Shown: positions 1 to 64,000 of the stretch, piece by piece | Layout of the letters: every line of letters starts with the position of its first letter | Position numbering within the stretch: the first letter of the stretch is position 1 | Origin: Natronomonas aquatica | Lineage (GTDB): Archaea; Halobacteriota; Halobacteria; Halobacteriales; Haloarculaceae | Direction of reading: 5' to 3' | Assembly: GCF_024449025.1 (NCBI RefSeq) | Contig: NZ_JAHLKM010000001.1 | Span: forward strand, 1-64,000 | DNA: 64,000 nt | The notes under the pieces: generated by a model | Databases searched by the model: none | What the model was told of the DNA's origin: nothing | What the model saw: only the letters and a program-made list of their open reading frames with translations | Position numbers and translations under genes: made by a program

Positions 1-74
1 GAGTGTTGTTTGCCCTTCGGAGCTTACGCGATTCCCGCCCGCCGTGAACGGCGGGACTCCCTCGCTGATTTAGG
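1..74. mobile_element. Probable end of an IS200/IS605 (TnpB/IS1341)-type element
   Basis: A perfect 8-bp GC stem (38-45 pairs with 48-55) closes a two-base GA loop. It is followed by a short T- and G-rich tail. Subterminal GC hairpins of this kind are characteristic of IS200/IS605-family ends in haloarchaea. The segment abuts, without a start codon, the middle of a polyprenyl synthetase reading frame, and that frame is closed by a TGA at 66-68 within this segment. I infer an insertion that cut the synthase gene. The transposase itself would lie upstream of the window, so the family call rests only on the hairpin and the abrupt gene break. Confidence 0.45.
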
Positions 75-275
75 TGGGCCGAAGAGAACACCGGCGAGGA
101 GATCGAGGAGGCGATCGGGATCCTCAGCGCGACCGGCAGCATCGAGTACGCCCGCGAGGCCGCGGTCGATCTCGCCGTGTCCTCGAAGGCTCACCTCGAG
201 GGGCTGGAGCTGGCGCCCGAACCGGCCGAGAAGCTCGCCGGGTTCGCCGATTTCGTCGTCGATCGGGACGTGTAG
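75..275 (+). pseudogene. 3' fragment of polyprenyl/geranylgeranyl diphosphate synthase
   Basis: Open frame from a Trp codon at 75 to TAG at 273-275, giving about 66 residues. The segment has the C-terminal helices typical of archaeal short-chain isoprenyl diphosphate synthases: an acidic helix, then GSIEYAREAA, a long Ala/Leu-rich helix and the ending FVVDRDV. The catalytic DDxxD motifs lie upstream and are absent. An in-frame TGA at 66-68 precedes it and no start codon is available, so it is a broken 3' end next to the putative insertion-sequence end. GGPP synthase supplies the C20 unit for archaeal ether lipids, so an intact copy should exist elsewhere. Its stop abuts that of the convergent gene. 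Confidence 0.6.
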
Positions 276-276
276 G

Positions 277-681
277 CTACTCCCCGTAGACGCTGGTCGC
301 CCCGAAGCCGAGTTCTTCGATCCCCTCGACGATCGCCTCCTGGTCGGCGTCGGCCTCATAATAGAAGACGACGTCGTAGGTGCCCTCCCGCATTAGTTGC
401 TGACACTCCCAGACGAAGGCGTCGTCGTCGAGCGTGAGCCCCTGGTGTTGGTTGACCCCGAACTCCTCGTCGTCGGTCCCGGAGTAGACGTAGGTTTCGG
501 TCGGCTCGAAGCCGGCCGCCTCGGCGATGACGTCGCCGACGTCGATCGTCGCCTGATGGAGCGTCGGCTCCTCGTCGCTCGCGAGGTCGGTGTCAACGAT
601 GACGCCGTTGAGTTGGATCTCGCCGGGGTCGAGGAGGGCCTTCGTCCGTGCGTACAGATCGTCGTCGAGAGTCTCGCTCAT
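277..681 (-). CDS. Conserved haloarchaeal protein, DUF5778-like
   Basis: 134 residues, acidic and cytoplasmic, with no membrane segment. The conserved-looking block FVWECQQLMREG is followed by YDVVFYYEAD. I recall this architecture as the haloarchaeal DUF5778 family, but the assignment is from memory. The frame is open upstream to 789. I chose the ATG at 679-681 because a TATA-like GTATAAC (704-710 on the other strand) lies 26 bases ahead, which fits a leaderless transcript. The gene converges on the broken isoprenyl synthase. Function unknown. Confidence 0.7.
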   Translation of the reverse strand: MSETLDDDLYARTKALLDPGEIQLNGVIVDTDLASDEEPTLHQATIDVGDVIAEAAGFEPTETYVYSGTDDEEFGVNQHQGLTLDDDAFVWECQQLMREGTYDVVFYYEADADQEAIVEGIEELGFGATSVYGE

Positions 682-819
682 ACGATAGCCATCGCCGCCG
701 GGCGTTATACAGGTCACGGTCGGGAGCCGAAACCGGCCGGCGGCCGGTTCCAGCCCGTCTGAGGGAGGTCGATAAAACAGTAATATCATAATTAATGTAT
801 GCTAAAGAGTAGCAAACGC

Positions 820-827
820 TTTTATTA
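820..827 (+). promoter_or_regulatory. TATA box of korAB
   Basis: TTTTATTA in an AT-rich patch, centred about 52 bases before the ATG at 876. Transcription would start near 850 and leave a leader of about 25 bases, so this operon appears not to be leaderless, unlike most genes here. The leader lacks a clear GGAGG. Confidence 0.45.
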
Positions 828-875
828 TGCGCATCCGAATGATGCGATAACGCCCCACCGGGCGCAGTGATACCA

Positions 876-2765
876 ATGACTGAAAACATCGTCTGGCGAA
901 TCGCAGGCGGTTCCGGCGACGGGATCGACTCGACGAGCCAGAACTTCGCGAAAGCGTTGATGCGGTCGGGATTGCACGTGTTCACACACCGGCATTACCC
1001 GTCGCGTATCCGCGGTGGCCACACCTACGTCGAGATCAGAGCGGGCCCGGAGCCGGTCCGGTCACGCGGCGACGGGTACAATTTCCTTCTGGCGCTGGGT
1101 GACTCCTTCGCCCGGAACCCACAGGAGGACGCCTACTACGGCGACGAGGAGACCAAGCCGCTGGCCGAGAACCTCGACGAACTCCGGGAGGGCGGCGTTA
1201 TCGTCTACGACGAGGGGCTGATCGACATCGACGAGATCCCGGACTTCGAGGAGCGGGTTGAGGAGAACGACTGGCACGTATACCCGATCGACCTGCGTGC
1301 CCGAGCGAGAGAGAAAGGCCGGGAGGTCATGCGCAACACTGCGGGGGTCGGCGCGACGGCCGCGCTGTTGGAGTACGACCTCGGACACATCGAGGACCTG
1401 ATGGCCGACGCGATGTCCGGCGAGGTCCTGGAGACGAACCTCGAGATCCTGAAGGATGCCTACGAGGACGTCCAGGAGATGGAGTTCACACACGATCTCC
1501 GGATGCCGACCGGCGAGCACGACGAAGAGCAGGTGCTACTCTCGGGCAGCAACGCGATCGCCTACGGCTCCCTCGATGCCGGTTGTCGGTTCATCGCCGG
1601 TTACCCGATGACGCCGTGGACGGAGGTGTTCACCCTGATGAACCAGCATCTCCCGGAAGTCGGCGGGATCGCCGAACAGGTCGAAGACGAGATCGCCGCC
1701 GCGGCGCTCGCGATCGGCGCTTCACACGCCGGCGTCAAGGCGATGTCCGGCAGCAGTGGCGGCGGCTTCTCGCTGATGAGCGAACCGCTGGGACTGGCGG
1801 AGATGACCGAAACGCCGGTGGTTCTGATCGAGGCGACCCGGGCAGGGCCCTCGACCGGAATGCCGACCAAACCCGAACAGAGCGACCTCGAACACGTCCT
1901 CTATACGAGCCAGGGCGACTCGAATCGGGTCGTGTTCGCCCCCGGAAACGTTCGGGAAGCCTACGAGCAGACCCGATCGGCCTTCGAGATGGCCTACGAA
2001 TACCAGCTACCGGCCATCGTCCTCTACGATCAGAAACTCTCCGGTGAGTTGCGAAACGTCGACGAGTCCTTCTTCGATCGCCAGCCGGACCCGGATCTGG
2101 GGGCAACGCTCACCGAAGAAGAGATCGCCGAAGCGGCCCACCACGCCTCCGGGAAGTTCAGTCGCTACCAGCGCGATCCCGACAACGACCGGGGCGTCTC
2201 ACCGCGGTCGCTCCCCGGCCAGAAGGGCGGCCGACATCTCGCCTCCGGGAACGAGCACAACGAGCAGGGCCACATCAGCGAGGATCCCGCGAACCGCGCC
2301 GCACAGATGCAGCGGCGGATGCGAAAGCTCGAGTCGATCCGCGAGGAACTCGACGCCAAGGAGTCGAGCCACCAGACGTACCATGGCCCCGAGGAAGCCG
2401 ACTACGGGATCATCACGTTCGGCAGCCAGCAGGGCACGGTCGAGGAGGCCGTCGACCGGCTGACCGACGAGGGCCACAGCGTCAAGTCGCTCGGCGTTTC
2501 CGGGATGATGCCGCTGGCCGAAGCGGAGATCAGCGAGTTCCTCTCGTCGGTCAACGAGGCGCTGGTCGTCGAGATGACCGGCTCCGCGCAGTTCCGCGGT
2601 CTCATCCAGAAGGAACTGGGCCGCTTCGGTCCCAAGATGCACAGCCTCCTCAAGTACAACGGCAACCCCTTCGAACCCAGCGAGATCGTCGACGGGTTCG
2701 AGAGTATAATCGGAGAGGACGAACCCGCGCCGACGACGCAGTTCGTCCCCGCAGCAGGTGATTAA
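876..2765 (+). CDS. korA: 2-oxoacid:ferredoxin oxidoreductase, alpha subunit (fused gamma-alpha)
   Basis: 629 residues. The first ~200 form the gamma-type domain (IAGGSGDGIDS near the N-terminus, then YPSRIRGGHTYVE). The pyrimidine-binding alpha domain follows, with GYPMTPWTE near residue 240, the family's Y-P-[IM]-T-P signature, and then a C-terminal transketolase-type domain. With KorB it oxidatively decarboxylates a 2-oxoacid to acyl-CoA and reduces ferredoxin. The sequence resembles the haloarchaeal 2-oxoglutarate enzyme more than the pyruvate enzyme, but substrate cannot be proven here. A GTG at 867 is an alternative in-frame start; I prefer the ATG at 876, where the conserved MTENIVWRIAGG begins. 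korB starts two bases after the stop, so the two are co-transcribed. Confidence 0.93.
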   Translation: MTENIVWRIAGGSGDGIDSTSQNFAKALMRSGLHVFTHRHYPSRIRGGHTYVEIRAGPEPVRSRGDGYNFLLALGDSFARNPQEDAYYGDEETKPLAENLDELREGGVIVYDEGLIDIDEIPDFEERVEENDWHVYPIDLRARAREKGREVMRNTAGVGATAALLEYDLGHIEDLMADAMSGEVLETNLEILKDAYEDVQEMEFTHDLRMPTGEHDEEQVLLSGSNAIAYGSLDAGCRFIAGYPMTPWTEVFTLMNQHLPEVGGIAEQVEDEIAAAALAIGASHAGVKAMSGSSGGGFSLMSEPLGLAEMTETPVVLIEATRAGPSTGMPTKPEQSDLEHVLYTSQGDSNRVVFAPGNVREAYEQTRSAFEMAYEYQLPAIVLYDQKLSGELRNVDESFFDRQPDPDLGATLTEEEIAEAAHHASGKFSRYQRDPDNDRGVSPRSLPGQKGGRHLASGNEHNEQGHISEDPANRAAQMQRRMRKLESIREELDAKESSHQTYHGPEEADYGIITFGSQQGTVEEAVDRLTDEGHSVKSLGVSGMMPLAEAEISEFLSSVNEALVVEMTGSAQFRGLIQKELGRFGPKMHSLLKYNGNPFEPSEIVDGFESIIGEDEPAPTTQFVPAAGD

Positions 2766-2767
2766 TC

Positions 2768-3703
2768 ATGAGTGCATTCAACGCGATCGGTGAGAAACGA
2801 GAGGTAGAGCGAGAGGACTTCACGCCCGGCATCGAGCCCCAGGCGACGTGGTGCCCCGGGTGCGGTGACTTCAGCGTGCTGAAGGCGTTGAAGGGCGCGA
2901 TGACTGATCTCGGCAAGAATCCCGAGGAAGTACTCGTCGCGACCGGAATCGGCTGTTCGGGCAAACTCAATAGCTACTTCGACAGCTACGGGATCCACAC
3001 GCTGCACGGGCGGGCACTCCCCGTCGCACGAGCAGCCAAACTCGCAAATCCCGACCTCGAAGTCGTCGCCGCCGGCGGCGACGGCGACGGCTATGGGATC
3101 GGCGGCAACCACTTCATGCATACCGCCCGCGAGAACCACGATATGGCCTACATCGTGTTCAACAACGAGATCTTCGGACTGACGAAGGGCCAGACGTCGC
3201 CGACGAGCCCGAAGGGTCACAAATCGAAGACCCAACCGCACGGCTCGGCGAAGGACCCGATCCGGCCGCTTTCGCTGGCGCTTACCTCCGGGGCCTCCTA
3301 CGTCGCCCGGACAGCCGCGGTCAATCCGAACCAAGCCCAAGAGATCGTCAAGGAAGCGATCGAACACGACGGGTTCGCCCACGTCGACTTCCTCACGCAG
3401 TGTCCGACTTGGAACAAGGACGCCAAACAGTACGTCCCGTACATCGACATCCAGCAGAACGACGAGTACGACTTCGACGTTACCGACCGGAAGGAAGCCG
3501 CCGAGATGATGTACGATACCGAGTCGGCGCTGTACGAGGGTGAAGTTCTGACCGGGCGGTTCTACCGCGAGGAAGGACGCCGTACCTACGGCCAGGAGAA
3601 ACGGGCCCACGGCGACATGCCGGAAGACCCGCTCGCCGAGCGGTACCACGACGACGACTACGAGTGGGAGCGGAGCTACGACCTGCTGGACGCACACAAA
3701 TAA
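2768..3703 (+). CDS. korB: 2-oxoacid:ferredoxin oxidoreductase, beta subunit (ThDP, 4Fe-4S)
   Basis: 311 residues. Cys29 and Cys32 (WCPGCGDF), Cys63 (GIGCSGK) and a Cys in TQCPTWN near residue 208 are positioned to hold the single [4Fe-4S] cluster of archaeal beta subunits. The thiamine diphosphate/Mg motif is GDGDGYGIGGNH, followed by the conserved VFNNEIFGLTKGQ. It forms the catalytic half of the complex with KorA, passing electrons to ferredoxin. It follows korA with a two-base gap and ends before a T-rich stretch. Confidence 0.93.
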   Translation: MSAFNAIGEKREVEREDFTPGIEPQATWCPGCGDFSVLKALKGAMTDLGKNPEEVLVATGIGCSGKLNSYFDSYGIHTLHGRALPVARAAKLANPDLEVVAAGGDGDGYGIGGNHFMHTARENHDMAYIVFNNEIFGLTKGQTSPTSPKGHKSKTQPHGSAKDPIRPLSLALTSGASYVARTAAVNPNQAQEIVKEAIEHDGFAHVDFLTQCPTWNKDAKQYVPYIDIQQNDEYDFDVTDRKEAAEMMYDTESALYEGEVLTGRFYREEGRRTYGQEKRAHGDMPEDPLAERYHDDDYEWERSYDLLDAHK

Positions 3704-3718
3704 CCACGCTCGCGGTTT

Positions 3719-3729
3719 CGTTCTTTTTC
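3719..3729 (+). terminator. T-rich termination signal after korB
   Basis: TTCTTTTTC lies 16-25 bases after the korB stop. Archaeal RNA polymerase terminates at such T runs. Confidence 0.4.
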
Positions 3730-3779
3730 GGGTTCTTCGATCCGTAGCTTTAGGCCGTCGCCACTCCTGGGCGTTCGTA

Positions 3780-5180
3780 ATGCGACTCCACTGGCACCGG
3801 CGGGACCTGCGGCTCGCGGACAATCGGGGGCTGGCGGAGGCCCCGGACTCGCCAGCCGGTCTCTTCGTCTTCGACGACAGGGTGTTGGATCACGCGGGCC
3901 CGCCGCGGGTTGTGTTCATGCTAGAGGCGCTCGAGCGGCTTCGGGCAGCCTACCGCAAGCGGGGATCGGAACTGCTCGTCCGATACGGCGATCCCGCGAG
4001 TGTCCTCCCGGAGATGGCCGACAGATACGACGCCGAGTTCGTCTCCTGGAACCGCGATTACTCCGGGCTCGCGAACGAACGCGACGATCGGGTGGCCAAC
4101 GCACTGCGAGACGAGGGTGTGACTCCCCAGAAGTTCCACGACGCGATCTGTCACGAACCGGGCTCGATCACGACGAACGCCGGCGATCCGTACTCTGTGT
4201 ACACGTACTTCTGGAAGAAGTGGCGCGACCGACCGAAGGACGAGCCCGATCCGGTTCCGGAGCTCGCCGACATCGGGAGCGAGGCCGACGGGGAAACGCC
4301 GATCCCGACCGTCGGGGATCTCGGCTTCGACCCGCCCGACGCGAGCGTGCCGCCCGCCGGAACCGACGCCGCGAGGGAACGCCTCGAGGCGTTCCTCGAG
4401 GAGGACGTCTTCCGGTACGACGAGGCGCGCGATTACCCCGCCGAGGGGTGTACCTCGGGGCTCTCGCCGCACCTGAAGTTCGGGACGATCGGGATCCGTG
4501 AACTCGATAGACGGGTGAGAGAGACCCGCGATGCCGTCGAGGGCGAAAAGCGCGAGTCGGTCGTCGAGTTCCGGTCACAGCTCGCCTGGCGGGAGTTTTA
4601 CACCCACGTCCTGTATTTCAACCCCGAGGTCGTGACGGAGAACTACAAGACGTACGAAAACGGGATCGAGTGGGAGGACGACCCGGAACTGCTCGCGGCC
4701 TGGAAACGCGGCGAGACCGGCTACCCGATCGTCGATGCGGGCATGCGCCAGCTCCGGACCGAGGCGTTCATGCACAACCGGGTGCGGATGATCGTCGCCT
4801 CGTTTCTGACGAAGGACCTGCTGATCGACTGGCGAGCGGGTTACGAGCACTTCCGGGAGCGGCTCGTCGATCACGACACGGCCAACGACAACGGCGGCTG
4901 GCAGTGGGCCGCCTCGACCGGCACCGACGCCCAGCCGTACTTCCGGATCTTCAACCCGATGACGCAGGGCGAACGCTACGATCCCGACGGCGAGTATATA
5001 AAAACGTACGTCTCCGAACTCAGTGGTGTCGATCCCGAGGTGATCCACTCGTGGCACGAACTGACGCCGACACAGCGGGAAAACGCCGCCCCTGACTACC
5101 CCGCCCCGATCGTCGACCACAGCGAGCGACGGGAGGCGGCGCTTTCGATGTTCGAGCGGGCCAGAGGCGAGGATAGCTGA
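3780..5180 (+). CDS. phr: Deoxyribodipyrimidine photolyase (CPD photolyase, cryptochrome/photolyase family)
   Basis: 466 residues, full family length. The N-terminal Rossmann antenna domain starts at MRLHWHRRDLRL. The C-terminal helical FAD domain contains WREFYTHVL, the MHNRVRM stretch, the WQWAASTGTDAQPYFRIFNP region typical of class I enzymes, and a final Trp/His segment. It repairs UV-induced cyclobutane pyrimidine dimers using blue light and reduced FAD, as expected for an organism of sunlit brines. A TATA-like CTTTAGG lies about 29 bases before the ATG, suggesting a leaderless or near-leaderless transcript. A single-gene unit between terminator-like T runs. Confidence 0.92.
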   Translation: MRLHWHRRDLRLADNRGLAEAPDSPAGLFVFDDRVLDHAGPPRVVFMLEALERLRAAYRKRGSELLVRYGDPASVLPEMADRYDAEFVSWNRDYSGLANERDDRVANALRDEGVTPQKFHDAICHEPGSITTNAGDPYSVYTYFWKKWRDRPKDEPDPVPELADIGSEADGETPIPTVGDLGFDPPDASVPPAGTDAARERLEAFLEEDVFRYDEARDYPAEGCTSGLSPHLKFGTIGIRELDRRVRETRDAVEGEKRESVVEFRSQLAWREFYTHVLYFNPEVVTENYKTYENGIEWEDDPELLAAWKRGETGYPIVDAGMRQLRTEAFMHNRVRMIVASFLTKDLLIDWRAGYEHFRERLVDHDTANDNGGWQWAASTGTDAQPYFRIFNPMTQGERYDPDGEYIKTYVSELSGVDPEVIHSWHELTPTQRENAAPDYPAPIVDHSERREAALSMFERARGEDS

Positions 5181-5328
5181 TACTACCGCTCGCATTCGAA
5201 CGCATGATCGACAGTATGGACGGGTCTCGTCACGGCATAGAGTCCTCGCCCGGACAGTTCGAACGGTGGCCGGGAACGGATGCGAACAGCCGCCTCGGGG
5301 TATGAGGCCCCTTTTCCTGTAATCGGTG

Positions 5329-5334
5329 TTTTTT
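5329..5334 (+). terminator. T6 run after phr
   Basis: Six consecutive T about 150 bases after the photolyase stop and 20 bases before the next promoter. Confidence 0.3.
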
Positions 5335-5352
5335 ATCTCTTCCAAAAATTTG

Positions 5353-5360
5353 AATAAATA
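5353..5360 (+). promoter_or_regulatory. TATA box of the glutamine-synthetase-like gene
   Basis: AATAAATA centred about 24 bases ahead of the ATG at 5380. This spacing fits leaderless transcription and fixes that start. Confidence 0.5.
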
Positions 5361-5379
5361 GCTACGCGAACCGTGCAGC

Positions 5380-6723
5380 ATGTCAACACAGTCCGATGTA
5401 ATAGAGGCGTGTAAGGCAGAGGACATCGAACTCGTCCGATTGTTACACTCCGGTTACGCGGGCATGGTCCGCGGCCGGACGAAGGACGCCGACGACATCG
5501 AAGACGTGCTGGAAGGGGGGACGAACATGGCCAAAGTCGTACAGGGGTTTACACCCTTCAACACGCCCACCGAGGGCGGTCGGTTCGGCGCGTCGGGGGA
5601 AATCCGCCTGATACCGGACCCCGACACGTTCCAGAAGCTTCCGTACGCCGAAAGCACCGCGGTCATGCTCTGTGATAAGCTGACGGTCGACGGCAAGCGG
5701 TGGGACGCCGACCCGCGTACGGTCCTCGGAGACTTCATCGACGACCTCGAGTATACGCCGATGACGGCGTACGAGAGCGAGTACTTCCTCGTAGAGGAGA
5801 CCGAGGACGGATACGAGCCGTTCGATACCACACAGTGTTACACCGCCGATGGGATGCAGAGCGCCCACGAGATCATCCTCGATACGATCAGGGCGCTGAA
5901 AGCGCAGGGCATGAATCTGGACGTGTACTACTCGGAAGGCGGCTTCGGCCAACAGGAGTTGGTGATCGATCCCGGGACAGGATTGCAGGCACCCGACAAC
6001 CACGTCCTGTACAGACAGACGGCGAAGGCGATCGCGGCCGAACACGGCGTGAAGGCGAGTTTCCTCCCGAAACCGTTCCAGAACGACTTCGGGTCGGGCT
6101 GTCATATGAACGTCTCGCTGTGGGACGGCGACCGGAACGCCTTCTACGACAGCGAGGGCGGCGGCTCGTACGACATCACGGACACCTGTCGACACTTCAT
6201 CGGCGGCTTGCTTGAGCACGCCAAGGGGCTGGTGGCGCTCACCGCGCCGTCGGTGATCTCGTATAAACGCCTCCAACCCCATTCGTGGTCGGGAGCGTTC
6301 ACCGCCTGGGGGTATGACAACCGCGAGGGGTTCGTTCGCGTGCCGTCCACCCAGTGGGAGGACCCCGAGTCGACGGCCCGGATCGAGCTCAAGGCCGCGG
6401 ACAACACGGCCAACCCGTACCTGTCGCTGCTCGGCATTCTGGCGGCGGGCAAGGACGGCATCGACCGAGAGATCGAACCCGGGGAACCGGTCGACGGCGA
6501 TCCGGGCGCGCTCACCCAGCAGGAGCGCGACCGGCGTGACATCGAGCGGCTGCCGGAAACGCTCGGGGAAGCGCTCGAGGAACTGGAAAGCGACGAAGTG
6601 CTGGTTGAAAAGCTCGGGGAGACGCTGGTCGAAGGGTACGTCGCCGAGAAACGGACCGAGTGGAACAACTCAAAGAGCACGGTCTCCGAGTGGGACATCG
6701 AAACCTACGGCCCGCAGTTCTGA
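5380..6723 (+). CDS. Glutamine synthetase family ligase, divergent paralogue
   Basis: 447 residues with an N-terminal beta-grasp region and a C-terminal catalytic domain. ESEYFL and GQQELVIDPG correspond to metal and glutamate binding strands. FGSGCHMNVSLWD replaces the usual nucleotide-site G-S-G-M-H-x-H-x-S, and KAADNTANPYL matches the family's R-x-x-D-x-x-x-N-P-Y-L block, here A-R-I-E-L-K ahead of it. These departures suggest a gamma-glutamyl-amine ligase rather than the housekeeping GlnA; glutamate-putrescine ligase is the activity I recall for a Haloferax paralogue. I infer ATP-dependent ligation of glutamate to an amine in the cytoplasm. A cupin gene follows about 110 bases later from its own promoter. 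Confidence 0.75.
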   Translation: MSTQSDVIEACKAEDIELVRLLHSGYAGMVRGRTKDADDIEDVLEGGTNMAKVVQGFTPFNTPTEGGRFGASGEIRLIPDPDTFQKLPYAESTAVMLCDKLTVDGKRWDADPRTVLGDFIDDLEYTPMTAYESEYFLVEETEDGYEPFDTTQCYTADGMQSAHEIILDTIRALKAQGMNLDVYYSEGGFGQQELVIDPGTGLQAPDNHVLYRQTAKAIAAEHGVKASFLPKPFQNDFGSGCHMNVSLWDGDRNAFYDSEGGGSYDITDTCRHFIGGLLEHAKGLVALTAPSVISYKRLQPHSWSGAFTAWGYDNREGFVRVPSTQWEDPESTARIELKAADNTANPYLSLLGILAAGKDGIDREIEPGEPVDGDPGALTQQERDRRDIERLPETLGEALEELESDEVLVEKLGETLVEGYVAEKRTEWNNSKSTVSEWDIETYGPQF

Positions 6724-6797
6724 TTCACTACCGAGCCACGGATCGGCGGCTCCCCTACCCGACCACGCGTCCACGGCGCGTACCGGGGACGTGGGAT

Positions 6798-6804
6798 AGT
6801 TTTA
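6798..6804 (+). promoter_or_regulatory. TATA box of cupin gene
   Basis: AGTTTTA, centred about 30 bases before the ATG at 6832 and only 16 before the in-frame ATG at 6817. It therefore argues for the downstream start. Confidence 0.45.
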
Positions 6805-6831
6805 TCTTCGACCACGATGACAGTAGGCCCT

Positions 6832-7179
6832 ATGGATCAGGTTGACCTGAAATCAGACCAGCTCGTGGAAGCCGAAGACGGCTTGTACCTCCAACAGCTC
6901 GCCTCGGGCGAGAACATGAGCGTTCAGTACGTCCTGTTCGAGCCGGGAGCCAAAGCGCCGATGCACAAACACCCACACGAACAGGCCGGATACATACTGC
7001 AGGGAACGCCCACGTTCCGGATCGGCGAGGAAAAAGAGGAGTTCACGCTCGGGCCACACCAGTCGTACGACCTGCCCGGCGAAACCTATCACGAAGTCGA
7101 AAACGAGGGCGACGTTCCGGTGCGAAACATCGACATATTCAGTCCGTCGCGGGGACACCCGGCCTGGAAGGACGAGTAA
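6832..7179 (+). CDS. Cupin-domain protein
   Basis: 115 residues forming one double-stranded beta-helix. Motif 1 is MHKHPHEQAGYILQG, with three His and a Gln where metal ligands normally sit. Motif 2 is PGETYHEVEN. Small single-cupin proteins act as isomerases, dioxygenases or ligand sensors, and the sequence does not say which. The position after the glutamine-synthetase-like gene hints at a shared amine or amino acid theme, but each has its own promoter. The ATG at 6832 is preferred over the in-frame ATG at 6817 because of TATA spacing. Confidence 0.8.
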   Translation: MDQVDLKSDQLVEAEDGLYLQQLASGENMSVQYVLFEPGAKAPMHKHPHEQAGYILQGTPTFRIGEEKEEFTLGPHQSYDLPGETYHEVENEGDVPVRNIDIFSPSRGHPAWKDE

Positions 7180-7211
7180 CGGCTCGGATCGAAGCGGGGG
7201 CGCGACCCGTA

Positions 7212-7988
7212 CTATTCTCGGATCGTCGTTTTGTACCCGAAGATCTCCTCGTGGCCGTCGTCCGAAAAGAGCACAGGATAGAACGGCCGGTCGGCGACGA
7301 TGTCCGTTCCGTTCCGCGTGGCGTAGACCTCGCCTTCCTCGACGAGTTCGAAGTTCTCGGCACGGAAGTGGTACTCGTCGCCGTCTTCCTTCCAGAACGT
7401 ATCGAAGACAGTGTATTCTCTCGTGTCCGTCCGTTCGATGTCCCCCTCGAGGACGCCGGCGAACGTGAGGAAGTCGACGATACACTCGTAGGCGTTCTCC
7501 GTCGCTGCGTCCGACTGCTGTAAGCCGGCCTCGAAGTCGACATACCAGGGGAGATCGACGCCCCGGCTCCCGCTGCTGACGGCGGTGAAATCGACCATGT
7601 GGTCGACACGGCCGAGCGACGCGAACAGGTCGCGCTTTCTGGCGTTCGGGTTGGCGATCGTCCCGAACGGCAGGGCCGAGGAGAACGTCGAATGGATGCC
7701 GATGCCGACACAGCCGGCGATCTCGTTGACGAAGTCGTACGCGAGCCGCTCCTCGTACAGGTCGCTGTTCGGATCGCCGGGGAGGACGCGATTCACGTCG
7801 ACGTCGATGTATCGAACGTTCTCCGCGAGCGCGGGTTCGTTCAGGACGATCAGCTTCACCGAGCGCTGGACGTCGTGGTCCTCGGAGATGAACCGGTCGA
7901 TCGCGCGGGCCCCGCACGGCTCGTCTCCGTGGGCCGCGCCGACGACGGCGACGCGTGGATCACCCGATCCGAGCGTACTGACACGCAT
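7212..7988 (-). CDS. Succinylglutamate desuccinylase/aspartoacylase family (M14-like) hydrolase
   Basis: 258 residues. VVGAAHGDEPCG carries the zinc-binding H and E of carboxypeptidase-like aspartoacylases. VDVNRVLPG is the substrate-binding N-R block, and GIHS supplies the third zinc ligand. The family cleaves N-acyl amino acids, and the substrate here is unknown. I start at the ATG at 7986-7988, where the conserved strand begins. A TATA-like ATTATATT on the minus strand (around 8014) lies 26 bases upstream, so the longer open frame to 8177 is not needed. Divergent from the beta-lactamase-fold gene. Confidence 0.8.
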   Translation of the reverse strand: MRVSTLGSGDPRVAVVGAAHGDEPCGARAIDRFISEDHDVQRSVKLIVLNEPALAENVRYIDVDVNRVLPGDPNSDLYEERLAYDFVNEIAGCVGIGIHSTFSSALPFGTIANPNARKRDLFASLGRVDHMVDFTAVSSGSRGVDLPWYVDFEAGLQQSDAATENAYECIVDFLTFAGVLEGDIERTDTREYTVFDTFWKEDGDEYHFRAENFELVEEGEVYATRNGTDIVADRPFYPVLFSDDGHEEIFGYKTTIRE

Positions 7989-8150
7989 GCCCAGTACAGG
8001 GAGCGTCTGTAATATAATTCCAGCGTTAGAGCGTGCCATAGAGCTCGGCGACGGGCGATATCGGTCGCTGACGCCCCGGACCGGCGACGAGCACGGGTCG
8101 AAACGGGTAACGCCCAAGAATTGATACGATCCGCGGCCGACGTCCGGGAC

Positions 8151-8924
8151 ATGACATACACCGTCACGCCGTTGCACTGTGGAACGCTGCGGTTGGACAA
8201 AAGCATTCTGACGACCCAGGTAGACTCCGGCGTCACCGTCCCGGTCCCCTCTATCTGCTATCTCATCGAGGGCGACCCCGGACCGGGGCCGATACTCGTC
8301 GATACGGGCTTCGGCGACGTCGAACTGATGGATCGGTTACACCCGGCCTTCGATTGTTCCCGGCCGGACAGCCACAGGCTCACCGAACGGCTGAACGTAT
8401 ACGGGTACGAGCCGGCGGATATCGAGACGGTGGTGCTCTCGCATCTCCACTGGGACCACTGTTACAACCTCGAGCTGTTCGAGGACGCGACGATCTACGT
8501 ACAGCGTGAGGAACTCGAGTACGCGATCGCCCCGTACCCGATGCACGCTGGCGGCTACGAGGCGAAATCCCTCGGCCGGACGCCGCCGTGGCTGGAGGCC
8601 GACCTGACGCCGATCGAAGGCGAGACGGAGCTGTACCCCGGCGTGACCGCGTTTCCGACGCCCGGCCACACGGTCGGCCACCAGTCCGTCGCGGTCGACA
8701 CCGGGGACGAAACGACGGTCGTCGCTGCCGACGCGATCCCGACGTTCGAGAACATGGAGGGAACCGAGTCCGCACCGCTCATACGGGGGCTCAGCGTCAA
8801 CGACTTCGACTGGTGGAAGAGCGCGCAGGCGGTGCTCGACCGCGGCGAAAGGATCCTTCCGGGCCACGAGTGGGGGATTCTGGACACCGATCCGCCCGCC
8901 GAATGGACGGCGTTGGACGGCTAG
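8151..8924 (+). CDS. Metallo-beta-lactamase-fold hydrolase (AHL-lactonase-like)
   Basis: 257 residues. The zinc signature H-x-H-x-D-H is intact (His98, His100, Asp102, His103 in SHLHWDH). Later ligands are the His of PTPGHTVGH, the Asp of VVAADAI and the final His of LPGHEWG. This layout is that of the N-acyl homoserine lactonase-like branch, though many members have other ester or lactone substrates. A cytoplasmic enzyme. The ATG at 8151 fits a TATA-like element about 28 bases upstream. Confidence 0.82.
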   Translation: MTYTVTPLHCGTLRLDKSILTTQVDSGVTVPVPSICYLIEGDPGPGPILVDTGFGDVELMDRLHPAFDCSRPDSHRLTERLNVYGYEPADIETVVLSHLHWDHCYNLELFEDATIYVQREELEYAIAPYPMHAGGYEAKSLGRTPPWLEADLTPIEGETELYPGVTAFPTPGHTVGHQSVAVDTGDETTVVAADAIPTFENMEGTESAPLIRGLSVNDFDWWKSAQAVLDRGERILPGHEWGILDTDPPAEWTALDG

Positions 8925-9011
8925 TCCGCCGATATCTCTCTCCGATGGGTCGCTTTCGGGACGACAGCCGCCGGCCAGGGAGTTTTTGTTCCGGGTCACG
9001 TAGACGGACCC

Positions 9012-9656
9012 GTGACGCACGAAACGTACGTGGTCCGGAGCGAGCCGGATCCGGATCGAGAGTACCACTGCGATGCGCTCGCGGAGTGTTTTCCCGGCGC
9101 CGTCGGAATCGATTTCCCGGCCGGCGAGCGGTTCGATCCGGACGACGCCGACGCCGTCGTCCTCAGCGGGAGCACGGCCGGGGTGTACGAGCGCGACGAA
9201 TACGCGTGGATCCCCGAGCAGGAGACGCTCGTTCGTGAGCTGGTCGATCGGAGCGTACCGACGCTCGGCGTCTGTTTCGGCCACCAGCTCGCGAACGCCG
9301 CGCTCGGTGGCTCCGTCGAACACGTCGGACTCACTGCCGGATTCGTTACGGCCGACCTCGAGGATGTACCGCTTTTCGACGGCGTTTCACGGGTCGTCCC
9401 GGCAATCCACGGCGACATCGTCACCACGACCGGTGACGGGATGGAGCGGATCGCCGCCGCCGATCACGCGTCGGTGTTCGGGACCCGGCACCGATCGGCG
9501 CCGCTGTGGACGGTCCAGTTCCACCCGGAGATCACGGCCGAGCATCGACCACGGCTCGTGGAATCCTTCGGCTGGGACGACGGGAGATACACGTTCGACG
9601 ACGTGTCCGCAGGGCGGGTATTCGAAAACTTCGGCTCGCTCGCCGACCGGGTCTGA
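9012..9656 (+). CDS. Class I glutamine amidotransferase
   Basis: 214 residues, a stand-alone GATase1 domain. The triad is complete: Cys88 in GVCFGHQ, His171 and Glu173 in QFHPEIT. No synthase domain is attached, so it either releases ammonia to an unknown partner or acts as a gamma-glutamyl hydrolase, like small GMP-synthase-like amidotransferases. GTG start at 9012, just after the sequence becomes coding; no ATG is available near the conserved N-terminus. Confidence 0.8.
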   Translation: MTHETYVVRSEPDPDREYHCDALAECFPGAVGIDFPAGERFDPDDADAVVLSGSTAGVYERDEYAWIPEQETLVRELVDRSVPTLGVCFGHQLANAALGGSVEHVGLTAGFVTADLEDVPLFDGVSRVVPAIHGDIVTTTGDGMERIAAADHASVFGTRHRSAPLWTVQFHPEITAEHRPRLVESFGWDDGRYTFDDVSAGRVFENFGSLADRV

Positions 9657-9729
9657 CCCCCTCCGGAGGAGTGGTGTGGTATCACATCTCCATGAAGTTT
9701 TAACACGTTTGCGAGAGTGTAATACAATT

Positions 9730-9734
9730 GGAGG
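9730..9734 (+). promoter_or_regulatory. Shine-Dalgarno of sod
   Basis: GGAGG with 9 bases to the ATG at 9744. A TATA-like TTTTAAC near 9697 would give a leader of roughly 20 bases, so sod is one of the few leadered genes in the window. Confidence 0.5.
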
Positions 9735-9743
9735 ACGATATAA

Positions 9744-10349
9744 ATGCCCGAACATTCCAACCCCGAGTTGCCGCCGCTCCCGTACGACTACGACGCCCTC
9801 GAGCCGTCGATTTCCGAACAGGTCGTGACGTGGCATCACGACACCCACCATCAGGGCTACGTAAACGGTATAGAGTCGGCCGAGGAGACGCTCGCGGGGA
9901 ACCGCGAAGCCGGCGAGTTCGGCGGCTCCGCCGCCGCGATCCGGAACGTCACCCACAACGGCAGCGGACACTATCTCCACACGCTGTTCTGGGAGAACAT
10001 GGATCCCAACGGCGGCGGCGAACCCTCCGGCGACCTCGCCGACCGCATCGAGGAGGACTTCGGCTCCTACGCGGGCTGGAAGGGCGAGTTCGAGGCCGCT
10101 GCGGGCGACGCGAGTGGCTGGGCGCTTTTGGTCTACGATCCCGTCGCCGACCAGCTGCGCAACCTCGTCGTCGACAAACACGACCAGGGCGCGCTGTGGG
10201 GCAGCCACCCCATCCTCGCGCTCGACGTCTGGGAGCACTCCTACTACTACGACTACGGTCCCGACCGCGGCGAGTTCATCGACGGCTTCTTCGACGTCGT
10301 CGACTGGGACAACGTCGCAGAGCAGTACGAAAAGGCGATTCAGCAGTAG
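9744..10349 (+). CDS. sod: Superoxide dismutase (Mn/Fe type)
   Basis: 201 residues, typical length. Metal ligands are visible in order: a His of WHHDTHHQGY, the His of the HNGSGHYLHTLFW segment, and the D and H of LDVWEHSYY. It converts superoxide to peroxide and oxygen in the cytoplasm. Haloarchaeal enzymes of this type are usually manganese-dependent, but metal choice cannot be read reliably here. A GGAGG leader suggests efficient ribosome loading. Monocistronic, with a T6 run 21 bases after the stop. Confidence 0.94.
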   Translation: MPEHSNPELPPLPYDYDALEPSISEQVVTWHHDTHHQGYVNGIESAEETLAGNREAGEFGGSAAAIRNVTHNGSGHYLHTLFWENMDPNGGGEPSGDLADRIEEDFGSYAGWKGEFEAAAGDASGWALLVYDPVADQLRNLVVDKHDQGALWGSHPILALDVWEHSYYYDYGPDRGEFIDGFFDVVDWDNVAEQYEKAIQQ

Positions 10350-10370
10350 CGCCGTAGTCACACCGTCCAG

Positions 10371-10376
10371 TTTTTT
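10371..10376 (+). terminator. T6 terminator after sod
   Basis: Six T just downstream of the sod stop codon. Confidence 0.5.
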
Positions 10377-10489
10377 GACGCAACGTCCAAAGCGGCGGCT
10401 GTCTGTCTCCCGCGCGAGACGTGGCGATACCTCGACGGGATCCGGCCGGACGACACAACCTTCTTGCTGAGGGATTTCGAAGGAGGCCC

Positions 10490-11284
10490 ATGCCTCAGGC
10501 GGAGTTACCGATCGACGGCGAGAGAGCGGCGATATCGGCAGCCGGAACCGGAATCGGACGCGAAATCGCCCGTCAGCTGACGGCCTCGGGTGTCGACGTC
10601 GCGGTCAACGACATCGACGCCGACGCGCTTTCGGAGGCGGAGACGGCACTCGCCGAGACGCCGGGCGACGTGCTCGCGGTGCAAGGTGATGCCTCGGAGC
10701 CGGACGATATGGCGGCACTGGTCGACCGCGCCGTCGATCGGTTCGGGGGGCTGGATATACTCGTCAACAACGTCGGTATCGCCGGGCCGACGAAACCCTG
10801 CGAGGAGGTGAGCCACGACGAGTTCATGCGGACGCTCGAGGTCAACCTCGGCGGACAGTTCTCGGCGACGAAGGCGGCGATCCCGCATCTCAAGGCGAGC
10901 GACGCCGGACGGGTGATCAATCTCGCGTCGATCAGCGGGAAGCGTCCGCTAGAACACCGGACCCCGTACGCGACCGCAAAGATGGGCGTGGTCGGGTTCA
11001 CACGGACACTCGCACTCGAACTCGCACCCCACGACGTCACAGTCAACGCGATCTGTCCGGGGAGCGTCGAGGGCGATCGTATCGAGGCCGTGATCGAAAA
11101 CCAGGCACGGAGCCGCGACATCCCCTACGAGGAGGCCAGACGGGAGATGGTCGAAGCCTCCCCGATGGAGACGTTCGTCCAGCAGTCCGATATCGCCGAC
11201 ACGGTCCTGTTTCTCTGCTCGCGTCGCGCGGAACACATCACGGGACAGGACCTCAACGTGAGTTCCGGACAGGTGATGTACTGA
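10490..11284 (+). CDS. Short-chain dehydrogenase/reductase
   Basis: 264 residues. The Rossmann motif reads ISAAGTGIG (15-23): the usual T-G-x-x-x-G-I-G has lost its first Thr-Gly but keeps the last glycines. NNVG, the catalytic Ser of NLASISG, and Y-x-x-x-K in YATAKMG are present, so the enzyme should be active. Substrate unknown; the convergent 3-hydroxyacyl-CoA dehydrogenase suggests acyl or hydroxy-acid metabolism, but this is weak inference. The ATG at 10490 is preceded by GGAGG at 10482-10486, with only three bases between, and the longer open frame to 10421 is not needed. Confidence 0.85.
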   Translation: MPQAELPIDGERAAISAAGTGIGREIARQLTASGVDVAVNDIDADALSEAETALAETPGDVLAVQGDASEPDDMAALVDRAVDRFGGLDILVNNVGIAGPTKPCEEVSHDEFMRTLEVNLGGQFSATKAAIPHLKASDAGRVINLASISGKRPLEHRTPYATAKMGVVGFTRTLALELAPHDVTVNAICPGSVEGDRIEAVIENQARSRDIPYEEARREMVEASPMETFVQQSDIADTVLFLCSRRAEHITGQDLNVSSGQVMY

Positions 11285-11312
11285 TCGGTCCGGCCGAAAC
11301 GACCGGGAAACA

Positions 11313-12284
11313 TCACTCCGGATCGGAATCGACCGCTTCGAAGGTTTCGAGATACGACAAAAGCGTCTCGTCCCGCTTCTCGTACACCTCCTCGGGGTCG
11401 GAATCGTCCCAATCGTAGATCCCCCGGCCGCTCCTGATACCGGTCCGTCCCTCCTCGATGAGGTCCTCGAGGACCGGCGAGGGGTCGGTGCCGCGATCGA
11501 GCTCCGGCATCAGATACTTCTCGACCTCGTGGTGGACCTCCAGTCCCGACTGATCGACCTTCTCGAAGATACCGAGCGCCGGGAGCCGGAACCCGAAGCC
11601 CGCTTTCACGGCCTTGTCGATCTCCTCGGCGCTGGCGACGCCGCGCTCGAGAAGGGAGAACGCCTCGTACGCCATCGCGAGCTGGATCCGGTTGCCGATG
11701 AACCCCGTGATGTCCTTTCGGACGCGAACGGCGGTTTTGTCCGTCGCCTCCAGGAAGTCGTAGGTCGCCTCGACCACGGCGTCGGAGGTGTGCTCGCCCT
11801 CGACAACCTCCACGAGCGGGACGATGTACGGCGGGTTGAACCAGTGTGTGCCGACGACACGTCCGGGATCCGAGACCGCCTCCGAAATTTCGGTGATCGA
11901 CAGCCCGGACGTGTTCGTCGAAAGGACGGCATCCGCCGGGGCGTGTTCGTCGATCGACTCGAAGACGGTCTGTTTTATCTCTGCGTCCTCGATCACCGCC
12001 TCGACCACGAGGTCGGCGCCCGCGACCGCCGCCGGAAGCGAATCGTTCCACGAGACACGATCGGACACCGACTCGACGTCCTCGATGCGGCCGTTGCGTT
12101 CCAGCGTTTCGAGCGCGGATCGAACCTGGCTTTCGCTGTCGGCGAGGACGTCCTCGTCGGCGTCATAGAGGGTGACATCGAGGCCCGAAACGGCGAAGTC
12201 GACGCCGATCCCGTGTCCCATCAGCCCGGCACCGACGACGGCGACGGTCTCGAACGATTCGGGTGGGGCAGTCGAGTCGCTCAT
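11313..12284 (-). CDS. hbd: 3-hydroxyacyl-CoA dehydrogenase (3-hydroxybutyryl-CoA dehydrogenase type)
   Basis: 323 residues. The NAD-binding motif is VVGAGLMGHGI at the N-terminus, followed by SALETLERN and VVEAVIED. The catalytic His lies in GTHWFNPPYIVPLVEVV, and the C-terminal helical domain starts near GFIGNRIQ. It oxidises (S)-3-hydroxyacyl-CoA to 3-oxoacyl-CoA in the cytoplasm. The C-terminus, after RSGRGIYDW, is unusually acidic. The ATG overlaps the stop of a 40-residue ORF by four bases (ATGA). The only good promoter lies in front of that small ORF, so hbd is probably translated by coupling. Confidence 0.9.
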   Translation of the reverse strand: MSDSTAPPESFETVAVVGAGLMGHGIGVDFAVSGLDVTLYDADEDVLADSESQVRSALETLERNGRIEDVESVSDRVSWNDSLPAAVAGADLVVEAVIEDAEIKQTVFESIDEHAPADAVLSTNTSGLSITEISEAVSDPGRVVGTHWFNPPYIVPLVEVVEGEHTSDAVVEATYDFLEATDKTAVRVRKDITGFIGNRIQLAMAYEAFSLLERGVASAEEIDKAVKAGFGFRLPALGIFEKVDQSGLEVHHEVEKYLMPELDRGTDPSPVLEDLIEEGRTGIRSGRGIYDWDDSDPEEVYEKRDETLLSYLETFEAVDSDPE

Positions 12285-12403
12285 ATCGACGCCGCTCCTG
12301 CGCCTTCGAAGCCGGGTGACTCACGGACGTCCGCCGGCGTTGCGGGATCGCGGCCGCTCTGTTCGTGGACGAGCCGTACCATCAGGTTATCGAGTGAACG
12401 CAT
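12281..12403 (-). CDS. Small leaderless ORF translationally coupled to hbd
   Basis: 40 codons from the ATG at 12401-12403 to a TGA that overlaps the hbd start by four bases. The product begins MRSLDNLMVRLVHEQSG and ends with a Gly/Ala-rich tail; it has no membrane segment or known motif. A TATA-like AATAAAG (12425-12431 on the minus strand) is centred 25 bases ahead, which places the transcript start at this ATG, not at hbd. I infer a real short protein or a leader peptide setting hbd translation. Confidence 0.55.
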   Translation of the reverse strand: MRSLDNLMVRLVHEQSGRDPATPADVRESPGFEGAGAASI

Positions 12404-12424
12404 ATCGCGGACCTCGTTCGCGCC

Positions 12425-12431
12425 CTTTATT
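12425..12431 (-). promoter_or_regulatory. TATA box of the small ORF-hbd operon
   Basis: AATAAAG on the minus strand, centred 25 bases from the ATG at 12403 and about 144 from the hbd ATG. Confidence 0.5.
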
Positions 12432-12526
12432 GTTCTATTGTTAGTCGGCACGGGCGGGTTGAAACCCCGACTCGAGTATGTATTGTCGTGGTCGGCAATA
12501 AAGCGGCCGACCGCGACCGTGTGACG

Positions 12527-12901
12527 TTACTCGACGACGTCGATCTCGTCGTCGCCGTTCGGCACCGCACAGATGAACGCCCCCCGGGTATCGCCTTCGT
12601 TCCGGTACCAGTGGACGGTCCCGGCCGGGATAAAGATCGAATCGCCCGCCGAGACCGTCCGCTCCTCGTCGTCGATCCCGACGACGTACTCGCCCTCGAG
12701 GACGTACTGTTCGTGTTCGATTGCGTTCGTGTGTTTCGGGACGCTCGCGCCGGGATCGATTGTGAACCGACGCATCGCGAAGTTCGGGGCGTCGTCCCCG
12801 GGGCCGACGAGGACGCCCTTCGAGAGCCCCTCGGCGGCGTCGACGGGTTCGTACTCGATCGACTCGGCGCGTTTGATCGCCGGCTGAAGCGGTTCTGACA
12901 T
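12527..12901 (-). CDS. Cupin-domain protein
   Basis: 124 residues, single cupin. Motif 1 is PKHTNAIEHEQYVLEG, with His and Glu ligands; motif 2 is PAGTVHWYRNEG. The segment VGIDDEERTVSAGDSIFIPAG is typical of metal-binding cupins. Function unknown. The ATG at 12899-12901 begins the conserved region. An in-frame extension to 13192 runs antisense through the divergent gene and is rejected. Confidence 0.8.
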   Translation of the reverse strand: MSEPLQPAIKRAESIEYEPVDAAEGLSKGVLVGPGDDAPNFAMRRFTIDPGASVPKHTNAIEHEQYVLEGEYVVGIDDEERTVSAGDSIFIPAGTVHWYRNEGDTRGAFICAVPNGDDEIDVVE

Positions 12902-12987
12902 ACGAACCGATACGCAGGGGATCGACTTGATAGTTCCTGCAACCGGGGCTCCGTACGGCGATCGGCGGAGGCAGGCGGGCACAAAAC

Positions 12988-12995
12988 ATTTAAAT
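12988..12995 (+). promoter_or_regulatory. TATA box of the surface-protein gene at 13017
   Basis: ATTTAAAT, an 8-bp palindrome centred 25 bases before the ATG at 13017, so the transcript is leaderless. Confidence 0.5.
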
Positions 12996-13016
12996 CGAAT
13001 CCGGCAAGCAACCGGC

Positions 13017-14015
13017 ATGCGCCCTGAAGCCCTCCTCACAGCCGTCGCCGCCGCCGCGTTGCTCGTGACCGTCGGCGCCGCGCTCGTCGTTCCCGGGTTC
13101 GTCGCCGAGCCCGGATCCGACGACCCGCCGGCGAGACTCGACGTCGCCGAGACGACCCTCGAGACCGGCGAGGTAACCGGCGAGACAGTCACCTTCGACG
13201 TGACGGCGTTCGTCGCCCACCGGGGCGGCCCCGCCGAGAACGTCAGCGTCGTCGTCCGGGCGATCGACGACAGCGGCGTCGTTTCGGATACCGCACGGGA
13301 GGACCGCCGGACCCTCGAGGGCGACGGCGAACACGAGTTTCCGGTCCCCGTTACCGTCCCCCGGGAGGGCGGCTACGAGATCCGGACGATCCTCTATGTC
13401 GACGGCGAGCGGGTCGACGTCGCGAGCGCGAGCGTGAGCGGCGTCGAGGCGCTGACGCCGCCGTACGCCGAGACGAACGTCGGCTTCCATCGGTTCGACC
13501 GACAGCCGGCCGTCGAGTACACCATCGACTCGACCGACGACGGCGACGTGACGCTCGCGGTGACGAGCTATCTCACCAACGGCGGCGACGAGGCCGAGTC
13601 GGGCTTTCGGATCACCGTCACGGCCCGGCACGCGGCGGCCAACGTCGTCGCCGACCGGGCCGAAACGTCGGTCGGATCGGTCGCCGCCGGCCGGACCGAG
13701 TTCGTCGAGACGGCGGTGACGGTCCCGAACGAGTCGAACTACTACCTCGACGTGACGCTGTGGCGTGACGGGGTCGTCCTCGATTCGGCCCGGACCGCCG
13801 CGAACCTCGATCCGCGGCGGACGGTCGACGTCGAGGAACGGACCGAATCGGTCGCCTTCGAGGCCGGCGAGTTCGAGACCGACCGGGACGGGCGTCCGCG
13901 GGGCGAAACGGAAGACGCAGCCGGCGGAGCCGAATCCCAGCCCGGGTTCGGCGCCCCGGTCGCGGTCGTCGCGTTGCTTTTCGGAGCGGTCGCCGCCCGG
14001 CGGTGGTCGCGATGA
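13017..14015 (+). CDS. Secreted surface protein with PGF-CTERM-like anchor
   Basis: 332 residues. The N-terminal signal/membrane helix (about 5-28) ends at VPGFVAEPG. Two Ig/CARDB-like beta domains follow (about 40-135 and 150-275), then an acidic linker of about 30 residues. The C-terminus is PGFGAPVAVVALLFGAVAARRW, a hydrophobic helix with a basic end. PGF-CTERM tails are processed by archaeosortase and attached to lipid. I infer an S-layer-associated exported protein. It overlaps the next gene by four bases. Confidence 0.75.
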   Translation: MRPEALLTAVAAAALLVTVGAALVVPGFVAEPGSDDPPARLDVAETTLETGEVTGETVTFDVTAFVAHRGGPAENVSVVVRAIDDSGVVSDTAREDRRTLEGDGEHEFPVPVTVPREGGYEIRTILYVDGERVDVASASVSGVEALTPPYAETNVGFHRFDRQPAVEYTIDSTDDGDVTLAVTSYLTNGGDEAESGFRITVTARHAAANVVADRAETSVGSVAAGRTEFVETAVTVPNESNYYLDVTLWRDGVVLDSARTAANLDPRRTVDVEERTESVAFEAGEFETDRDGRPRGETEDAAGGAESQPGFGAPVAVVALLFGAVAARRWSR

Positions 14016-14362
14016 ACCGCGAGGAGGAGGCGCCGAACGACGGGATCGAACCGGGGACGGAAGCGTCGGACGGGACGGAGGCCGAAACGTCGGACCCCCG
14101 AGATCAGGACGACCGAAACGGCGGACGCGACACCGTCTTCGGGATCGACAGCGAGCGGCTCGCCACCTCACTCCGGTGGGGTGTGCTGTTCGTCCTCGGG
14201 GTCGTGATCCTGGTCGCCGGAGGCGGGCTTTACAGCAGTCTCGGGGCGATCATCGACGTCTGGGTCGCCGACAGATACCAGCCGATCGCCCGCGCCGGCC
14301 TCAACTTCACGTTGCTGTGTGGGGCCGTCGCCGGCGTCGTCGCGACCCTGCGACGACTGTAA
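14012..14362 (+). CDS. Small two-helix membrane protein
   Basis: 116 residues. A very acidic N-terminal half of about 55 residues precedes two predicted membrane helices (about 52-78 and 93-112). The ATG overlaps the TGA of the surface-protein gene (ATGA), so the two are translationally coupled and probably function together at the membrane. No catalytic motif seen. The family is not recognised with confidence. Confidence 0.7.
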   Translation: MNREEEAPNDGIEPGTEASDGTEAETSDPRDQDDRNGGRDTVFGIDSERLATSLRWGVLFVLGVVILVAGGGLYSSLGAIIDVWVADRYQPIARAGLNFTLLCGAVAGVVATLRRL

Positions 14363-14442
14363 GGGGCGGTCGCCGCCCTCGATCGCGGCGAAACGTCCGT
14401 GTGACCGACAGTCTTTATCCCGCACGCCCGTCATTCGAACGC

Positions 14443-17400
14443 ATGGGTGCCGACAACCAGGAACCGACGGTCAGGCCGGCCGAGCCGCCGAGGGATCCGT
14501 CCGACCTCGCCCGACAGCCGGGCGAGAGCGCCGCCGAGTACGAGGCCCTCGCTGCGGACCTCCGGGAGGCCGTCTCGGGGGACGTCCGCTTCGACGAGTA
14601 CGCACAGGTGCTGTATGCGACCGACGGGAGTATCTATCAGGCCCGCCCGGCGGGTGTCGTCTATCCCGAAGACGTCGCCGACGTGCGTGCCGCCGTTCGG
14701 ACGGCCATCGATCACGAAACGCCGATCCTTCCCCGAGGGGCCGGCTCCTCGCTGGCCGGCCAGACGGTCGGCCCGGGCTGTGTCGTGCTCGATATGTCCC
14801 GTCACATGGACGGACTGCTTTCGGTTGATCCCGACGAGCAGACCGCGAGGATCCAGCCCGGGATCGTCCAGGACGATCTGGACGACCACCTCGCCGAGTA
14901 CGGCCTGAAGTTCGCCCCGGATCCGGCCTCCTCGAACCGCTCGACGGTGGGTGGCGGGATCGGGAACAACTCGACGGGCGCCCACTCGGTCCGATACGGG
15001 ATCACCGACGCCTACACCGAGGAGATCAAGGCCGTACTCTCGGACGGATCCGTACTCCACGCTCGCGAGGTCGTCCTCGACAGCGAGGAATACGAGGGGA
15101 TCGTCTCGAAGGACGACCGGGAAGCCGGGATCTACCGGACGGTTCGGGCGCTCGTCGAGGACAACGAAGCGGAGATCGAGTCCCGATACCCCGACCTCAA
15201 GCGCCGCGTCAGCGGCTACAACCTCGATCGGGTGATCTACCAGAACGACGACGGCGAGGAGGTTATCAACCTCGCGAAGCTCTACGTCGGCAGCGAGGGA
15301 ACGCTCGGCGTCATCGTCGAGGCGACGCTCGGCCTCGTGACGGTCCCCGAAGAAACCGCCCTCGCGCTGTACTGTTTCGAAGATCTGGTCGACGCGATGA
15401 AAGCCGTGCCCGAAGCGCTGGAGTTCGGCGTCGGTGCCGTCGAGTTGATGGACGACGAGGTGTTCCGGCTCGCCGCCGAATCCGACGGCTACAGCGAGTA
15501 CGTCGAGCCGATCCCGGAGGGGACGGCCGCGGCGCTCATGCTCGAGTACGATTCGGAGCTCCAGGCGGACTTCGAGGCGGCCATCGGGGCGACGAACGCC
15601 CACTTCGTCGAGGACGGCGCCGCGTTCGAGGTGATCGAGGCGTACACCGACGACGCCCAGAGGGACATCTGGTCGCTCCGGAAGGCCGCGATCCCGCTTC
15701 TCATGGGCCTCGAGGGCGACCCGAAGCCGTACCCGTTCATCGAGGATGCGACGGTCCCGCCCGAAGAGCTCGCCGAGTACGTCCAGGAGTTCGAGGACGT
15801 ACTGGAGGCCCACGGCACCTCCGCAGCGTACTTCGCCCACGCCGGCAGCGGCACGCTCCACATCCGGCCGATCCTGAACCTCAAAGACGAGGAGGGCACC
15901 GAGACGATGCACTCGATCACCGAGGACGTGACGGATCTCGTGTTGAAACATCACGGCTCCTTTTCGGGCGAACACGGCGACGGGATGGCTCGCACCGAGT
16001 TCAACCCCAAGATGTACGGCGAGGACCTGTGGAACGCGTTCAAGGAACTCAAGACGACCTTCGATCCCGACTGGGACTTCCACCCCGGCAACGTCGTCTA
16101 CCGGGACGGGCCCGAGGATATCGGCCCCGAAGGCGACCGGGGCGTCGGCGCCGACATGCGGGAGAACCTCCGGTACGGGTCGAGCTATCAGTCGATCGAG
16201 CCACAGACGAAGCTCGATTTCTCCGATGAGGGGGGCTTTTCACACCTCGTCGAGCTCTGTAACGGCTGTGGGACCTGCCGACAGACCGACGAGAACACGA
16301 TGTGTCCGACGTTCCGGGCCACCCGCGAGGAAGTTCAGACGACCCGCGGGCGGGCGAACACCCTCAGGGCCGCGATCAGCGGCGAACTCCCCGAAGACGA
16401 GATCTACTCCGAGCGGTTCCAAAAGGAGGTTCTGGATCTCTGTGTCGGCTGTAAGGGCTGTAAGTCCGACTGCCCGACCGGGGTCGATTTCGCGAAACTG
16501 AAAGCCGAGGTCAAACACGACTACCACGAAACGGAGGGGACGAGCCTCCGGACGCGGCTGTTCGGCAACGTCGACCACGTCAACGCCGTCGGCAGTGCGC
16601 TCGCGCCGGTGTCGAACTGGGCCCAGAAGCTTCCGGGATCGGATCTGATCGCCGAGAAGGTGCTGGGGATCGCCCCCGAACGGGACCTTCCGACGTTCTC
16701 GAAGGAACCCCTCACGGAGTGGTTCGAATCGCGGGGGCCGCAAGTCGCCGAGGCCGAAGCCGACGACAGGGTCCTCCTGTTTCCGGACACCTACACGAAC
16801 TTCAACTACCCCGAACCGGGGAAGGCCGCGATCGAGGTACTGGAGGCGGCGAACGTCCACGTCCGGGTCCTCGACAGGGAGGAGATCGCCGCCAGTGGCC
16901 GGGCGGCCTTCTCCATGGGGCTGCTCGACGTGGCCGAGGAACGCGCCCGGACGAACCTCGAGGCGCTCTCGCCGTACGTCGAGGACGGCTGGTCGGTGCT
17001 GTTCGTCGAGCCCTCGGACGCCGTGATGTTTCAGGACGAGTACGTCGATCTCCTCTCAGAGGACCGCGTCGAGGACCTCGCCGTTTCCGCCTACGGCGTC
17101 TGTGAGTACCTGAACACCTACGCCGTCACCGACGCCGTCGAGTTCGATGCCCCCGACGAGCATTTGACGTATCACGGCCACTGCAACCAGAAGGCGCTGA
17201 ACCGCGATCACCACGCCGCCGCCGCGCTCGCGTCGGCCGGCTACGGGGTCGACGCGCTCGATTCCTCCTGCTGTGGGATGGCCGGCTCGTTCGGCTACGA
17301 GGCCGAACACTACGACCTCTCGAAGTCGATCGGCGATATCCTCTACGGGAAGATCGAAGCGAGTCCCGGCGAAACGGTCGTCGCCCCCGGAGCCTCCTGT

Positions 17401-17481
17401 CGGTCGCAGTTGGCCGACGACGACTTCGAGGGCGAACGGCCGGCCCACCCCGTCGAGAAGCTCCGGGAAGCGCTGGCCTGA
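14443..17481 (+). CDS. FAD-linked oxidase/Fe-S oxidoreductase fusion (D-lactate or glycolate dehydrogenase type)
   Basis: 1012 residues. The first ~550 form a GlcD-like FAD domain: RGAGSSLAGQ and STVGGGIGNNSTGAHSVRYG bind FAD, and HAGSGTLHIRP with FSGEHGDG lie in the C-terminal half. A ferredoxin-like segment follows with C-x-x-C-x-x-C (CNGCGTC) and a later Cys-Pro, then CVGCKGCKSDCP, giving two [4Fe-4S] clusters. The last ~350 residues are a GlpC-like CCG domain with SSCCGMAGSFG. The fusion corresponds to GlcD plus GlpC/LldE-type subunits in one chain. I infer oxidation of a D-2-hydroxy acid with electrons passed to the membrane quinone pool. Leaderless: CTTTAT is centred about 28 bases before the ATG. 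The longer open frame to 13765 only shadows the upstream genes. Confidence 0.88.
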   Translation: MGADNQEPTVRPAEPPRDPSDLARQPGESAAEYEALAADLREAVSGDVRFDEYAQVLYATDGSIYQARPAGVVYPEDVADVRAAVRTAIDHETPILPRGAGSSLAGQTVGPGCVVLDMSRHMDGLLSVDPDEQTARIQPGIVQDDLDDHLAEYGLKFAPDPASSNRSTVGGGIGNNSTGAHSVRYGITDAYTEEIKAVLSDGSVLHAREVVLDSEEYEGIVSKDDREAGIYRTVRALVEDNEAEIESRYPDLKRRVSGYNLDRVIYQNDDGEEVINLAKLYVGSEGTLGVIVEATLGLVTVPEETALALYCFEDLVDAMKAVPEALEFGVGAVELMDDEVFRLAAESDGYSEYVEPIPEGTAAALMLEYDSELQADFEAAIGATNAHFVEDGAAFEVIEAYTDDAQRDIWSLRKAAIPLLMGLEGDPKPYPFIEDATVPPEELAEYVQEFEDVLEAHGTSAAYFAHAGSGTLHIRPILNLKDEEGTETMHSITEDVTDLVLKHHGSFSGEHGDGMARTEFNPKMYGEDLWNAFKELKTTFDPDWDFHPGNVVYRDGPEDIGPEGDRGVGADMRENLRYGSSYQSIEPQTKLDFSDEGGFSHLVELCNGCGTCRQTDENTMCPTFRATREEVQTTRGRANTLRAAISGELPEDEIYSERFQKEVLDLCVGCKGCKSDCPTGVDFAKLKAEVKHDYHETEGTSLRTRLFGNVDHVNAVGSALAPVSNWAQKLPGSDLIAEKVLGIAPERDLPTFSKEPLTEWFESRGPQVAEAEADDRVLLFPDTYTNFNYPEPGKAAIEVLEAANVHVRVLDREEIAASGRAAFSMGLLDVAEERARTNLEALSPYVEDGWSVLFVEPSDAVMFQDEYVDLLSEDRVEDLAVSAYGVCEYLNTYAVTDAVEFDAPDEHLTYHGHCNQKALNRDHHAAAALASAGYGVDALDSSCCGMAGSFGYEAEHYDLSKSIGDILYGKIEASPGETVVAPGASCRSQLADDDFEGERPAHPVEKLREALA

Positions 17482-17555
17482 CCCCGTCCGGCCCCGCGTC
17501 GCCCGCCCGGACGAAGCCGCCACGCTTTTAGCCGGAACGACGCCTACCGGGCGGT

Positions 17556-17819
17556 ATGCCCAGACCACGCGAGGCGTTCGACGACCTCCGCGAGTTCGAG
17601 TTCCGCGAGCCCGAGACGGTCCTCGATCGGGACTCGCTGTACACCGTCTACGAGATCGCCCGCCTGCTGCAGGGGGTCGAACCGGACGCCGAACTCGACC
17701 CCGAGACCGAGAACGTCCTGCTCGATTGGGCGATCCCGTGGATGCTCGATCACAGCGATTCGTTCGTCTTCGCCGAGCCGGAGGCCGACGACGAACCGGG
17801 GTACTACGGCCTCAAATGA
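17556..17819 (+). CDS. Small conserved haloarchaeal protein (DUF5827-like)
   Basis: 87 residues, acidic and soluble. LYTVYEIARLLQG in the middle and the C-terminal DDEPGYYGL look conserved. I recall similar haloarchaeal proteins under DUF5827, with low certainty. The start is leaderless, about 29 bases after CTTTTAG. The stop overlaps the start of the ATPase gene (ATGA), so the pair is coupled. Confidence 0.65.
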   Translation: MPRPREAFDDLREFEFREPETVLDRDSLYTVYEIARLLQGVEPDAELDPETENVLLDWAIPWMLDHSDSFVFAEPEADDEPGYYGLK

Positions 17820-18622
17820 AGCTGCTCGTCGCCGGAAGCGCCGAGGTCGACGCCGGCAAGACGACCTTCACGGCCGGCCTCATAGAGCGGACCGGCGTCC
17901 GCGGGTACAAACCGCGTGCCGGCAACGGGTACTGGTACGACCAGGACGATTACCGGCGGGCGATCGAGGAGGGGCGCCTCTACGGCAAGGACGCGAAACG
18001 GATCGCGGCCGCCACGCCCGGGAACGTCCGCCCGGAGGCGATCAACCCGGTCCACCGGCTGTGGCTGCCGACCCCCGGCCGTGGAAAGGGCATCCTCGGC
18101 CAGGCGGGGCGGCAATTCCTCCTCGATCGGGTGACACTGGAGGGAGACACCTACCTCGTCAACGGGACTGTCGAGGTCCCGCCCGCAGCAAAGCGGGCGT
18201 TCCCGCTTGACGAAGCGCCGGTCGTCGGGTCGCTGGAGCAGTTCAACGAGCTGATGGCGGATCGCCACGCGCCGGCGCTGGAGGCGCTGGCCGGGGAGAT
18301 CGAAAACCGGGACGCGGCGATCGTCGAATCCTACTCGGACATCGCTCGGCCGCTGTCGGGGATCGAACCGGACGGCGTCGCGGTGGTCGAACCCCGGCGG
18401 TGTCGGGTCTACGAGGGCGATCGGTACGCGAAAGCCTGCGAGGTCGCAAGCGGTAGCGCCCGCGAGGGACGGCTCGAAGAGCGCGTCGAAAACGTGATCG
18501 ACCTGTTAGAGCCGAGGGCGTCGGTGACGCTGCCGGCGCTGTCGAGCGACGAGCGGGACGACCGCTCGGTCGTCGCCGACGCCTACGAAACCGCCTACGA
18601 CGAACTCCTCGCGACAGTATAG
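17816..18622 (+). CDS. P-loop ATPase of haloarchaeal type
   Basis: 268 residues. The Walker A variant GSAEVDAGKTTF at residues 6-17 resembles dethiobiotin-synthetase/ParA-like NTPases. A YKPRAGNGYWYDQ stretch follows, as in switch regions of that fold, and IVESYSDIARPL and GVAVVEPRR are later core strands. No membrane segment. The substrate is not evident. Four-base overlap with the preceding small gene suggests joint function. Confidence 0.7.
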   Translation: MKLLVAGSAEVDAGKTTFTAGLIERTGVRGYKPRAGNGYWYDQDDYRRAIEEGRLYGKDAKRIAAATPGNVRPEAINPVHRLWLPTPGRGKGILGQAGRQFLLDRVTLEGDTYLVNGTVEVPPAAKRAFPLDEAPVVGSLEQFNELMADRHAPALEALAGEIENRDAAIVESYSDIARPLSGIEPDGVAVVEPRRCRVYEGDRYAKACEVASGSAREGRLEERVENVIDLLEPRASVTLPALSSDERDDRSVVADAYETAYDELLATV

Positions 18623-18686
18623 CGACGGTCCCGACGGCGACGCCGAGGCCCGAAACGTATTGTAGCCGGCGACCACAGACGCCGGT

Positions 18687-19040
18687 ATGGAATACAGCGT
18701 TTCCAGCACCGACGTAATCGACAGCGTCGTCCCCGATGAGTTCGGCGGGATGTGGTTCTTCCGGGACGCGCTCGGCTGTGAGAACCTCGGGATGACGCTT
18801 CTGGAACTGGAACCCGGCGGGGAGGGCAAACCGCACGACCACGCCGGAGAGAACCACGAGGAGGTGTATCTGGTCGTCGACGGCGAGTTGACCGTCGAAC
18901 TCGGCGAGGCGGAAGGCGAGTTCGAAAGCGAGGAGACGCTCGCCGCCGGCGAGGCGATCCGCGTCGCCGCCGACACGTGGCGCCGTCTGGAAAACGCCGG
19001 CGACGACCCGGTTCGGGTCGCCATCGCGGGCGCACCGTAA
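18687..19040 (+). CDS. Cupin-domain protein
   Basis: 117 residues. The cupin motif is PHDHAGENHEEVYLVVDGE, with three His and Glu ligands, and the second motif is truncated to VAADTWRRLEN, with no His at the usual place. This suggests a sensor or weakly metal-bound protein rather than a standard dioxygenase. GTATTGTA is centred about 26 bases before the ATG, so the transcript appears leaderless. Confidence 0.75.
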   Translation: MEYSVSSTDVIDSVVPDEFGGMWFFRDALGCENLGMTLLELEPGGEGKPHDHAGENHEEVYLVVDGELTVELGEAEGEFESEETLAAGEAIRVAADTWRRLENAGDDPVRVAIAGAP

Positions 19041-19128
19041 GCGCCGAGGATTTGACAGCTCAGCGCCTTCCTCGGCCGCCGCGCCGAACGTACAGCATTT
19101 AAGGGGTCGCCACCACCCAGTTGACAGC

Positions 19129-19899
19129 ATGTATATCGCCGACGAGACGTGGCCGGAACTCGGGGACTACTTCGAAAACGAGTCGCTCGCGATAGTCCCG
19201 CTCGGTTCGACCGAACAGCACGGACCGCATCTCCCCCTCGCGACGGATCACCTGATCGCGGAGGGGTTCGCCCGAGAAGCCGCCGACCGGACCGGCTATC
19301 TCTGTACGCCGACGATCGATATCGGCGTCAGCCCCCACCACCGGCAGTTCGACGGGACGATGTGGGTCGACGCGCCGGTGTTTCGGGACTACGTCGAATC
19401 GCTCACGCGGAACCTGGCGTACCACGGGATCGACCGCGTCGTCTACGTCAACGCCCACGGCGGGAACGTCGAACATCTCCGGGAGGTCGGTCGCCGGCTC
19501 AGGGACGAGGAAGTGCTGTACGCGGTGGAGTGGATGTGGAACGACAGCATTCCCGAACTCGTCGACGATCTCTTCGAGCAGAACGGTCCCCACGGCGGGC
19601 CCAAGGAGACGGCGATGATCCAGTATCTGCGGCCGGAACTGGTTCGGGAGGATCGCCTCGCGGACGCACGCGACGACGGGGTCGAAAGCGTCGAGGCCGC
19701 CGATACGACGAAACACGGCGCCAGGACCTACTACGACGCGATCGAGAACAGCGACAACGGCGTCTTCGGCGACCAGAGGGACGCGACCGCCGAGAAGGGC
19801 GAAGAGATGTTCGAGGCCGCGACCGATCAACTCGTCCGGCTCTGTGAGTGGCTCGCCGAGCGGGACGACAGCGAGCTGATGCCGAGCCCGCACGTCTGA
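19129..19899 (+). CDS. Creatininase-family amidohydrolase
   Basis: 256 residues. GSTEQHGPHLPLATD carries the metal-binding Glu, His and Asp. VNAHGGN has the next His, and GGPKETAM stands where the family has a Glu in G-H-A-G-x-x-E-T. Archaeal members include the formamide hydrolase ArfB of riboflavin/F420 synthesis as well as creatininases, and the sequence does not settle which. CATTTAAG is about 29 bases upstream of the ATG. Confidence 0.82.
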   Translation: MYIADETWPELGDYFENESLAIVPLGSTEQHGPHLPLATDHLIAEGFAREAADRTGYLCTPTIDIGVSPHHRQFDGTMWVDAPVFRDYVESLTRNLAYHGIDRVVYVNAHGGNVEHLREVGRRLRDEEVLYAVEWMWNDSIPELVDDLFEQNGPHGGPKETAMIQYLRPELVREDRLADARDDGVESVEAADTTKHGARTYYDAIENSDNGVFGDQRDATAEKGEEMFEAATDQLVRLCEWLAERDDSELMPSPHV

Positions 19900-19948
19900 T
19901 CGTCGTTCGACGCGCCGCCGTCGGACCGGCCATCCAGCCCGATCAGTC

Positions 19949-20578
19949 TCATTCCTCGCGTGTATCGTCTCCGGGGAGAAACTCTTCGGTGACGTCGATC
20001 CGGACACCGCGGTCCTCGTTTTCGCCGAAACCGGCGCTGAGGATCCGCGTCAGGGCGTCCTCGACGCTCTCGTCGATCTCGGTGTAGCGGTCCGGTTCGA
20101 CCTCGACGACGTAGCCGGTCGTGATGTTCGGGGCGGTCGGCAAAAACAGGACGTCCCGGCCGTCTTCGGTCGATTTTCCGGTCTTGAACGCGGTCATCCG
20201 CATCCCGTCCCACGTCTCGAGTTTGACCGGCGTCTGGAGTTCGTCGGGGCCGCTGACGGCGGTTTCGACCGCCATCTTCGAGGCGTTGTACACGACTCGG
20301 AGCCCCGGCAGGTGGTTCATGAGGTCGTCGAGTGCCCCCTCAAGCAGATCACCGACCGTCGTCCGCATCAGGTAACCGACCGCGAGCACGAGCAGCCCGA
20401 ACAGCATGAGCGTGATGAACACCCGAACCACGACCGGAAGCCCATCGAGAGTCGTCTCCAGAAACGGCAGGTTCGCGATCGCCTGATAGACGAACGCGAC
20501 GACGTAGGCGGTGACGAGCAGCGGCACGAGAACCACGAGCCCGCTTGCGATGTCCCGCTTCCACGAGGGCGACAGCAT
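19949..20578 (-). CDS. DUF502-family membrane protein
   Basis: 209 residues. Two membrane helices (about 10-32 and 48-70) are followed by the family's conserved core, with NHLPGLRVVYNASKM, VLFLPTAPNITTGYV and a C-terminal acidic tail. Function of DUF502 is not established. I take the ATG at 20576-20578 because the TATA-like TGATTACA is 26 bases upstream; an in-frame ATG five codons earlier is possible. Confidence 0.8.
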   Translation of the reverse strand: MLSPSWKRDIASGLVVLVPLLVTAYVVAFVYQAIANLPFLETTLDGLPVVVRVFITLMLFGLLVLAVGYLMRTTVGDLLEGALDDLMNHLPGLRVVYNASKMAVETAVSGPDELQTPVKLETWDGMRMTAFKTGKSTEDGRDVLFLPTAPNITTGYVVEVEPDRYTEIDESVEDALTRILSAGFGENEDRGVRIDVTEEFLPGDDTREE

Positions 20579-20694
20579 TCGGTGGTATGTCACACCGGTC
20601 TGTAATCAGCGCTTCGACCGACGACGGTGGCGGCGAGGCGCGCCGGACGGAACAGAGCTTTCAACGTCGGGGCCGAAGTCGGCGTGATATCCGG

Positions 20695-21564
20695 ATGGAA
20701 GCGACGAGCGGGCGCAAAATCGAGGGTGGGGTGTTTCGGTCGGTCGCCGCCTTTCTCGTCCACAGCAACCTGTTCATTTCGGTCGCGGCGACCGGCGTAG
20801 CGCTGTCGACAACGTTGCTCGCCGGCCATTCGCCCGAATTCCTCCCGCTTTTCATCGTCTTCGCCGCGACGCTTTTCGTCTACAGCCTCAACCGCCTGAC
20901 CGACATCGAGGAGGACGTCCGGAACGTCCCGAGCAGGGCGGCGTTTATCGGTCGGTACGGACGGCTGTTCTTTCTGGCGGGCGTGTCACTCTATCTTCTC
21001 GCGGTCGGGGGGGCGTTCGTTCTCGGGCTCCCGGGCGCGCCCTTCCTGGTGTTGCCGGTCGTCGTCGCCGCCCTGTACTCGCTGTTTCGGGTGAAACAGC
21101 TCCTGTTGGTCAAGAACCTGATCGTCGGGCTCTCGTGGGGGATCATCCCGCTCGGTGTCGGGTTCTACTACGGCGCGGTGTTCGTCCCCGGGATCCTCGT
21201 CCCGTTCGGATTCTTCAGTGTCATGCTGACCGTCGCGGCGGCCGTCTTCGACATCAAGGACATCGAGGGCGACCGAGCCGGGGGGATCCGGACCGTCCCG
21301 ATCGTCTTCGGGCCGAAGGCGACTCGGGTCGGCGCCTTGGCCGTCACCGTCGCCGCCGGAGTCGGCCTCGTGGGACTCGTCGCCGTCGGGGTCGTTCCCC
21401 GCCGGTTTCTCGTACTGCTCGGCTTTCTCGCCTACGTCGCCGCCTACATTCCCTTCGCCACGGAGGATCGGGGGCCGCTTTTTTATGGGTTCGTGATCGA
21501 CGGCGAACACGTCTTCCTGACGCTTCTGGTGCTCGCGACGGAGGCGCTCGGGGCGGGGACGTGA
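20695..21564 (+). CDS. UbiA-family prenyltransferase
   Basis: 289 residues with about eight membrane helices. The first Asp-rich motif is NRLTDIEEDVRN, and the second is DIKDIEGDRAGG. Both bind Mg and prenyl diphosphate in this family. The enzyme transfers an isoprenoid chain to an aromatic or glycerol-based acceptor in the membrane, for example in quinone or archaeal lipid biosynthesis, and the exact acceptor cannot be read. The ATG at 20695 precedes the first helix; the in-frame extension to 20545 overlaps the divergent gene. The last codons run close to the next gene, which begins 48 bases on. Confidence 0.85.
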   Translation: MEATSGRKIEGGVFRSVAAFLVHSNLFISVAATGVALSTTLLAGHSPEFLPLFIVFAATLFVYSLNRLTDIEEDVRNVPSRAAFIGRYGRLFFLAGVSLYLLAVGGAFVLGLPGAPFLVLPVVVAALYSLFRVKQLLLVKNLIVGLSWGIIPLGVGFYYGAVFVPGILVPFGFFSVMLTVAAAVFDIKDIEGDRAGGIRTVPIVFGPKATRVGALAVTVAAGVGLVGLVAVGVVPRRFLVLLGFLAYVAAYIPFATEDRGPLFYGFVIDGEHVFLTLLVLATEALGAGT

Positions 21565-21611
21565 CCACGAGCCACGAACAGTTATACCGCTGTCGGGCGC
21601 AGACTGACGTG

Positions 21612-22625
21612 ATGCGCGCCGCAGCGTTCAGCGATCTGATCGGACCCGAAGGCGTAACGATCATCGAACAACCGACACCGGATCCGGGGGCCGGGGAGGC
21701 GGTCGTCGACGTCGAGGCGTGTTCGATCAACCGCCACGACCTCTGGATCCTCGAGGGCGACTCGGCGATGGTCGACGCCGACGACCTGCCCTTCGTGAGC
21801 GGCCTCGACGTCGCCGGCGTGGTCCGGAGCGTCGGCGACGGGGTCGAGAGGATCGAGCCGGGGGATCGGGTCGTGCTCTGTCCGAACGAGACCTGTGGCC
21901 GCTGTCAGTTCTGCCGGGAAGGCCCGGAGAACCACTGTGAGGAGTTCTCGCTGTATCACGGCGGGCTCGCCGAGGCCGCCCGCGTCGACGCCGACCGGCT
22001 CGTTCCGCTCCCGGCGTCGGTCGGAACGACGGCCGCCGCCGCGCTCCCGACGGCGTATCTGACCGCCCGCCACATGCTCCGACAGGCGGACGTGGCGGCC
22101 GGCGATCTGATCTTCGTCCCCGGCGCGACCGGCGGCGTCGGGGTCGCGAGCGTCCAGTTGGCCGATGCTCTCGGCGCCCGGACGATAGGCACCTCGTCGT
22201 CGGCCGAAAAGCTCGATCGGCTCCGCGAGTTGGGGCTCGATCACGCCGTCGAGGGGGTCGACCCCGAAACGCTCCGGGAGACGGTCGGGGCGATCGGGAC
22301 GCCGGACGCGGTGATCAACCACCTCGGCGGCCCCTACACCGACGTCGGGCTCGATCTCCTCCGTCGCGGCGGGCGGATGGTGGTCTGTGGCCGAACCGCC
22401 GGCAACGAAAGCGAGATCGATATCCCCGATCTGTTCCTCGGGCACAAACGCGTGATCGGCAGCACGATGGGCACCCAGCCCGAACTGCGGCGGCTCGTCG
22501 ACCTCGTCGAGAGCGGCGACCTCGAACCGGAGATCGAGGCGACCTATCCGCTCGGGGCGACCGACGAGGCATTCGGCGCGATGCGCGACCGCGAGGCGGT
22601 CGGGAAGATCATCGTCACGCCGTAG
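21612..22625 (+). CDS. Zinc-type alcohol dehydrogenase/quinone oxidoreductase
   Basis: 337 residues, MDR superfamily. ACSINRHD has the catalytic-site Cys, but the usual G-H-E is G-L-D (VSGLDVAG), so the catalytic zinc site is incomplete as in quinone oxidoreductases. The structural zinc loop is intact: four Cys in CGRCQFCREGPENHC and just before. The NAD(P) motif is VPGATGGVGVASVQLA. I infer NADPH-dependent reduction of a carbonyl or quinone, which would fit the upstream prenyltransferase, but that link is inference from proximity. Confidence 0.85.
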   Translation: MRAAAFSDLIGPEGVTIIEQPTPDPGAGEAVVDVEACSINRHDLWILEGDSAMVDADDLPFVSGLDVAGVVRSVGDGVERIEPGDRVVLCPNETCGRCQFCREGPENHCEEFSLYHGGLAEAARVDADRLVPLPASVGTTAAAALPTAYLTARHMLRQADVAAGDLIFVPGATGGVGVASVQLADALGARTIGTSSSAEKLDRLRELGLDHAVEGVDPETLRETVGAIGTPDAVINHLGGPYTDVGLDLLRRGGRMVVCGRTAGNESEIDIPDLFLGHKRVIGSTMGTQPELRRLVDLVESGDLEPEIEATYPLGATDEAFGAMRDREAVGKIIVTP

Positions 22626-22629
22626 GCCG

Positions 22630-23139
22630 TCAGTATCGGAGGACCGCATCGAGGATCCCGGCCGTCTGTCCGACGGCGACCGAACCGAGTCCCGCGATCG
22701 ATAACGCGCCGTACCCGAAGACCGTCCCGGACGCATACAGGACAGCACCGAGGACACACAGCGTCGCGCCGCCCCGATAGATCGATGCCCCTGCCGGGAC
22801 CTGCCGGGCGGTGGAGACGAACCCGGCCGCCGGAATGAGCATCCACCCCGAGATCGACACGGCAAAGAGGGCCCTCGAGCCGGCCGGAACGACGAATCCA
22901 GCCAGGCCAGCGAACGCGACGGGCGTTCCGGCGAGGATGACCCGCCGCCAGGTCCGCAACACGCCGGCCTCCATCTCCCGCCAGGAGGCGCCGACGAAGG
23001 CGACCAGCAGGACGCACATCACCCCATGCATCACGAAGACCGGCCGCCGCGTGACGATACCGAGGTGAGCGGCGGCCGTGGTCCCCCACGCCGCCGGGAT
23101 CAAAAAGGCGGGGCCGGTCTCCCGAAGTCGACGGAACAT
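22630..23139 (-). CDS. Small polytopic membrane protein
   Basis: 169 residues, with five predicted membrane helices at about 12-28, 32-50, 66-84, 88-106 and 118-160. No conserved catalytic motif is visible. It converges on the alcohol dehydrogenase gene with a four-base gap. Function unknown. Confidence 0.65.
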   Translation of the reverse strand: MFRRLRETGPAFLIPAAWGTTAAAHLGIVTRRPVFVMHGVMCVLLVAFVGASWREMEAGVLRTWRRVILAGTPVAFAGLAGFVVPAGSRALFAVSISGWMLIPAAGFVSTARQVPAGASIYRGGATLCVLGAVLYASGTVFGYGALSIAGLGSVAVGQTAGILDAVLRY

Positions 23140-23200
23140 ACCGGGGATTCCGGCCGACGGCTAATCAGCGTACTCCCGGTTCGTTCGACAACCGGCGGGC

Positions 23201-23428
23201 CTACCGCGATCGGTCGTAGAACGCCGCCGCCTCCTCGTCGGCGGTGACCAGCCCGTACCACGCCGCGAGCGCGTTGAACGCGCCGCCGGAAGTGCCGCTG
23301 ATCCCGACCAGTTCGTACCCCTCGTCCCATTCGCGGAGCAGGCCTTTCAGTACCCCTGCGGTGAAGGCGGTGTGGCTGCCGCCACCCTGACAGGCGATCG
23401 CAACCTTCGTCGACTCACCGTCGGTCAT
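23201..23428 (-). pseudogene. Truncated patatin-like phospholipase
   Basis: 75 codons. VAIACQGGGSHTAFTAGVLKG is the glycine-rich oxyanion motif at the N-terminus of patatins (cited here in part: GGGSHTAF), and GISGTSGGAFNAL contains the nucleophile G-x-S-x-G. The family normally has about 300 residues with a catalytic Asp in D-G-G/A near residue 200; here the frame stops after FYDRSR. The region downstream holds only 60 bases before the next gene. A remnant, or at most an inactive small protein. Confidence 0.65.
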
Positions 23429-23553
23429 CGGGCGCGAAGGACTCGGCGTTCGTTCGAGAGCGCGGTGTTCCGGTGTCCCATCCGTGGTGGGATGTCTAGT
23501 CGATGCTGACCGAAAAGCCCCGTCGCCGTCCCAATACCCGTGATCCGGAAACA

Positions 23554-23560
23554 TTATATA
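23554..23560 (+). promoter_or_regulatory. TATA box of the cold-shock gene
   Basis: TTATATA centred 27 bases before the ATG at 23584; a strong leaderless promoter. Confidence 0.6.
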
Positions 23561-23583
23561 CCTCGATGTCTATCGTTCACGAG

Positions 23584-23778
23584 ATGGCAACCGGAACGGT
23601 TGATTTCTTCAACGACACTGGCGGTTACGGCTTTATCGACACTGAGGACGCGGACGAGGACGTCTTCTTCCACATGGAGGATGTCGGCGGTCCCGACCTC
23701 GAAGAAGGGCAGGAAGTCGAGTTCGACATCGAGGAGGCCGAGAAGGGCCCCCGCGCGACGAACTTGACGCGCCTGTAA
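23584..23778 (+). CDS. cspA: Cold-shock domain protein
   Basis: 64 residues, a complete OB-fold. RNP1-like GGYGFIDT and RNP2-like DVFFHMEDV are both present, and the start MATGTVDFFNDT is typical. It binds single-stranded RNA or DNA and acts as an RNA chaperone. The ATG at 23584 is set by TATA spacing. A T6 run follows about 35 bases after the stop. Upstream in-frame codons to 23503 are not used. Confidence 0.93.
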   Translation: MATGTVDFFNDTGGYGFIDTEDADEDVFFHMEDVGGPDLEEGQEVEFDIEEAEKGPRATNLTRL

Positions 23779-23811
23779 ACGCCGACCGCGGCTGTATCGC
23801 CTTTCGAACAG

Positions 23812-23817
23812 TTTTTT
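23812..23817 (+). terminator. T6 terminator after the cold-shock gene
   Basis: Six T about 35 bases after the stop codon. Confidence 0.5.
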
Positions 23818-23893
23818 CTCGTCCGGCAGCCGCGGCGCCGTCTCGAGCCCTCGCCCCCGGAGAGAGCGTCGGAGACGCACCCGACGGAACGAG

Positions 23894-24601
23894 TCATAAC
23901 AGACGGCCGACGTGCGAGCGAAACTCCCCGGGGACCGCCTCGTACAGCCGTTCGAGGTCGGTCTCCCCGTCGTGGTTTACGAGGTAACACCGTCCCTCGG
24001 CGTCCCCGTAGACGCCTTGGAAATCGTAGACGAACCCCAGAACGGTCACGGGATCCGGGACCGCCGTATCGGCCCGGAGGAACGCGACCTGCCGGTCGAC
24101 GTTGTACTCGACGAGCTGGTCGACGAGGCCGACGTCTCGCTCCCCGGAGACGCGGCCGTCCGCGAGTCCGTCCTCGACGACCGGACGGAGCGACTCGATT
24201 CGCGCTTCGATCCCGGGCGGGTCTTCCCTGCCCTCCCCGGACCCGGATCCGTCGGTGCGGACCGCCTCGAGGGTAGCTGTGACGGCCCCACAGCCGGTGT
24301 GACCGACGACAACCGCGACCTCCGTCTCCGCGTGCCGGATCGGATAGAGGACGTCACCGCTGAGCACGCGCTCGCCCCCGTAGGTGTCCCGGACCTGGTT
24401 TCCGATGTTGCTGGCAGTGAAGAGCCAGCCCGGGGTATCGATATCCCACATCCCCTCCTGTGAGACCCGCGAATCCGAACAGCAGACGGAGACGACCGCC
24501 GGCTTCTGTCCGTGCCGAACGGCCCCGAAGTAGCCCTCGGAGAGCGATTCGACGTGACGGCGGTTCCGTTCGAGCAACTCCGCGAGCGTCGTTTCGGACA
24601 T
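23894..24601 (-). CDS. Beta-class carbonic anhydrase
   Basis: 235 residues. Zinc ligands are Cys41, Asp43-Arg45 (C-S-D-S-R) and His101/Cys104 in GHTGCGAV. The protein is cytoplasmic with no signal peptide. It interconverts CO2 and bicarbonate. CTTATTTT lies about 26-28 bases before the ATG, so it is probably leaderless. An insert rich in Gly/Ser/Asp follows residue 115, as a halophilic surface loop. Confidence 0.88.
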   Translation of the reverse strand: MSETTLAELLERNRRHVESLSEGYFGAVRHGQKPAVVSVCCSDSRVSQEGMWDIDTPGWLFTASNIGNQVRDTYGGERVLSGDVLYPIRHAETEVAVVVGHTGCGAVTATLEAVRTDGSGSGEGREDPPGIEARIESLRPVVEDGLADGRVSGERDVGLVDQLVEYNVDRQVAFLRADTAVPDPVTVLGFVYDFQGVYGDAEGRCYLVNHDGETDLERLYEAVPGEFRSHVGRLL

Positions 24602-24682
24602 AGGCGTACTGGAGCCGACGGGAAAATAAGTCCACCAGTGGGGATCCGGCCCCGGGTCGTGATCGGAACGGACGGGCCGCGT

Positions 24683-24835
24683 TCAGATATCGAGTTCCAG
24701 TTCCGTCTCCTCGTAGAGTTCCTCGAAGTCCCGCTCGCGGTTCCTCGCCTCGAGCGTCCGCCGGATGTGATACCGGTCCCGCTGTTCTCGCTTCGTTCGG
24801 CCCTTGCGTTCGCGTCCTCGTTTCGTGTCGCCCAT
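24683..24835 (-). CDS. Small charged protein with an operator-like palindrome at its promoter
   Basis: 50 codons, ATG at 24833-24835 to TGA at 24683. The N-terminal half is very basic (MGDTKRGRERKGRTKREQRD), the C-terminal half is acidic and coil-forming (about 13 Glu/Asp). No domain recognised. Such bipolar small proteins often bind nucleic acid or ribosomes, but this is inference. TATATAAT lies about 30 bases upstream on the minus strand, and a perfect 17-bp palindrome sits between it and the start codon, so the gene is probably regulated, perhaps by itself or by a dimeric repressor. Confidence 0.65.
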   Translation of the reverse strand: MGDTKRGRERKGRTKREQRDRYHIRRTLEARNRERDFEELYEETELELDI

Positions 24836-24839
24836 GTCT

Positions 24840-24856
24840 ATGGTATACTATACCAT
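24840..24856. promoter_or_regulatory. Operator-like palindrome
   Basis: ATGGTATA-C-TATACCAT, eight paired bases on each side of a single C. It covers the expected transcription start of the gene at 24835. A dimer bound here would block initiation. Confidence 0.5.
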
Positions 24857-24860
24857 GGTC

Positions 24861-24868
24861 GTATATAA
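24861..24868 (-). promoter_or_regulatory. TATA box of the small charged protein gene
   Basis: Minus-strand TTATATAC, centred about 30 bases before the ATG at 24835. Confidence 0.5.
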
Positions 24869-24911
24869 TCCTACCGGCGGGACGCGGACGGCCGCCCGAC
24901 GCGGCGATCGC

Positions 24912-25871
24912 CTATACCGGCGGTTCGCCGGGGAGTTCGTCCCGGTCGTGGGGGGCCCCGAAATCCGGGTCCGGACCCATCGGGACGATCCGTTTCGGGC
25001 TCACGTCCGGGTGGGTCGTGTAGTAGTGTTCATTGATGTGGTCTATGTGCGTCGTCTCGCCGAACCCGGGCGTCGTGTACAGGTCCCGCAGGTACGGCCA
25101 GAGGTGATCGTACTCGCGGATCAGTTTGTGGTTGCACATGAAGTGGGTGTGATAGACCTCGTCGAACCGGACGAGCGTCGTGTACATCGCGATATCGGCC
25201 TCGGTGAGCCGATCGCCGACGAGGTAGCGCTGCTCTTCGAGGACGCCGTCCCAGTAATCGAGCGCCTCGAAGAGTTCGGCTACCGCCTCGTCGTAGGCCG
25301 ACTGGGTGTCGGCAAAGCCCGTCCGGTAGACGCCGTTGTTGATCGGCTCGTAGATCCGGTCCAGGGCGTCGTCGATTTCCCCGCGTCGCTCCGGGGGCGC
25401 GAGGTCGACGCCGTTGCCGAGATCGGCGAACGCCGTCGTCAGGATCCGCATGACCTCTCTCGATTCGTTGTTGACGATCGTTCCCGCCTCGGTGTCCCAC
25501 AGCACCGGCACAGTCACCCGACCCGTGTACTCGGGGTCGGCTTCGATGTAGGCCTCACGCAGGTAGTCGAAGCCGTTGATCGAGTCGGCCGTACAGCCCT
25601 CCTTTTCGGGTGTGAACTGCCAGCCGCCCTCGGCGCGGTAGGGGTCGACCACGTCGACCGAGATGACGTCCTCCAGCCCCAGCAGCTTCCGGGTGATGAG
25701 CGTCCGGTGGGCCCACGGGCAGGCGTAGCTCACATAGAGGTGATACCGCCCCGGTTCGGCCGCTCCGGGGTCGATCGAGTCCCGGAACGATGTCGGCTGT
25801 CTGTCGAAAGAACCGTCCTCGTCGGTCGCCTCGTACTCGGTTACCCACTCGCCGTCGATGAACTGATGCAT
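24912..25871 (-). CDS. Glutathione S-transferase family, glutathionyl-hydroquinone reductase-like
   Basis: 319 residues. YACPWAHR (Cys51) is the catalytic C-P-W-A motif of Xi-class GSTs (ECM4/YqjG type), followed by VPVLWDTEAGTIVNNES, the thiol-binding N-E-S motif, and the all-alpha C-terminal domain with LTEADIAMYTTLVRFDEVY. The family reduces glutathionyl-quinones; haloarchaea mostly use gamma-glutamylcysteine, so that thiol is the likely cofactor. Cytoplasmic. The gene is the last of the backbone before the tRNA-Arg island. Confidence 0.86.
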   Translation of the reverse strand: MHQFIDGEWVTEYEATDEDGSFDRQPTSFRDSIDPGAAEPGRYHLYVSYACPWAHRTLITRKLLGLEDVISVDVVDPYRAEGGWQFTPEKEGCTADSINGFDYLREAYIEADPEYTGRVTVPVLWDTEAGTIVNNESREVMRILTTAFADLGNGVDLAPPERRGEIDDALDRIYEPINNGVYRTGFADTQSAYDEAVAELFEALDYWDGVLEEQRYLVGDRLTEADIAMYTTLVRFDEVYHTHFMCNHKLIREYDHLWPYLRDLYTTPGFGETTHIDHINEHYYTTHPDVSPKRIVPMGPDPDFGAPHDRDELPGEPPV

Positions 25872-25975
25872 ACGTCCGATACGTGTCGGCGACGGATAGC
25901 TTGCACGTCGATGGCCCGCTCTTGCCGGAGCCGGTTCACAACCGTTATAGCCACCCCGGCGCTACCGAAAGACGA

Positions 25976-26048
25976 GAGCCCGTAGCTCAGTGGACAGAGT
26001 GCCAGGTTCCGGACCTGGTTGTCGCGGGTTCAAATCCCGTCGGGCTCG
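25976..26048 (+). tRNA. tRNA-Arg (CCG)
   Basis: Full cloverleaf of 73 bases. The acceptor stem GAGCCCG pairs with CGGGCTC, the anticodon stem CCAGG/CCTGG closes the loop TTCCGGA (anticodon CCG), and GTTCAAATC is the T loop. The 3' CCA is not encoded. Its last 23 bases are duplicated at 32736, where an integrated element ends. Confidence 0.97.
26026..26048 (+). repeat. attL of island 1, 3' end of tRNA-Arg
   Basis: The 23 bases from GGGTTCAAATCCC to the discriminator base. An exact copy lies at 32736-32758, where mismatches on both sides bound it. The tRNA itself remains complete on this side. Confidence 0.85.
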
Positions 26049-26165
26049 CCTTTTCATAGTACGCTCCGGAATCATGTGATGTGGGGCTTCTTGTTATAAA
26101 TTTTGTACGTTCGGCTTACAAGTATCTCGACCCGTGACGTAACGAATACATTATTTAGCTATAAA

Positions 26166-26189
26166 CAGGGTGTCATAGAACGATTCACA
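26166..26189 (+). repeat. Left terminal inverted repeat of the 776-bp insertion
   Basis: CAGGGTGTCATAGAAC plus eight further bases, matching the right end at 22 of 24 positions. Confidence 0.8.
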
Positions 26190-26361
26190 TACCCCGTTGA
26201 CCGACCCGTGAATCGGTCAGTACAGGATACCCACATACCAGCCCGACACTCAAAAATACCATAATATTGTTACGAATCACGTGCGAGACTTAGAGCCAGA
26301 AGATGAAGCAGTGATTCAGCAACCAAGCGGAAGGACATCACCCTAACGGAGCGGTTCGAAA

Positions 26362-26805
26362 TTAAGAAGCGACGGATTTATACACTGGTCTTCCGATCAG
26401 GAATAGGCCTAAGATGCCGGATATAAGTGGTAGAGGGCTACTCTTTTTTTTAAGATACGATTTCGAGGGTGAGCCTTGCACGACATAGGCCGTGGTTGTC
26501 TCCCCGACATTGTACTGGTCAATTCTGTCTTCCGCGGCAGTCCTTGTGTCGGACGCTTTTGTTCCTATTCCCGGGCTGATGTTGTCGGAAGTGTATTGGG
26601 TTCCGTTGTACGTGTAGCTGTAAGTGACGTGGGGTGTGTACCTGTCCCCGCTTTTTGAGGAATCCATGGTGACTTCTTTGCTCTCTACCGTGGCTTCAAT
26701 CTGCACCCCGGACGAGAGGCTTTGTTGCTGAGAGTATGCCATGTATCCAGCAACTCCGAGCAGCACAATCCCCAGCATTATACTTATGAGAGACAGCTTC
26801 GACAT
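26362..26805 (-). CDS. DUF3592-like membrane protein
   Basis: 147 residues. An N-terminal helix (about 5-24) and a C-terminal helix (about 124-140) enclose a beta-rich domain: ATVESKEV, YTPHVTYSYTYNG and YNVGETTTAYV. This layout, with V-x-Y-x-Y-x-V-x-G-x-x-Y, is that of the DUF3592 family. The middle domain should lie outside or under the membrane. Function unknown. It is the only gene on the TIR-bounded insertion, AT-rich, with a T8-9 stretch within the coding end. Confidence 0.7.
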   Translation of the reverse strand: MSKLSLISIMLGIVLLGVAGYMAYSQQQSLSSGVQIEATVESKEVTMDSSKSGDRYTPHVTYSYTYNGTQYTSDNISPGIGTKASDTRTAAEDRIDQYNVGETTTAYVVQGSPSKSYLKKKSSPLPLISGILGLFLIGRPVYKSVAS

Positions 26806-26917
26806 ATTCGTGATTGTTTAGACTACTGAATGTTAATTTTGACGTGTTTCTCACTGCCAACACATGCAAGAGCGTTCTGACGGTTGATTCATTGAATCCT
26901 GAATGAAATCAAGCCCT

Positions 26918-26941
26918 TGCGAATAGTTCTATGACACCCTG
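26918..26941 (-). repeat. Right terminal inverted repeat of the 776-bp insertion
   Basis: Reverse complement of the left end; mismatches only at positions 17 and 22 of the repeat. Confidence 0.8.
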
Positions 26942-26947
26942 TATAAA

Positions 26948-27341
26948 AATAAAATGAAAATAGAAATCAGAAGTGATCGGTCGTTTCTTGAATCTTATTT
27001 ACGTATTCGATAGTCGATTGAATCTGCTTTTGTGACCGTCGATCACTTCCGGGGGTACATCCATTAGATCAGTATCTTCTGTCGTTCGGTATATCGATCC
27101 GACTCGATTACCGCGATCATTTCCGATTGGTTGAACGGGAAGCAGGTTTCGTAGTATAGAGCACCATCGAGAACAATAAACAAAGACGCTAATGTCTGAC
27201 AGCAGAGTCAGGATAGCTTCTATATATTCATATATTCTTTTTTGTATCGCTCTGATTGAAGTATAGCTAAACATACGGGCATCGAGTCGGATATATCTCT
27301 ATTATAAGCGGTTTTAATCAACTGCTGTGCCAATTCAGTTG
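26948..27341. other. AT-rich stretch without a supported gene
   Basis: About 390 bases between the TIR insertion and phnD. The longest minus-strand frame (26999-27274) starts among rare codons and has no recognisable motif. Short frames in the other phases are interrupted. I see no tRNA, hairpin terminator or transposase signature. The last 40 bases contain the phnD promoter region (TCTATTATAAG around 27298-27308). Confidence 0.4.
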
Positions 27342-28574
27342 ATGACGCGTGGTTCAGAGCGGTCGACTGCGGCATCGAGACGAAAATTCCTCCTATCTTC
27401 TGGTATCGTTGCAGCCACAGCATTAGCCGGTTGCAGCTCAAATAATGGGGATGGAAACGGGAACGGGGACGGGAACGGGAATGGTGGTAACGGTAATGCA
27501 AACAGCAACAGTGGGAGTAACGATGGAAGCGACAGTGGAAATGGAAATAGCAATAACGAAGAAAACAGCGGCAGCGAAGGCGATGATGGGTTTGGGGAAT
27601 TTGATCCAAACAATCCGATCGAATCGCTTCCTCAAACCGCACTAACCCTCTTTGAAAACGACTTCGATGTCGGAACTGCCGAGACGCTTCAGAATATGGA
27701 GTCTCGGGAGGAACCGGTGCATGGAAATCCTCCGTTGTCTGTCGAAGAAACAGGGGAAGACTACATCGACCCCGATACGATCAGTTACGCATACGGTCAA
27801 GGGGGAGATGCAGCAAATATCTATCAGGATGCTATGCAACCCCTCATGGACAATATCGAGGAAGAGACAGGCAAACCCGTCGAATTTGTCACCCTGAATA
27901 ACCCTACTGCCGTGGTTGAAGCAATGCGGGCCGAACGGTTGCACGTCAGCTCTGTTGGGGCGGGGACTACTCCGTACTTGGTTAATATCGGAGGTGGCGT
28001 CCCGTTTTCTATGCTAGTTAATCAAGGGACATTCGGGTATCGGATGTGGACCATCGCTCACGTCGATAACGACGATATTACTGGACTATCCGACTTGGAG
28101 GGGCTAACAGTCGCACACTCGTCTGAGACTTCGAATTCAGGAAACTTGGCCCCGCGAGCGCTGTTGCCAGAAGAAGGGCTCACTCCCGGTGAGGATTACG
28201 AGGTAACGTACTCTGGTGGCCACGATAACTCGATTAGAGGCGTCATCTCGGAGGATTTTGAAGCTGCTAACGCCGCGAGCAGTATCTTCGGTGACATGTA
28301 TTCCGCCGACGAGGTCGACCCATCGAACGTGCGGGTGATTTATGCAAGTCAACCGTTTCCCTCCCTGCCAGTACAGTACAGATACAATCTCGAACCGGAG
28401 ATCGTGGAAGGAATACGAAGGGCCCACTTCGAGTACGATTACTCGGGGACGTCTGTCGAAGACGCAGGCGGGACCGAATATGTCGAATTCGATTATGCGA
28501 CCCACCACCATCCAGTTCTGCTGATTCAGCAGAGTCTGGATGTCGAATACGAGATCGGAAATCTCGGAGAATAA
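27342..28574 (+). CDS. phnD: Phosphonate/phosphate-ester ABC transporter, substrate-binding lipoprotein
   Basis: 410 residues. A Tat lipoprotein signal is visible: RR at 13-14 (SRRKFLLSSG) and the lipobox LAGC with Cys31. A linker of ~45 residues follows, made almost only of Gly, Asn, Ser and Asp, which tethers the domain outside the cell. The binding domain is PhnD-like: NPTAVVEAMRAERLHVSSVG, ADVA-type GLSDLEGLTVAHSS, and PRALLPEEGLTPGEDYE. Phosphonates, phosphite or small phosphate esters are the family's ligands. ATG at 27342 is preferred to the in-frame GTG at 27327 because the basic region of the signal begins there. Operon with phnE and phnC. Confidence 0.87.
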   Translation: MTRGSERSTAASRRKFLLSSGIVAATALAGCSSNNGDGNGNGDGNGNGGNGNANSNSGSNDGSDSGNGNSNNEENSGSEGDDGFGEFDPNNPIESLPQTALTLFENDFDVGTAETLQNMESREEPVHGNPPLSVEETGEDYIDPDTISYAYGQGGDAANIYQDAMQPLMDNIEEETGKPVEFVTLNNPTAVVEAMRAERLHVSSVGAGTTPYLVNIGGGVPFSMLVNQGTFGYRMWTIAHVDNDDITGLSDLEGLTVAHSSETSNSGNLAPRALLPEEGLTPGEDYEVTYSGGHDNSIRGVISEDFEAANAASSIFGDMYSADEVDPSNVRVIYASQPFPSLPVQYRYNLEPEIVEGIRRAHFEYDYSGTSVEDAGGTEYVEFDYATHHHPVLLIQQSLDVEYEIGNLGE

Positions 28575-28630
28575 TCTCCAGTCAAGAGTATCGATTCTGG
28601 AAATAAATCACTAACTTATATAACAAAACT

Positions 28631-30277
28631 GTGTCACTAAAAGACGTTGATAACTACGATTCGCGGTGGGAAAAGCCGATTCTTTTTTATAACCAATATG
28701 TAAAGTGGGGATTCTATGGCGTTATCACCCTGTTTTTGTTGTGGAGTCTCTGGACGGTTCGAATCACGCCGGAGCGGTTCGCTTATGGGCTACAGGAAGG
28801 TGCAGCGTTAGCGGATTCAGCTTGGCCCCCGAATTTCTCCGCTGAAAATCGGCTGACAATATGGAACAAAACATTAGAAACACTCGCGATGGCCGCCATT
28901 TCGACTGCGGTAGGCATTGTTGCAAGCCTTCCGCTTGCGTTGATTGCATCGCGAAATCTCGTTCCGGCACCCATTTATTATATCGGCCGATTTCTTGTGG
29001 CGAGTGCTCGGGCGTTCCACGCACTAGTTATTGCAATCATCGCAGTTTTGGCAGTTGGATTTGGACCGTTGGCCGGAATAATTACGCTGTCTATCAAAAC
29101 AATAGGATTCTTTTCAAAACTACTTTCCGAAGAAATTGAGGATATCGATCCAACCCAACTTGAGGCGATCAGAGCCACGGGTGCCGGTCGGGCACAATCG
29201 TTAGTCTACGGCGTATTACCACAAATCACCCGCCGGTTTGTGGCACTGACCATCTATCGATGGGATATCAATATTCGGACGAGCACGATCGTCGGTATCG
29301 TTGGTGCCGGTGGGATCGGTCAGGTTCTGATCAATTCATTTGAGAGCTTCGAGTACGACTATACACTAGCGATTGTCATCGTTATTGTTGGTTTAGTTTT
29401 GTTGGGTGAAGTGCTGAGCGCAACTGTACGAGCCCGGCTTGAAACCGGATCCGAACACGGCACCGAGACCAGTAGCGACAAACTCGATTTCGATTACACT
29501 ACGTGGAATCGGTTTACGGCAAAACAGCGGAGCGCGCGCTTCGGGTATTCAATAGTCGTGCTTGCTGTTCTCTTCGTTTCCGTGCTGCATTTGGATATGA
29601 GTCTCCGGTACGTTGCAACGGCAGCCGAATCGCTTGCGGATCTTGGAAGTCGTATGTGGCCACCAAACCTCTCGATTCTCCCCTCGTTGGTTGATCCGCT
29701 GATTATCTCGGCGCATATCGCTATCCTTGGAACGCTCTTTTCTGTCGTTCTTTCGGTCCCTGTTGCCTTTTTTGCAGCAAACAATACCACACCGAATAAC
29801 ATCACGTATGCTGTCGGACGGTTCGTCATTACAGCGACACGCTCAGTTAATGTCATCATTTGGGCTTTGATTTTTGTCGGCATGTTCGGACCCGGGGCGC
29901 TGGCTGGGGTGATGGCTTTAGCCGTGAGATCTATCGGCTTCATCGGCAAGCTTCTGAGTGAGGCAATCGAAGAGATCGACAAGACCCAAGTTGAAGCGAT
30001 TCGATCCACTGGCTCAAGCACAGCACAGACGTTCGTTTATTCGATCGTCCCTCAGGTTCTGCCAGCCTTCATCGGTATCGCTACCTATCGATGGGACTCG
30101 AATATCCGCGCTTCGACGGTAGTCGGATTTGTTGGTGGTGGCGGGATCGGCGTCGCACTCCAGACGGCTACAAATACGTTCAAATGGAGTGAAGCGCTGG
30201 TGATCCTGCTTGTTATACTTATAGTGGTACTGCTCAGCGAAGGTGTGGCAGTATACCTGCGAAAAAAATTCATTTAG
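28631..30277 (+). CDS. phnE: Phosphonate ABC transporter permease, tandem fusion of two PhnE domains
   Basis: 548 residues with two homologous permease halves, about 70-275 and 335-545. Each ends with an EAA-type loop: [21 protein letters not shown] in the first and [21 protein letters not shown] in the second (both quoted in part). [22 protein letters not shown] and its counterpart [22 protein letters not shown] repeat too. A standard PhnE has one such domain of about 260 residues and forms a homodimer, so this chain probably provides both halves. GTG start; 56 bases after phnD; phnC follows 61 bases later. Confidence 0.88.
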
Positions 30278-30338
30278 CAGTTATGAAACAGACGATCAAT
30301 ACTCGAACACCGAACCCAAACACAAATACAAAACATCC

Positions 30339-31157
30339 ATGTTGAAAATAAACGACTTAGTCAAAGTGTATCCGACCGGAGATCGTGCGCTGGATGGCGT
30401 CTCAACTACGATCGGTGGCAATTCCATAGTAGCGATGATCGGCCCCAGTGGGGCGGGAAAAAGTACGTTCGTTCGTTGTATCAATCGGCTGGTTGAACCG
30501 ACGAGCGGGCAAGTGTGGCTGGATGACGTTGAGATCACATCCCTTTCGAAAAACGGGCTTCGAAGGGAACGACGTAATATGGGGATGGTCTTTCAAGAAT
30601 ACGGCCTTGTTGAACGACTAACAGTGATGGAAAACGTCCTATCGGGACGGTTGGGATACACCGGTTTCTGGAAGTCATTTCGTCGAAAGTACCCAAAGGA
30701 AGATATTCAAAAGGCATACGCGACATTAGATCGAGTCGGGATGCTGGAGATGGCGGACAAGCGAGTAGATGAACTGTCTGGCGGACAAAGACAACGAGTT
30801 GGAATCGCACGGGCAGTGTTACAAACTCCAAAATTACTTTTGGTTGATGAGCCGACGAGTAGCTTGGATCCGGAGACTTCAAGAAAAGTAATGGAGCTCC
30901 TGACCGAAATCGCTCGGGAAGACGATATCCCGGTGTTGATCAATATTCATGAAGTCAACCTTGCTGAACAGTTTGCGGACCGTATCCTGGGGCTATCTGA
31001 TGGGGGGCTCGTCTTTGAGGGTAGCACTGATGAACTCGACGAAAGTGTTAAAAATAAGATATATAGGTCGGATAACTCACAGGACCAGGATGATATTTCG
31101 AATGATAAAACGGTTGTTGATGAGTCTACTGAAATTGAATCAAATGTCGAATTATGA
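30339..31157 (+). CDS. phnC: Phosphonate ABC transporter ATP-binding protein
   Basis: 272 residues. Walker A is GPSGAGKST, the Q loop is VFQEYGLV, the ABC signature is [10 protein letters not shown], Walker B is [12 protein letters not shown], and the H loop is [19 protein letters not shown] with PhnC-like [21 protein letters not shown] identifies the PhnC subfamily. The last ~30 residues form an acidic, low-complexity tail. The ATG at 30339 starts the conserved strand; the frame is open upstream to 30243, overlapping phnE. It energises import through PhnD/PhnE. Confidence 0.88.
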
Positions 31158-31223
31158 ATTACATCGATCTTGAAACGTAGAGTTTGCTGTCGAACTATCG
31201 AATAGGCAATTCAAGAGAAATTC

Positions 31224-31397
31224 ATGAAGATAGGATCCACAACGTTCGACCTGATGACGGTCAAAGAGATCGTCCCAGTGGCTACCAAGTTCGGTCTGGA
31301 GCACGTTGAATTCTTGACGCTGAATCTACCGTTGAATACAGTGTTAGATAAAAAAAGGCTTATCAAACGATGTCGCCATGATACGCGATCTGACTGA
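31224..31397 (+). pseudogene. N-terminal fragment of a TIM-barrel sugar-phosphate isomerase/epimerase
   Basis: 57 codons. MKIGSTTFDLMTVKEIVPVA and FGLEHVEFLTLNLP resemble strand 1, helix 1 and strand 2 of xylose-isomerase-like TIM-barrel proteins. A family member has 250-300 residues, while this frame stops after RSD. Located between phnC and the HAD phosphatase gene, it may be what is left of an enzyme acting on the imported compound. Assignment rests on a short segment. Confidence 0.4.
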
Positions 31398-31447
31398 ATA
31401 AGTTGATACTACTTTCAAATGACTATACCAAATACTTAATTAATAAA

Positions 31448-32218
31448 ATGAAACATGTTATATTAGACCTTGACGGGACAGTTTATCGTGGAACAGAGTC
31501 AGTATCAGGGGTACCACAAACAATCGAATCGCTTCATGACAGTGGTATCCAAACAACATTTCTTACGAACAATGCAACCCTTTCGCGAGAAGAGTTTGTT
31601 TCGAAATTGTATCAAATGGGGATCTATGCCGAACCCGACGAAATATTTACATCGGGCACTATTACTGCCCGGTACTTATCTGCAAAGTTCTCGTCAGAGA
31701 GTGTATTTGCTATCGGAGAAACGGCTTTCTATACAGCGCTACAGGAAGCAGGATTGGAAGTAACTACAGATCCAGAAGCATCAGATATCGTTGTCGTGGC
31801 GCTGGATCGGGATTTCGACTATGAGACGCTCAGTGAAGCACTGATTGCCCTTGAGAAGGATCAAATACCGTATTTTGCAACAAATTCCGATCCGACAAGG
31901 CCGGGGGAAAACCACCCACTCCCGAGCACCGGATCGATTCTTGGCGCGATTCAGGTATCTGCTGACCGAGAACCGGATCAAATACTCGGAAAGCCATCAA
32001 AAATCGCAGCGAATATCATACAAGAAAAACGAGAAATCGAACCCAGTGAAGCGATCGTAGTTGGTGATCGACTCACAACCGATATCAAATTCGGAAAAAG
32101 GATGGGTACGAAAACTGCGCTGGTCAAATCCGGGGGGGACCGCAGCTACTCCAAGGCTGTACCGGACGGACCGGACTACGTGCTTGAGTCACTTGCCAAA
32201 GTTGAACAGGTTATTTAA
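31448..32218 (+). CDS. HAD-superfamily phosphatase, class IIA (NagD/AraL-like)
   Basis: 256 residues. Motif I is DLDGTVYRG with nucleophile Asp7 and Asp9. The second motif is FLTNNAT, Lys lies in GKPSK, and motif IV is VVGDRLTTDIKFG. The cap domain sits between residues about 80 and 180, as in class IIA phosphatases of sugar phosphates, glycerol phosphate or phosphoglycolate. Because it follows phnCDE in the same island, I infer that it dephosphorylates an imported phosphate ester or its product. ATG at 31448. Confidence 0.82.
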   Translation: MKHVILDLDGTVYRGTESVSGVPQTIESLHDSGIQTTFLTNNATLSREEFVSKLYQMGIYAEPDEIFTSGTITARYLSAKFSSESVFAIGETAFYTALQEAGLEVTTDPEASDIVVVALDRDFDYETLSEALIALEKDQIPYFATNSDPTRPGENHPLPSTGSILGAIQVSADREPDQILGKPSKIAANIIQEKREIEPSEAIVVGDRLTTDIKFGKRMGTKTALVKSGGDRSYSKAVPDGPDYVLESLAKVEQVI

Positions 32219-32735
32219 GATAGCTGTGTACAGTGTGTAGCTGTTTATTCGTATTCCCGGCGGGGGATGTCCATGCGACATCAAGTTCGTCTGCATCAAG
32301 CACTGTATCAGTTCCATCTCAAATCGGGACCGCTATTGCAGCACGGGCAAGGTGTCGGATTTTGGAGTGTTTACTGATATATCCAGAAACTCGACAGCGA
32401 GATCGAGTTTGTATACGTCGGTGGGAATTTGCTTACAGTGACGCTTACATCGCAGAGATTGATGAAGACATTATGATGGGTACGCGCCCTGTATCTTGCA
32501 CGCTAACCGGTGCTGTAATGGAGGATTGTTTTCGGCTGTATTTCAGACACATCTATGTCTTTTTTTTTTCAAACTATTCGATGAAGAATCCAACGTGTGA
32601 TTCGTAGGGATCTATAGTATGATCAGATTTTGTAATCCTTTTACCGTCATAGGAATCACGCTCCAATTCCCGTAGGTCCGGGCTTCCCGTCATCTGTCTA
32701 CCCTGCGTTCAATCATACTGTGCGGTCGGGTGCGT
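32219..32735. other. Island 1 right-hand stretch; possible decayed IclR-type regulator
   Basis: No intact gene. In the plus frame around 32410-32530 the translation contains EFAYSDAYIAEIDEDIMMG and then VSCTLTGAV, which resembles the effector-domain ending of IclR regulators (G-[YF]-A-x-[DS]...; C/V-A-A-P-V). The upstream part would need one or more frameshifts. T9 at 32562-32570 and AT-rich DNA follow to the attachment repeat. The assignment is weak. Confidence 0.25.
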
Positions 32736-32758
32736 GGGTTCAAATCCCGTCGGGCTCG
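32736..32758 (+). repeat. attR of island 1
   Basis: Exact 23-bp copy of the tRNA-Arg 3' end at 26026-26048. Beyond it the sequence returns at once to GC-rich backbone. Confidence 0.85.
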
Positions 32759-32776
32759 TTTCTCGCTTCGGTCGGT

Positions 32777-32968
32777 TCAAACTCGACCTTTGCGGTGTTG
32801 AATGATCGTCTCCAGGGCCCGTATCGGCTCCTCCCGGTTGAGCCGGGAAATAACGTCGTCCTCGATGTCGTCGGGCAAGAGCCCCTCCTCGACGAATTCG
32901 TTTGCGACCTCCGCGGCTCGCTGTCGTTCCGTCTGCCGACCCTTGTGTACCATGCTACTACACCGCAT
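32777..32968 (-). CDS. Small conserved-looking helical protein
   Basis: 63 residues, or 58 if translation begins at the second Met (ATG at 32951-32953). MVHKGRQTERQRAAEVANEF opens the shorter form and is likely the conserved start. The remainder is helical with alternating Arg and Glu. CTTTATAC on the minus strand is centred 24 bases before the first ATG and 39 before the second, so promoter spacing favours the longer form. It lies just outside the right end of island 1. Function unknown. Confidence 0.6.
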   Translation of the reverse strand: MRCSSMVHKGRQTERQRAAEVANEFVEEGLLPDDIEDDVISRLNREEPIRALETIIQHRKGRV

Positions 32969-33071
32969 AGTCTTTCACCCAATTTTTGTATAAAGCTTCT
33001 GGCCGATTTGGCAGACCACATCGCTCGGCGTCGCTTCGGGTGAAATCACGGGAAAACACCGGAGAACGGAA

Positions 33072-33144
33072 GGTCCGGGTGCGGGAATTGAACCCACGTC
33101 CCAGCCACCACAAGGCTGGAGGATACCACTACCCCAACCCGGAC
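33072..33144 (-). tRNA. tRNA-His (GTG)
   Basis: Acceptor GTCCGGG pairs with CCCGGAC, and the anticodon stem CAGCC/GGCTG closes the loop TTGTGGT (anticodon GTG). The T loop is GTTCAATTC. The discriminator is C, as expected for tRNA-His. The extra G at -1 is not encoded. A TATA-like CTTATACT lies just upstream (around 33152-33159). Confidence 0.95.
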
Positions 33145-33262
33145 ACGCACGTCAGTATAAGCGCAGTCCGATTCATATACGTTTCGTCTTCGGGGACGCG
33201 TGCAATACCGCCGCATACGCCGTCCGGGGGTTTTTGAGCGCCGACCGACTACGACCGGTACC

Positions 33263-33718
33263 GTGGCGATAACGGACAAAATCTACGTCAAAAACCACCG
33301 TCAGCTCGCCTCCCAGTTGGATACGAGCTTCCCGAAGAGCGCTTTCTCTGGCGCGACGCTCGATATCCTCTTTTCTGGGGACGGGATCGCAAAGCTCGAC
33401 GACGCCTCCCGCGATCGCGTGCTCGATTTCGCCGAGGATTTCCTCGACTGTGACTGTCAGGCCAACCCCCACTGCGGCTGCCCGGAGCGGAAGTTCGTCT
33501 CGTATCTGCTCGAGTTACGGGCCCAGGGACTCGGCTCCGAGGGGATCGTCGACGTGATGGGCGACGACTACATGCTGTATGCGTATCCTGGCGACGTGCT
33601 CTCGTTTCTGGACGACGCCGTCCGGACGCTGGAGGCGGCCGAGCGGCTGGCGGACGTCGACGGCCGAAAAGAGGCGGGCGGGACGATCGGGCGGCGGCGG
33701 CGGGAACTGTCGCGGTAG
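33263..33718 (+). CDS. Conserved haloarchaeal protein, DUF5814-like
   Basis: 151 residues, soluble. VKNHRQLASQLDTSFPKSAF opens the chain. In the middle, LDCDCQANPHCGCPERKF has four Cys and may bind zinc. YMLYAYPGDVLSFLDDAV follows. I recall this as DUF5814. GTG start: GGTTTTTGA lies about 27 bases upstream and fits a leaderless transcript. A longer start at 33200 with its own TATA-like sequence is possible but would add a Pro/Arg-rich segment unlike the rest. Confidence 0.75.
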   Translation: MAITDKIYVKNHRQLASQLDTSFPKSAFSGATLDILFSGDGIAKLDDASRDRVLDFAEDFLDCDCQANPHCGCPERKFVSYLLELRAQGLGSEGIVDVMGDDYMLYAYPGDVLSFLDDAVRTLEAAERLADVDGRKEAGGTIGRRRRELSR

Positions 33719-33724
33719 CCGGCG

Positions 33725-34150
33725 TCAACCGAGCCGGAACGGCTCCTCTTCGCTCTCCTCGCCGTCGAGATCCTCCAGTTGGATCACGTCCTCGGCCTCC
33801 TGCTCTTCGACCTGCTGGCTGAGCCGCGTCACGTACTGTTTGTACTCCTCTAGCTGTTCCCGGAGGTGTTCGGCCTCCAGTTCCAGCCGCTCGTGTTCGC
33901 GGACGAAGCTTTTCGGCACTTCGACCTTCGGCGGGAAGCTCTCTGCGGCCGAGGCGGTCTCGGAGGCGCTGCCGCTTTTGAGTTCGTGTTCCGGGACGAC
34001 CCGGACCTGGCCGTCGTGAGCAACGAGGGTGTCCACGTAGTCGCGGAACACGGCCGAAAGCGAGATATCGCGCTCCTCGGCGATCTCCCGGAGGGTCTCG
34101 AAGGCTTCCTCGTTGACCCGAAAGGAGATCGTCTTGTTCTTGTTGCCCAT
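33725..34150 (-). CDS. Ribbon-helix-helix protein with C-terminal coiled coil
   Basis: 141 residues. Residues 7-50 form an RHH domain (KTISFRVNEEAFETLREIA, then a turn, then SLSAVFRDYVDTL). Residues 85-125 make a coiled coil (LELEAEHLREQLEEYKQYV), and the end is acidic. RHH proteins bind DNA as dimers; the coil would extend or oligomerise it. The minus-strand TATATATA at 34175-34182 is 26-29 bases from the ATG. Convergent with the DUF5814-like gene. Confidence 0.78.
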   Translation of the reverse strand: MGNKNKTISFRVNEEAFETLREIAEERDISLSAVFRDYVDTLVAHDGQVRVVPEHELKSGSASETASAAESFPPKVEVPKSFVREHERLELEAEHLREQLEEYKQYVTRLSQQVEEQEAEDVIQLEDLDGEESEEEPFRLG

Positions 34151-34302
34151 ATCGGTTCTAGTTGTCCCGCCCGTATATATAAGCGTTCGTCAGACGTACG
34201 CATGCCACGGTGCTGGCGGATACCCGGGGGTTCGAGAGGATCAGGAATCGTTCCGCCGGGATAACGAAAAGGCCTATCCGGGCGAGCGGCCTCGTTCCGA
34301 TA

Positions 34303-34665
34303 ATGAGCGTCGATCTCGCCTTCGGGGAGAACGAACTGCTGCCCGCGATCGCACAGGACGCCGAGACGGGCGAGGTACTGATGCTGGCGTACGTCACCGA
34401 GGAGGCGATCGAGCGGAGCCGCGAGACGGGGGAGGCTCACTACTACTCCCGGAGCGGCGAGGAACTCTGGCACAAAGGCGGCTCGAGCGGCCACGTCCAG
34501 CGGATCGAGGAGATCCGGGTCGACTGTGACGGCGACGCGATCCTGTATCTGGTCGACCAGGAAGGCGGGGCCTGCCACACTGGCTATGAGTCCTGCTTCT
34601 ATCGGACGATCGGCGGCGAGACCGTCGGCGAGAAGGTCTTCGATCCCGATGCGGTCTACGAGTAG
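34303..34665 (+). CDS. hisI: Phosphoribosyl-AMP cyclohydrolase
   Basis: 120 residues, family size for a stand-alone enzyme. [12 protein letters not shown] opens the fold, [20 protein letters not shown] is the family's core, [13 protein letters not shown] carries the metal-binding Asp-x-Asp, and C-H-T-G and SCFYR provide Cys. It opens the adenine ring of phosphoribosyl-AMP in histidine biosynthesis. No HisE domain is attached, as usual in archaea. The next gene begins 15 bases later. Confidence 0.93.
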
Positions 34666-34680
34666 CTGGCGGAACAGGAG

Positions 34681-35850
34681 ATGACGGATATGACCCCGAG
34701 TACCGACACAGACGTCGACGCGGACAGCGAGGTGATCGACGAACTGCGGCGCGTCGAGAAACGCATCGAAACGCTCCGTAGCGAACTGGAAAACGGAGAC
34801 ATCCCGACGGGGAGACTCGAAGAACTGGCCGAAATCTATCGGTCCGTCGAGACGGTTCTGGACCGCTGGGAGGAGCGGGCGACCGACTGGGACGACTTCC
34901 AGGGTTACGTCGAGTTCCGGGACGATCTGGCGGAGACGCTCGAAGCGGCCCCAGAGGACGTGCCCGAACGTGACGCGTTCCTCGAAGCCGACGAGCACGT
35001 CAAAACGAGCGGCGTCTCGACGTCGCTCGATGAGTCAGACTTCGACGCCGCACGGGCGGCCCTGGAGCCGGTCCGCTCGGCCGTCGAGACCTACGAAGCC
35101 CTCGAATCCGCACGCGAAGAGCGGGGGAAGCTATACCGGCGCGCACGGCGACGTGCGACGGACCTCCGCGATCGGATCGACGCACTCGAGCGGATCGAAG
35201 CGCTGGGAGAAGCCGATCTCGACGCCCCGACCGAACGGCTCAGAGAGCCGATCGCGACGTACAACGAGTCTATCCGGGACGATTTCGAGGCCTTCCGCCG
35301 GGAGACGCCAGCCCGGGAGCTGTTGTCGTTCCTCCGGAAGGCCGCCCGGACGCCGTTCGTCGAGTACGAACCGCCGCCGGAGGAGCTCTTTGAGTACGTG
35401 CACACGCAGCCGGCCGGCGAACGGACGATCGACGAACTGCTCGAGTACGCCGAGTACTCGTCCTCGAAGCTCTCCCATTACGTCGAGGACGCGGACCTGC
35501 TGAAACGTCGGATCGCGACCAACCGGACGTACCTCGAGCGGCTGTCGGCCGATCCACTCCGCATCGAGTGGCCGCCGCGGACCGACGACGTCCTGTGGTT
35601 CCGGACGCGCGAGCTACTCCCGCTCGTCGAGCGGTTCGCCGAGGAATCGACGGTCGAAACGCTGCGGGAAGTCCGATCGTTGACCCGGAGTTCCGAGTAC
35701 GAGCGGCTCCGGCGGGCGGCCGAATCGGCCGCCGAACTCACTGACGACGAACGGCGGCGACTCGAGAGCGGGGCGATCGGAGCGGAGCTGTCGGCTGCTC
35801 GAGAGAAACTCGACCGGCTCGAGGGCGCACTCGACGAACACGATCCCTGA
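34681..35850 (+). CDS. Long coiled-coil haloarchaeal protein
   Basis: 389 residues, nearly all helical, Glu/Arg-rich and soluble. Repeating heptads occur at 15-75, 130-215 and 325-385. A more globular stretch is present around residues 215-290 (TPFVEYEPPPEELFEYVHTQ, quoted in part). It is reminiscent of SMC-related or DUF7118-type proteins, but I make no functional claim. The gene lies 15 bases after hisI and may share its transcript. Confidence 0.7.
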   Translation: MTDMTPSTDTDVDADSEVIDELRRVEKRIETLRSELENGDIPTGRLEELAEIYRSVETVLDRWEERATDWDDFQGYVEFRDDLAETLEAAPEDVPERDAFLEADEHVKTSGVSTSLDESDFDAARAALEPVRSAVETYEALESAREERGKLYRRARRRATDLRDRIDALERIEALGEADLDAPTERLREPIATYNESIRDDFEAFRRETPARELLSFLRKAARTPFVEYEPPPEELFEYVHTQPAGERTIDELLEYAEYSSSKLSHYVEDADLLKRRIATNRTYLERLSADPLRIEWPPRTDDVLWFRTRELLPLVERFAEESTVETLREVRSLTRSSEYERLRRAAESAAELTDDERRRLESGAIGAELSAAREKLDRLEGALDEHDP

Positions 35851-35862
35851 CCCGCGGGCGAG

Positions 35863-37242
35863 TCAGCCCTCGGATGACCCGGCGGCCACGATCGCGTCGT
35901 AGAACTCCTCCAGCAGGCGCTCGGCCCGTCCTTCGCGTCGAGCCTCGGCGTACAGCCTGACGAGCGGCTCCGTCCCGCTCGGGCGAGCGAGTACCCACGC
36001 GTCGCCGTAATCCAGCCGGTAGCCGTCGAGCGTCGTCAACTCGGCATCGGCGGCCTCGGCGTGTGATTCGGCGGCCTCGAGCATGGCCGCCCGTTCGGTT
36101 TCGTCGCCGTATACGACGTTCTCACGGACCATCGTATAGCCGCCGTACTCGGCGACGACGTCGCTCGCCGGTTTCTCGACGAGGAGTTCGAGGAACCGCG
36201 CGGCCGTGTACGCCCCGTCGCGGGCGAGCCGGTAGTCGGGAAACAGAACGCCGCCGTTTCCCTCCCCGGCGATCGGCACGCTCGCGCCGGCCCCGTCGAG
36301 TTCGCGGATGCGCGTGATGAGATGTGTGCTGCCGATCGGCGTCAATTCGAGGTCGGCGCCGGCGTCGGCGGCGACGTCGACGAGCCGCTGGGAGACGTTG
36401 ACCGCCGAGACCACGACGTCGTCGGCCTCGAGCTCGGCCGCCGCGAGGGCGGCCAAGGACGACTCGCCCTCGATGTGACGTCCGTTCTCGTCGATGAAGA
36501 TCGCCCGGTCGGCGTCGCCGTCGTGTGCGATTCCGACGTCGGCGTCGCTCGAACGGACGAGCCGCTGGAGGTCCGTGAGGTTCCCGGGAACGGGCTCGGG
36601 GTTCCGGCCGGGGAAGTGGCCGTCAGGCTGGGCGTTGAGCGTCAGGATCCGACAGCCGAGTTCGCCGAAAAAGCGGGGGCTCGTGAGACAGCCGGCGCCG
36701 TGGCCGGGATCGAGCGCGACGGTGAGATCGGCCGACGCGATCGGTTCGCGCACGCCGGTCGCTTCGAGCCGATCGAGGAGTTCCTCGACGTACGCCGTTC
36801 GTGTCCCCTCGACAGTCAGGCTCGTGCCCACGTCCGCGTATCCGACGGAATCGACACCGTCGGCCGTCAACCGTGTTTCGATCCGTTCGAGAGTCCGTTC
36901 GGTGAGTTCGATGCCGTCGGCGCCGATCAGCTTGAGACCGTTGTACTGCGGCGGGTTGTGGCTCGCCGTGATTACCACGGCCGGAACCGCGTGTCGTTCG
37001 GCGTACGCCTGTGCGCCCGGCGTCGGGACGACACCGAGCCGCCGGACCGAACAGCCGACGGCGGCGAGCGCGCTCGCGGCGGCATCGACGAACATCCGGC
37101 CGGTGGTTCGCGTATCGCGGGCGACAGCGACGCTCTCGGTGTCGAGTACCGTTCCCGCCGCCGCCGCGACCTGGCCGACGAACGACGGGGTTATCTCCTC
37201 GCCGACGACACCGCGAACCCCGCTCGACCCGAAGATGTCCAT
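35863..37242 (-). CDS. glmM: Phosphoglucosamine mutase/phosphohexomutase
   Basis: 459 residues. MDIFGSSGVRGVVGEEITP is the domain I start, ITASHNPPQYNG carries the catalytic phospho-Ser, AHDGDADRAIF is the Mg loop (D-x-D-x-D), GEGNGGVLFPDYRLARDG is the sugar loop, and RPSGTEPLVRLYAEA binds phosphate. It converts glucosamine-6-P to glucosamine-1-P (or another hexose phosphate) for cell surface glycans. CCTTTGTC about 28 bases upstream supports the ATG at 37240-37242 over an in-frame ATG nine codons earlier. Confidence 0.9.
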   Translation of the reverse strand: MDIFGSSGVRGVVGEEITPSFVGQVAAAAGTVLDTESVAVARDTRTTGRMFVDAAASALAAVGCSVRRLGVVPTPGAQAYAERHAVPAVVITASHNPPQYNGLKLIGADGIELTERTLERIETRLTADGVDSVGYADVGTSLTVEGTRTAYVEELLDRLEATGVREPIASADLTVALDPGHGAGCLTSPRFFGELGCRILTLNAQPDGHFPGRNPEPVPGNLTDLQRLVRSSDADVGIAHDGDADRAIFIDENGRHIEGESSLAALAAAELEADDVVVSAVNVSQRLVDVAADAGADLELTPIGSTHLITRIRELDGAGASVPIAGEGNGGVLFPDYRLARDGAYTAARFLELLVEKPASDVVAEYGGYTMVRENVVYGDETERAAMLEAAESHAEAADAELTTLDGYRLDYGDAWVLARPSGTEPLVRLYAEARREGRAERLLEEFYDAIVAAGSSEG

Positions 37243-37516
37243 GTCTCGTCTCTCGGCGTCGGATGACAAAGGGGTTTCCGACGGGCAATCGCCACGTGTC
37301 GGGGCGGCAACCTCGCCGAATCAAAAAGCGGACTGCGACAGGAAACGACGAGAACGGAGGGGAGCGAGAGCGTCAGCAGGTCCATCCGACTGGACGAAGG
37401 GCGACTACTTCAGGTTATACACCGCAGGATCGTTCGGTGCTCGAACGCTGTTCGAGACCTCGGATTCGTCTCGAGAGGCGAAAGTTTCACGTGGGCGAAG
37501 GCGGTATACGCGGGAA

Positions 37517-38290
37517 ATGGTTGTCTCGAACGGGGATCGGGGAGAGATCGGGACAGTCGCCGACGTCCTCCGCAAGCGCGCACCGCTTCTCGAACTGCTC
37601 GCGGACGGGCCGAGAAACCAGCGCGATCTCCGGGACGAACTCGGTGTTTCACGCTCGACAGTTTATAAATCACTCCAGGAACTGACCGAAGCCGATCTCG
37701 TCACCGAACGGGCGGGCGGATACGTCCTTACCGGATTCGGACGGCTCGCCTGGCAACGGCACGACGAGTACGTCGCCCGCCTCCACCGGCTCGATACCGG
37801 CCGCCGGGTGATCGAAACGCTCCCCGAGGACAGACAGTTCCCGCCGTCGCTGTTCGAGCGCGGACGGATCGTCGTCCCGGGCCGGCACGCTCCCGAGCGG
37901 CCGTTCGATCGGCTCTCGGAGGCCGGATCGCGAGCGGATCGACTCCGCATCGTCTCGCCGTCGGGGATGCCACGGCTGCTAGCTGACCTCCACGAGAACG
38001 TCGAGGCGGACGAACAGAACGCGACGGTCGTCCTCGAGGCGGACGCGGTCTCGCGGCTTCGGTCGGCGTACGATCGGTTCGCGGCGGCGGCCGCGGCCGA
38101 CGGGCTCGAACTCCGGCGGATCGACGGGGAGTTGGCGTTCGCGGTCGTCCTGTTCGACGACGAAGAGATCGGGCTGTTCGGCTACGACACTGGCGTGTTG
38201 ATCGGGGCCGTCTTCGCCGAGGATGACGACGCGCTCGCGTGGGGTGAACGGGTCTTCGATCGGTCCCTCGAACGTTCGGTGGAAGTATAA
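37517..38290 (+). CDS. Winged-helix transcriptional regulator with FilR1-like C-terminal domain
   Basis: 257 residues. Residues 18-72 form the HTH: LLELLADGPRNQRDLRDELG, then VSRSTVYKSLQELTEADLV (both quoted in part). The rest is an alpha/beta domain ending FGYDTGVLIGAVFAEDDDALAWGE (cited in part), as in haloarchaeal relatives of the methanogen FilR1 middle domain. The ligand is unknown. The ATG at 37517 is preceded by GTATACGC. The next gene starts with a GTG 22 bases after the stop. Confidence 0.8.
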   Translation: MVVSNGDRGEIGTVADVLRKRAPLLELLADGPRNQRDLRDELGVSRSTVYKSLQELTEADLVTERAGGYVLTGFGRLAWQRHDEYVARLHRLDTGRRVIETLPEDRQFPPSLFERGRIVVPGRHAPERPFDRLSEAGSRADRLRIVSPSGMPRLLADLHENVEADEQNATVVLEADAVSRLRSAYDRFAAAAAADGLELRRIDGELAFAVVLFDDEEIGLFGYDTGVLIGAVFAEDDDALAWGERVFDRSLERSVEV

Positions 38291-38312
38291 CCGTTCCCGG
38301 AGAAGCGAACGC

Positions 38313-39098
38313 GTGAGCGACGACGATATCAGCCTCTCCGAAAAGCGGGTCTACACCGATGCGAGCGACGCGACGACGGCGTTCGTCGGAACCGAACGAG
38401 GTGTCGTTCGCGTCTCGATCTCCGACGACATCGTCGGGGGGTTCTCGCTGGAGCGGACGGACAGAGTGACCGACATCGCGGCCGCCGGCGGCCGGCTGGC
38501 GATCGGCACGCCGGAGGACGTCCTCGTTCGGTCCGACGGAACGTTCCACGGAACCGGGTTCGGCACCGCAAGCGCCGTGGGATACGACGGAAACGGTGAT
38601 CTCATCGCCGCCGGTGACGGCCACGTTGCCCGGTACGATACCGACTGGAACCAACTCGGAAAGGTGGCGGACGTCCGGGCGATCGACGGCGGGATGGTCG
38701 CCGCCCGGTCGGGCGTCCACCGGCTCGATGGAACCCACGTCGGGCTCGAAGACGTCTGGGACATCTCGACGACTGCAACGCCGCTGGCCGCGACGGGATC
38801 GGGACTGTATTATCTCGCGAACGGCTGGATGTGTGACTTCGAGGGCGATACGTCCGTCGTCGCCAGCGACGGCACGAGGAGTCACGCGGCCACGGCGGAG
38901 ACGTTGTACCGAAAGGCCACACCCGACGACGAGTGGACAGCCGTCAAGTTACCGGTCGACGGGACGATCAGCGGTATCGCCTACACCGAAGGCGTCTACG
39001 CCGTCACCGACGACGGGACCGTCCTCGCGAACGCCGGCGACGGGTGGCGACACCGGTCGCTCGGCGTACCCGGCGTCACCGGCCTGGCAGTGGTGTAG
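38313..39098 (+). CDS. Beta-propeller-like protein (HVO_0234 family type)
   Basis: 261 residues, built of short repeated strands: GTERGVVRVS, GTPEDVLVRSDG, AARSGVHRLDG, ATGSGLYYLANG and VYAVTDDGTVLANAG are successive blades. No signal peptide, so it stays in the cytoplasm. I recall this family from Haloferax as HVO_0234-type; its role is unknown. GTG start, 22 bases after the regulator gene, so probably co-transcribed with it. Confidence 0.72.
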   Translation: MSDDDISLSEKRVYTDASDATTAFVGTERGVVRVSISDDIVGGFSLERTDRVTDIAAAGGRLAIGTPEDVLVRSDGTFHGTGFGTASAVGYDGNGDLIAAGDGHVARYDTDWNQLGKVADVRAIDGGMVAARSGVHRLDGTHVGLEDVWDISTTATPLAATGSGLYYLANGWMCDFEGDTSVVASDGTRSHAATAETLYRKATPDDEWTAVKLPVDGTISGIAYTEGVYAVTDDGTVLANAGDGWRHRSLGVPGVTGLAVV

Positions 39099-39129
39099 GG
39101 CACGCGTCGGGGCGGCAGCGGAGCCACGG

Positions 39130-39137
39130 TTTATATA
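39130..39137 (+). promoter_or_regulatory. Orphan TATA box in a convergent intergenic region
   Basis: TTTATATA with good context, placed 32 bases after the beta-propeller stop. Downstream (39154-39240) there is only a 4-codon ORF (ATG at 39154) before the converging DUF373 gene ends. A GC-rich inverted repeat follows (GTCCGC near 39182 pairs with GCGGAC near 39201). It may drive a short non-coding RNA. Confidence 0.35.
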
Positions 39138-39240
39138 CCGGGACGGGACCAGCATGCCCGTGTCCTGACCGATCGCCGGCGGTCCGCGAACGGGAGTGTG
39201 GCGGACGGGCCGTCGGGCGGCGATTCCCACCTGTTTGCCC

Positions 39241-40332
39241 CTATCCGACGAGTTCCCGATCGCGGTTCTGTGGGTACCGCTGTTCGGCGACGGCGAACGC
39301 CAGCGTACTGGCGAGACCGATGAACGTGCCGGTCGTCAGCGTCACCGCGAGATACGACAGTTCGGCGAACGGTAACCGGAGAAAGAACGCGCTCAGGCCG
39401 TGTAACACGACGGCGATGGCGGTGACATAAAACGGCGCGTTGAGGTACCGCCAGCGGAAGCTTCCGGCGAGATACTCGTCAGTGATCCGACCGAGTGCGG
39501 CGACGACGCCGGCCGCGGCGGCCCACTGGACGGCTCCATAGACGAACGCGGCCGCCGCCTGAATCGGTTCGGGATCGGGTCCGAGGAGCGTCCCGATCGC
39601 CTCTGTGCCGCCGAGTCCCCCCACGACGATCAGCGCCGCTGCAACGACGTACGTGATGAGCTGGATCCGCCCGGAGAAGAGCCCGACACGGATCCGTTCC
39701 AGCGTCTCGTCGATCGTCTCCTCGAGACCGAGCCCGCGGAAGAGCACGTACAGCCCCAAAAGCGCCGAGATGACCCCCAGCGTCGAGCCGGGTAATCCGA
39801 GCGTCTCGGCGGCGATCGAGATCGGATAAATGAGAAGCAGGATACCGAGCGGGATCAGAATCGTCCCGCGCGTCTCGGGGTCCGCAAGCACCTGCTTGAA
39901 CGTGTAGTACATCGATTCGAGATCCTGCGCCTGCCTGACGACGACCCGCCGGACACCGTCGATCGGGACGCGCGACCGGATGACCGGCAACACGCTTTCG
40001 TCCTGTGCGCCGTCGGTGACGACGATCGCCCGGACGTCCTCGCCGGTCGACAGCGACGCGAGGACCGTATCGACCTCCTCACCGACCTTCCGGTTGGCCG
40101 AGACGTCGGCTTTCGCCGTTCCGGTGACGACGGCCACCTCGACGGACTCGTCGTCGATGCTGTCGTGGAGATGGACGCCCTGAAAACAGACGTTCACGTC
40201 GGAATCCTCGGGATCAGCGGTCGCTAACGCGACGGCGGCCGATTCGACGCGTTCGCGGCCGACGACGGGCGTCTCGAACGACGTCTTCCGGCCGAGATCA
40301 TCGTCCAGGTCGACACACAGGATGAGCAGCAT
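39241..40332 (-). CDS. DUF373-family membrane protein
   Basis: 363 residues. Residues 1-140 form a soluble Rossmann-like domain (LCVDLDDDLGRK, IVVTDGAQDESVLPVI). The C-terminal ~220 residues hold about six membrane helices. The family is archaeal with unknown function; the N-terminal domain suggests nucleotide or metal binding. I start at the ATG at 40330-40332, the beginning of the conserved strand. ACTTAACC lies about 30 bases before it. The long frame upstream is antisense noise. Confidence 0.82.
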   Translation of the reverse strand: MLLILCVDLDDDLGRKTSFETPVVGRERVESAAVALATADPEDSDVNVCFQGVHLHDSIDDESVEVAVVTGTAKADVSANRKVGEEVDTVLASLSTGEDVRAIVVTDGAQDESVLPVIRSRVPIDGVRRVVVRQAQDLESMYYTFKQVLADPETRGTILIPLGILLLIYPISIAAETLGLPGSTLGVISALLGLYVLFRGLGLEETIDETLERIRVGLFSGRIQLITYVVAAALIVVGGLGGTEAIGTLLGPDPEPIQAAAAFVYGAVQWAAAAGVVAALGRITDEYLAGSFRWRYLNAPFYVTAIAVVLHGLSAFFLRLPFAELSYLAVTLTTGTFIGLASTLAFAVAEQRYPQNRDRELVG

Positions 40333-40387
40333 CCCTCGTCGTGTCCTTTCCACGCGGTCGGTTAAGTGGTTTCTCCCGGGCGAGCGT

Positions 40388-41668
40388 TCAATCGCCGCCG
40401 ATCCCGCCGCCGAACGTCGAGAGATCGCTCTGGATTCCGGCCGCGAGCGTCGACTTCCGCCGGAGATCCGCCATCGAGACCGGCAACTTCGGGACGAGTT
40501 TCCGGACGGCCCCGTGGAACGTCTCCGCGACGGCCGGCTCGGTCGCGAACGCGTCCCGTATCGATTCACGGAGCTGCCAGACGCCGACCGGTGCCCAGTA
40601 CTCGCTGGTGGCGTGACGGGTCACGAACACGGTCGCCTGCCTGTCGCGGTCGGCGAGTTCCTCGAGGACGGCGAGTCTGGCTGCGTAGTACGCGCCGGCC
40701 GTCTCCTCGACGTACCCGGTCCGACCCTCGTATCCCTCGCTGTCCGCGGCCATATACAGCCGACCGTCCGGATCGGGATTCCAGATGCTCCCCGGCGCTT
40801 TCAGCTCCAGAAGCTCGAACTCCCAGTCGCCGGGGGCGGCGACGATCCAGTACTCGTTGCCCATGTAGCTGTTGTGCCACACGAGCGTCCGGTCGATCGA
40901 CGGGGCGTTTCGGATCGTCCCGCGGAGGTACTGACCGACAGTGTCGTCGACGGCCGTGATCGACCACCGCGTCGGAACGAGCCGTCTGTTCTCCCCTCGC
41001 CCGAGCGCGCCGACCGACAGGACGTTGTTGATCTCGTAGACGTCGAACCCACGGCGGTAGAGGTACGTGATCGCCCCCTCGGCCCGCCAGTCGTCGTCCG
41101 AGAGCGTCTTCTCGATCGCCCGCGGCACCGAGGGGTTCTCCGTCACCCGGGCGGTGTCGGCGCTCGCCCGGGGACCCCTCGGTGCCGCGATGTCTTCGAG
41201 GGAGCCGTCGAGATCGAACCCGGGCGAGTCGTCCAACCCGAGTTCGATATCGACCGGGCGATCCGCGATGGCGACCTCCCGCTGGGTGCCGACGAACCCG
41301 TCCCAGACGTCGTGGACGTCGACGTTCGACCGGCGCGTGGAGTTCAACAGCCCGGTTCGTCGCTGGAAGACGTCGTCGATACTGTACCCCTGACGGTACC
41401 ACTCGCTGGTCGTCGCGTAGTCGGCGGCGTCGGCCTCGTCACCGACCGGCGCGAGCAGGCCGGCGGAGACGTCAGGATACCGCGAGCGGCCGACGAACAC
41501 CGAGGGGGCCGTCGATCCGACCATCGTCGCCCCCGAAAGCGTCTCGTCGAGTCGCGTCCGCGCGTCGTCGAGGTACTCCGTGATCGCGTAGGATTTCTCC
41601 TCGGCGAGTTTGCGAACCTCGATGGACTCCTCGCGATCGAGCCCGTCGACGTACTCCTCGAGGTTCAT
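40388..41668 (-). CDS. nreA: NreA-type DNA repair protein with PCNA-interaction motif
   Basis: 426 residues. The core reads APSVFVGRSRYP, VWDGFVGTQREVAIADRPVD, YLYRRGFDVYEINNVLSVGALG, VPTRWSITAVDDT and WEFELLELKAPGSIWNP, which I recognise from archaeal Nre proteins. The C-terminus contains QSDLSTF at about residue 413, a PIP box of the Q-x-x-L-x-x-F type that binds the sliding clamp. The N-terminal Cys zinc motif of some Nre proteins is absent. It acts with PCNA and nucleases in DNA damage repair. Confidence 0.85.
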   Translation of the reverse strand: MNLEEYVDGLDREESIEVRKLAEEKSYAITEYLDDARTRLDETLSGATMVGSTAPSVFVGRSRYPDVSAGLLAPVGDEADAADYATTSEWYRQGYSIDDVFQRRTGLLNSTRRSNVDVHDVWDGFVGTQREVAIADRPVDIELGLDDSPGFDLDGSLEDIAAPRGPRASADTARVTENPSVPRAIEKTLSDDDWRAEGAITYLYRRGFDVYEINNVLSVGALGRGENRRLVPTRWSITAVDDTVGQYLRGTIRNAPSIDRTLVWHNSYMGNEYWIVAAPGDWEFELLELKAPGSIWNPDPDGRLYMAADSEGYEGRTGYVEETAGAYYAARLAVLEELADRDRQATVFVTRHATSEYWAPVGVWQLRESIRDAFATEPAVAETFHGAVRKLVPKLPVSMADLRRKSTLAAGIQSDLSTFGGGIGGD

Positions 41669-41771
41669 GTTCGGCGTTGGATCTCGGCTCCTAATAGTCG
41701 TTCGGGCGCGGACGGACGCGGACCGCCGGGAGGACCGGAACAGCTAACCCCGGCTACCCGAAGCCCGATGT

Positions 41772-42362
41772 ATGCCGGTCATCGACTGCGATCCCGACGC
41801 GGCCCGCGATCGGCTGGCGGCCGAAGGGATCGACGTCCGACCCGGGAACACGGAGCATGAACTGTGGCGGGCCGAACACGGGGGAGCGACAGCCGTCGCC
41901 TACGAGGACAGCGTCGTCGTCCAGGGGAGCGATCCGACGCGGCTCGCCGGCCTGCTCGAGGACGGTGGCGGACGGGCCCACGTCTACTTCGACGGGGCCG
42001 CACGCGGAAACCCCGGTCCAGCCGCTGTCGGATGGATCATCGTCACGGACGACGGCATCGTCGCGGAAGGCTCCGAGCGGATCGGCCGGGCGACGAACAA
42101 CCAGGCCGAATACGAGGCGCTCGTCAGTGCACTCGAGGCAGCTACGGAGTACGGCTTCGAGGAACTCCGGATCAGAGGGGATTCCCAGCTCGTCGTCAAG
42201 CAGGTCCGCGGCGAGTGGGACGTGAACGATCCGGCGCTGCGCGAAAAGCGGCTCCGTGCCCGGGAACTCCTGACGAAGATCGGGGAGTGGTCGATCGATC
42301 ACGTTCCGAGAGAGATAAACGATCGCGCGGACGAACTCGCCAACGAGGCCCTCGATGAGTGA
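41772..42362 (+). CDS. rnhA: Ribonuclease HI, archaeal type
   Basis: 196 residues. An N-terminal extension of ~68 residues is followed by the RNase H fold. The catalytic residues are Asp74 (YFDGAARGNPG), Glu113 (NNQAEYEAL), Asp137 (RGDSQL) and Asp187 (RADELAN). It degrades the RNA strand of RNA-DNA hybrids. The start ATG overlaps no other gene. It shares eight bases with the next gene, so the two are coupled. Confidence 0.92.
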   Translation: MPVIDCDPDAARDRLAAEGIDVRPGNTEHELWRAEHGGATAVAYEDSVVVQGSDPTRLAGLLEDGGGRAHVYFDGAARGNPGPAAVGWIIVTDDGIVAEGSERIGRATNNQAEYEALVSALEAATEYGFEELRIRGDSQLVVKQVRGEWDVNDPALREKRLRARELLTKIGEWSIDHVPREINDRADELANEALDE

Positions 42363-42912
42363 CGAGGATCCGATCCCGAAAGCGGTGATCGATCGCGTCG
42401 TGACCCTCTCCCGGCGCGCACGCGCAGCGGTCGACGAAAACGAACGGAACGCCTACCGTGAGGAGCGGGCCGAACTCCTCGAACGCCACGGATACGAGGC
42501 GCGGATCCGGAACGACGACACCGGTTCGACGCTGGTCCTCTACCCGACGAAGTGGGTCGAGGACGGAACGGTTCGGTTCGACCGGATCGAGGATACGGAC
42601 CGCGCGATCGAGCGTTCGCTGTCCGGTCCCGGAACGGGAGAAAACTGGGACGAGATCGACGAACACAACCGATCGATCGCGGCGACAGTCGAGGCGCACC
42701 ACGGCGACGTTCACGGCGAGACGGCGTCGGCGTTCGCGGCGTTTATGAGCAACCACTACGCGAAGCCGATCGAGGACGCGACAGCAGCCGAACGTGAGGA
42801 GTTCCGTCAGGAGTATTTCCCCCGGAACGCGTGGCCGAGCGACGAACAGCGCGAGCGGCTCGATCGATCGATGGAGCTGATCTTCGAGACGGTCGGGTCG
42901 ACGGATCCGTAA
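42355..42912 (+). CDS. rnhA operon protein (DUF7108-like)
   Basis: 185 residues, helical and acidic, no membrane segment. It begins MSDEDPIPKAVIDRVV and contains ARIRNDDTGSTLVLYPTKW and the segment FAAFMSNHYAKPI. Haloarchaea conserve this gene immediately downstream of rnhA, hence the name; its biochemical role is unknown. The eight-base overlap with rnhA implies coupled translation. Confidence 0.75.
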   Translation: MSDEDPIPKAVIDRVVTLSRRARAAVDENERNAYREERAELLERHGYEARIRNDDTGSTLVLYPTKWVEDGTVRFDRIEDTDRAIERSLSGPGTGENWDEIDEHNRSIAATVEAHHGDVHGETASAFAAFMSNHYAKPIEDATAAEREEFRQEYFPRNAWPSDEQRERLDRSMELIFETVGSTDP

Positions 42913-42965
42913 CGGAACGGTCGCGTGTCGAAAGCTCTTTGCGCCCGTCAGTTCCATGATCGGGT

Positions 42966-43505
42966 ATGGCCGGCGCAAACCTGTGGGAAGACCTAGAGAC
43001 GGGGCCGAACGCCCCCGAAGAGATCTACGCCGTCGTCGAGTGTCTCAAGGGCGAACGCAACAAATACGAGTACGACAAGGACATACCCGGCGTCGTGTTG
43101 GATCGGGTGCTCCACTCGAACGTCCACTACCCGTCGGATTACGGCTTCATCCCGCAGTCGTACTACGACGACGAGGACCCCTTCGACGTGCTCGTGTTGG
43201 TCGAAGATCAGACGTTCCCCGGCTGTGTCATCGAGGCGCGTCCGATCGCGCTCATGAAGATGGACGACGACGGCGAGCAGGACGACAAGGTCATCGCCGT
43301 CCCCTCCGAGGACCCCCGATACGATCACCTCGAGGACATCGAGGACATCCCCCAGCAGACACTCGACGAGATCGACGAGTTCTTCGAGACCTACAAGAAC
43401 CTGGAGGAGGGCAAGGAGGTCGAGACGCAGGGCTGGGAGGACCGACAGGCGGCGATGGACGCAATCGAACACGCCCAGGAACTCTACACGAAGCAGTTCG
43501 GATAG
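42966..43505 (+). CDS. ppa: Inorganic pyrophosphatase (soluble, family I)
   Basis: 179 residues. The substrate and metal residues are in NKYEYDKD, HYPSDYGFIPQSYYDDEDPFDVLVLVE (contains D-D-x-D-P-x-D-V-L-V; quoted in part), and DDKVIAVPSEDPRY. The hexameric enzyme hydrolyses pyrophosphate and drives biosynthesis. Normal length. A single gene with its own promoter, about 54 bases after the rnhA operon. Confidence 0.95.
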   Translation: MAGANLWEDLETGPNAPEEIYAVVECLKGERNKYEYDKDIPGVVLDRVLHSNVHYPSDYGFIPQSYYDDEDPFDVLVLVEDQTFPGCVIEARPIALMKMDDDGEQDDKVIAVPSEDPRYDHLEDIEDIPQQTLDEIDEFFETYKNLEEGKEVETQGWEDRQAAMDAIEHAQELYTKQFG

Positions 43506-43646
43506 AGGGATATTCCCTTTAGTAATACCGAAGAAGTCCAGTATTCCCCCTCTTTTCCCCCGATATTCCTCTCGAGAATATCTCTCAGCCGCGGATACGT
43601 TATGATTATGGAATGATACTTTACAGGGGAGATCGTACCATCCTGT
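43506..43646. other. Intergenic stretch with TATTCC-type near-repeats
   Basis: Four copies resembling GATATTCC or GTATTCCC occur within 70 bases (near 43508, 43541, 43562 and, inverted, 43577). It could be a regulator binding region for the small gene that follows, but no palindrome is perfect. A TATA-like ATACTTTAC is at 43616-43624. Confidence 0.3.
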
Positions 43647-43745
43647 ATGAACACTGCCGAGCACGACACGTTCGGGATTCGTCATCTCACGGTCATTCCG
43701 GAGAACTTCGATCCGGGTGCCGACGACGGCCGATCGGAAGGGTAG
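43647..43745 (+). CDS. Leaderless 32-residue ORF
   Basis: ATG at 43647 to TAG at 43743-43745. The product contains FGIRHLTVIPENFDPGADD and is acidic, without a membrane segment. ATACTTTA is centred about 26 bases upstream of the ATG, as expected for a leaderless gene, and the codons are haloarchaeal in composition. The next gene starts 100 bases later. Real coding is plausible, not proven. Confidence 0.4.
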   Translation: MNTAEHDTFGIRHLTVIPENFDPGADDGRSEG

Positions 43746-43845
43746 CCGACCGTCGGTCCCGGAAAGGGTTTCCGGGGTCGGTGATCGCCGTCGTATCTAC
43801 GGGATGAAACGAAACTTCTTGTAGTCGCCTCTCCCAGACGGGCAT

Positions 43846-45180
43846 ATGGGACTGTTCGATCGGCTTCGCGGCGACGACGGGCCACGGGTCGCCTTCTTCG
43901 GCATCGACGGCGTGCCGTACTCGTTGATCGCTGACAACGAGGAAACGTTCGAGAACCTCCACGACATGGCCACCGGCGGCTCGATCGACTCCATCGTTCC
44001 GCCGGAATCGAGCGCCTGCTGGCCCGCGCTCACGACCGGCGTCAACCCCGGCGAGACGGGCGTCTACGGCTTCCAGGATCGGGAGGTCGGGAGCTACGAC
44101 ACCTACGTACCGATGGGCCAAGACGTCCAAGCTACGAGACTGTGGTCCCGCGTCGACGACGCCGGCGGCGAGGCGACGGTTATGAACGTCCCCGTGACGT
44201 TCCCGCCGGACAGGGACGTCCAGCGGATGGTCAGCGGCTTCCTCTCGCCGGGCGTCGAGAAGGCGGCCTACCCGGACGAACTCCGGGCGACGCTCGAGGA
44301 TCTCGACTACAAGATCGACGTCAACGCCAAACTCGGCCACAAAGACGACAAGGATAAATTCATCGAGGACGCCCACCGGACGCTCGACGCCCGCTTCGAG
44401 GCGTTCAAACACTACATCGAGGAGGACGACTGGAGCCTCTTTTTCGGGGTGTTCATGACGACCGACCGCGTGAATCACTTTCTGTTCAAAAATTACGCCG
44501 AGGACAGCGAGTACAAAGAGGAGTTCCTCGGGTTCTACGAGAAACTCGACGAGTATCTCGGCGTTCTCCGGGGGCTGCTCGACGAGGAGACGACGATGGT
44601 CGTCGCCTCCGATCACGGGTTCATGCCGCTGGATTACGAAGTCAAATGCAACGTCTGGCTCGAAGAGAACGGGTGGCTCTCCTTCGAGGACGACGACCAC
44701 GAGAACCTCGGCGATATCGCCGACGACACCCGTGCGTACTCGCTCATCCCCGGGCGGTTCTACCTCAACCTGGAGGGCAGAGAGCCACGCGGCTCCGTCC
44801 CGGAAGACGACTACGAGTCGGTGCGAGCCGAACTCAAGGCCGAACTCGAAGCGCTCGAGGGGCCCAACGGACGGCCGGTTGCCGACCGGGTGGTCACGAG
44901 CGAGGACGCCTTCCGGGGAGATCACGACGCTATCGCCCCCGATCTCGTCGTCATTCCGAACCAGGGGTTCGATCTGAAGGCGGGGTTCGGCGGCGACGAG
45001 AAGGTGTTCGATACCGGCCCACGGAACGGGATGCACAGCTTCGGGGACGCCTGTCTTTTCATCGACGACCCGGAGGCGTCGGTCGAGAACGCCGACCTCT
45101 ACGACATAGCGCCGACTCTGCTGGAGGCCCTCGATGTCGATATCGACCGGGGCGACTTCGACGGCGCGTCGCTGCTGTAA
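43846..45180 (+). CDS. Alkaline phosphatase superfamily phosphodiesterase/nucleotide pyrophosphatase
   Basis: 444 residues, with no signal peptide. FFGIDGVPYSLI provides the first metal Asp, SSACWPALTTGVNPGETGVYGF contains the nucleophilic Thr (quoted in part), TTDRVNHFLF and VVASDHGFMPL carry the second set of Asp/His ligands, and GMHSFGDACLFI the last His. Members hydrolyse phosphodiesters, phosphonates or nucleotide pyrophosphates. The substrate here is unknown. Cytoplasmic by sequence. Monocistronic. Confidence 0.85.
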   Translation: MGLFDRLRGDDGPRVAFFGIDGVPYSLIADNEETFENLHDMATGGSIDSIVPPESSACWPALTTGVNPGETGVYGFQDREVGSYDTYVPMGQDVQATRLWSRVDDAGGEATVMNVPVTFPPDRDVQRMVSGFLSPGVEKAAYPDELRATLEDLDYKIDVNAKLGHKDDKDKFIEDAHRTLDARFEAFKHYIEEDDWSLFFGVFMTTDRVNHFLFKNYAEDSEYKEEFLGFYEKLDEYLGVLRGLLDEETTMVVASDHGFMPLDYEVKCNVWLEENGWLSFEDDDHENLGDIADDTRAYSLIPGRFYLNLEGREPRGSVPEDDYESVRAELKAELEALEGPNGRPVADRVVTSEDAFRGDHDAIAPDLVVIPNQGFDLKAGFGGDEKVFDTGPRNGMHSFGDACLFIDDPEASVENADLYDIAPTLLEALDVDIDRGDFDGASLL

Positions 45181-45185
45181 CTGCC

Positions 45186-45195
45186 CCTTTTTATC
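45186..45195 (+). promoter_or_regulatory. TATA box of the secretion locus
   Basis: CTTTTTATCC centred 27 bases before the GTG at 45218, which fixes that start. Confidence 0.5.
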
Positions 45196-45217
45196 CGAGA
45201 GCGAGGCATCCGTTCGC

Positions 45218-45553
45218 GTGCCGCCGAAAGATCACGACCGCGATACCGTCGAGCGCAGGCTCGACGCCGTCGAACGTGCCCTGACCGACGAGGAACCGAT
45301 CGAACGAGACGACCGGCTGGCGGAACTGGAAACGCGGATCGCGGAACTGGAGGCCGCCGTCCAGGCGCTCCGGGGGTACATCGGTTCGGTCCGGGCGGTC
45401 AACGAGGAGATCGAACAGCGGGCCGACCGCGCGCTACGGACGGCCGAAGCCGTCGAGCGACACGTCGCCCCCGGGGAGGTCGACGACGCCGACGATGGCG
45501 GCGACGGAAGGGACGGAACGTCCCCGCTCGTCCGACTCCGGAACCGGCTGTGA
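45218..45553 (+). CDS. Coiled-coil protein of a pilus-like secretion locus (DUF7310-type)
   Basis: 111 residues. A heptad-rich segment runs from about 10 to 85 (LAELETRIAELEAAVQALRG), then an Asp/Gly-rich tail. No membrane helix. First gene of a locus of eight co-oriented genes with overlapping ends. I recall haloarchaeal annotations of DUF7310/7311 in front of the secretion ATPase. I infer a cytoplasmic scaffold or regulator of the machine. GTG start. Confidence 0.7.
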   Translation: MPPKDHDRDTVERRLDAVERALTDEEPIERDDRLAELETRIAELEAAVQALRGYIGSVRAVNEEIEQRADRALRTAEAVERHVAPGEVDDADDGGDGRDGTSPLVRLRNRL

Positions 45554-45978
45554 TCCGGGTCGTCCTGGCAGTCGTCGTCTCCGCTGCGCTTTTCGGGCTC
45601 GGCCTCCCGGCCGCCGAGCGGGTTGATCGGGAGCGAAACGCCGCACTCGCGACCGACGAACTCGAGTCGGTCGGCGACGCCGCAGAGCGGCTCGTAACCG
45701 AGAACGATCCGATCGCTCCGGACAGGAAGCCGGCCGCGACGACGGTCGTCGTCGACGTTCCGGAACCGACGTTCGCGAACCGTGGTCGGGTCCGGATCCG
45801 TGACGACGAACTGCACTGGGAACCGGCTGGCGGGCGGAACCATACCGTCGATCCGCCCGTTCCGATACGGGTCAAGACACCGATCGTGGCGGCCGACCGT
45901 CTCCGCCTCCGGCTCTCGTTCGTTCGGATCGACGGCGCCGCCGTCGTGTTCGCCCGCCCGGTGGGACCGGAGGTTTAA
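45550..45978 (+). CDS. Membrane-anchored protein of the secretion locus (DUF7311-type)
   Basis: 142 residues. One N-terminal helix (about 3-20) is followed by a beta-rich domain (VVVDVPEPTFANRGRVRI, RDDELHWEPAGG, RLSFVRIDGAAVVFAR). Pilin-like in general layout, although a cleavage site is not obvious. GTG at 45550 overlaps the preceding TGA by four bases. Function unknown. Confidence 0.68.
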   Translation: MIRVVLAVVVSAALFGLGLPAAERVDRERNAALATDELESVGDAAERLVTENDPIAPDRKPAATTVVVDVPEPTFANRGRVRIRDDELHWEPAGGRNHTVDPPVPIRVKTPIVAADRLRLRLSFVRIDGAAVVFARPVGPEV

Positions 45979-46003
45979 ATCCGAAGCCGCGGCCAGACGC
46001 CCC
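45969..46003 (+). promoter_or_regulatory. Promoter block P1 of the secretion locus
   Basis: GGAGGTTTAAAT, then 9 bases, then CGGCCAGACGCCCC directly before the GTG at 46004. Identical spacing and 31 of 41 identical bases (including the first start-codon positions) to a block at 49456. TATA centre to start is 28 bases. Confidence 0.6.
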
Positions 46004-47788
46004 GTGTTTGCCCGACTGCTGTCATCGGATGCCGACTGTAGCTGTGAGCCGACGTTCGAGGCCGACCGGCTCCGGGTCGAAAGCGACGGCTGTCCCGGAG
46101 CGGGGCGGCTCACCGAGGAGCCGGCGTGTCGACAGACCGTAATCGAGGCGCTGGAGCGACAGGACGTCGAGTCGGTCTGTACACGAGCGGACGGGTTCGA
46201 GCGGGCCTACGAGGACGGGGCCGCCGGCCTGCTCGTCGCCGCCGGCCGTTTCGCCGACGCCGTCGGGTTCCACGACAGAGCGCTTGCCGAGAGGGCGCGG
46301 GAGGATCCGCTCGGCGCCGCGGAAGCGGCTGTCGGCCGCGAGGAGCGGCTCGCCCGACTCGTCGCGGATACGGGACTTTCGGCGTTTCTCGGCGCCGACT
46401 ACGCGACGGCGTTGCGCCCACACGTCGGGCCGACGGTTGCCCGGTCGCGGATCGCGACCCGGCCGCCCGCCGGCGTGACGCTCGTCGACCGATACGAACT
46501 CGACACCGGAGCGGTGATCCGCAAGTACGGTGGCGATCCGATCGGAACGTACCACCTCACGCCCGCCGAACACCGGCTCGACGCCGACGCGACGGCGACG
46601 CTCGCGGCCGCCCACCGTCGGCTGGCCCGTGGGGTGGTCACCGGCGGCGAGCGGGCCCCCTCACGCGCCGTGCGGTCGGTCGCGGACGACGACCAGCCCG
46701 TCGGGACACTCGCCGCCACGCTCACCAAACACACCCGCGGGCTCGGCGTCCTCGAGGACTGCTTTGCCGACCCGGACATCACGGACGCCTTTGCGACCGC
46801 GCCGGTGACGGAAAACCGGATCCGCGTCCGCTGTGACGGCGAGACGCTCCGGACGAACGTGCGACTCACCGAGGCGGGTGCCGCAGCGCTCGCCTCGCGG
46901 TTCCGGAGATCGAGCGGACGGGCGTTCTCGCAGGCCGATCCGACCCTCGCCGCGACGGCCGACGCCTCCGGCCGCCGGATCCGGGTCGCCGGTGTCACCG
47001 ATCCGGTCAGCGACGGCACGGGGTTCACGTTCCGCGCCCACGACGAGTCGGCGTTTCGGCTGGCCGATCTGGTCGACAACGGGACGCTTCCGGCCGGATC
47101 CGCCGCGTTTCTCGCGGTCGTGACCGCACGCGGGGCGGCGACGCTTCTGGCCGGCGCACGCGGCGCCGGAAAGACGACGCTGCTCGGCGCACTGCTGTGG
47201 GAGATTCCGGCCGACATCCGGACGGTCGCCATCGAGGATACACCCGAACTCCCGGTCTCGGAGTTACAGACTGAGGGTCGAGACGTCCAGCCGCTCCGGG
47301 TTTCGACCGAGGGCGGCGCGTCGATCGAGGCGACCGAGGCGCTCCGGACCGCCCTCCGGCTCGGGGACGGAGCCCTGGTCGTCGGCGAGGTCCGCGGCGA
47401 GGAGGCACAGGTGCTCTACGAAGCGATGCGTGTCGGGGCCGCCGACGGGACCGTCCTCGGGACGATCCACGGCGGCGACGGCGAATCGGTTCGCGAGCGC
47501 GTCGTCACCGATCTCGGCGTCCCGGAGTCGGCCTTCGCGGACACGGATCTCGTCGTGACGGTCGAGGCCTACGACGAGGGCGGCGGACGGAAACGACGAC
47601 TCAGGGCGATCGAAGCGGTCCGGCGGGGAGCTACCGGGCTCGGATTCGACAGCCTCTATGACGCCGACGGCGGGATCGATCGGCTGACCGAGGAGGATAC
47701 GCTCGAACCGTTCTGCGGGCCGATGGAGGAGCCGCCGGACGTGCGTCGAGAGATCGAACGCCGGCAGGCCGAACTGGAGGGAAGATAG
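46004..47788 (+). CDS. Type II/IV secretion ATPase (PilB/VirB11-like)
   Basis: 594 residues. The N-terminal ~70 residues are Cys-rich: CSC, then DGCPG, PACRQ and ESVCT, perhaps a zinc site. The middle domain is alpha/beta, and the C-terminal ATPase has Walker A GARGAGKT at 384-391, the Asp box EDTPELPVSE, Walker B near residue 460 (ALVVGEVRGEE) and the His box GTIHGGDG. It powers assembly of pili or secretion of proteins. GTG start is fixed by promoter spacing. The TadC-like gene follows two bases after the stop. Confidence 0.88.
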   Translation: MFARLLSSDADCSCEPTFEADRLRVESDGCPGAGRLTEEPACRQTVIEALERQDVESVCTRADGFERAYEDGAAGLLVAAGRFADAVGFHDRALAERAREDPLGAAEAAVGREERLARLVADTGLSAFLGADYATALRPHVGPTVARSRIATRPPAGVTLVDRYELDTGAVIRKYGGDPIGTYHLTPAEHRLDADATATLAAAHRRLARGVVTGGERAPSRAVRSVADDDQPVGTLAATLTKHTRGLGVLEDCFADPDITDAFATAPVTENRIRVRCDGETLRTNVRLTEAGAAALASRFRRSSGRAFSQADPTLAATADASGRRIRVAGVTDPVSDGTGFTFRAHDESAFRLADLVDNGTLPAGSAAFLAVVTARGAATLLAGARGAGKTTLLGALLWEIPADIRTVAIEDTPELPVSELQTEGRDVQPLRVSTEGGASIEATEALRTALRLGDGALVVGEVRGEEAQVLYEAMRVGAADGTVLGTIHGGDGESVRERVVTDLGVPESAFADTDLVVTVEAYDEGGGRKRRLRAIEAVRRGATGLGFDSLYDADGGIDRLTEEDTLEPFCGPMEEPPDVRREIERRQAELEGR

Positions 47789-47790
47789 CA

Positions 47791-49467
47791 GTGTTCGAAG
47801 GGCCGGTTCGACGGCTCGAACGACTGTCACCGCGGTCGTCGGTGCCGGATTCCGTCCGGGACGTCGAGCCGTTCATCGATAGCGATCCCGAGAGGATCGT
47901 CGCCGTGACCGACGGGATCGGCGCCGTCGTCGGGCTCTGTCTCGGGGTGGCCGTCGTGCTCGTCGGCGCGCCGTCGCTGCTTCTCGTCGCGTTGGCCGTC
48001 GGCTACGGGAGCGCGCTCCTCACGCGGGGCGGGATCGTCGCGGTCGGGAACGCACGGCGGAGCCGAACGCTCGGGACGGCGCCGACGATCGTGAGCCGCG
48101 CCGTCCTCCGGATGCGGATCATGCCGACTGCCGAGGGAGCAGCCGAGTTCGCCGCCGGGACGGACGGTCGGCTCGGGGACCGACTCGCCGATCACGTCGC
48201 CCGCGCCCGCGGGACGCCGTTTTCGGGGTTGAACTCGTTCGCGGATACCTGGCGGGAGCGCTTCCCGGCGCTCCACCGCTCGATAACGCTCGTGGAGGCC
48301 GCTGCCGCCGCACCACCCGAGGAGCGCGATCGGACGCTCGATAGATCGATGGACGCGATCCTCGATGGGACGCGGGATCGAGCGACCGACGCGGCCGACT
48401 CGCTGCGCGGTCCGTCGACCGCGGTGTATGCCTTCGGCGTCCTCCTGCCGCTTGCGCTCGTCAGCGTATTGCCCGCTGCGGGAGCCGCGGGGCTCGAAGC
48501 AACGCTTTCGGTCATCGTCGTCCTGTACGACGTCCTGCTCCCGGCTGGACTCGTCTGTGTCGGCGGCTGGCTGCTCGCGAAACGGCCGGTCGCGTTCCCC
48601 CCGACGGCGGCGGGCGAAGACGCTACACGCCTGTTTTTCTCGGGCGCTGTCGCCGCTGTCGCCGGCGGGATCGGCTGGATCACGGCATCCCTCGTGTTCG
48701 CCCCATGGACGCCGCCGCTTGCGGCGCTCGGCTTCGGGATCGGGGGCGGACTCTTTGTCCGATACCGACCGGTGGTATTGGTGCGGGAGCGGACCGACGA
48801 ACTCGAGGAGGCGTTGCCGGACGCGCTCTATCTCGTCGGGCGACGGGTCGCCGACGGGATCGCCGTCGAGCGGGCCGTCGCAGACGCCGCCGCGGAACTC
48901 GAAGGGGTCGCCGGCGAGACGTTCGAGGCGGCCGCCAGACGACAGCGCCAGCTCCGGGTCGGCATCGAGACAGCCTTCGTCGGCGACCACGGGGCGCTCG
49001 AGGCGATCCCGAGCCAGCGGGCCGAGAGCGCGGCCCGGCTGCTCGGGATGGCCGCCGGCGCCGGTCCGCCGGCCGGTCGGGCGCTCATCGAGACGGCGGA
49101 TCACCTCGACGAACTACAGCGCGTCGAACGGGAGGCCAGACGGAGTCTCGGGCGTGTGACATCGACGCTTTCGAACACGGCGGCGTTCTTCGGCCCGCTC
49201 GTCGGCGGCGCCACCGTCGCACTCGCCGACAGCGTCGGGACGACAGAAGCGCTCGACGGCAGTACACCCGAGACGGCCGGGCTCGGGCTCGCGATCGGCG
49301 TGTACGTCCTGCTCCTTTCAGTGATACTCACCGGTATCGCGACCGGGCTACAGCGCGGGCTGGATCGAGCGACGGTCGGTTACCGGGTCGGCGCCGCGCT
49401 CTGTACGGCGACCGTGACGTATCTCGTCGCCGTCACGGTGACTGCCGCCGTCTCCGGAGGTTTATAA
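47791..49467 (+). CDS. Type II secretion system F / TadC-like integral membrane protein
   Basis: 558 residues with about eight predicted membrane helices: 44-80, 210-240, 248-265, 280-312, 480-520 and 530-556. Two helical cytoplasmic T2SSF domains (about 95-200 and 330-470) carry the typical helical pairs, the second with LPDALYLVGRRVADGIAVERAV (quoted in part). The protein forms the membrane platform above the ATPase. GTG start, two bases after the ATPase stop. Partner of the preceding gene. Confidence 0.85.
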   Translation: MFEGPVRRLERLSPRSSVPDSVRDVEPFIDSDPERIVAVTDGIGAVVGLCLGVAVVLVGAPSLLLVALAVGYGSALLTRGGIVAVGNARRSRTLGTAPTIVSRAVLRMRIMPTAEGAAEFAAGTDGRLGDRLADHVARARGTPFSGLNSFADTWRERFPALHRSITLVEAAAAAPPEERDRTLDRSMDAILDGTRDRATDAADSLRGPSTAVYAFGVLLPLALVSVLPAAGAAGLEATLSVIVVLYDVLLPAGLVCVGGWLLAKRPVAFPPTAAGEDATRLFFSGAVAAVAGGIGWITASLVFAPWTPPLAALGFGIGGGLFVRYRPVVLVRERTDELEEALPDALYLVGRRVADGIAVERAVADAAAELEGVAGETFEAAARRQRQLRVGIETAFVGDHGALEAIPSQRAESAARLLGMAAGAGPPAGRALIETADHLDELQRVEREARRSLGRVTSTLSNTAAFFGPLVGGATVALADSVGTTEALDGSTPETAGLGLAIGVYVLLLSVILTGIATGLQRGLDRATVGYRVGAALCTATVTYLVAVTVTAAVSGGL

Positions 49468-49490
49468 CTAAAGGGTCGGCCAGACGTCCC
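49456..49490 (+). promoter_or_regulatory. Promoter block P2 of the secretion locus
   Basis: GGAGGTTTATAAC, then CGGCCAGACGTCCC directly before the ATG at 49491. Near copy of the block at 45969, with the same distance from TATA to start. It overlaps the 3' end of the TadC-like gene. Confidence 0.6.
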
Positions 49491-49958
49491 ATGTTCGAGG
49501 CCCCGCTCGATGCGTGGTACGTCTGGATCGGGCTCGCGGCCGTCAGCGGCGCAACGCTCGGAGTCGCGGGCGGTCTCCCGTCGGCGGTACCGCCTGACGC
49601 CGACGGGAGCGCACGGACCGTCGATAGCGTCGCCGCAAGCGATCACGCGGCTGTCGAGAAACATCCGCTTTCGAACGCGAAGACAGTCCGTGTCGGCACC
49701 GACTCGGTATCGCTTCGGGGCCCCGGCGGAACGGCACACGCGGCGTTCGGATACGGACCCGTGACACCTGTTTCCAGCGATTCGAAGCTCGATGCCGTCC
49801 TCCACGGTGAGCCGCCGGGGGCAGTCTTCGTGACGCCCTCGGCGTTCGAACACGCTGCGCGAAAGGCGCGCGAATCCGAACCGCACTGGAAGGAGACGGA
49901 CCGGCTCCTCGTCCGTCGCGTCAACTGGGAGGGAACCGATGTCGTCCTCGTCGGATAA
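49491..49958 (+). CDS. Membrane-anchored subunit (DUF7283-type)
   Basis: 155 residues. One N-terminal helix (about 8-28: WYVWIGLAAVSGATLGVAGG) precedes a soluble domain of alpha/beta character. No Cys or catalytic motif. Downstream of the TadC-like protein in a haloarchaeal pilus-like locus; the DUF number is from memory. The next gene begins within its last 20 bases. Leaderless ATG. Confidence 0.65.
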   Translation: MFEAPLDAWYVWIGLAAVSGATLGVAGGLPSAVPPDADGSARTVDSVAASDHAAVEKHPLSNAKTVRVGTDSVSLRGPGGTAHAAFGYGPVTPVSSDSKLDAVLHGEPPGAVFVTPSAFEHAARKARESEPHWKETDRLLVRRVNWEGTDVVLVG

Positions 49959-50337
49959 AGCACAGACCGAACCGCTGGCGGCGCTCGTCGCCGTCTTCGC
50001 GCTCGGTCTCGGCCTGTCGCTGTACGCCGGCGTCCTCGATACGACGCTCCCGTTGCTCTCGAGCGACAGCGAGATCACGCCGGCCGTGGCGGACCGGCTC
50101 GTCGCCGAAAGCTCCTCGTTCGGTGTTCTCGACCCGCCGATCGCCGACGCCGTCGCCGCAGCACGTCCGACCGGCTACGGACTGAACGCAACGGTGCGTG
50201 CTGAAGGTTCGGTCTGGACCGGCGGCCCCCCACGCGTCGACTCCGCCGACTGTACCGTCCGTTCGGTCAGCGTCCGAATCGCCCCCGGACAGGTCCGCCC
50301 GGGGCGATTGGAGGTGTGTGTATGGCCCGTGCAGTGA
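49939..50337 (+). CDS. Pilin-like protein
   Basis: 132 residues. The N-terminus has a short charged leader (SSSSDKA), then QTEPLAALVAVFALGLGLSL: a basic residue plus Ala in front of a polar position and Glu near +3, then a hydrophobic helix. This looks like a type IV prepilin leader, cleavable by PibD. A C-terminal beta region contains two Cys (ADCTVR, EVCVWP). The reading frame overlaps the preceding gene by 20 bases and the next by 16. Confidence 0.62.
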   Translation: MSSSSDKAQTEPLAALVAVFALGLGLSLYAGVLDTTLPLLSSDSEITPAVADRLVAESSSFGVLDPPIADAVAAARPTGYGLNATVRAEGSVWTGGPPRVDSADCTVRSVSVRIAPGQVRPGRLEVCVWPVQ

Positions 50338-51107
50338 GTACGGTCCTCGACGTGTCGGTCTGTCTGTTGCTCGTCGGCGTCGCGGTAACGACGCTCGTGT
50401 TCGCGGTCCCGGGAGCGGACGAACGATCGGACTCCGAGCGGGATACGGTCGCGAAATCGATCGGTACCGTTACCGCGTCGGTTCCGGCTACCGACGGGCG
50501 GCAAACACACGATACGCTGGCGGGACACCTGACAGCGGCGGCGATCGTCGGCGCATCCTACGACGGCGAGCGGGTCGGGGCATCGACGTACCCGGACGCG
50601 GTTCGGCGGACGGTTCGAAGGGATATCCCCGAGCGGACCCACATCACCGCCCGGTGGCGGCCGTATCCCGAAGCGTCCCTGCGGGGGCAGCTCACGGTCG
50701 GGCCCGAGCCGCCGTCGACGGCCGACGTGTCGGTGAATCGGTGGGAGATCGATAGCGGGCTACGGGAGCCGCGTTCGGACAGGTCGTTCGAGGCGATCGC
50801 GGCTTCGTTCGCGACAGCGTACCTGAGGCGGCTGTTCCCGCCGGAACGGACCCGGATCGCGCTCGTCGATGCCCGGACCGCACAGCGGACGGCGGCCCGG
50901 TATCGGGCCGTCGCCGGGACACTCGGGGTGGATATCGAGGACGAGCTCGCGGACGCGTCGTCCCGACGGGCGAACGAACGGCTCGCGGACGCACTCACAG
51001 ACCGGCTCGAATCGGATCTACGGGAGAGCTACGGATCGCCGGCCGAGGCCGAAAGCGACTGGACGGGAAACAACGTCGAACTCGTCGTCAGGCGGTGGGA
51101 AGCGTGA
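50322..51107 (+). CDS. Pilin-like membrane protein
   Basis: 261 residues. N-terminus MARAVSTVLDVSVCLLLVGV: a basic-Ala site followed by a hydrophobic helix (to residue ~30), as in minor pilins. The rest is a large extracellular domain with an Arg/Ala-rich helical half. ATG at 50322 overlaps the preceding gene; GGAGG lies 8 bases ahead (50309-50313). The gene ends by overlapping the next start (GTGA). Confidence 0.6.
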   Translation: MARAVSTVLDVSVCLLLVGVAVTTLVFAVPGADERSDSERDTVAKSIGTVTASVPATDGRQTHDTLAGHLTAAAIVGASYDGERVGASTYPDAVRRTVRRDIPERTHITARWRPYPEASLRGQLTVGPEPPSTADVSVNRWEIDSGLREPRSDRSFEAIAASFATAYLRRLFPPERTRIALVDARTAQRTAARYRAVAGTLGVDIEDELADASSRRANERLADALTDRLESDLRESYGSPAEAESDWTGNNVELVVRRWEA

Positions 51108-53539
51108 ACGACAGAGGAAGAGTCCCCTTCGCGCTCGTCGGCGTACTGCTCGTGCTCACGAGCACGACGCTCGCCGTGACGGTCGTTCCCCAGACCGGCG
51201 AGGAACGTCCCGATATCGACCGGGCGATGGACGACGCGACCGCGATCGCGACGACGGAACTGCGGGCGGCAGCCGACGAGGCCGCAACGAAGACCGCGTC
51301 GGCGCCCGTCACGCGACCCGCCGACACCGTCGCCGGTCAAGCGCTTGACGACGACCGTCCGTTCAGGGACGCGCTCAGGCTTCGGATCTATTTGTACGCG
51401 ATCGAACGGCTCGACGGAACCGAAACGACCCACGGGGATACGACGGTCCGCGTCTCGCTTCCGAGCGTCGAACCGACGACGCGGGGATATCGGACCGCAA
51501 TCGAGCGGGTCGAAATAGAGCGAGCCGGCGCGGACGAGGCCGCGCTGTCGGTCGAGATCGACGGTGTAACGCTTTCGGCGATCCGAGGCGGACGGACCGT
51601 CGAGACGATCGAGCGATCGCCGACGTTCACCGTCGCGAACCCGGCGCTTTTGCTCCATGACCGCACCGAGCGGTTCGAAACGCGGGCGAACGCGCCGGTG
51701 ACTCGTGAGGGACTCGGCAGGCGACTCACCGCCCGGCTGTATCCGATCGCCTGGACGCGGGGGTACGCTCAATACGGTGGTGCGCCCATCGCGACCGTCC
51801 TCGGGACGCGCCACGTCGAACTCGCGACGAACGACGCGCTGTTGGCCGAACAGCGAGCAGCATTCGGCGAGGCGGATCCGGACGGCCACCGGGGGACCGC
51901 AGCCGCCGGCCGGCGCGTCGCGACGACCGACATGCTCGTCGGGGTCGGGGGCGACGAGGAGTGGCAGGACGTCGTTTTAGAGACTGCCGACGATATCGGT
52001 CCGGACCCGCCGGCCGACCAGCCCGTCGGCACCTGGCGGGACGAACCCGACGATCCGACCGTCACGGTCGGCGTCAACGCGTCGGCCGATCGTGCGTTCG
52101 CCGACCTCGTCGGCGTGACCGGCGATGACGAGCTGGCGACGGTCATCGAGCGGGCCCACACGGTCGAGGCCCGCATCGAGACGGAGACGACGCGAAGGCG
52201 ATGGGTCCGCGGCAACGAGACGACGGTAACGAGAGACGTCCGGAAGCGGACCTACCGGGTGGGAGTGGCCGTCCAGGCTCGCACCGAACCGATCGAGGGC
52301 GTTCCCCGCGGTCGGCTCGACGGTCACCTACAGTCGGCCGCCGACCGCGCGGCCGAGAGAGCGCTTGCGGATGCCGGCGGGTTCCGGGTCGTCGCCGAAA
52401 CCGCGGCTGACGGGCGAACGGATTGGCCGGAAGCGACGGCGAAATCGCGGCCGGCATTCGACCGCGAAACCGTCGAATCCGAACTGGCGACGCTCCGGGA
52501 GGAAACCCGGGACGTGTCGGTGACGCTGCCAGCGACGGCGGTCGGGACCGGACGGGCGGACCCCGCCCGGCGGCTGCGGGAGAAACTCTCCGAAGACGGA
52601 CGGTTTTTCGCTCCCCCCGGTCCGACGCCGGCAGAACGGACCCTCCGTGCCGGACAGCGCCGGTATCTCGACGCGCTGGGGGCGGAACTGCGGGAACGGG
52701 AGTCGATCGACGACAGGACCGGAAACGGGATCGAGGACGCACTCGGCGAGTACCTCGGCACCGACCGACTCGACGGGGCCCTCGCGGCGCACAGAGCCGC
52801 CCGTCGTCCCGACCCTGAACCGCTGTCCGATCCGGCCGGCAACCTCTCGCTTGCGGTCGATACCGCGCCGTCGTATCTCACGACGCGAGCGGTGTCCCGC
52901 GACCGGATCGACGAACGCGGCGGCGGAACGGTGTATCCGCTCTCGACACGGACGGTGAACCTCTTTACGTCACCACACGATCAGGTCGCGAGCGGAATCG
53001 TCGGACGGATCCCGTTTCTCGGTACCGAACACGTCCCCCTGTCGACGGCGGCCCGAACGCTGGCGGCGGTCGACGAGGGCCCGAAGCGCGATCGGCTCGA
53101 AGGCGAGGTCGAAGCCGCGACAGCGCACGTACGCGGCGAACTGATCGCCGAGATGGTCGACGCCGGCGTCGCCGAACACGAGGCCCGGGCGGCGCTCGCT
53201 CACGACGGCTCGAGTGCGACCGAGGCGTTGCGGCTCACGGACGGAACGACGATCGAGCGGGCGTCGACGGAGGTTTCGGGGACGGTTTCGGCCGATCGGC
53301 TCGAACTGCGGCTCCGAACGAGACTCGAGACAGTACTCGAAGAAGAATCGGCCCGACCGCGGAAGGCGACAACGACAGCCGTCCAGGAGCGGACCCGAAC
53401 CGAGTACAGCGACGAACTCGAGAACGTTCTCGCCGACGGGATCGAGACGGGCGGCGAACGTGCCCGGAAACGGGCCCTCGGCGAGCGGCTCGGGGCGCTC
53501 CCGGCCGGGTTGCCGATCGCCCCGGTTCCGGGGTACTAG
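51104..53539 (+). CDS. Large pilin-like surface protein, C-terminally truncated (DUF7286-type)
   Basis: 811 residues. It begins VNDRGRVPFALVGVLLVLTS: R-G just before a hydrophobic helix is a plausible prepilin-type site. The long ectodomain is rich in helix and beta and has no Cys. The frame ends at TAG (53537-53539), where related sequence logic calls for TGG (GYWYATVNV); TGA follows seven codons later at the attachment site of island 2. The missing ~90 residues lie in frame at 61098-61371. So the protein here is shortened by a nonsense change and an integration. Confidence 0.72.
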   Translation: MNDRGRVPFALVGVLLVLTSTTLAVTVVPQTGEERPDIDRAMDDATAIATTELRAAADEAATKTASAPVTRPADTVAGQALDDDRPFRDALRLRIYLYAIERLDGTETTHGDTTVRVSLPSVEPTTRGYRTAIERVEIERAGADEAALSVEIDGVTLSAIRGGRTVETIERSPTFTVANPALLLHDRTERFETRANAPVTREGLGRRLTARLYPIAWTRGYAQYGGAPIATVLGTRHVELATNDALLAEQRAAFGEADPDGHRGTAAAGRRVATTDMLVGVGGDEEWQDVVLETADDIGPDPPADQPVGTWRDEPDDPTVTVGVNASADRAFADLVGVTGDDELATVIERAHTVEARIETETTRRRWVRGNETTVTRDVRKRTYRVGVAVQARTEPIEGVPRGRLDGHLQSAADRAAERALADAGGFRVVAETAADGRTDWPEATAKSRPAFDRETVESELATLREETRDVSVTLPATAVGTGRADPARRLREKLSEDGRFFAPPGPTPAERTLRAGQRRYLDALGAELRERESIDDRTGNGIEDALGEYLGTDRLDGALAAHRAARRPDPEPLSDPAGNLSLAVDTAPSYLTTRAVSRDRIDERGGGTVYPLSTRTVNLFTSPHDQVASGIVGRIPFLGTEHVPLSTAARTLAAVDEGPKRDRLEGEVEAATAHVRGELIAEMVDAGVAEHEARAALAHDGSSATEALRLTDGTTIERASTEVSGTVSADRLELRLRTRLETVLEEESARPRKATTTAVQERTRTEYSDELENVLADGIETGGERARKRALGERLGALPAGLPIAPVPGY

Positions 53540-53544
53540 TACGC

Positions 53545-53559
53545 GACGGTCAACGTCTG
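53545..53559 (+). repeat. attL of island 2
   Basis: GACGGTCAACGTCTG, identical to 61098-61112. It lies in the 3' coding region of the large pilin-like gene (codons T-V-N-V-W). Confidence 0.8.
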
Positions 53560-53614
53560 AATGTAGACTATACCAAAATTCTATAAGTGAGGATTCCGAA
53601 AGACAAAATATCTC

Positions 53615-54115
53615 ATGACTGACCGAAAGCAATTCAATATCAAAATCAAGTCTGAGAAGGCTGAGAACTGGGAGAACTATTTAGAAGATAATCCTCGGTA
53701 TAGCTCTATGACTGATTTAATCCGGCAATCGGTTGAGAAAGAAATATCTGATTCTAACGGTTCCCCGTCACCAACTCAACAAGCTCCAAGCAAGGATATC
53801 GCCGAACTAAAGGAAATGTTCAATCAATCCCAGCAACAGCTTACCTCTCTTAATCATACGGTGGAAGATTTACAAACAGAAATCGAAGGGAGAGGACCAC
53901 CGGACAAACATATCCGTTCGGAAATCTTTGCGGCTCTACCAGTTAAGAACGTAAGTAGTCCACAATCTCCGCATAAAATCGCTGATAAAATCGGTGGTCC
54001 GGTGGATCACGTTACGGTTTCGAATGTACTTGAGGAAATGAACGAAGAAATGGGTGTTGTGAAGGAAAGTATTGGCTCTGAACCCGGGGCTGTCCGCTAT
54101 TATAAGGAGGATTAG
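53615..54115 (+). CDS. RHH regulator with winged C-terminal domain, upstream of integrase
   Basis: 166 residues. Residues 4-45 form an RHH-like fold (KQFNIKIKSEKAENWENYL). A coiled coil is at 65-92. Residues 97-166 (IRSEIFAALPVKN, SPHKIADKIGGPVDHVTVSNVLEEM) look like a winged helix. Two DNA-binding parts in one chain suggest a regulator of integration or copy number. The stop lies three bases before the integrase ATG, and GGAGG overlaps its end. Confidence 0.65.
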   Translation: MTDRKQFNIKIKSEKAENWENYLEDNPRYSSMTDLIRQSVEKEISDSNGSPSPTQQAPSKDIAELKEMFNQSQQQLTSLNHTVEDLQTEIEGRGPPDKHIRSEIFAALPVKNVSSPQSPHKIADKIGGPVDHVTVSNVLEEMNEEMGVVKESIGSEPGAVRYYKED

Positions 54116-54118
54116 ACT

Positions 54119-55147
54119 ATGGTAGAAACTTTCACCACTGGGAAACGGGGGAGCGAAGAGATAGAAGTACCTGATGAAATTGCTCACGTCCTCCATGACT
54201 TGGAAACTAAACTAGAGTATAACTCATACCGGAAGACAAAGACAGGGATACTCCATTACCTGAAATTTTGCCAAGAGAAACAGGGAACGTTTCCTACGGA
54301 TGGTAATTCGGAGATGCATGCACGAATGGTTAACAGCTATTTTGAGGCTATTAGGAACGAAGGATACGCTAGAGAGACGATTTCTGGTCGGTGGACATGG
54401 GTGTCTCGTCTCTATCAACAGCTATCTTCTGGCCTCCTGAATGGTTATGCCTTCCTCGAAGAGGATCCATTTGAACTGCTTGAAGAAAGAGAAAACAAAA
54501 CCAAACAAAATTATCTCCCCAAAGAAAGCCGAGAATCCAAGGACAAGCGACAGTATTATGTCTCAAAAGACGACTTGGAAACACTCTGTGATAATATAAC
54601 ATCTCCCGCTTTCAGGAACGAAACTTTGCTTCGGCTAATGTGGACCACCGGATTACGGTGTTCGGAAATTGTTCATCTCAAAGTGGATGAGATCAATCTC
54701 GAAGAAAATCGGCTTGAGAAAATCTATGTCTCGAAAACTGACGAAAAAGTTTCTTTGTGGATACCAGAGACAACGGCTTGGTATCTAGATCAATATATCA
54801 ACGGTGGATACCGGGATGCATTCTCGTATGCTGAAGAATCAGACTATCTCTTTCTCACAAATAGAGCTGAGAAGATGCATCGACAAACCCCGAATAAGGT
54901 AATCAAGAGAACAGCAGAGAAAGCGGGTATGCAGGAAGTGATAGGTCAAACCCAAGATGAGGGAAATAGATACAAGATTACAGCCCATGCCTTTCGAAGA
55001 GGACACGGTATGCACTTATGGAAAGACGGACAGACTATTACGACAATTTCAGATAGGCTTAATCATTCCAGTGCTAAGCAAACCCGCGAATATCTACCTA
55101 TCTCTGTTGAGGATTCTCAAGAGAAGCTAGAGTCGGTTTCCTTCTGA
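54119..55147 (+). CDS. Tyrosine recombinase/integrase
   Basis: 342 residues. A SAM-like N-terminal core-binding domain (20-120) is followed by the catalytic domain. Arg180 (TTGLRCSE), Lys204-206 region (YVSKTD), His290/Arg293 (HAFRRGHG), His316 (LNHSSA) and Tyr325 (TREYLPI) form the R-K-H-R-H-Y set. All are present, so the enzyme should be active. It likely cuts within the 15-bp repeat. Translation is coupled to the upstream regulator by GGAGG at 54105-54109. Confidence 0.92.
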   Translation: MVETFTTGKRGSEEIEVPDEIAHVLHDLETKLEYNSYRKTKTGILHYLKFCQEKQGTFPTDGNSEMHARMVNSYFEAIRNEGYARETISGRWTWVSRLYQQLSSGLLNGYAFLEEDPFELLEERENKTKQNYLPKESRESKDKRQYYVSKDDLETLCDNITSPAFRNETLLRLMWTTGLRCSEIVHLKVDEINLEENRLEKIYVSKTDEKVSLWIPETTAWYLDQYINGGYRDAFSYAEESDYLFLTNRAEKMHRQTPNKVIKRTAEKAGMQEVIGQTQDEGNRYKITAHAFRRGHGMHLWKDGQTITTISDRLNHSSAKQTREYLPISVEDSQEKLESVSF

Positions 55148-55157
55148 CCATCTTGCG

Positions 55158-55200
55158 TTTAACCAACACACTCCTACTCAAACCGCTGTTGTTGGTTAAA
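55158..55200. repeat. 11-bp inverted repeat after the integrase gene
   Basis: TTTAACCAACA (55158-55168) pairs perfectly with TGTTGGTTAAA (55190-55200) around a 21-base loop. It could be a terminator, or a protein-binding site. Confidence 0.55.
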
Positions 55201-55892
55201 TACATAGGGAGAGGATCTACTGCTACTCTCAGAAACAACTAGCGCTAAACTGTTATAGTCAATTCTAAGGTAAATATATGATACTCTAAACGGCTTTCTA
55301 TGACCTTCGAGAGTAGATTGTAGGGGAAACATCATAGAATGGATTTGAGGGTACAAAATGTGTGTCTATGACGGTTCTGAGAGTCAAGAGAGTATGAGAG
55401 AAGGGTGAACCAAAGAATCGACAGAGAATCGAAGAACAATCAGCAATTGAATCAAGAGAGAATCAAGAGAAGAGAATCAAGAAGAGAAACAGAAAACAGA
55501 TTTGTGTTTGTTTGATTGACTCGTCTTATAAAGAGGATCAACTTATTATTTGGAAATTGAAATGTCTGTTTTCGAGCAAAAAATCTGTCCGTATCACTCT
55601 TTCTAACCCGAGATAAATTCCTGTGAGCTTAGAAAATGCATACGAATATGCTTCAAATCAAAGAGTATAGACCTTCTACTCTCTGCTTAGACTAAACAAC
55701 TTTGTAACCTTAGCAAAAACCACCGGAGGTAGAATCCGGTGGGGAAATGCTGGAAACGGTGGCAATTGGCCCCTAATGTCATGGTGAGCTTGGGAGCCAT
55801 TTTACTTTGTCATATTGAGGATATAAGTAATTTGGGCCGTCTAAAATCTATTCAAAATTCATATACTCAAATCCGTAAAAGGACAATTTTTC
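55201..55892. other. Long non-coding stretch with purine-rich repeats
   Basis: No gene supported. From 55380 to 55500 the plus strand is almost wholly purine with repeats of GAATCAAGAGA, GAATCGA and AGAGAA. Two copies of TCTATGAC followed by a GAGAGT element occur at about 55297 and 55363. The AT-rich region 55500-55740 has no frame of note. A replication origin or regulator-binding region is possible. Confidence 0.45.
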
Positions 55893-56012
55893 TCAGACAA
55901 TACCACCAACCGAAAGAATCCAGTATGCTATGAACCCACAGAGAAGCAAAAACGCTAATCCCATACCAATAGCCAACCCCCATCCTATTGTCTCCACTAT
56001 ATCCTGAATCAT
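55893..56012 (-). CDS. 39-residue single-helix membrane peptide
   Basis: ATG at 56010-56012 to TGA at 55893. The peptide starts MIQDIVETIGWGLAIGMGLA and has one strong hydrophobic helix over about residues 12-33. It lies 33 bases after the stop of the lipoprotein gene on the same strand, so the two are likely co-transcribed. Small single-helix proteins often support a larger membrane or surface partner. Probable, not proven. Confidence 0.5.
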   Translation of the reverse strand: MIQDIVETIGWGLAIGMGLAFLLLCGFIAYWILSVGGIV

Positions 56013-56045
56013 ATTCTATTAATCAGACATGAATAATGAAGGACT

Positions 56046-57344
56046 CTATTCTATATTAACCTCCCAACTTCCATCTGCATTAATATCTACCCAACCTACT
56101 CCGTCGAAGCTGAATGTTGTCTCTCCGTCAAATTCTCCAATTTCGTTAAATACTGTCTCAGCAAAACTCCCTTCCATCGGATAGACTTGAACTTGGAAGT
56201 TACTTTCCCCAGAATGAGAACCATCTGCTACGTGAGTTCCACCAAATTCTATTGGACCCACTACATCTGGTTCACTACCAGAGAGTGACTTTGGTAGGTC
56301 TTCACCACTACCTGAACGGGGTTGATGAATATCTATACTCCAGCTTCCATCTGCATTAACGTCTAACATATATTCTCCAGAATCAATTAAATCAGCTTGT
56401 GAGCCGTCAAAATCACCAATTACGTTGATGAAGTTATCATCAAATTCTGAATCATCTACAAGAGACACTTGGAAGTTAGATTCTCCACTATGAGTAGCTT
56501 CTACAACAGTTAATCCACCTTCAATTTCCACGCCGTCTTCCACAGATTGACCACTACCAGAGAAAGATTGAGTAGCTGGTTCATCAATAGTAATTTCAAT
56601 TGAACCTGTTATTTCGTCATCCTCAGAAGTGAATCTATATTCTAATTCACCTTCTGACCAAAGCTCAGTATTAATCCCTACTGTAATAGCTGTACTCTCA
56701 CTAGAATCTAGAGTAATCTGCGATTCATCAACAAGTTCATCATCTAAATAATACTCAAGAGTCTGTGTCCCTTCCTGATCACCTGTATTTTCAATAGTAA
56801 CTTCAAGTTCTACTTCTTCACCATAGTTTACAGTTACACCATCTGGTTCCACATCTGTAAATTCAAAAACTGCTTCACCGGGTTCCTCAATTGTGATTGA
56901 CCCACTTAGCTCATCATCTTCAGTTAGAATCGTATATTCTAAATTGCCTGTCGTGTTGTCGGCTTCAATATCCTCGGGGCTATTCCATCTGGCCCCAAAT
57001 CGTACACCCTCTCCGGGTTCAAGCTCTACAGTTTCTTCATAAGAGTACCATTCCGAGCTTATTTCAATTGTTTGTTCACCGGCTATATCTCCAGTATTCT
57101 CTACATTTGCTCCGATAATAACTTCTTCATCCTGAGAGTAGGTTTCTCCATCAATTATTTCAGAAAGCTCAAAAACTGCTTCACCTTCTTGTTCTTGCTG
57201 TCCAGACTCGGATCCTTGTTCCTCTGAATCATCCTCTTCGGTTTGATCTTGATCTTCTGATTCAGGTTCTTCTGTTTCCCCACTACACCCAGCTAACGCG
57301 ATCGACCCCCCAAGGCCAATCAGGACTTTACGCCGGTTTGGCAT
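56046..57344 (-). CDS. Tat lipoprotein with CARDB-like and repeat domains
   Basis: 432 residues. RR at 4-5 and the lipobox LAGC (Cys20) give a Tat lipoprotein signal. A Glu/Gln-rich linker runs to ~60. Two Ig/CARDB-like beta domains follow (about 60-150 and 155-255), and the C-terminal 170 residues are two related repeats, each with THSGESNFQV or DGSHSGESNFQVQV and an end like DVNADGSWSIDI or DINADGSWEVNI. It should sit on the cell surface. Divergent from the HTH gene. No enzymatic motif. Confidence 0.72.
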   Translation of the reverse strand: MPNRRKVLIGLGGSIALAGCSGETEEPESEDQDQTEEDDSEEQGSESGQQEQEGEAVFELSEIIDGETYSQDEEVIIGANVENTGDIAGEQTIEISSEWYSYEETVELEPGEGVRFGARWNSPEDIEADNTTGNLEYTILTEDDELSGSITIEEPGEAVFEFTDVEPDGVTVNYGEEVELEVTIENTGDQEGTQTLEYYLDDELVDESQITLDSSESTAITVGINTELWSEGELEYRFTSEDDEITGSIEITIDEPATQSFSGSGQSVEDGVEIEGGLTVVEATHSGESNFQVSLVDDSEFDDNFINVIGDFDGSQADLIDSGEYMLDVNADGSWSIDIHQPRSGSGEDLPKSLSGSEPDVVGPIEFGGTHVADGSHSGESNFQVQVYPMEGSFAETVFNEIGEFDGETTFSFDGVGWVDINADGSWEVNIE

Positions 57345-57458
57345 ACGTTCTCTATTCCCTCATTTAACTATAAACTTTGGCTACTAATCCGTAGTTATTT
57401 AATTACTAATTAGTGTTTGCAGAATTATAAGTCAGGGGGATTAAAGATAGATAGTAGC

Positions 57459-57722
57459 ATGGAAATCACCATGCGAGAGCGGGCGGATTGGATGACCCAG
57501 CTAGATGACGAAATTCTAGAACTTCTATATTCATCTGAACTTGTACTAAGTCCGTCTATTATCGCTTTCAACATTGATCGGAGCCGGGAGGGAGTAGCAG
57601 ATCGAATAGCTACACTAACCAACTATGGTCTAGTTAAGAAGGTTGAACGGGGAAAATACCGAATCACCGAAGAAGGTGGGCAATATCTTCAGGGAAAATT
57701 AGACGCAAGCAGATTAGAGTGA
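57459..57722 (+). CDS. PhiH1-repressor-like winged-helix protein
   Basis: 87 residues, or 83 from the next ATG (57471). ADWMTQLDDEILELL begins the HTH, followed by SPSIIAFNIDRSREGVADRIATLTNYGLV and KYRITEEGGQYLQG (quoted in part), as in haloarchaeal phage phiH1 repressors. AATTATAAG at 57422-57430 is about 32-33 bases before the first ATG. Divergent from the lipoprotein gene, so it probably controls both and sits in the shared AT-rich region. Confidence 0.72.
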   Translation: MEITMRERADWMTQLDDEILELLYSSELVLSPSIIAFNIDRSREGVADRIATLTNYGLVKKVERGKYRITEEGGQYLQGKLDASRLE

Positions 57723-57777
57723 AAGCTAGATAGACTCTACCAAACATTTAATAACCGACTCCATCTGGAAATTGCAT

Positions 57778-58551
57778 ATGGGCGGGGATTCCTCCGAAGA
57801 AAGCAGTGATGACAGTGGTATAAACATTACACTAGGTAAGATTATCGCATATCCAGTTGGCATACTGCTACTACTTTCAGGATTAGGAGGCTTTACACAG
57901 AGTGTTGCTGCGGGCGTCTTTCTACTATTAGCTGGAATTCTATCACTCCCAATTGTTCGGTCACGGTTAAAACAGTCGCAAGGTATTGCTATCAACCGAT
58001 GGGCAACAGTCGGTATTGTGATCGTGTTAGTAATTGCTGGTGGTTCAATGATTGGGGGGACTGGGAATGGTGATACTTCTAGCGGCGAGACTGAAGAAAT
58101 AACTCACCAGATGGGAGAGTCTTTTACTGTCGGTGACGATAGTGAATCAATTCAATATACCGTTCAAAATGCGTATGAGACAAGCTACATTGACTCCGGA
58201 CTTGAGCAAGAAGAGGCAGATGGAAAGTTCGTGATCATTATTCTTTCAATGGAAAATGTGGGTGATGAATCAGTTGATATAACCACTAACCACTTGACAA
58301 TAGTTGATTCTCAAGATCGTACATTTGACGCAAGTTCGGAGCAATCTATTTGGGTTGAACAAGACGCCCGATTCCAAGTTGAAGGAATTACTTTTGATCA
58401 ACTACAGCCAGGAGTTACGACCGAGGGAGCCGCTGTTTTTGAAGTACCTGAAGAAGAATCAGAACTTCAGTTTAAAATAGAACCAACAGGTGTGTTCTCT
58501 AATGCTGATGAACACTATGTAGAGCTAGAAACAGAGCAATTAGAAGAATGA
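57778..58551 (+). CDS. Membrane protein with DUF4352-like C-terminal domain
   Basis: 257 residues. Three membrane helices at about 22-38, 43-60 and 76-95 follow a short Ser/Asp-rich leader. Residues 115-250 form a beta-sandwich-like domain: YTVQNAYETSYID, GKFVIIILSMENVGDESVDI, and PGVTTEGAAVFEVPEE (first and last typical of DUF4352). Leaderless: ATTTAATA lies about 28 bases before the ATG. Probably the surface domain is exported. Function unknown. Confidence 0.7.
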   Translation: MGGDSSEESSDDSGINITLGKIIAYPVGILLLLSGLGGFTQSVAAGVFLLLAGILSLPIVRSRLKQSQGIAINRWATVGIVIVLVIAGGSMIGGTGNGDTSSGETEEITHQMGESFTVGDDSESIQYTVQNAYETSYIDSGLEQEEADGKFVIIILSMENVGDESVDITTNHLTIVDSQDRTFDASSEQSIWVEQDARFQVEGITFDQLQPGVTTEGAAVFEVPEEESELQFKIEPTGVFSNADEHYVELETEQLEE

Positions 58552-58629
58552 TCATTAAAATAGATTCTTTGATTTAGGGTAAGTACTCTGCCTAATCTTT
58601 ATACTCATTCTCTATCGGGTGGAAATATA

Positions 58630-59001
58630 ATGAAACGAAAAAATTACTTAGCGACTATCGGAACAACAGCTAGCCTTGTTAGTTTTTCAGGTTGTTTAGT
58701 TTCAACTTCAGAAGTAGATGGTGATCTTGTTGTAGATGATACAGTGATAGGTAATACTCAGTTTACTTTTGAAGCTAATGAGGAAGATATGATCAATATC
58801 TGGGGGCATAATACTGAGGGACGGCTTGCTATTATTAGTATAGAAGGCCCTGAATTAAAAGTAGGTTCATTACAGATAGAAACAGAAAAAAGCTCTTCGT
58901 TTAATGCTATATCTACTGGTACACATGTTGCTATTATCGCACAATCTGGCTTTGGTGGTGAAGTAGAGGTACAGATTGGTGTAGAAAATCAACCTGATTG
59001 A
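58630..59001 (+). CDS. Small lipoprotein
   Basis: 123 residues. A signal of ~20 residues leads to FSGC (Cys22); the basic region is KRK, not a true twin-Arg. The mature part is a beta-rich domain of ~90 residues, with no recognised motif. CTTTATAC at 58597-58604 places transcript start about at the ATG. Follows the DUF4352-like gene by ~80 bases but has its own promoter. Confidence 0.62.
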   Translation: MKRKNYLATIGTTASLVSFSGCLVSTSEVDGDLVVDDTVIGNTQFTFEANEEDMINIWGHNTEGRLAIISIEGPELKVGSLQIETEKSSSFNAISTGTHVAIIAQSGFGGEVEVQIGVENQPD

Positions 59002-59844
59002 AGTATAGATCTTTTGAAAAGCTGTTTTCAGCTATTCATTAGCCATTAATAACAGGTAATACATAGTCAGTTAATAGTTTATTCCCCAAATTTAGAAGGT
59101 AGATCATCTAATACAGTTATATTCTCAATTTAGAATAGGTACAATGTATCTAGTACAGTAATCATCTATATCCCCACAAAACAGTAGTATAAGACAGTAT
59201 AACAGTAATATTGCTTTGCAACGTTATCTCCTATCCCTAGTAAAATACCTAATATAGTGATTTACTTACTGTGTATAGACTCTACTGGAAATGTCTTCGT
59301 TCGCTCACTAGGGGATTTGGTAACTACAATAATACTCTCTTCGCTCTAGATCTCTTTGTAACTATAGATGAATACTCTATAAGTTCCCAACTAGTATTAT
59401 TTATTAATTTAATTCCTTTCTTCTTTTTCCTTCCTTTTCAAAATATACAAAAGTTTTTCCTTCCTTTCTCTTCCTTCATTATTGCTGGCCACAAAGAGCG
59501 ATGTGACCACCAGCTAACAAGCGATACCAAACTAGATCCCAATCTTGAGGAGGAGCCACATAGCGGACGTCGCCGCTGAAGGTACTCAATACTGTGTAGC
59601 TCCCATAATCTGACCATCGTTCCTATTCCGAGAGGTATCCATCGGCTAGAGCAAATGACCCACCAAATTCTGTACTATACAAAGATAATTGAACCTCTAA
59701 GCGAAGTTAGCCACGAACGAGATGGATTTCATCGGAAGACGCAACGAACGGATTCTAAGGTTACTCAGTTTCTTCTCACGAAGACTGATTGGAGTAACTA
59801 GCGGACTAGTTTAATAATGATTGCCTGAGGGCTGTCACATAAGA
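59002..59844. other. AT-rich stretch without a supported gene; imperfect direct repeats
   Basis: Two ~34-bp imperfect direct repeats begin with AATTTAGAA at 59089 and 59127 and share ATCTAxTACAGTxAT, spaced 38 bases apart. A 30-residue frame (59722-59814) and a 102-residue frame (59271-59579) have no recognisable motif, and their codon use is not convincing. A pyrimidine-rich tract runs at 59400-59480. I found no tRNA or clear hairpin. Confidence 0.4.
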
Positions 59845-60933
59845 ATGGATGAAGAGTCGGTTAGAGGATATATCGAACACTCTCAAGAGATTATTAGAGA
59901 CTCTCCTCAAATGGACGAAGCCAATACCAAAGCGGCGATACTCCAACCGGAATTTCTAGATCTTCTCAATTGGAAAATTCCACAGAACACTCAACTGGAG
60001 TATTCCGTAGAAGCATTTGGACAAACCTATAAAGTTGATTATGCTCTGATTTTGGAAGGAACTCCTGTTGCGTTTATAGAGGCAAAAGGGGTTGATACGT
60101 CTCTAACTGAGCGACATGATGAACAGCTTTCATCGTATATGACTAACAAGAATGTTAGCTATGGAATATTAACGAATGGGGAACGGTATCGGTTCTTCCA
60201 ACGACAAGTAGACGGAGCCAATGTGAGTGTACAGCAAGTCGCAGATATACAACTGGAAGATTTAGTAGATCGAATTGCGATTTTGAGAGCATATACTGTT
60301 GATTCAATCCAATCAGGTGAATCTGCGAGAATTCTTGGCCGAATTAACGAGCTACGACAATCACGAAAAACTCTAGAAAGTGAGAAGGACAACTTAGCGT
60401 CTGAAATTACGAATCTACTGACAGAGAGTGTTTCTGATGTTATTTCATCTCCTGTTGAATCCCAAGCCAAAGAGATGATTGATAGAGTTATCACAGACAT
60501 TGAAATGGAGATTGATACAGATGGCAGTAGTTCAACTGTTGAAGCACCTAGCAACACACAACCTGAATCTACTGAAGAACTTTCTGACATAGAGAGTGGA
60601 TATATAGTTCGAATACATGATGCTGGCAACACACTTGCTGAATTTGAAGATGAGATTCAGAGTGATGTAATAGCTGATGCTGTGGATTATCTGATTGAAA
60701 ACGAGAATCTTATTTCAAAAATAGAACCCCTACCCTACATTCCGGGGAGAGAGAAGGCAATAATCAATAACGAACCAGCGTCTCCCCACGATGAAAAGGC
60801 GATGAGGGCTTATCGAGAATTGGCTGGTGGGTACTATCTTGATACTCATGCTAATCAGGACGGGAAGAAGCGTACCATGAGTACTTTAACAGAAGAATGT
60901 GATCTTGAAGTTTCGTTTAGTGGTGAATGGTGA
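59845..60933 (+). CDS. HsdR_N-type PD-(D/E)xK protein
   Basis: 362 residues. An N-terminal helix is followed by KAAILQPEFLDLLNW, then the nuclease core: Asp65 in YKVDYALI, Glu79-x-Lys81 in AFIEAKGV, and Gln94 in EQLSSYM (motif IV). This is the layout of the N-terminal endonuclease domain of type I restriction subunit R. Coiled coil at ~160-215, then a Ser/Thr/Glu-rich linker, then a ~100-residue C-terminal domain. There is no helicase domain and no methylase nearby. A leadered ATG; the in-frame TTG at 59821 is an alternative. Role may be nuclease or binding only. Confidence 0.72.
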   Translation: MDEESVRGYIEHSQEIIRDSPQMDEANTKAAILQPEFLDLLNWKIPQNTQLEYSVEAFGQTYKVDYALILEGTPVAFIEAKGVDTSLTERHDEQLSSYMTNKNVSYGILTNGERYRFFQRQVDGANVSVQQVADIQLEDLVDRIAILRAYTVDSIQSGESARILGRINELRQSRKTLESEKDNLASEITNLLTESVSDVISSPVESQAKEMIDRVITDIEMEIDTDGSSSTVEAPSNTQPESTEELSDIESGYIVRIHDAGNTLAEFEDEIQSDVIADAVDYLIENENLISKIEPLPYIPGREKAIINNEPASPHDEKAMRAYRELAGGYYLDTHANQDGKKRTMSTLTEECDLEVSFSGEW

Positions 60934-61097
60934 TCCTACACGACAGATTAAGAACCATTATATTTGTTTCATAGAATAACATAGTTCTGCTTAATCGAAA
61001 GAAGGGACGGAGGTAGTGATTTTAGAGTGAATTATACAGATAATATTGCTTGTTTCCTCCGTATATTTTGGTAGAATTATTCTACTATCTATAATCG

Positions 61098-61112
61098 GAC
61101 GGTCAACGTCTG
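61098..61112 (+). repeat. attR of island 2
   Basis: Second copy of GACGGTCAACGTCTG. The base after it is G, giving TGG (Trp) in frame with the displaced coding segment, while the copy at 53545 is followed by A, giving TGA. Confidence 0.8.
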
Positions 61113-61371
61113 GTACGTCGACGTCGGCGGCACCTACGAGCGTTTCGCCGTCCGGACGAACCGGGAAAGCGACTCGGGATCGGTGACGTATCTTCGCGAC
61201 GGACGGGCGGCAAACCTCACCCACCGCGGGGAACGGGTCCATCTGGGCACGGCCGAACGGATCTCGGTACGGACGAAAACCGCCGTCATCGTCGTCGTCC
61301 CGCCGGGGCCTCGGGGCGTCGGCAACACTGACGGAAAGATGGACCGGCGCTCGCCGGGATGGCCGCCGTGA
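61098..61371 (+). pseudogene. Displaced C-terminal part of the large pilin-like gene
   Basis: Open frame from attR: TVNVWYVDVGGTYERFAVRT, TYLRDGRAANL, ISVRTKTAVIVVVPPGPRG and an ending RRSPGWPP, stop TGA at 61369-61371. Joined in frame at the repeat to the gene ending at 53539, it restores an expected beta-rich C-terminus. There is no start codon with a promoter in front, so it should not be expressed as such. GC-rich like the upstream gene. Confidence 0.72.
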
Positions 61372-61428
61372 ACCCAACTCGCGATCGAACCCCGAACGGT
61401 ACTTTAGGTCGGAAAGCGAACGAAGGGT

Positions 61429-61854
61429 ATGCTTCACGAACTCGTTGCCGACCCTGGCGAGCTATCTCCCTTGGAGCTGTACGATCGATACGTCGCGAAG
61501 CTCCGGTCCGTGATCGACGAGCACGGGGTCGAAGCGGTCGCCGAGGAGTCGGGCGTCGATCCGGGGACACTCGATGGACTCGCATCCGGGGACGAGCCCG
61601 AAATCACACTCGAGGAAAGCACCGCAGTCCTCGCGATCCCGGACGACGCCCCGGACGGCGAGACGATCGCGGCGCTCGCTAGGGACGAACTCCTCATGGG
61701 GATGACGAACGCCGTACTGGATGTCGAGGCGGTCGAATCCGGGCTCGGCGGGGAGCTGGAAGCACGGGAGATACAGTCGAAAGTCGAGGGACGGTTCCCG
61801 ATGACGCTCCGGGAGTTCGCGCTTCTGTATCAGCACATCGAAGGGGTGCGGTAG
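61429..61854 (+). CDS. Conserved haloarchaeal protein, DUF5791-like
   Basis: 141 residues, helical and acidic. The middle has VDPGTLDGLASGDEPEITLEE (quoted in part), then LLMGMTNAVLDVEAV and EIQSKVEGRFPMTLREF, which I recall from DUF5791. No membrane segment. ACTTTAGG lies about 26 bases before the ATG, so it is leaderless. The next gene starts one base after its stop. Confidence 0.75.
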   Translation: MLHELVADPGELSPLELYDRYVAKLRSVIDEHGVEAVAEESGVDPGTLDGLASGDEPEITLEESTAVLAIPDDAPDGETIAALARDELLMGMTNAVLDVEAVESGLGGELEAREIQSKVEGRFPMTLREFALLYQHIEGVR

Positions 61855-61855
61855 G

Positions 61856-62743
61856 ATGCGGGTCGCGATCCTCGGCTGTGGCTACGTCGGGCTCGAACTC
61901 GCCCGCCAGCTCGGCGACGAACACGAGATCGTCGGCGTCCGGCGCTCCTCCGAAGGGCTCGATGCCGTCGAAGCCACCGGAGCGAGGGCAGTGCGGGCCG
62001 ACGTTACCGACCCGGATAGTCTCACAGCCGTCCCCGATGTCGACGCCGTCGTCTTCGCGGCCTCCTCGGGCGGTCGGGGCGCCCAAGCGGCCGAACGGGT
62101 GTACGTCGACGGGCTCCGGACGACGATCGAGGCGTTCGGAGCCCGGGACGTCCCGCCCGACCGGCTGATCTACACCTCGAGTACGGGCGTCTACGGAGAT
62201 CACGACGGCGGCTGGGTCGACGAGACGACCGACCTCTCGCCGACGACGGGAAAAACGCGAGTGCTCGCGGAGGCCGAACGGATCGCCCGCGAGGTCGCCC
62301 CCGAGTACGGGATCGACGGATGCGTCGTTCGGTTCGCGGGGCTGTACGGCCCGGACCGATACCGGCTCGACCGGTACCTCGAAGGGCCGGTGACCGAGGG
62401 GTATCTGAACATGATCCACCGCGACGACGCCGCCGGGGTCGTCCGCTTCGCCCTGGAGACGACCGACGAGGAGTTGCTGCTCGCGGTCGACGACGAACCG
62501 GTCGAGAAACACGCCTTCGCCGACTGGCTGGCCGACGAGTGTGGCGTCGACCGCCCCCCGAAGCGATCCAAGGCCGAGCGGATCGAGGAGGGCGACCTCT
62601 CGACGGCGGCCCGACGGCGTATCCACACGAGCAAGCGGTGTTCGAACGCCCGCCTCCGCGAACTCGGCTACGGGTTCGAGTACCCCACGTACCGGGAGGG
62701 ATACCGGGCGGCGACCGAAGCCTACCGGAGCGAAAAGGGGTGA
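61856..62743 (+). CDS. Atypical SDR, NAD-dependent epimerase-like (YeeZ-type)
   Basis: 295 residues. AILGCGYVGLELARQL is the Rossmann NAD loop, VRADVTDPDSL the second strand, and TSSTGVYGDHDGG the Ser/Thr of the catalytic region. The Tyr of Y-x-x-x-K is missing (SPTTGKTR), as in atypical SDRs of the YeeZ kind. RFAGLYGPDRY and a C-terminal substrate domain follow. Probably redox-inactive or an altered enzyme; substrate unknown. Coupled to the preceding gene. Confidence 0.8.
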   Translation: MRVAILGCGYVGLELARQLGDEHEIVGVRRSSEGLDAVEATGARAVRADVTDPDSLTAVPDVDAVVFAASSGGRGAQAAERVYVDGLRTTIEAFGARDVPPDRLIYTSSTGVYGDHDGGWVDETTDLSPTTGKTRVLAEAERIAREVAPEYGIDGCVVRFAGLYGPDRYRLDRYLEGPVTEGYLNMIHRDDAAGVVRFALETTDEELLLAVDDEPVEKHAFADWLADECGVDRPPKRSKAERIEEGDLSTAARRRIHTSKRCSNARLRELGYGFEYPTYREGYRAATEAYRSEKG

Positions 62744-62835
62744 CAACCTCCGGCGAGAGCGATCGGCGCGTTCACCCCTCACACGCGATGCCGCAAGCCC
62801 GGCCTTTTTCGATATCCGGCCCTTCCCGGTAATCG

Positions 62836-63969
62836 ATGGAGTACGTCCAGGAGGACATCACGACGCTTCACGATTTCGGGGCTGCCCGGCCGAGCGCCCC
62901 GGCGAGCGAGGCGTCCGTCGTGGTCCCGATGACCGAACGCGAACATGCGGGGCTCGCGGCCGAGCGGGTCCTCTCGGCACTGGAGACCGTCGCCCCGGAT
63001 CGGGTCGTCGTCCCGCTCCGGGCGTCGCCGGACCGCGTCGGCGCGGTCGTCGAGTGGCTGGCCGGGTTCGAACTGCCCCTCGAAGTGCTGTGGTGTGACG
63101 GCCCGCGCATCGCCGGCTTGCTCTCGGCGGCCGGGCTCGACGGAACACGCGGGAAGGGCCGGGACGTGTGGCTCGCGCTGGGGGTCGCGGCGACGAGCGA
63201 GTACGTCGTCGTCCACGACGCCGACGCGAAGACCTACGACGAAACCCACGTCCCGAAACTGCTCTTCCCGCTGGCGGAGGGGCTGGCGTTCTCGAAAGGG
63301 TACTACGCCCGCGTCGAGAACGATCGACTCTACGGTCGGCTGTTCCGTCTTCTGTACCGGCCGCTGATCGAGGCGCTGTCCCGGGAGGACGACGCGGCGA
63401 TACTGGATTTCCTCGGCGCCTTCCGGTACGCGCTGGCCGGCGAGTTCGCGACGACCGGCCGGGCGGCCCGAAAGCTCCGGATCCAACGCGGGTGGGGACT
63501 GGAGGTCGGGACCCTCGGCGAGGCGTTCCGGCTGGTCGGAGCCGACGGTGTCGCCCAGGTCGATCTCGGCGTCCACGAACACGAACACCGGTCGGTGTCA
63601 GGTCCGAGCGGGCTCTCGGAGATGGCCCGTCAGGTGACGGCGGCGCTGTTTCGGGCTGTCGAAGAGAACGGCGGCGACCCTTCATACGGGACGGTCATCG
63701 ACAGGTATCGGGCGGCCGCCGAACGGCTCGTCGACGCGTACGCGCTCGATGCAGCGTTCAACAGCCTCGAATACGATCGGGGGAGGGAACGAAGCCAGAT
63801 CGAAGCGTACGCCGAGGCTATCGAACCGCCGGAATCGGACACGCGGCTCCCGGCGTGGGAGACGGCACCGATCACGTCCGGGGAAGTCGTCGATTCGGCG
63901 ATCGAGGACCTCGACGGGGCGATGGACGCCGGATCGATCGGCGTCGCCCCGGAGCGCCGCCAGGGATAG
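62836..63969 (+). CDS. Glycosyltransferase, GT81-like (glucosyl-3-phosphoglycerate or mannosyl type)
   Basis: 377 residues. GT-A fold: ASVVVPMTEREH begins the nucleotide domain, VVVHDADAKTY holds the D-x-D metal motif, KGYYARV follows, and a Trp-Gly-rich stretch QRGWGLEVGTLGEAFRL typical of GT81 comes later. GT81 enzymes make glucosylglycerate or mannosylglycerate, compatible solutes, from sugar nucleotides and phosphoglycerate. The identity of donor and acceptor is inference. The last gene of the window; it is complete, 31 bases before the end. Confidence 0.75.
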   Translation: MEYVQEDITTLHDFGAARPSAPASEASVVVPMTEREHAGLAAERVLSALETVAPDRVVVPLRASPDRVGAVVEWLAGFELPLEVLWCDGPRIAGLLSAAGLDGTRGKGRDVWLALGVAATSEYVVVHDADAKTYDETHVPKLLFPLAEGLAFSKGYYARVENDRLYGRLFRLLYRPLIEALSREDDAAILDFLGAFRYALAGEFATTGRAARKLRIQRGWGLEVGTLGEAFRLVGADGVAQVDLGVHEHEHRSVSGPSGLSEMARQVTAALFRAVEENGGDPSYGTVIDRYRAAAERLVDAYALDAAFNSLEYDRGRERSQIEAYAEAIEPPESDTRLPAWETAPITSGEVVDSAIEDLDGAMDAGSIGVAPERRQG

Positions 63970-64000
63970 ACGGGGACAGCCTACCGGCGGTTCGGGCCCA

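Follow-up and report, generated by a model that had tools for sequence, protein, structure and literature searches.

The window, a stretch of 64,000 nucleotides from contig NZ_JAHLKM010000001.1 of Natronomonas aquatica, holds an operon of eight genes, the last of which is split by an inserted element (Table 1). The four overlapping genes at its downstream end, in which the first-pass annotation had seen proteins with N-terminal helices, proved to belong to the families DUF7283, DUF7285, DUF7284 and DUF7286, all above the Pfam cut-off of 27 bits for these families. They overlap in succession by 20, 16 and 4 bases and do, as had been described, lie downstream of an ATPase gene and a TadC-like gene, the latter being the single platform gene of the operon (558 residues).

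Table 1. Features of the operon and of the element inserted into it, with positions in the window.
Feature	Position	Strand	Evidence
DUF7310 (PF23991), cytoplasmic coiled-coil protein	45218..45553	+	76.8 bits against cut-off of 40; in 69/81 loci
DUF7311 (PF23993), N-terminal membrane helix and small domain, no prepilin motif	45550..45978	+	101 bits; co-occurrence
Putative promoter of ATPase gene, TTTAAA-N8-CGCGGCCA-N8-GTG	45974..46003	+	
VirB11/T2SSE-family ATPase, N-terminal C-x-C...C...C domain	46004..47788	+	PF00437, 70.7 bits, E 1.2e-19
TadC/PilC-like membrane platform	47791..49467	+	PF00482 weak (E 0.033); T2SSF in 10/18 orthologues
Putative promoter of DUF7283-7286 unit	49461..49490	+	TATA-like box ahead of DUF7283
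DUF7283 (PF23954), N-terminal membrane helix, no prepilin motif	49491..49958	+	180.8 bits
DUF7285 (PF23956), small prepilin-like protein, KA/QTEPLAAL	49939..50337	+	105.3 bits; [KR][GA] in 78/81
DUF7284 (PF23955), prepilin-like protein, RA/VSTVLDV	50322..51107	+	230.3 bits; model mean pLDDT 91.2
DUF7286 (PF23957), body of large prepilin-like protein, RG/RVPFALV	51104..53539	+	748.9 bits; premature in-frame TAG
Integrated element within DUF7286 gene	53545..61112	.	GC ~0.40 over most of length; 15-bp flanking repeat
15-bp direct repeat at insertion site, left copy	53545..53559	+	
Tyrosine integrase of inserted element	54119..55147	+	PF00589, 89.9 bits
15-bp direct repeat, right copy	61098..61112	+	
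Severed DUF7286 C-terminal domain	61096..61371	+	113.4 bits to PF23957 positions 908-1000; tblastn

The length of over 780 residues first given for the DUF7286 protein is that of the reading frame as it stands, but the gene is damaged: its stop falls before homology ends, homologues are ~90 residues longer, and the missing ~90 residues are encoded beyond the element. Because the gene is broken by this element of ~7.5 kb, that figure is too low for a protein of ~950–1150 residues (up to ~1,380 in methanogens), which to our knowledge is among the largest prepilin-like proteins. The C-terminal domain is recognisable from haloarchaea through methanogens; the idea that it forms a calcium loop was rejected, DxDxDG being present in 27/57 haloarchaeal proteins and DxDxDG/N in 0/10 from methanogens.

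Conservation of the operon is high. The gene order DUF7310, DUF7311, ATPase, TadC-like, DUF7283, DUF7285, DUF7284, DUF7286 recurred in 67 of 81 loci. Among 79 Halobacteria genomes, 53 have all of five DUF families and the ATPase subfamily and 20 have none of them, an all-or-none pattern in 73/79. Co-occurrence with the ATPase had been set beforehand as a check on the first-pass annotation, and it held: the ATPase subfamily was found in 54/55 DUF7285-positive genomes and in 0/24 DUF7285-negative ones. As an exception, genome G045 has DUF7285, DUF7284 and DUF7286 and lacks the ATPase, DUF7283 and DUF7311, which we count against the type IV filament reading developed below. In a wider sample DUF7286 was present in 187/242 haloarchaeal genomes (approximately three quarters), and Haloferax volcanii carries these families. 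The suggestion of a specifically haloarchaeal machine was not supported, as methanogens carry the genes too; there the ATPase–TadC pair is located apart, the ATPase being followed by a TadC relative in 9/9 cases, and four loci belonging to one family (L124–L127) preserve the order DUF7285-7284-7286.

Prepilin-like N-termini had been proposed for three of the four proteins, and rightly so as far as sequence motifs go: KA/QTEPL, RA/VSTVL and RG/RVPF are present in the window, and no prepilin motif was found in DUF7283 or DUF7311. These motifs go beyond chance: DUF7286 has R followed by A or G ahead of its helix in 81/81 loci, and a tree of 79 shows a minimum of 14 switches between A and G at position −1; [KR][GA] of DUF7285 is kept in 78/81 loci. 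In ten methanogen homologues of DUF7286 read by eye, position −1 is again A or G. By their sequences, DUF7286, DUF7285 and DUF7284 thus carry predicted class III (prepilin) signals, a defining feature of the type IV filament superfamily. Two details count against that assignment: R occupies position +1 of DUF7286 in 80/81 loci, which is unusual for the prepilin site consensus, and K/R stands at −2 in only 4/10 of the methanogen proteins, again read by eye.

DUF7284 is more variable, with R[AG] in 51/81 loci and none in 28/81, two having been left unclassified by the script. Outside the Haloferacaceae it has a short leader; in 28/29 Haloferacaceae loci the start codon stands at the position where that leader ends (three leaderless assignments, L081, L089 and L101, were made by eye). 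With the prepilin signal absent there, cleavage is not needed in those loci. The leader would have been lost such that the start codon directly precedes the cut position predicted for other species, and removal of the initiator residue would then give the same mature N-terminus without PibD.

The remaining parts of an assembly machine are recognisable. The solved chain nearest to the ATPase is 2oap (E 2.2e-27), followed by CpaF and FlaI; family motifs are intact, and the sequence is that expected of a VirB11/GspE-type assembly ATPase of the type IV filament superfamily. Profile scores for the ATPase split in two groups, E 2.0e-213 or better and 8.4e-51 or worse. Four N-terminal cysteines are invariant in 25 haloarchaeal sequences, and nine methanogen members have more CxxC pairs. 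For the TadC-like protein, 10/18 orthologues matched T2SSF (best E 2.4e-7), the window protein itself remaining below the cut-off; on this homology it represents the TadC/PilC/GspF-type platform of the superfamily.

Taken together, the eight genes probably encode a machine that builds a type IV filament or a pseudopilus with DUF7286 as tip or cap; it most likely represents subclade 4F in haloarchaea. This subclade was described in the 2016 census of type IV pili by Makarova, Koonin and Albers (PMC4858521), in the relevant part of which it is characterised by an ATPase with an N-terminal Cys-rich domain and, in Halobacteria, by a coiled-coil component; the four invariant cysteines and DUF7310, found in 69/81 loci, correspond to these two features as given there. 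The view that the machine is unrecorded is not supported, given this fit to the census's account of subclade 4F. The prepilin-like proteins would enter the membrane via Sec, PibD would cut behind Gly/Ala, and the ATPase would push their N-terminal helices across the TadC platform to build a short filament or pseudopilus. Of these proteins, DUF7285 (~130 residues) is the best candidate for the subunit that repeats along it, and DUF7286, as tip or cap subunit, would display its ectodomain outside the S-layer. Since DUF7286 is severed here, the machine of N. aquatica is probably impaired, or working without a complete cap.

No PilA-type major pilin was found inside the operon with Pfam, which counts against the type IV filament reading; the census, in its passages on subclade 4F, assigns to it stand-alone PilA-family major pilins (arCOG02981 or arCOG10216), and the true filament subunit could be encoded elsewhere in the way proposed there. 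The same stand-alone pilins lend something to an unlikely alternative, namely a static surface complex whose N-termini stay uncleaved and serve as membrane anchors, with the ATPase–TadC pair assembling other pilins encoded elsewhere. The leaderless DUF7284 of Haloferacaceae and the lack of a prepilin motif in DUF7283 and DUF7311 would fit such a complex, but the strict A/G at −1 of DUF7286 despite its repeated switches, together with the conserved [KR][GA] of DUF7285, is hard to explain without cleavage, and linkage to the ATPase and all-or-none presence with it also speak against it.

Predicted structures agree with the earlier remark that the ectodomains are unlike standard pilins, in that no recognisable pilin fold appeared for DUF7284 or DUF7286. 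The DUF7284 model had 0/108 Foldseek matches at E ≤ 0.001, and ribosomal protein S3 gave its best VIA Z (5.4, 88 residues); a DUF7286 model (locus L039, pLDDT 82.4) had 0/464 at the same threshold, its best Z being 6.3 for an 87-residue stretch. The missing pilin-fold match for these two models is counted against the type IV filament reading, although as a null comparison of models it speaks neither for new folds nor for pilin folds.

A recurrent putative promoter layout, TTTAWD-N8-CGSGRCSA followed by the start codon, stands ahead of three units of the operon. A TATA-like box stands ahead of DUF7283 in 69/79 loci, compared with DUF7285 in 0/81, DUF7284 in 0/80 and DUF7286 in 0/81. Across 79 genomes the layout gave 301 matches and its reversed pattern 19, indicating that it is real. 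Directly upstream of 45218, the start of DUF7310, lies a stretch resembling the ATPase promoter. A dedicated regulon on a common promoter was considered and found no support, the layout being kept in genomes without the machine as well. In some genomes many matches stand ahead of an unrelated structured RNA.

In some of six genomes the layout also precedes genes for a Cas4-like nuclease, a protein with NucS_N and Top1 zinc-ribbon, a secreted PLD-type protein, a HerA-like ATPase, a Pilin_N pilin and a prepilin-like DUF7382 protein. These associations would fit a pilus for DNA uptake or exchange, capturing external DNA and working with surface and cytoplasmic nucleases in the manner of the Ups pili beside the Ced importer in Sulfolobales. 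We regard this as improbable and DNA uptake as a weak lead for function: the layout is not limited to machine-positive genomes (mean 4.6 matches in the 54 positive, the operon's own promoters counted, versus 2.0 in the 25 negative), it also stands ahead of a TctA permease and the structured RNA, and the HerA-like protein resembles CedD only weakly (E 0.00095). It would be a long shot to go further and see in the subclade 4F machine the missing DNA-capture surface engine of haloarchaea and some methanogens, in which DUF7286 would be a giant cap that tops a short filament and binds DNA or cells, while the Cas4-like, NucS-like, HerA-like and PLD-type proteins behind the same promoter layout would process what is taken in. 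A type II-like secretion machine, its short pseudopilus driving folded cargo through the S-layer, is very improbable. In its favour, the operon has no obvious major pilin and its prepilin-like proteins differ in size; against it, no gene for an exoenzyme or cargo was seen in flanks viewed unsystematically, no observation speaks for a secreted cargo, and archaea are not known to have an outer-membrane secretin as a passage.

A probable type IV filament machine is kept in about three quarters of sampled haloarchaeal genomes and in some methanogens, although only one census of it was found. We found no experimental paper on the machine and none naming DUF7284, DUF7285, DUF7286, DUF7287 or DUF7311, and in the literature searched arCOG07564, arCOG02981, arCOG10216 and 'subclade 4F' occurred only in that census. 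Loss of the leader in one subunit and one lineage, and its retention in others, constitutes a natural experiment on the purpose of prepilin cleavage, and the families' presence in Haloferax volcanii means that a tractable host exists.

Among known systems, the archaellum has a related ATPase and platform; it differs in that its ATPase is of another subfamily, the present operon being without an archaellin-like protein. Its accessory proteins ArlF and ArlG have an N-terminal helix that is not cleaved, and by analogy DUF7283 and DUF7311 may steady the present machine from the side of the membrane. Tad/Flp pili likewise combine a CpaF-like ATPase with prepilin-like proteins of which one is large (TadG) and others small (TadE, TadF), but have a TadB/TadC pair in place of one long TadC-like protein; the operon has a single platform gene, rather than separate tadB and tadC, and no Flp-type family match among its proteins. 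The PilB3-C3 and PilB1-C1 adhesion pili of Haloferax volcanii (PMC6491452) share the PilB/PilC core, the haloarchaeal host and PibD-type prepilins. They differ in that their ATPases belong to other clades (2 and 4C) and their pilins, with a PilA-type N-terminus, are of ordinary size. The census's text on subclade 4F mentions no protein of ~1,000 residues, although its supplementary tables may list these genes; within that text, subclade 4F and the eight-gene cluster are alike in the Cys-rich ATPase N-terminus, the TadC partner, the coiled-coil component and the presence in methanogens.

The genes of the putative pilus-type machine form a run of eight (Table) in which every start overlaps the preceding stop or sits close to it, within a 3.21 Mb haloarchaeal assembly of 82 contigs. 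Six are named Pfam families without known function, the exceptions being the ATPase and the TadC-like gene; the TadC-like protein of the window, taken alone, falls under the T2SSF cut-off, and 10/18 orthologues match that family. The closest named relatives of the window's DUF7286 are from Natronomonas, where the best segment reaches 65% identity. Co-conservation of the eight genes, a check proposed in the first-pass annotation, was examined in 81 loci: the window and 80 others retrieved through their DUF7286. All eight genes occurred in the same order in 67/81, including five with one gene read in pieces. For ten of the remaining 14 (L043, L044, L046, L047, L055, L082, L097, L101, L116 and L117) the upstream genes were out of view or DUF7310/7311 went undetected; the other four (L068, L074, L091 and L102) were rearranged or had no ATPase nearby.

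Because these loci had been found via DUF7286, 79 Halobacteria genomes were searched separately. DUF7286 was detected in 58, DUF7283 and DUF7285 in 55 each, DUF7284 and DUF7311 in 54 each, and the ATPase subfamily, with a cut-off that we set inside a wide gap (E 2.0e-213 versus 8.4e-51), in 54. All six families were present in 53 genomes and none in 20, leaving six mixed genomes (G010, G012, G045, G056, G064 and G067). The expected co-occurrence with the ATPase held: it was found together with DUF7285 in 54 genomes and neither in 24, with DUF7285 alone in 1 and the ATPase alone in 0 (Fisher p 2.2e-19, uncorrected for relatedness). A larger sample had DUF7286 in 187/242 genomes. Some mixed genomes hold fragments only, namely the C-terminal end of DUF7286 (G012, G056, G067) or part of DUF7283 (G064), and G044 and G073 retain just the N-terminal 230 positions of the ATPase; the DUF7286 and ATPase fragments look like decayed remnants in genomes otherwise without the system.

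Three of the four overlapping genes had been read as prepilin-like, and the proposed PibD sites (Gly or Ala at position -1, directly before the N-terminal helix) are indeed kept in DUF7286, DUF7285 and most DUF7284. DUF7286 has Arg at -2 in 81/81 loci, and Ala (45) or Gly (36) at -1, with at least 14 changes between them on a tree of 79. DUF7285 reads [KR][GA] in 78/81 (exceptions SG, EA and EA). In DUF7284, R[AG] directly precedes the helix in 51 loci, 28 are leaderless and two were unclassified (L075, masked; L082, RG by eye). All 28 leaderless genes belong to NCBI Haloferacaceae, as 28 of its 29 loci; the lone exception, L052, reads RRG/VSTVVD, and parsimony needs two changes of leader state. 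Leaderless proteins carry TSTVLDV or a variant directly after the start codon, and we infer from this that, if the initiator is removed, the resulting N-terminus would be the one expected from PibD cleavage. DUF7283 and DUF7311 have a membrane helix right at the N-terminus, without a prepilin-type site.

The window's own DUF7286 is interrupted. Twelve full-length homologues align twice, at ~51113-53557 and again at ~61090-61368; a 15-bp repeat occurs twice, at 53545 and at 61098, and the insert carries a tyrosine integrase at its left end. An in-frame TAG ends the gene just before the insertion site, where six relatives have Trp, and by pattern match 25 DUF7286 genes (the number scored) are continuous across it. 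The severed domain can be recognised in haloarchaea and in the other classes as well. The insert encodes an HSDR_N-type protein (59821-60933) and CARDB and DUF4352 proteins. A second AT-rich stretch (~26000-33100, GC 0.46-0.50) lies between tRNA-Arg (25976-26050) and tRNA-His (33072-33143).

Features of the window and of related loci (L-numbers, fetched genome regions)
Feature	Position	Strand	Details
Eight-gene run	45218-53539		DUF7310-DUF7311-T2SSE ATPase-TadC-like-DUF7283-DUF7285-DUF7284-DUF7286
Promoter-class copies	45974 and 49461		fixed spacing
Structured RNA-like element	39130-39254	+	promoter TTTAWD-N8-CGSGRCCA
Integrated element	53545-61112		7.5 kb, AT-rich; inside 3′ part of DUF7286; tyrosine integrase, flanking repeat
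Secreted-looking protein after DUF7286	L124:12379-12984, L125:12030-12560, L126:12119-12706, L129:3135-3743, L131:13556-14152		

A TATA-like box precedes DUF7283 in 69/79 loci and, by a strict pattern, the ATPase in 24/71 and DUF7310 in 17/69; none was found before DUF7285, DUF7284, DUF7286, DUF7311 or TadC in the surveyed loci. These three promoters have TTTAWD-N8-CGSGRCCA or close variants in common. Five of six genomes contained 16-21 copies of the layout and the sixth 5 (reversed pattern, 0-3), and 79 genomes gave 301 matches against 19 for the reversed pattern. Six gene kinds stand behind it in at least three genomes of the smaller set, namely TctA permease, Cas4-like, NucS_N, PLD-type, DUF6735 and DUF7382 genes; one or two of each were Pfam-checked and the others assigned by the likeness of their start. 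Across the 79 genomes its distribution speaks against a regulon serving the machine alone, as machine-less genomes keep the layout too; the shared layout is a pointer to function rather than proof. At L188:958-2614, back-to-back copies serve two diverging genes, one encoding a HerA-like ATPase and the other a prepilin-like DUF7382 protein.

The same promoter also precedes a structured RNA-like element. In it, an ORF of two codons (start codon, one further codon, stop) is followed by a hairpin and then by an H-type pseudoknot whose end reads CGCCTGTTCGC. Copies occur in L167, L195, L196, L197, L200, L201, L202, L205, L206, L211, L235, L237, L238, L239, L258 and L286, among others. In 27 aligned copies (30 found, three dropped by eye) 7/7 pseudoknot pairs showed two-sided changes and pairing held in 96% of cells, the covariation score being 0.49 versus at most 0.20 when slid. 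Ten loci compared with Rfam gave nothing at E ≤ 1, and a limited search found no literature on the element.

The machine is not confined to haloarchaea, where the first-pass annotation had tentatively placed it. By hand tally, DUF7286 was present in 17/131 non-halobacterial genomes (157 searched in all), which we read as methanogens since Methanosarcina acetivorans is a named positive and the phylum is the same. Gene regions were read for 10 of the 17. Four loci of one family (L124-L127) have DUF7285, DUF7284 and DUF7286 in haloarchaeal order; in two (L129, L130) DUF7285 and DUF7284 lie on the opposite strand, some kilobases from DUF7286, and in the other four DUF7286 was the only family detected. 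No ATPase or TadC relatives were detected beside DUF7286 in these ten regions. Among these DUF7286-positive genomes, to which the ATPase and TadC counts are confined, nine of ten encode an ATPase of the machine's subfamily elsewhere (382-440 bits), with a TadC relative directly after it in 9/9; the tenth, G372 (84% complete), gave a match of only 84 bits. A coiled-coil-like gene, read by eye, adjoins the cluster in two of L124-L127. A conserved secreted-looking protein of ~180-200 residues follows DUF7286 in non-halobacterial genomes, most with a KIGEPFT motif; the one member tested had no Pfam match.

Four cysteines of the ATPase (C-x-C...C...C) are invariant in 25 sequences, and non-halobacterial members have additional CxxC pairs. 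AlphaFold2 gave a confident model of DUF7284 (mean pLDDT 91.2), predicting a mixed alpha/beta ectodomain behind an N-terminal helix, and a fair one of DUF7286 from L039 (mean pLDDT 82.4), with predicted helical and beta-sheet domains. Neither model matched a solved fold.

The machine is real and strongly conserved, and is probably of the type IV filament type. Worth testing are its ~1,000-residue prepilin-like protein, the lineage-specific loss of one leader, and its presence outside the haloarchaea, with the genes placed in trans. It is not categorically new and is already visible in a 2016 census of archaeal type IV pili (PMC4858521), where subclade 4F has an ATPase with an N-terminal Cys-rich domain and a coiled-coil component; the machine and its ATPase appear to match that description well. 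The census type, as described there, has PilA-family major pilins, expected to be encoded in trans. The window's operon has none inside it.

Follow-up and report, generated by a model that had tools for sequence, protein, structure and literature searches.

The 64,000-nt stretch of DNA analyzed here (the window) very probably carries a 7.6-kb haloarchaeal integrative element that entered a protein-coding attachment site, attB, in a DUF7286 gene, belongs to a family whose common module has assorted coding targets, and truncates its host gene rather than switching it. An earlier note on this DNA had described an element with a protein-coding attB in a secretion locus, and that description is borne out. 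The note had also taken excision to be a switch for surface structure, a proposal that the present sequence does not support because of an in-frame TAG codon.

Borders and genes of the element

The borders are marked by a 15-mer, GACGGTCAACGTCTG, which is matched exactly at the two places that the earlier note had reported and has no third copy in the window. Allowing up to two mismatches, 0.29 matches to a 15-mer would be expected in the window by chance. As a control, the zone 5′ of the first element gene was set against the 800 nt around the right border, and a 15-bp match was reached in 0 of 300 shuffles. The 7,553 bp of DNA between the cores has a GC content of 40.2%, whereas the host has 63.8% in window positions 1 to 53500, the lower figure of an overall range of 64 to 70%, and about 69 to 70% in the immediate flanks. 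The drop in GC content noticed previously is thus real, and the step is sharp and coincides with both 15-bp repeats. There is no tRNA gene near the element, the two in the window being at 25976 and 33072; the joined flanks form a DUF7286 gene, in agreement with the original view of the site as protein coding.

TABLE 1 Features of the element and its host locus (window coordinates)
Feature	Position	Strand	Evidence or remarks
TadA/VirB11-like secretion ATPase (context)	45986..47788	+	PF00437, 9.3e-20; TIGR03819, 1.7e-34, under its cutoff
DUF7283, DUF7285, and DUF7284 genes, directly 5′ of DUF7286 (context)	49488..51107	+	
DUF7286, 5′ part, 814 codons	51095..53539	+	PF23957, 1.7e-224; stops at TAG 53537-53539
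attL core, 15 bp	53545..53559	+	GACGGTCAACGTCTG; direct repeat; border gives TGA stop (GTC TGA)
Accessory gene, 166 aa: RHH-like N terminus, coiled coil, winged-helix C terminus	53615..54115	+	Beside all relatives' integrases; AlphaFold; weak Foldseek matches
Tyrosine recombinase, 342 aa, full R-K-H-R-H-Y	54119..55147	+	PF00589, 2.1e-25; XerA/XerD alignment
Cargo: secreted or lipoprotein-like protein, CARDB domain	56046..57344	-	8.5e-07
Cargo: winged-helix regulator	57417..57722	+	phrog_2440, 9.2e-28
Cargo: membrane protein, DUF4352	57772..58551	+	
Cargo: short lipoprotein-like protein, no family	58630..59001	+	
Cargo: HsdR N-terminal (type I restriction, PD-(D/E)XK-like) domain protein	59821..60933	+	PF13588, 1.1e-08; phrog_4225
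attR core, 15 bp	61098..61112	+	Same GACGGTCAACGTCTG; direct repeat
DUF7286, orphan 3′ part (rest of 92-residue C-terminal remnant, without a start)	61113..61372	+	Conservation as in intact copies

The integrase does have the complete catalytic set ascribed to it, since all six residues (R180, K206, H290, R293, H316, and Y325) align with those of XerD. A tyrosine-recombinase integrative element is defined by such a recombinase, by att repeats at its two ends, and by an attB that is found empty in a relative, here a member of the genus (G017; see below). Searches of the seven module and cargo genes against Pfam, PHROGs, and NCBIfam revealed no capsid, portal, spike, or replication genes, and PADLOC found no defense system in the cargo, just weak single-gene matches. 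The HsdR-domain protein is solitary, the element encoding neither a methylase nor a helicase to go with it, and is possibly a standalone nuclease or defense gene. Two AT-rich stretches of 0.8 to 0.9 kb each (55150 to 56040 and 59005 to 59820) lack convincing genes, and there were no Rfam matches in these or elsewhere in the region.

An interrupted DUF7286 gene in a secretion-ATPase locus

When the flanks are joined at the repeat, they form a single frame, ...LPIAPVPGY[TAG]YATVNVWYVDVGGTYERF..., that is broken by an in-frame TAG. The earlier note had read the flanks as one continuous frame; the single frame, covered by one Pfam model, stands, but the TAG had been overlooked. Both halves belong to the DUF7286 profile (PF23957), which runs without a gap over the joint (positions 848 to 1000 of 1000), so the two are parts of one protein family. 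The gene is also continuous elsewhere: DUF7286 was uninterrupted in 20 of 20 relatives with aligned C termini, and in G017 the exact 17-mer GCGACGGTCAACGTCTG lies within an intact DUF7286 gene, where it represents an empty 15-bp site. As the species is represented by one genome, this empty site is not an isogenic one. The claim of a split coding gene has thereby withstood both refuting conditions named in the earlier note, which concerned continuity in relatives and homology of the two halves.

The DUF7286 C-terminal region was present in 285 of the 392 genomes of the order, and among the matches listed for those 392 genomes, only that of the window's genome begins at the joint. Candidate same-site insertions in the DUF7286 genes of G094, G166, G187, G067, G197, and others were rejected after a renewed search, in which they looked like diverged copies, frame breaks, or truncations elsewhere in the gene. 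In comparisons with six intact relatives, the 3′ remnant is 61 to 76% identical to them, and they are 57 to 82% identical to one another. The remnant being within the range of intact copies, the insertion of the element looks recent.

The genes 5′ of DUF7286 encode DUF7310 and DUF7311 proteins, the TadA/VirB11-like ATPase, a 558-amino-acid membrane protein without a family, and the DUF7283, DUF7285, and DUF7284 proteins, and this neighborhood agrees with the original assignment of the gene to a secretion locus. No pilin was identified in the secretion-ATPase locus. A census of archaeal type IV pili described a halobacterial system that is distinguished by a unique coiled-coil protein inside the cell and often includes a protein of S-layer type (PMC4858521); to this system, we infer, the DUF7286 locus is linked. 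We found no papers on DUF7286 among the open-license literature.

A nonsense codon beside attL

The TAG codon is separated from the core by the five bases 53540 to 53544 (6 nt when counted from the final G of the stop to where the core begins). At this position, 20 of 20 relatives have TGG (Trp), as part of PGY-W-YATxNVW or of a variant of this motif. The TAG, which is known from one draft assembly of 82 contigs, is the sole inactivating change in the 2.4 kb of the left gene part. Joining the flanks as in a precise excision leaves the TAG in place, and the host open reading frame, as assembled, is not restored. Excision would therefore not give back the protein, and a switch is unsupported; as assembled, the integrated and excised forms would yield nearly the same truncated protein. 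We infer that integration amounted to inactivation or truncation of a locus gene, with no reversible switch.

The reading that we prefer is that a 15-bp attP core recombined site specifically with its exact counterpart in DUF7286, at the conserved codons ATVNVW close to the 3′ end of the gene, as shown by the anatomy of the element and the empty site in G017. The recombinase and the accessory DNA-binding protein form a conserved two-gene module with the att core just upstream, and members of the family target assorted protein-coding genes. Integration cost the host gene its last tenth, and the change from TGG to TAG beside attL would block restoration by excision in the assembled sequence. The element itself is probably excision competent.

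Excision could still be imagined to act as a switch, with the element leaving DUF7286 in part of the population, the full protein returning, and a pilus-like structure being turned on. An attB that is coding and in frame, perfect 15-bp repeats, an intact recombinase and accessory gene, and a conserved 3′ remnant would all suit this proposal. We nevertheless regard it as highly improbable, given that the TAG blocks restoration in the assembly, that the insertion does not recur among the listed matches to the DUF7286 C termini of the order, and that the role of DUF7286 in a surface structure is putative. The switch of the earlier note is accordingly unsupported, in view of both the nonsense codon and the lack of same-site recurrence in the DUF7286 copies examined.

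The order of events might instead have been the reverse, the TAG having arisen before the insertion and the element having landed in what was already a neutral site in a pseudogene. The location of the TAG on the host side of attL suits this order, but a lone inactivating change in such a length of gene is unlikely to fall so near the junction if it was a random earlier mutation. Both gene halves are also at normal levels of conservation, and relatives have the core as a conserved motif in DUF7286, so we think a preexisting pseudogene improbable. Somewhat less improbable, though still unlikely, is that the truncated DUF7286 protein remains functional and that selection has kept its 814-codon part open despite the loss of the last tenth. 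The left part is indeed open as far as the junction, free of frameshifts and with a sole stop at the very end, but a recent insertion would look alike in the absence of selection, and the C terminus that was lost is strongly conserved.

A conserved two-gene module

The closest recombinases were those of Halorubrum persicum C49 (56%) and Haloarchaeobius sp. FL176 (41%). With 20 further relatives, sampled as 20-kb stretches, the set came to 22 members found through the similarity of their integrases, and Halorientalis marina was added to these. An accessory gene of the same type lies directly 5′ of the integrase in 22 of 22 relatives and in H. marina. An AlphaFold model of the accessory protein (mean pLDDT, 69) has two N-terminal helices, a long helix, and a winged-helix C terminus; the expected ribbon strand is of low confidence, and the ribbon-helix-helix (RHH) label denotes a sequence pattern with no matching Pfam model. 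The Foldseek matches, to winged helices of the Fur, MarR, and ArsR types, agree with this fold, but none has an E value below 0.001. Judging by its fixed position and its DNA-binding fold, the accessory protein probably either aids binding by the recombinase or sets the direction of recombination.

Viral contigs, scanned first with the single integrase sequence and also with a three-member alignment, contained no match to relatives of the integrase, and plasmid and phage records yielded distant integrases at most. No papers on this pairing of accessory protein and recombinase were found among the open-license literature.

Protein-coding targets across the module family

In nine members, cores of 9 to 15 bp end 46 to 65 bp upstream of the accessory ATG. 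The L127/L131-L133 group has its core about 215 to 245 bp upstream, and its common core, ATGCCCAAGATA, lies where a different gene begins, one that is of the RHH type by sequence. The H. persicum element splits an EamA permease gene that five congeners have intact, the cut falling between FEI and NLVSY, and that of Haloarchaeobius is in an HhH-GPD glycosylase gene (intact in congeners). A single Pfam domain spans the joint in the TctA gene of L138, in the uracil-DNA glycosylase (UDG) gene of L130, and, after a one-base adjustment for an extra T in attL, in the ABC-2 permease gene of L141. The site of L126 is a long continuous open reading frame without a Pfam match, that of L142 is at the 3′ end of the EF-2 gene, where a new stop is made, and that of L143 follows the mcm stop and precedes the start of the next gene. 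Weak cores of 9 to 11 bp were equaled in 38 of 300 shuffles for L134 and in 11 of 300 for L140. No tRNA genes were found at the junctions located, about eight relatives being without a located right end.

The elements of H. marina (L121) and L141, which belong to different haloarchaeal families, have inserted into an ABC-2 permease gene at one identical position (GTGGATGTACTCGTTCC), and L142, from the same well-supported clade, is located at EF-2. This distribution shows that insertion is not random. As judged from the sequences compared, the module is specific in its targets, some subclades having kept one specificity and switches having occurred between others in evolution, and protein-coding sites look like a habit of its integrase family. 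The earlier note was right to call the site protein coding, but such a site is less unusual in this family than the note supposed, since the resolved sites of the relatives are protein coding as well.

Three further observations concern individual relatives. The attL of L141 (oriented copy, 1006 to 1017 and 5311 to 5322) has its extra T relative to L121 (9150 to 9480), which makes it another instance of decay next to attL. The related elements L138 and L135 both lie close to one TctA-like motif (NTANT), but with respect to the gene they point in opposite directions. In L139 (from G027), a 44-bp repeat was tried as an att core and dropped, as it represents two paralogous type IV pilin N termini (called as pilin from sequence); these flank the element at 574 to 617 and 9493 to 9536 (oriented) with 44 bp identical, and they could allow homologous recombination to delete the element or to swap pilins.

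Comparison with known systems

Archaeal integrases mostly target tRNA genes, with coding sites known from single reports (PMC8371274). The present element is like the archaeal tyrosine-recombinase elements of the XerA, SNJ2, and pNOB8 families (PMC8371274) in its XerA/XerD-like recombinase with a full catalytic set, its short direct-repeat att sites, and its borders. It differs from them in that tRNA genes are the usual targets there, whereas here the resolved sites are protein coding and the recombinase has an RHH/coiled-coil/winged-helix partner.

The IntSNJ2 operon of the pleolipovirus SNJ2 has a 14-nt att site and two small helpers, one coiled coil and one MarR like (PMC8371274). A short att site and a small helper are common to both systems, and the two SNJ2 helpers are similar to two of the parts that make up the accessory protein; compared by description, however, a single accessory gene with both types of part precedes the integrase here, and the target is not a tRNA gene. 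SNJ2-type integrases have Phage_int_SAM and Phage_integrase domains (PMC8371274), whereas PF00589 alone was matched in the recombinase and Phage_int_SAM was not detected (Pfam, E values up to 0.1). A tblastn search of phage records gave no pleolipovirus among the named matches. With the SAM-like domain undetected and no such match, membership in the SNJ2 family is not supported.

Virus BJ1 and others use a coding attB, for example in genes for HMG-CoA reductase or an AsnC-type regulator (PMC8371274). These share with our element an attB inside an archaeal protein-coding gene, but they are single cases, whereas here there is a family-wide pattern with target switching. In bacterial active lysogeny, or regulatory prophage excision, as with the comK prophage (PMC6872733), the att site is likewise in frame and the host gene is split by the element; excision restores the gene there, while the nonsense codon remains here.

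Implications

Whether protein-coding sites recombine efficiently, and with what requirements, was raised as an open question in a review of archaeal integrases (PMC8371274). In the family described here, natural coding sites are numerous, the two-gene module is fixed, and closely related members differ in their targets; these features together make target choice and target switching by archaeal recombinases directly testable. More broadly, one may speculate that this is a widespread and apparently undescribed haloarchaeal module specialized in coding attB sites, which changes its target through exchange of its att core, the accessory protein contributing to the choice of site, and that some insertions, for example in secretion or pilus loci, are reversible switches; we hold this larger proposal as tentative and rather doubtful in its entirety. 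The pattern across the family is of greater interest, and it shows how host genes, those for secretion and transport included, come to be inactivated by such elements.
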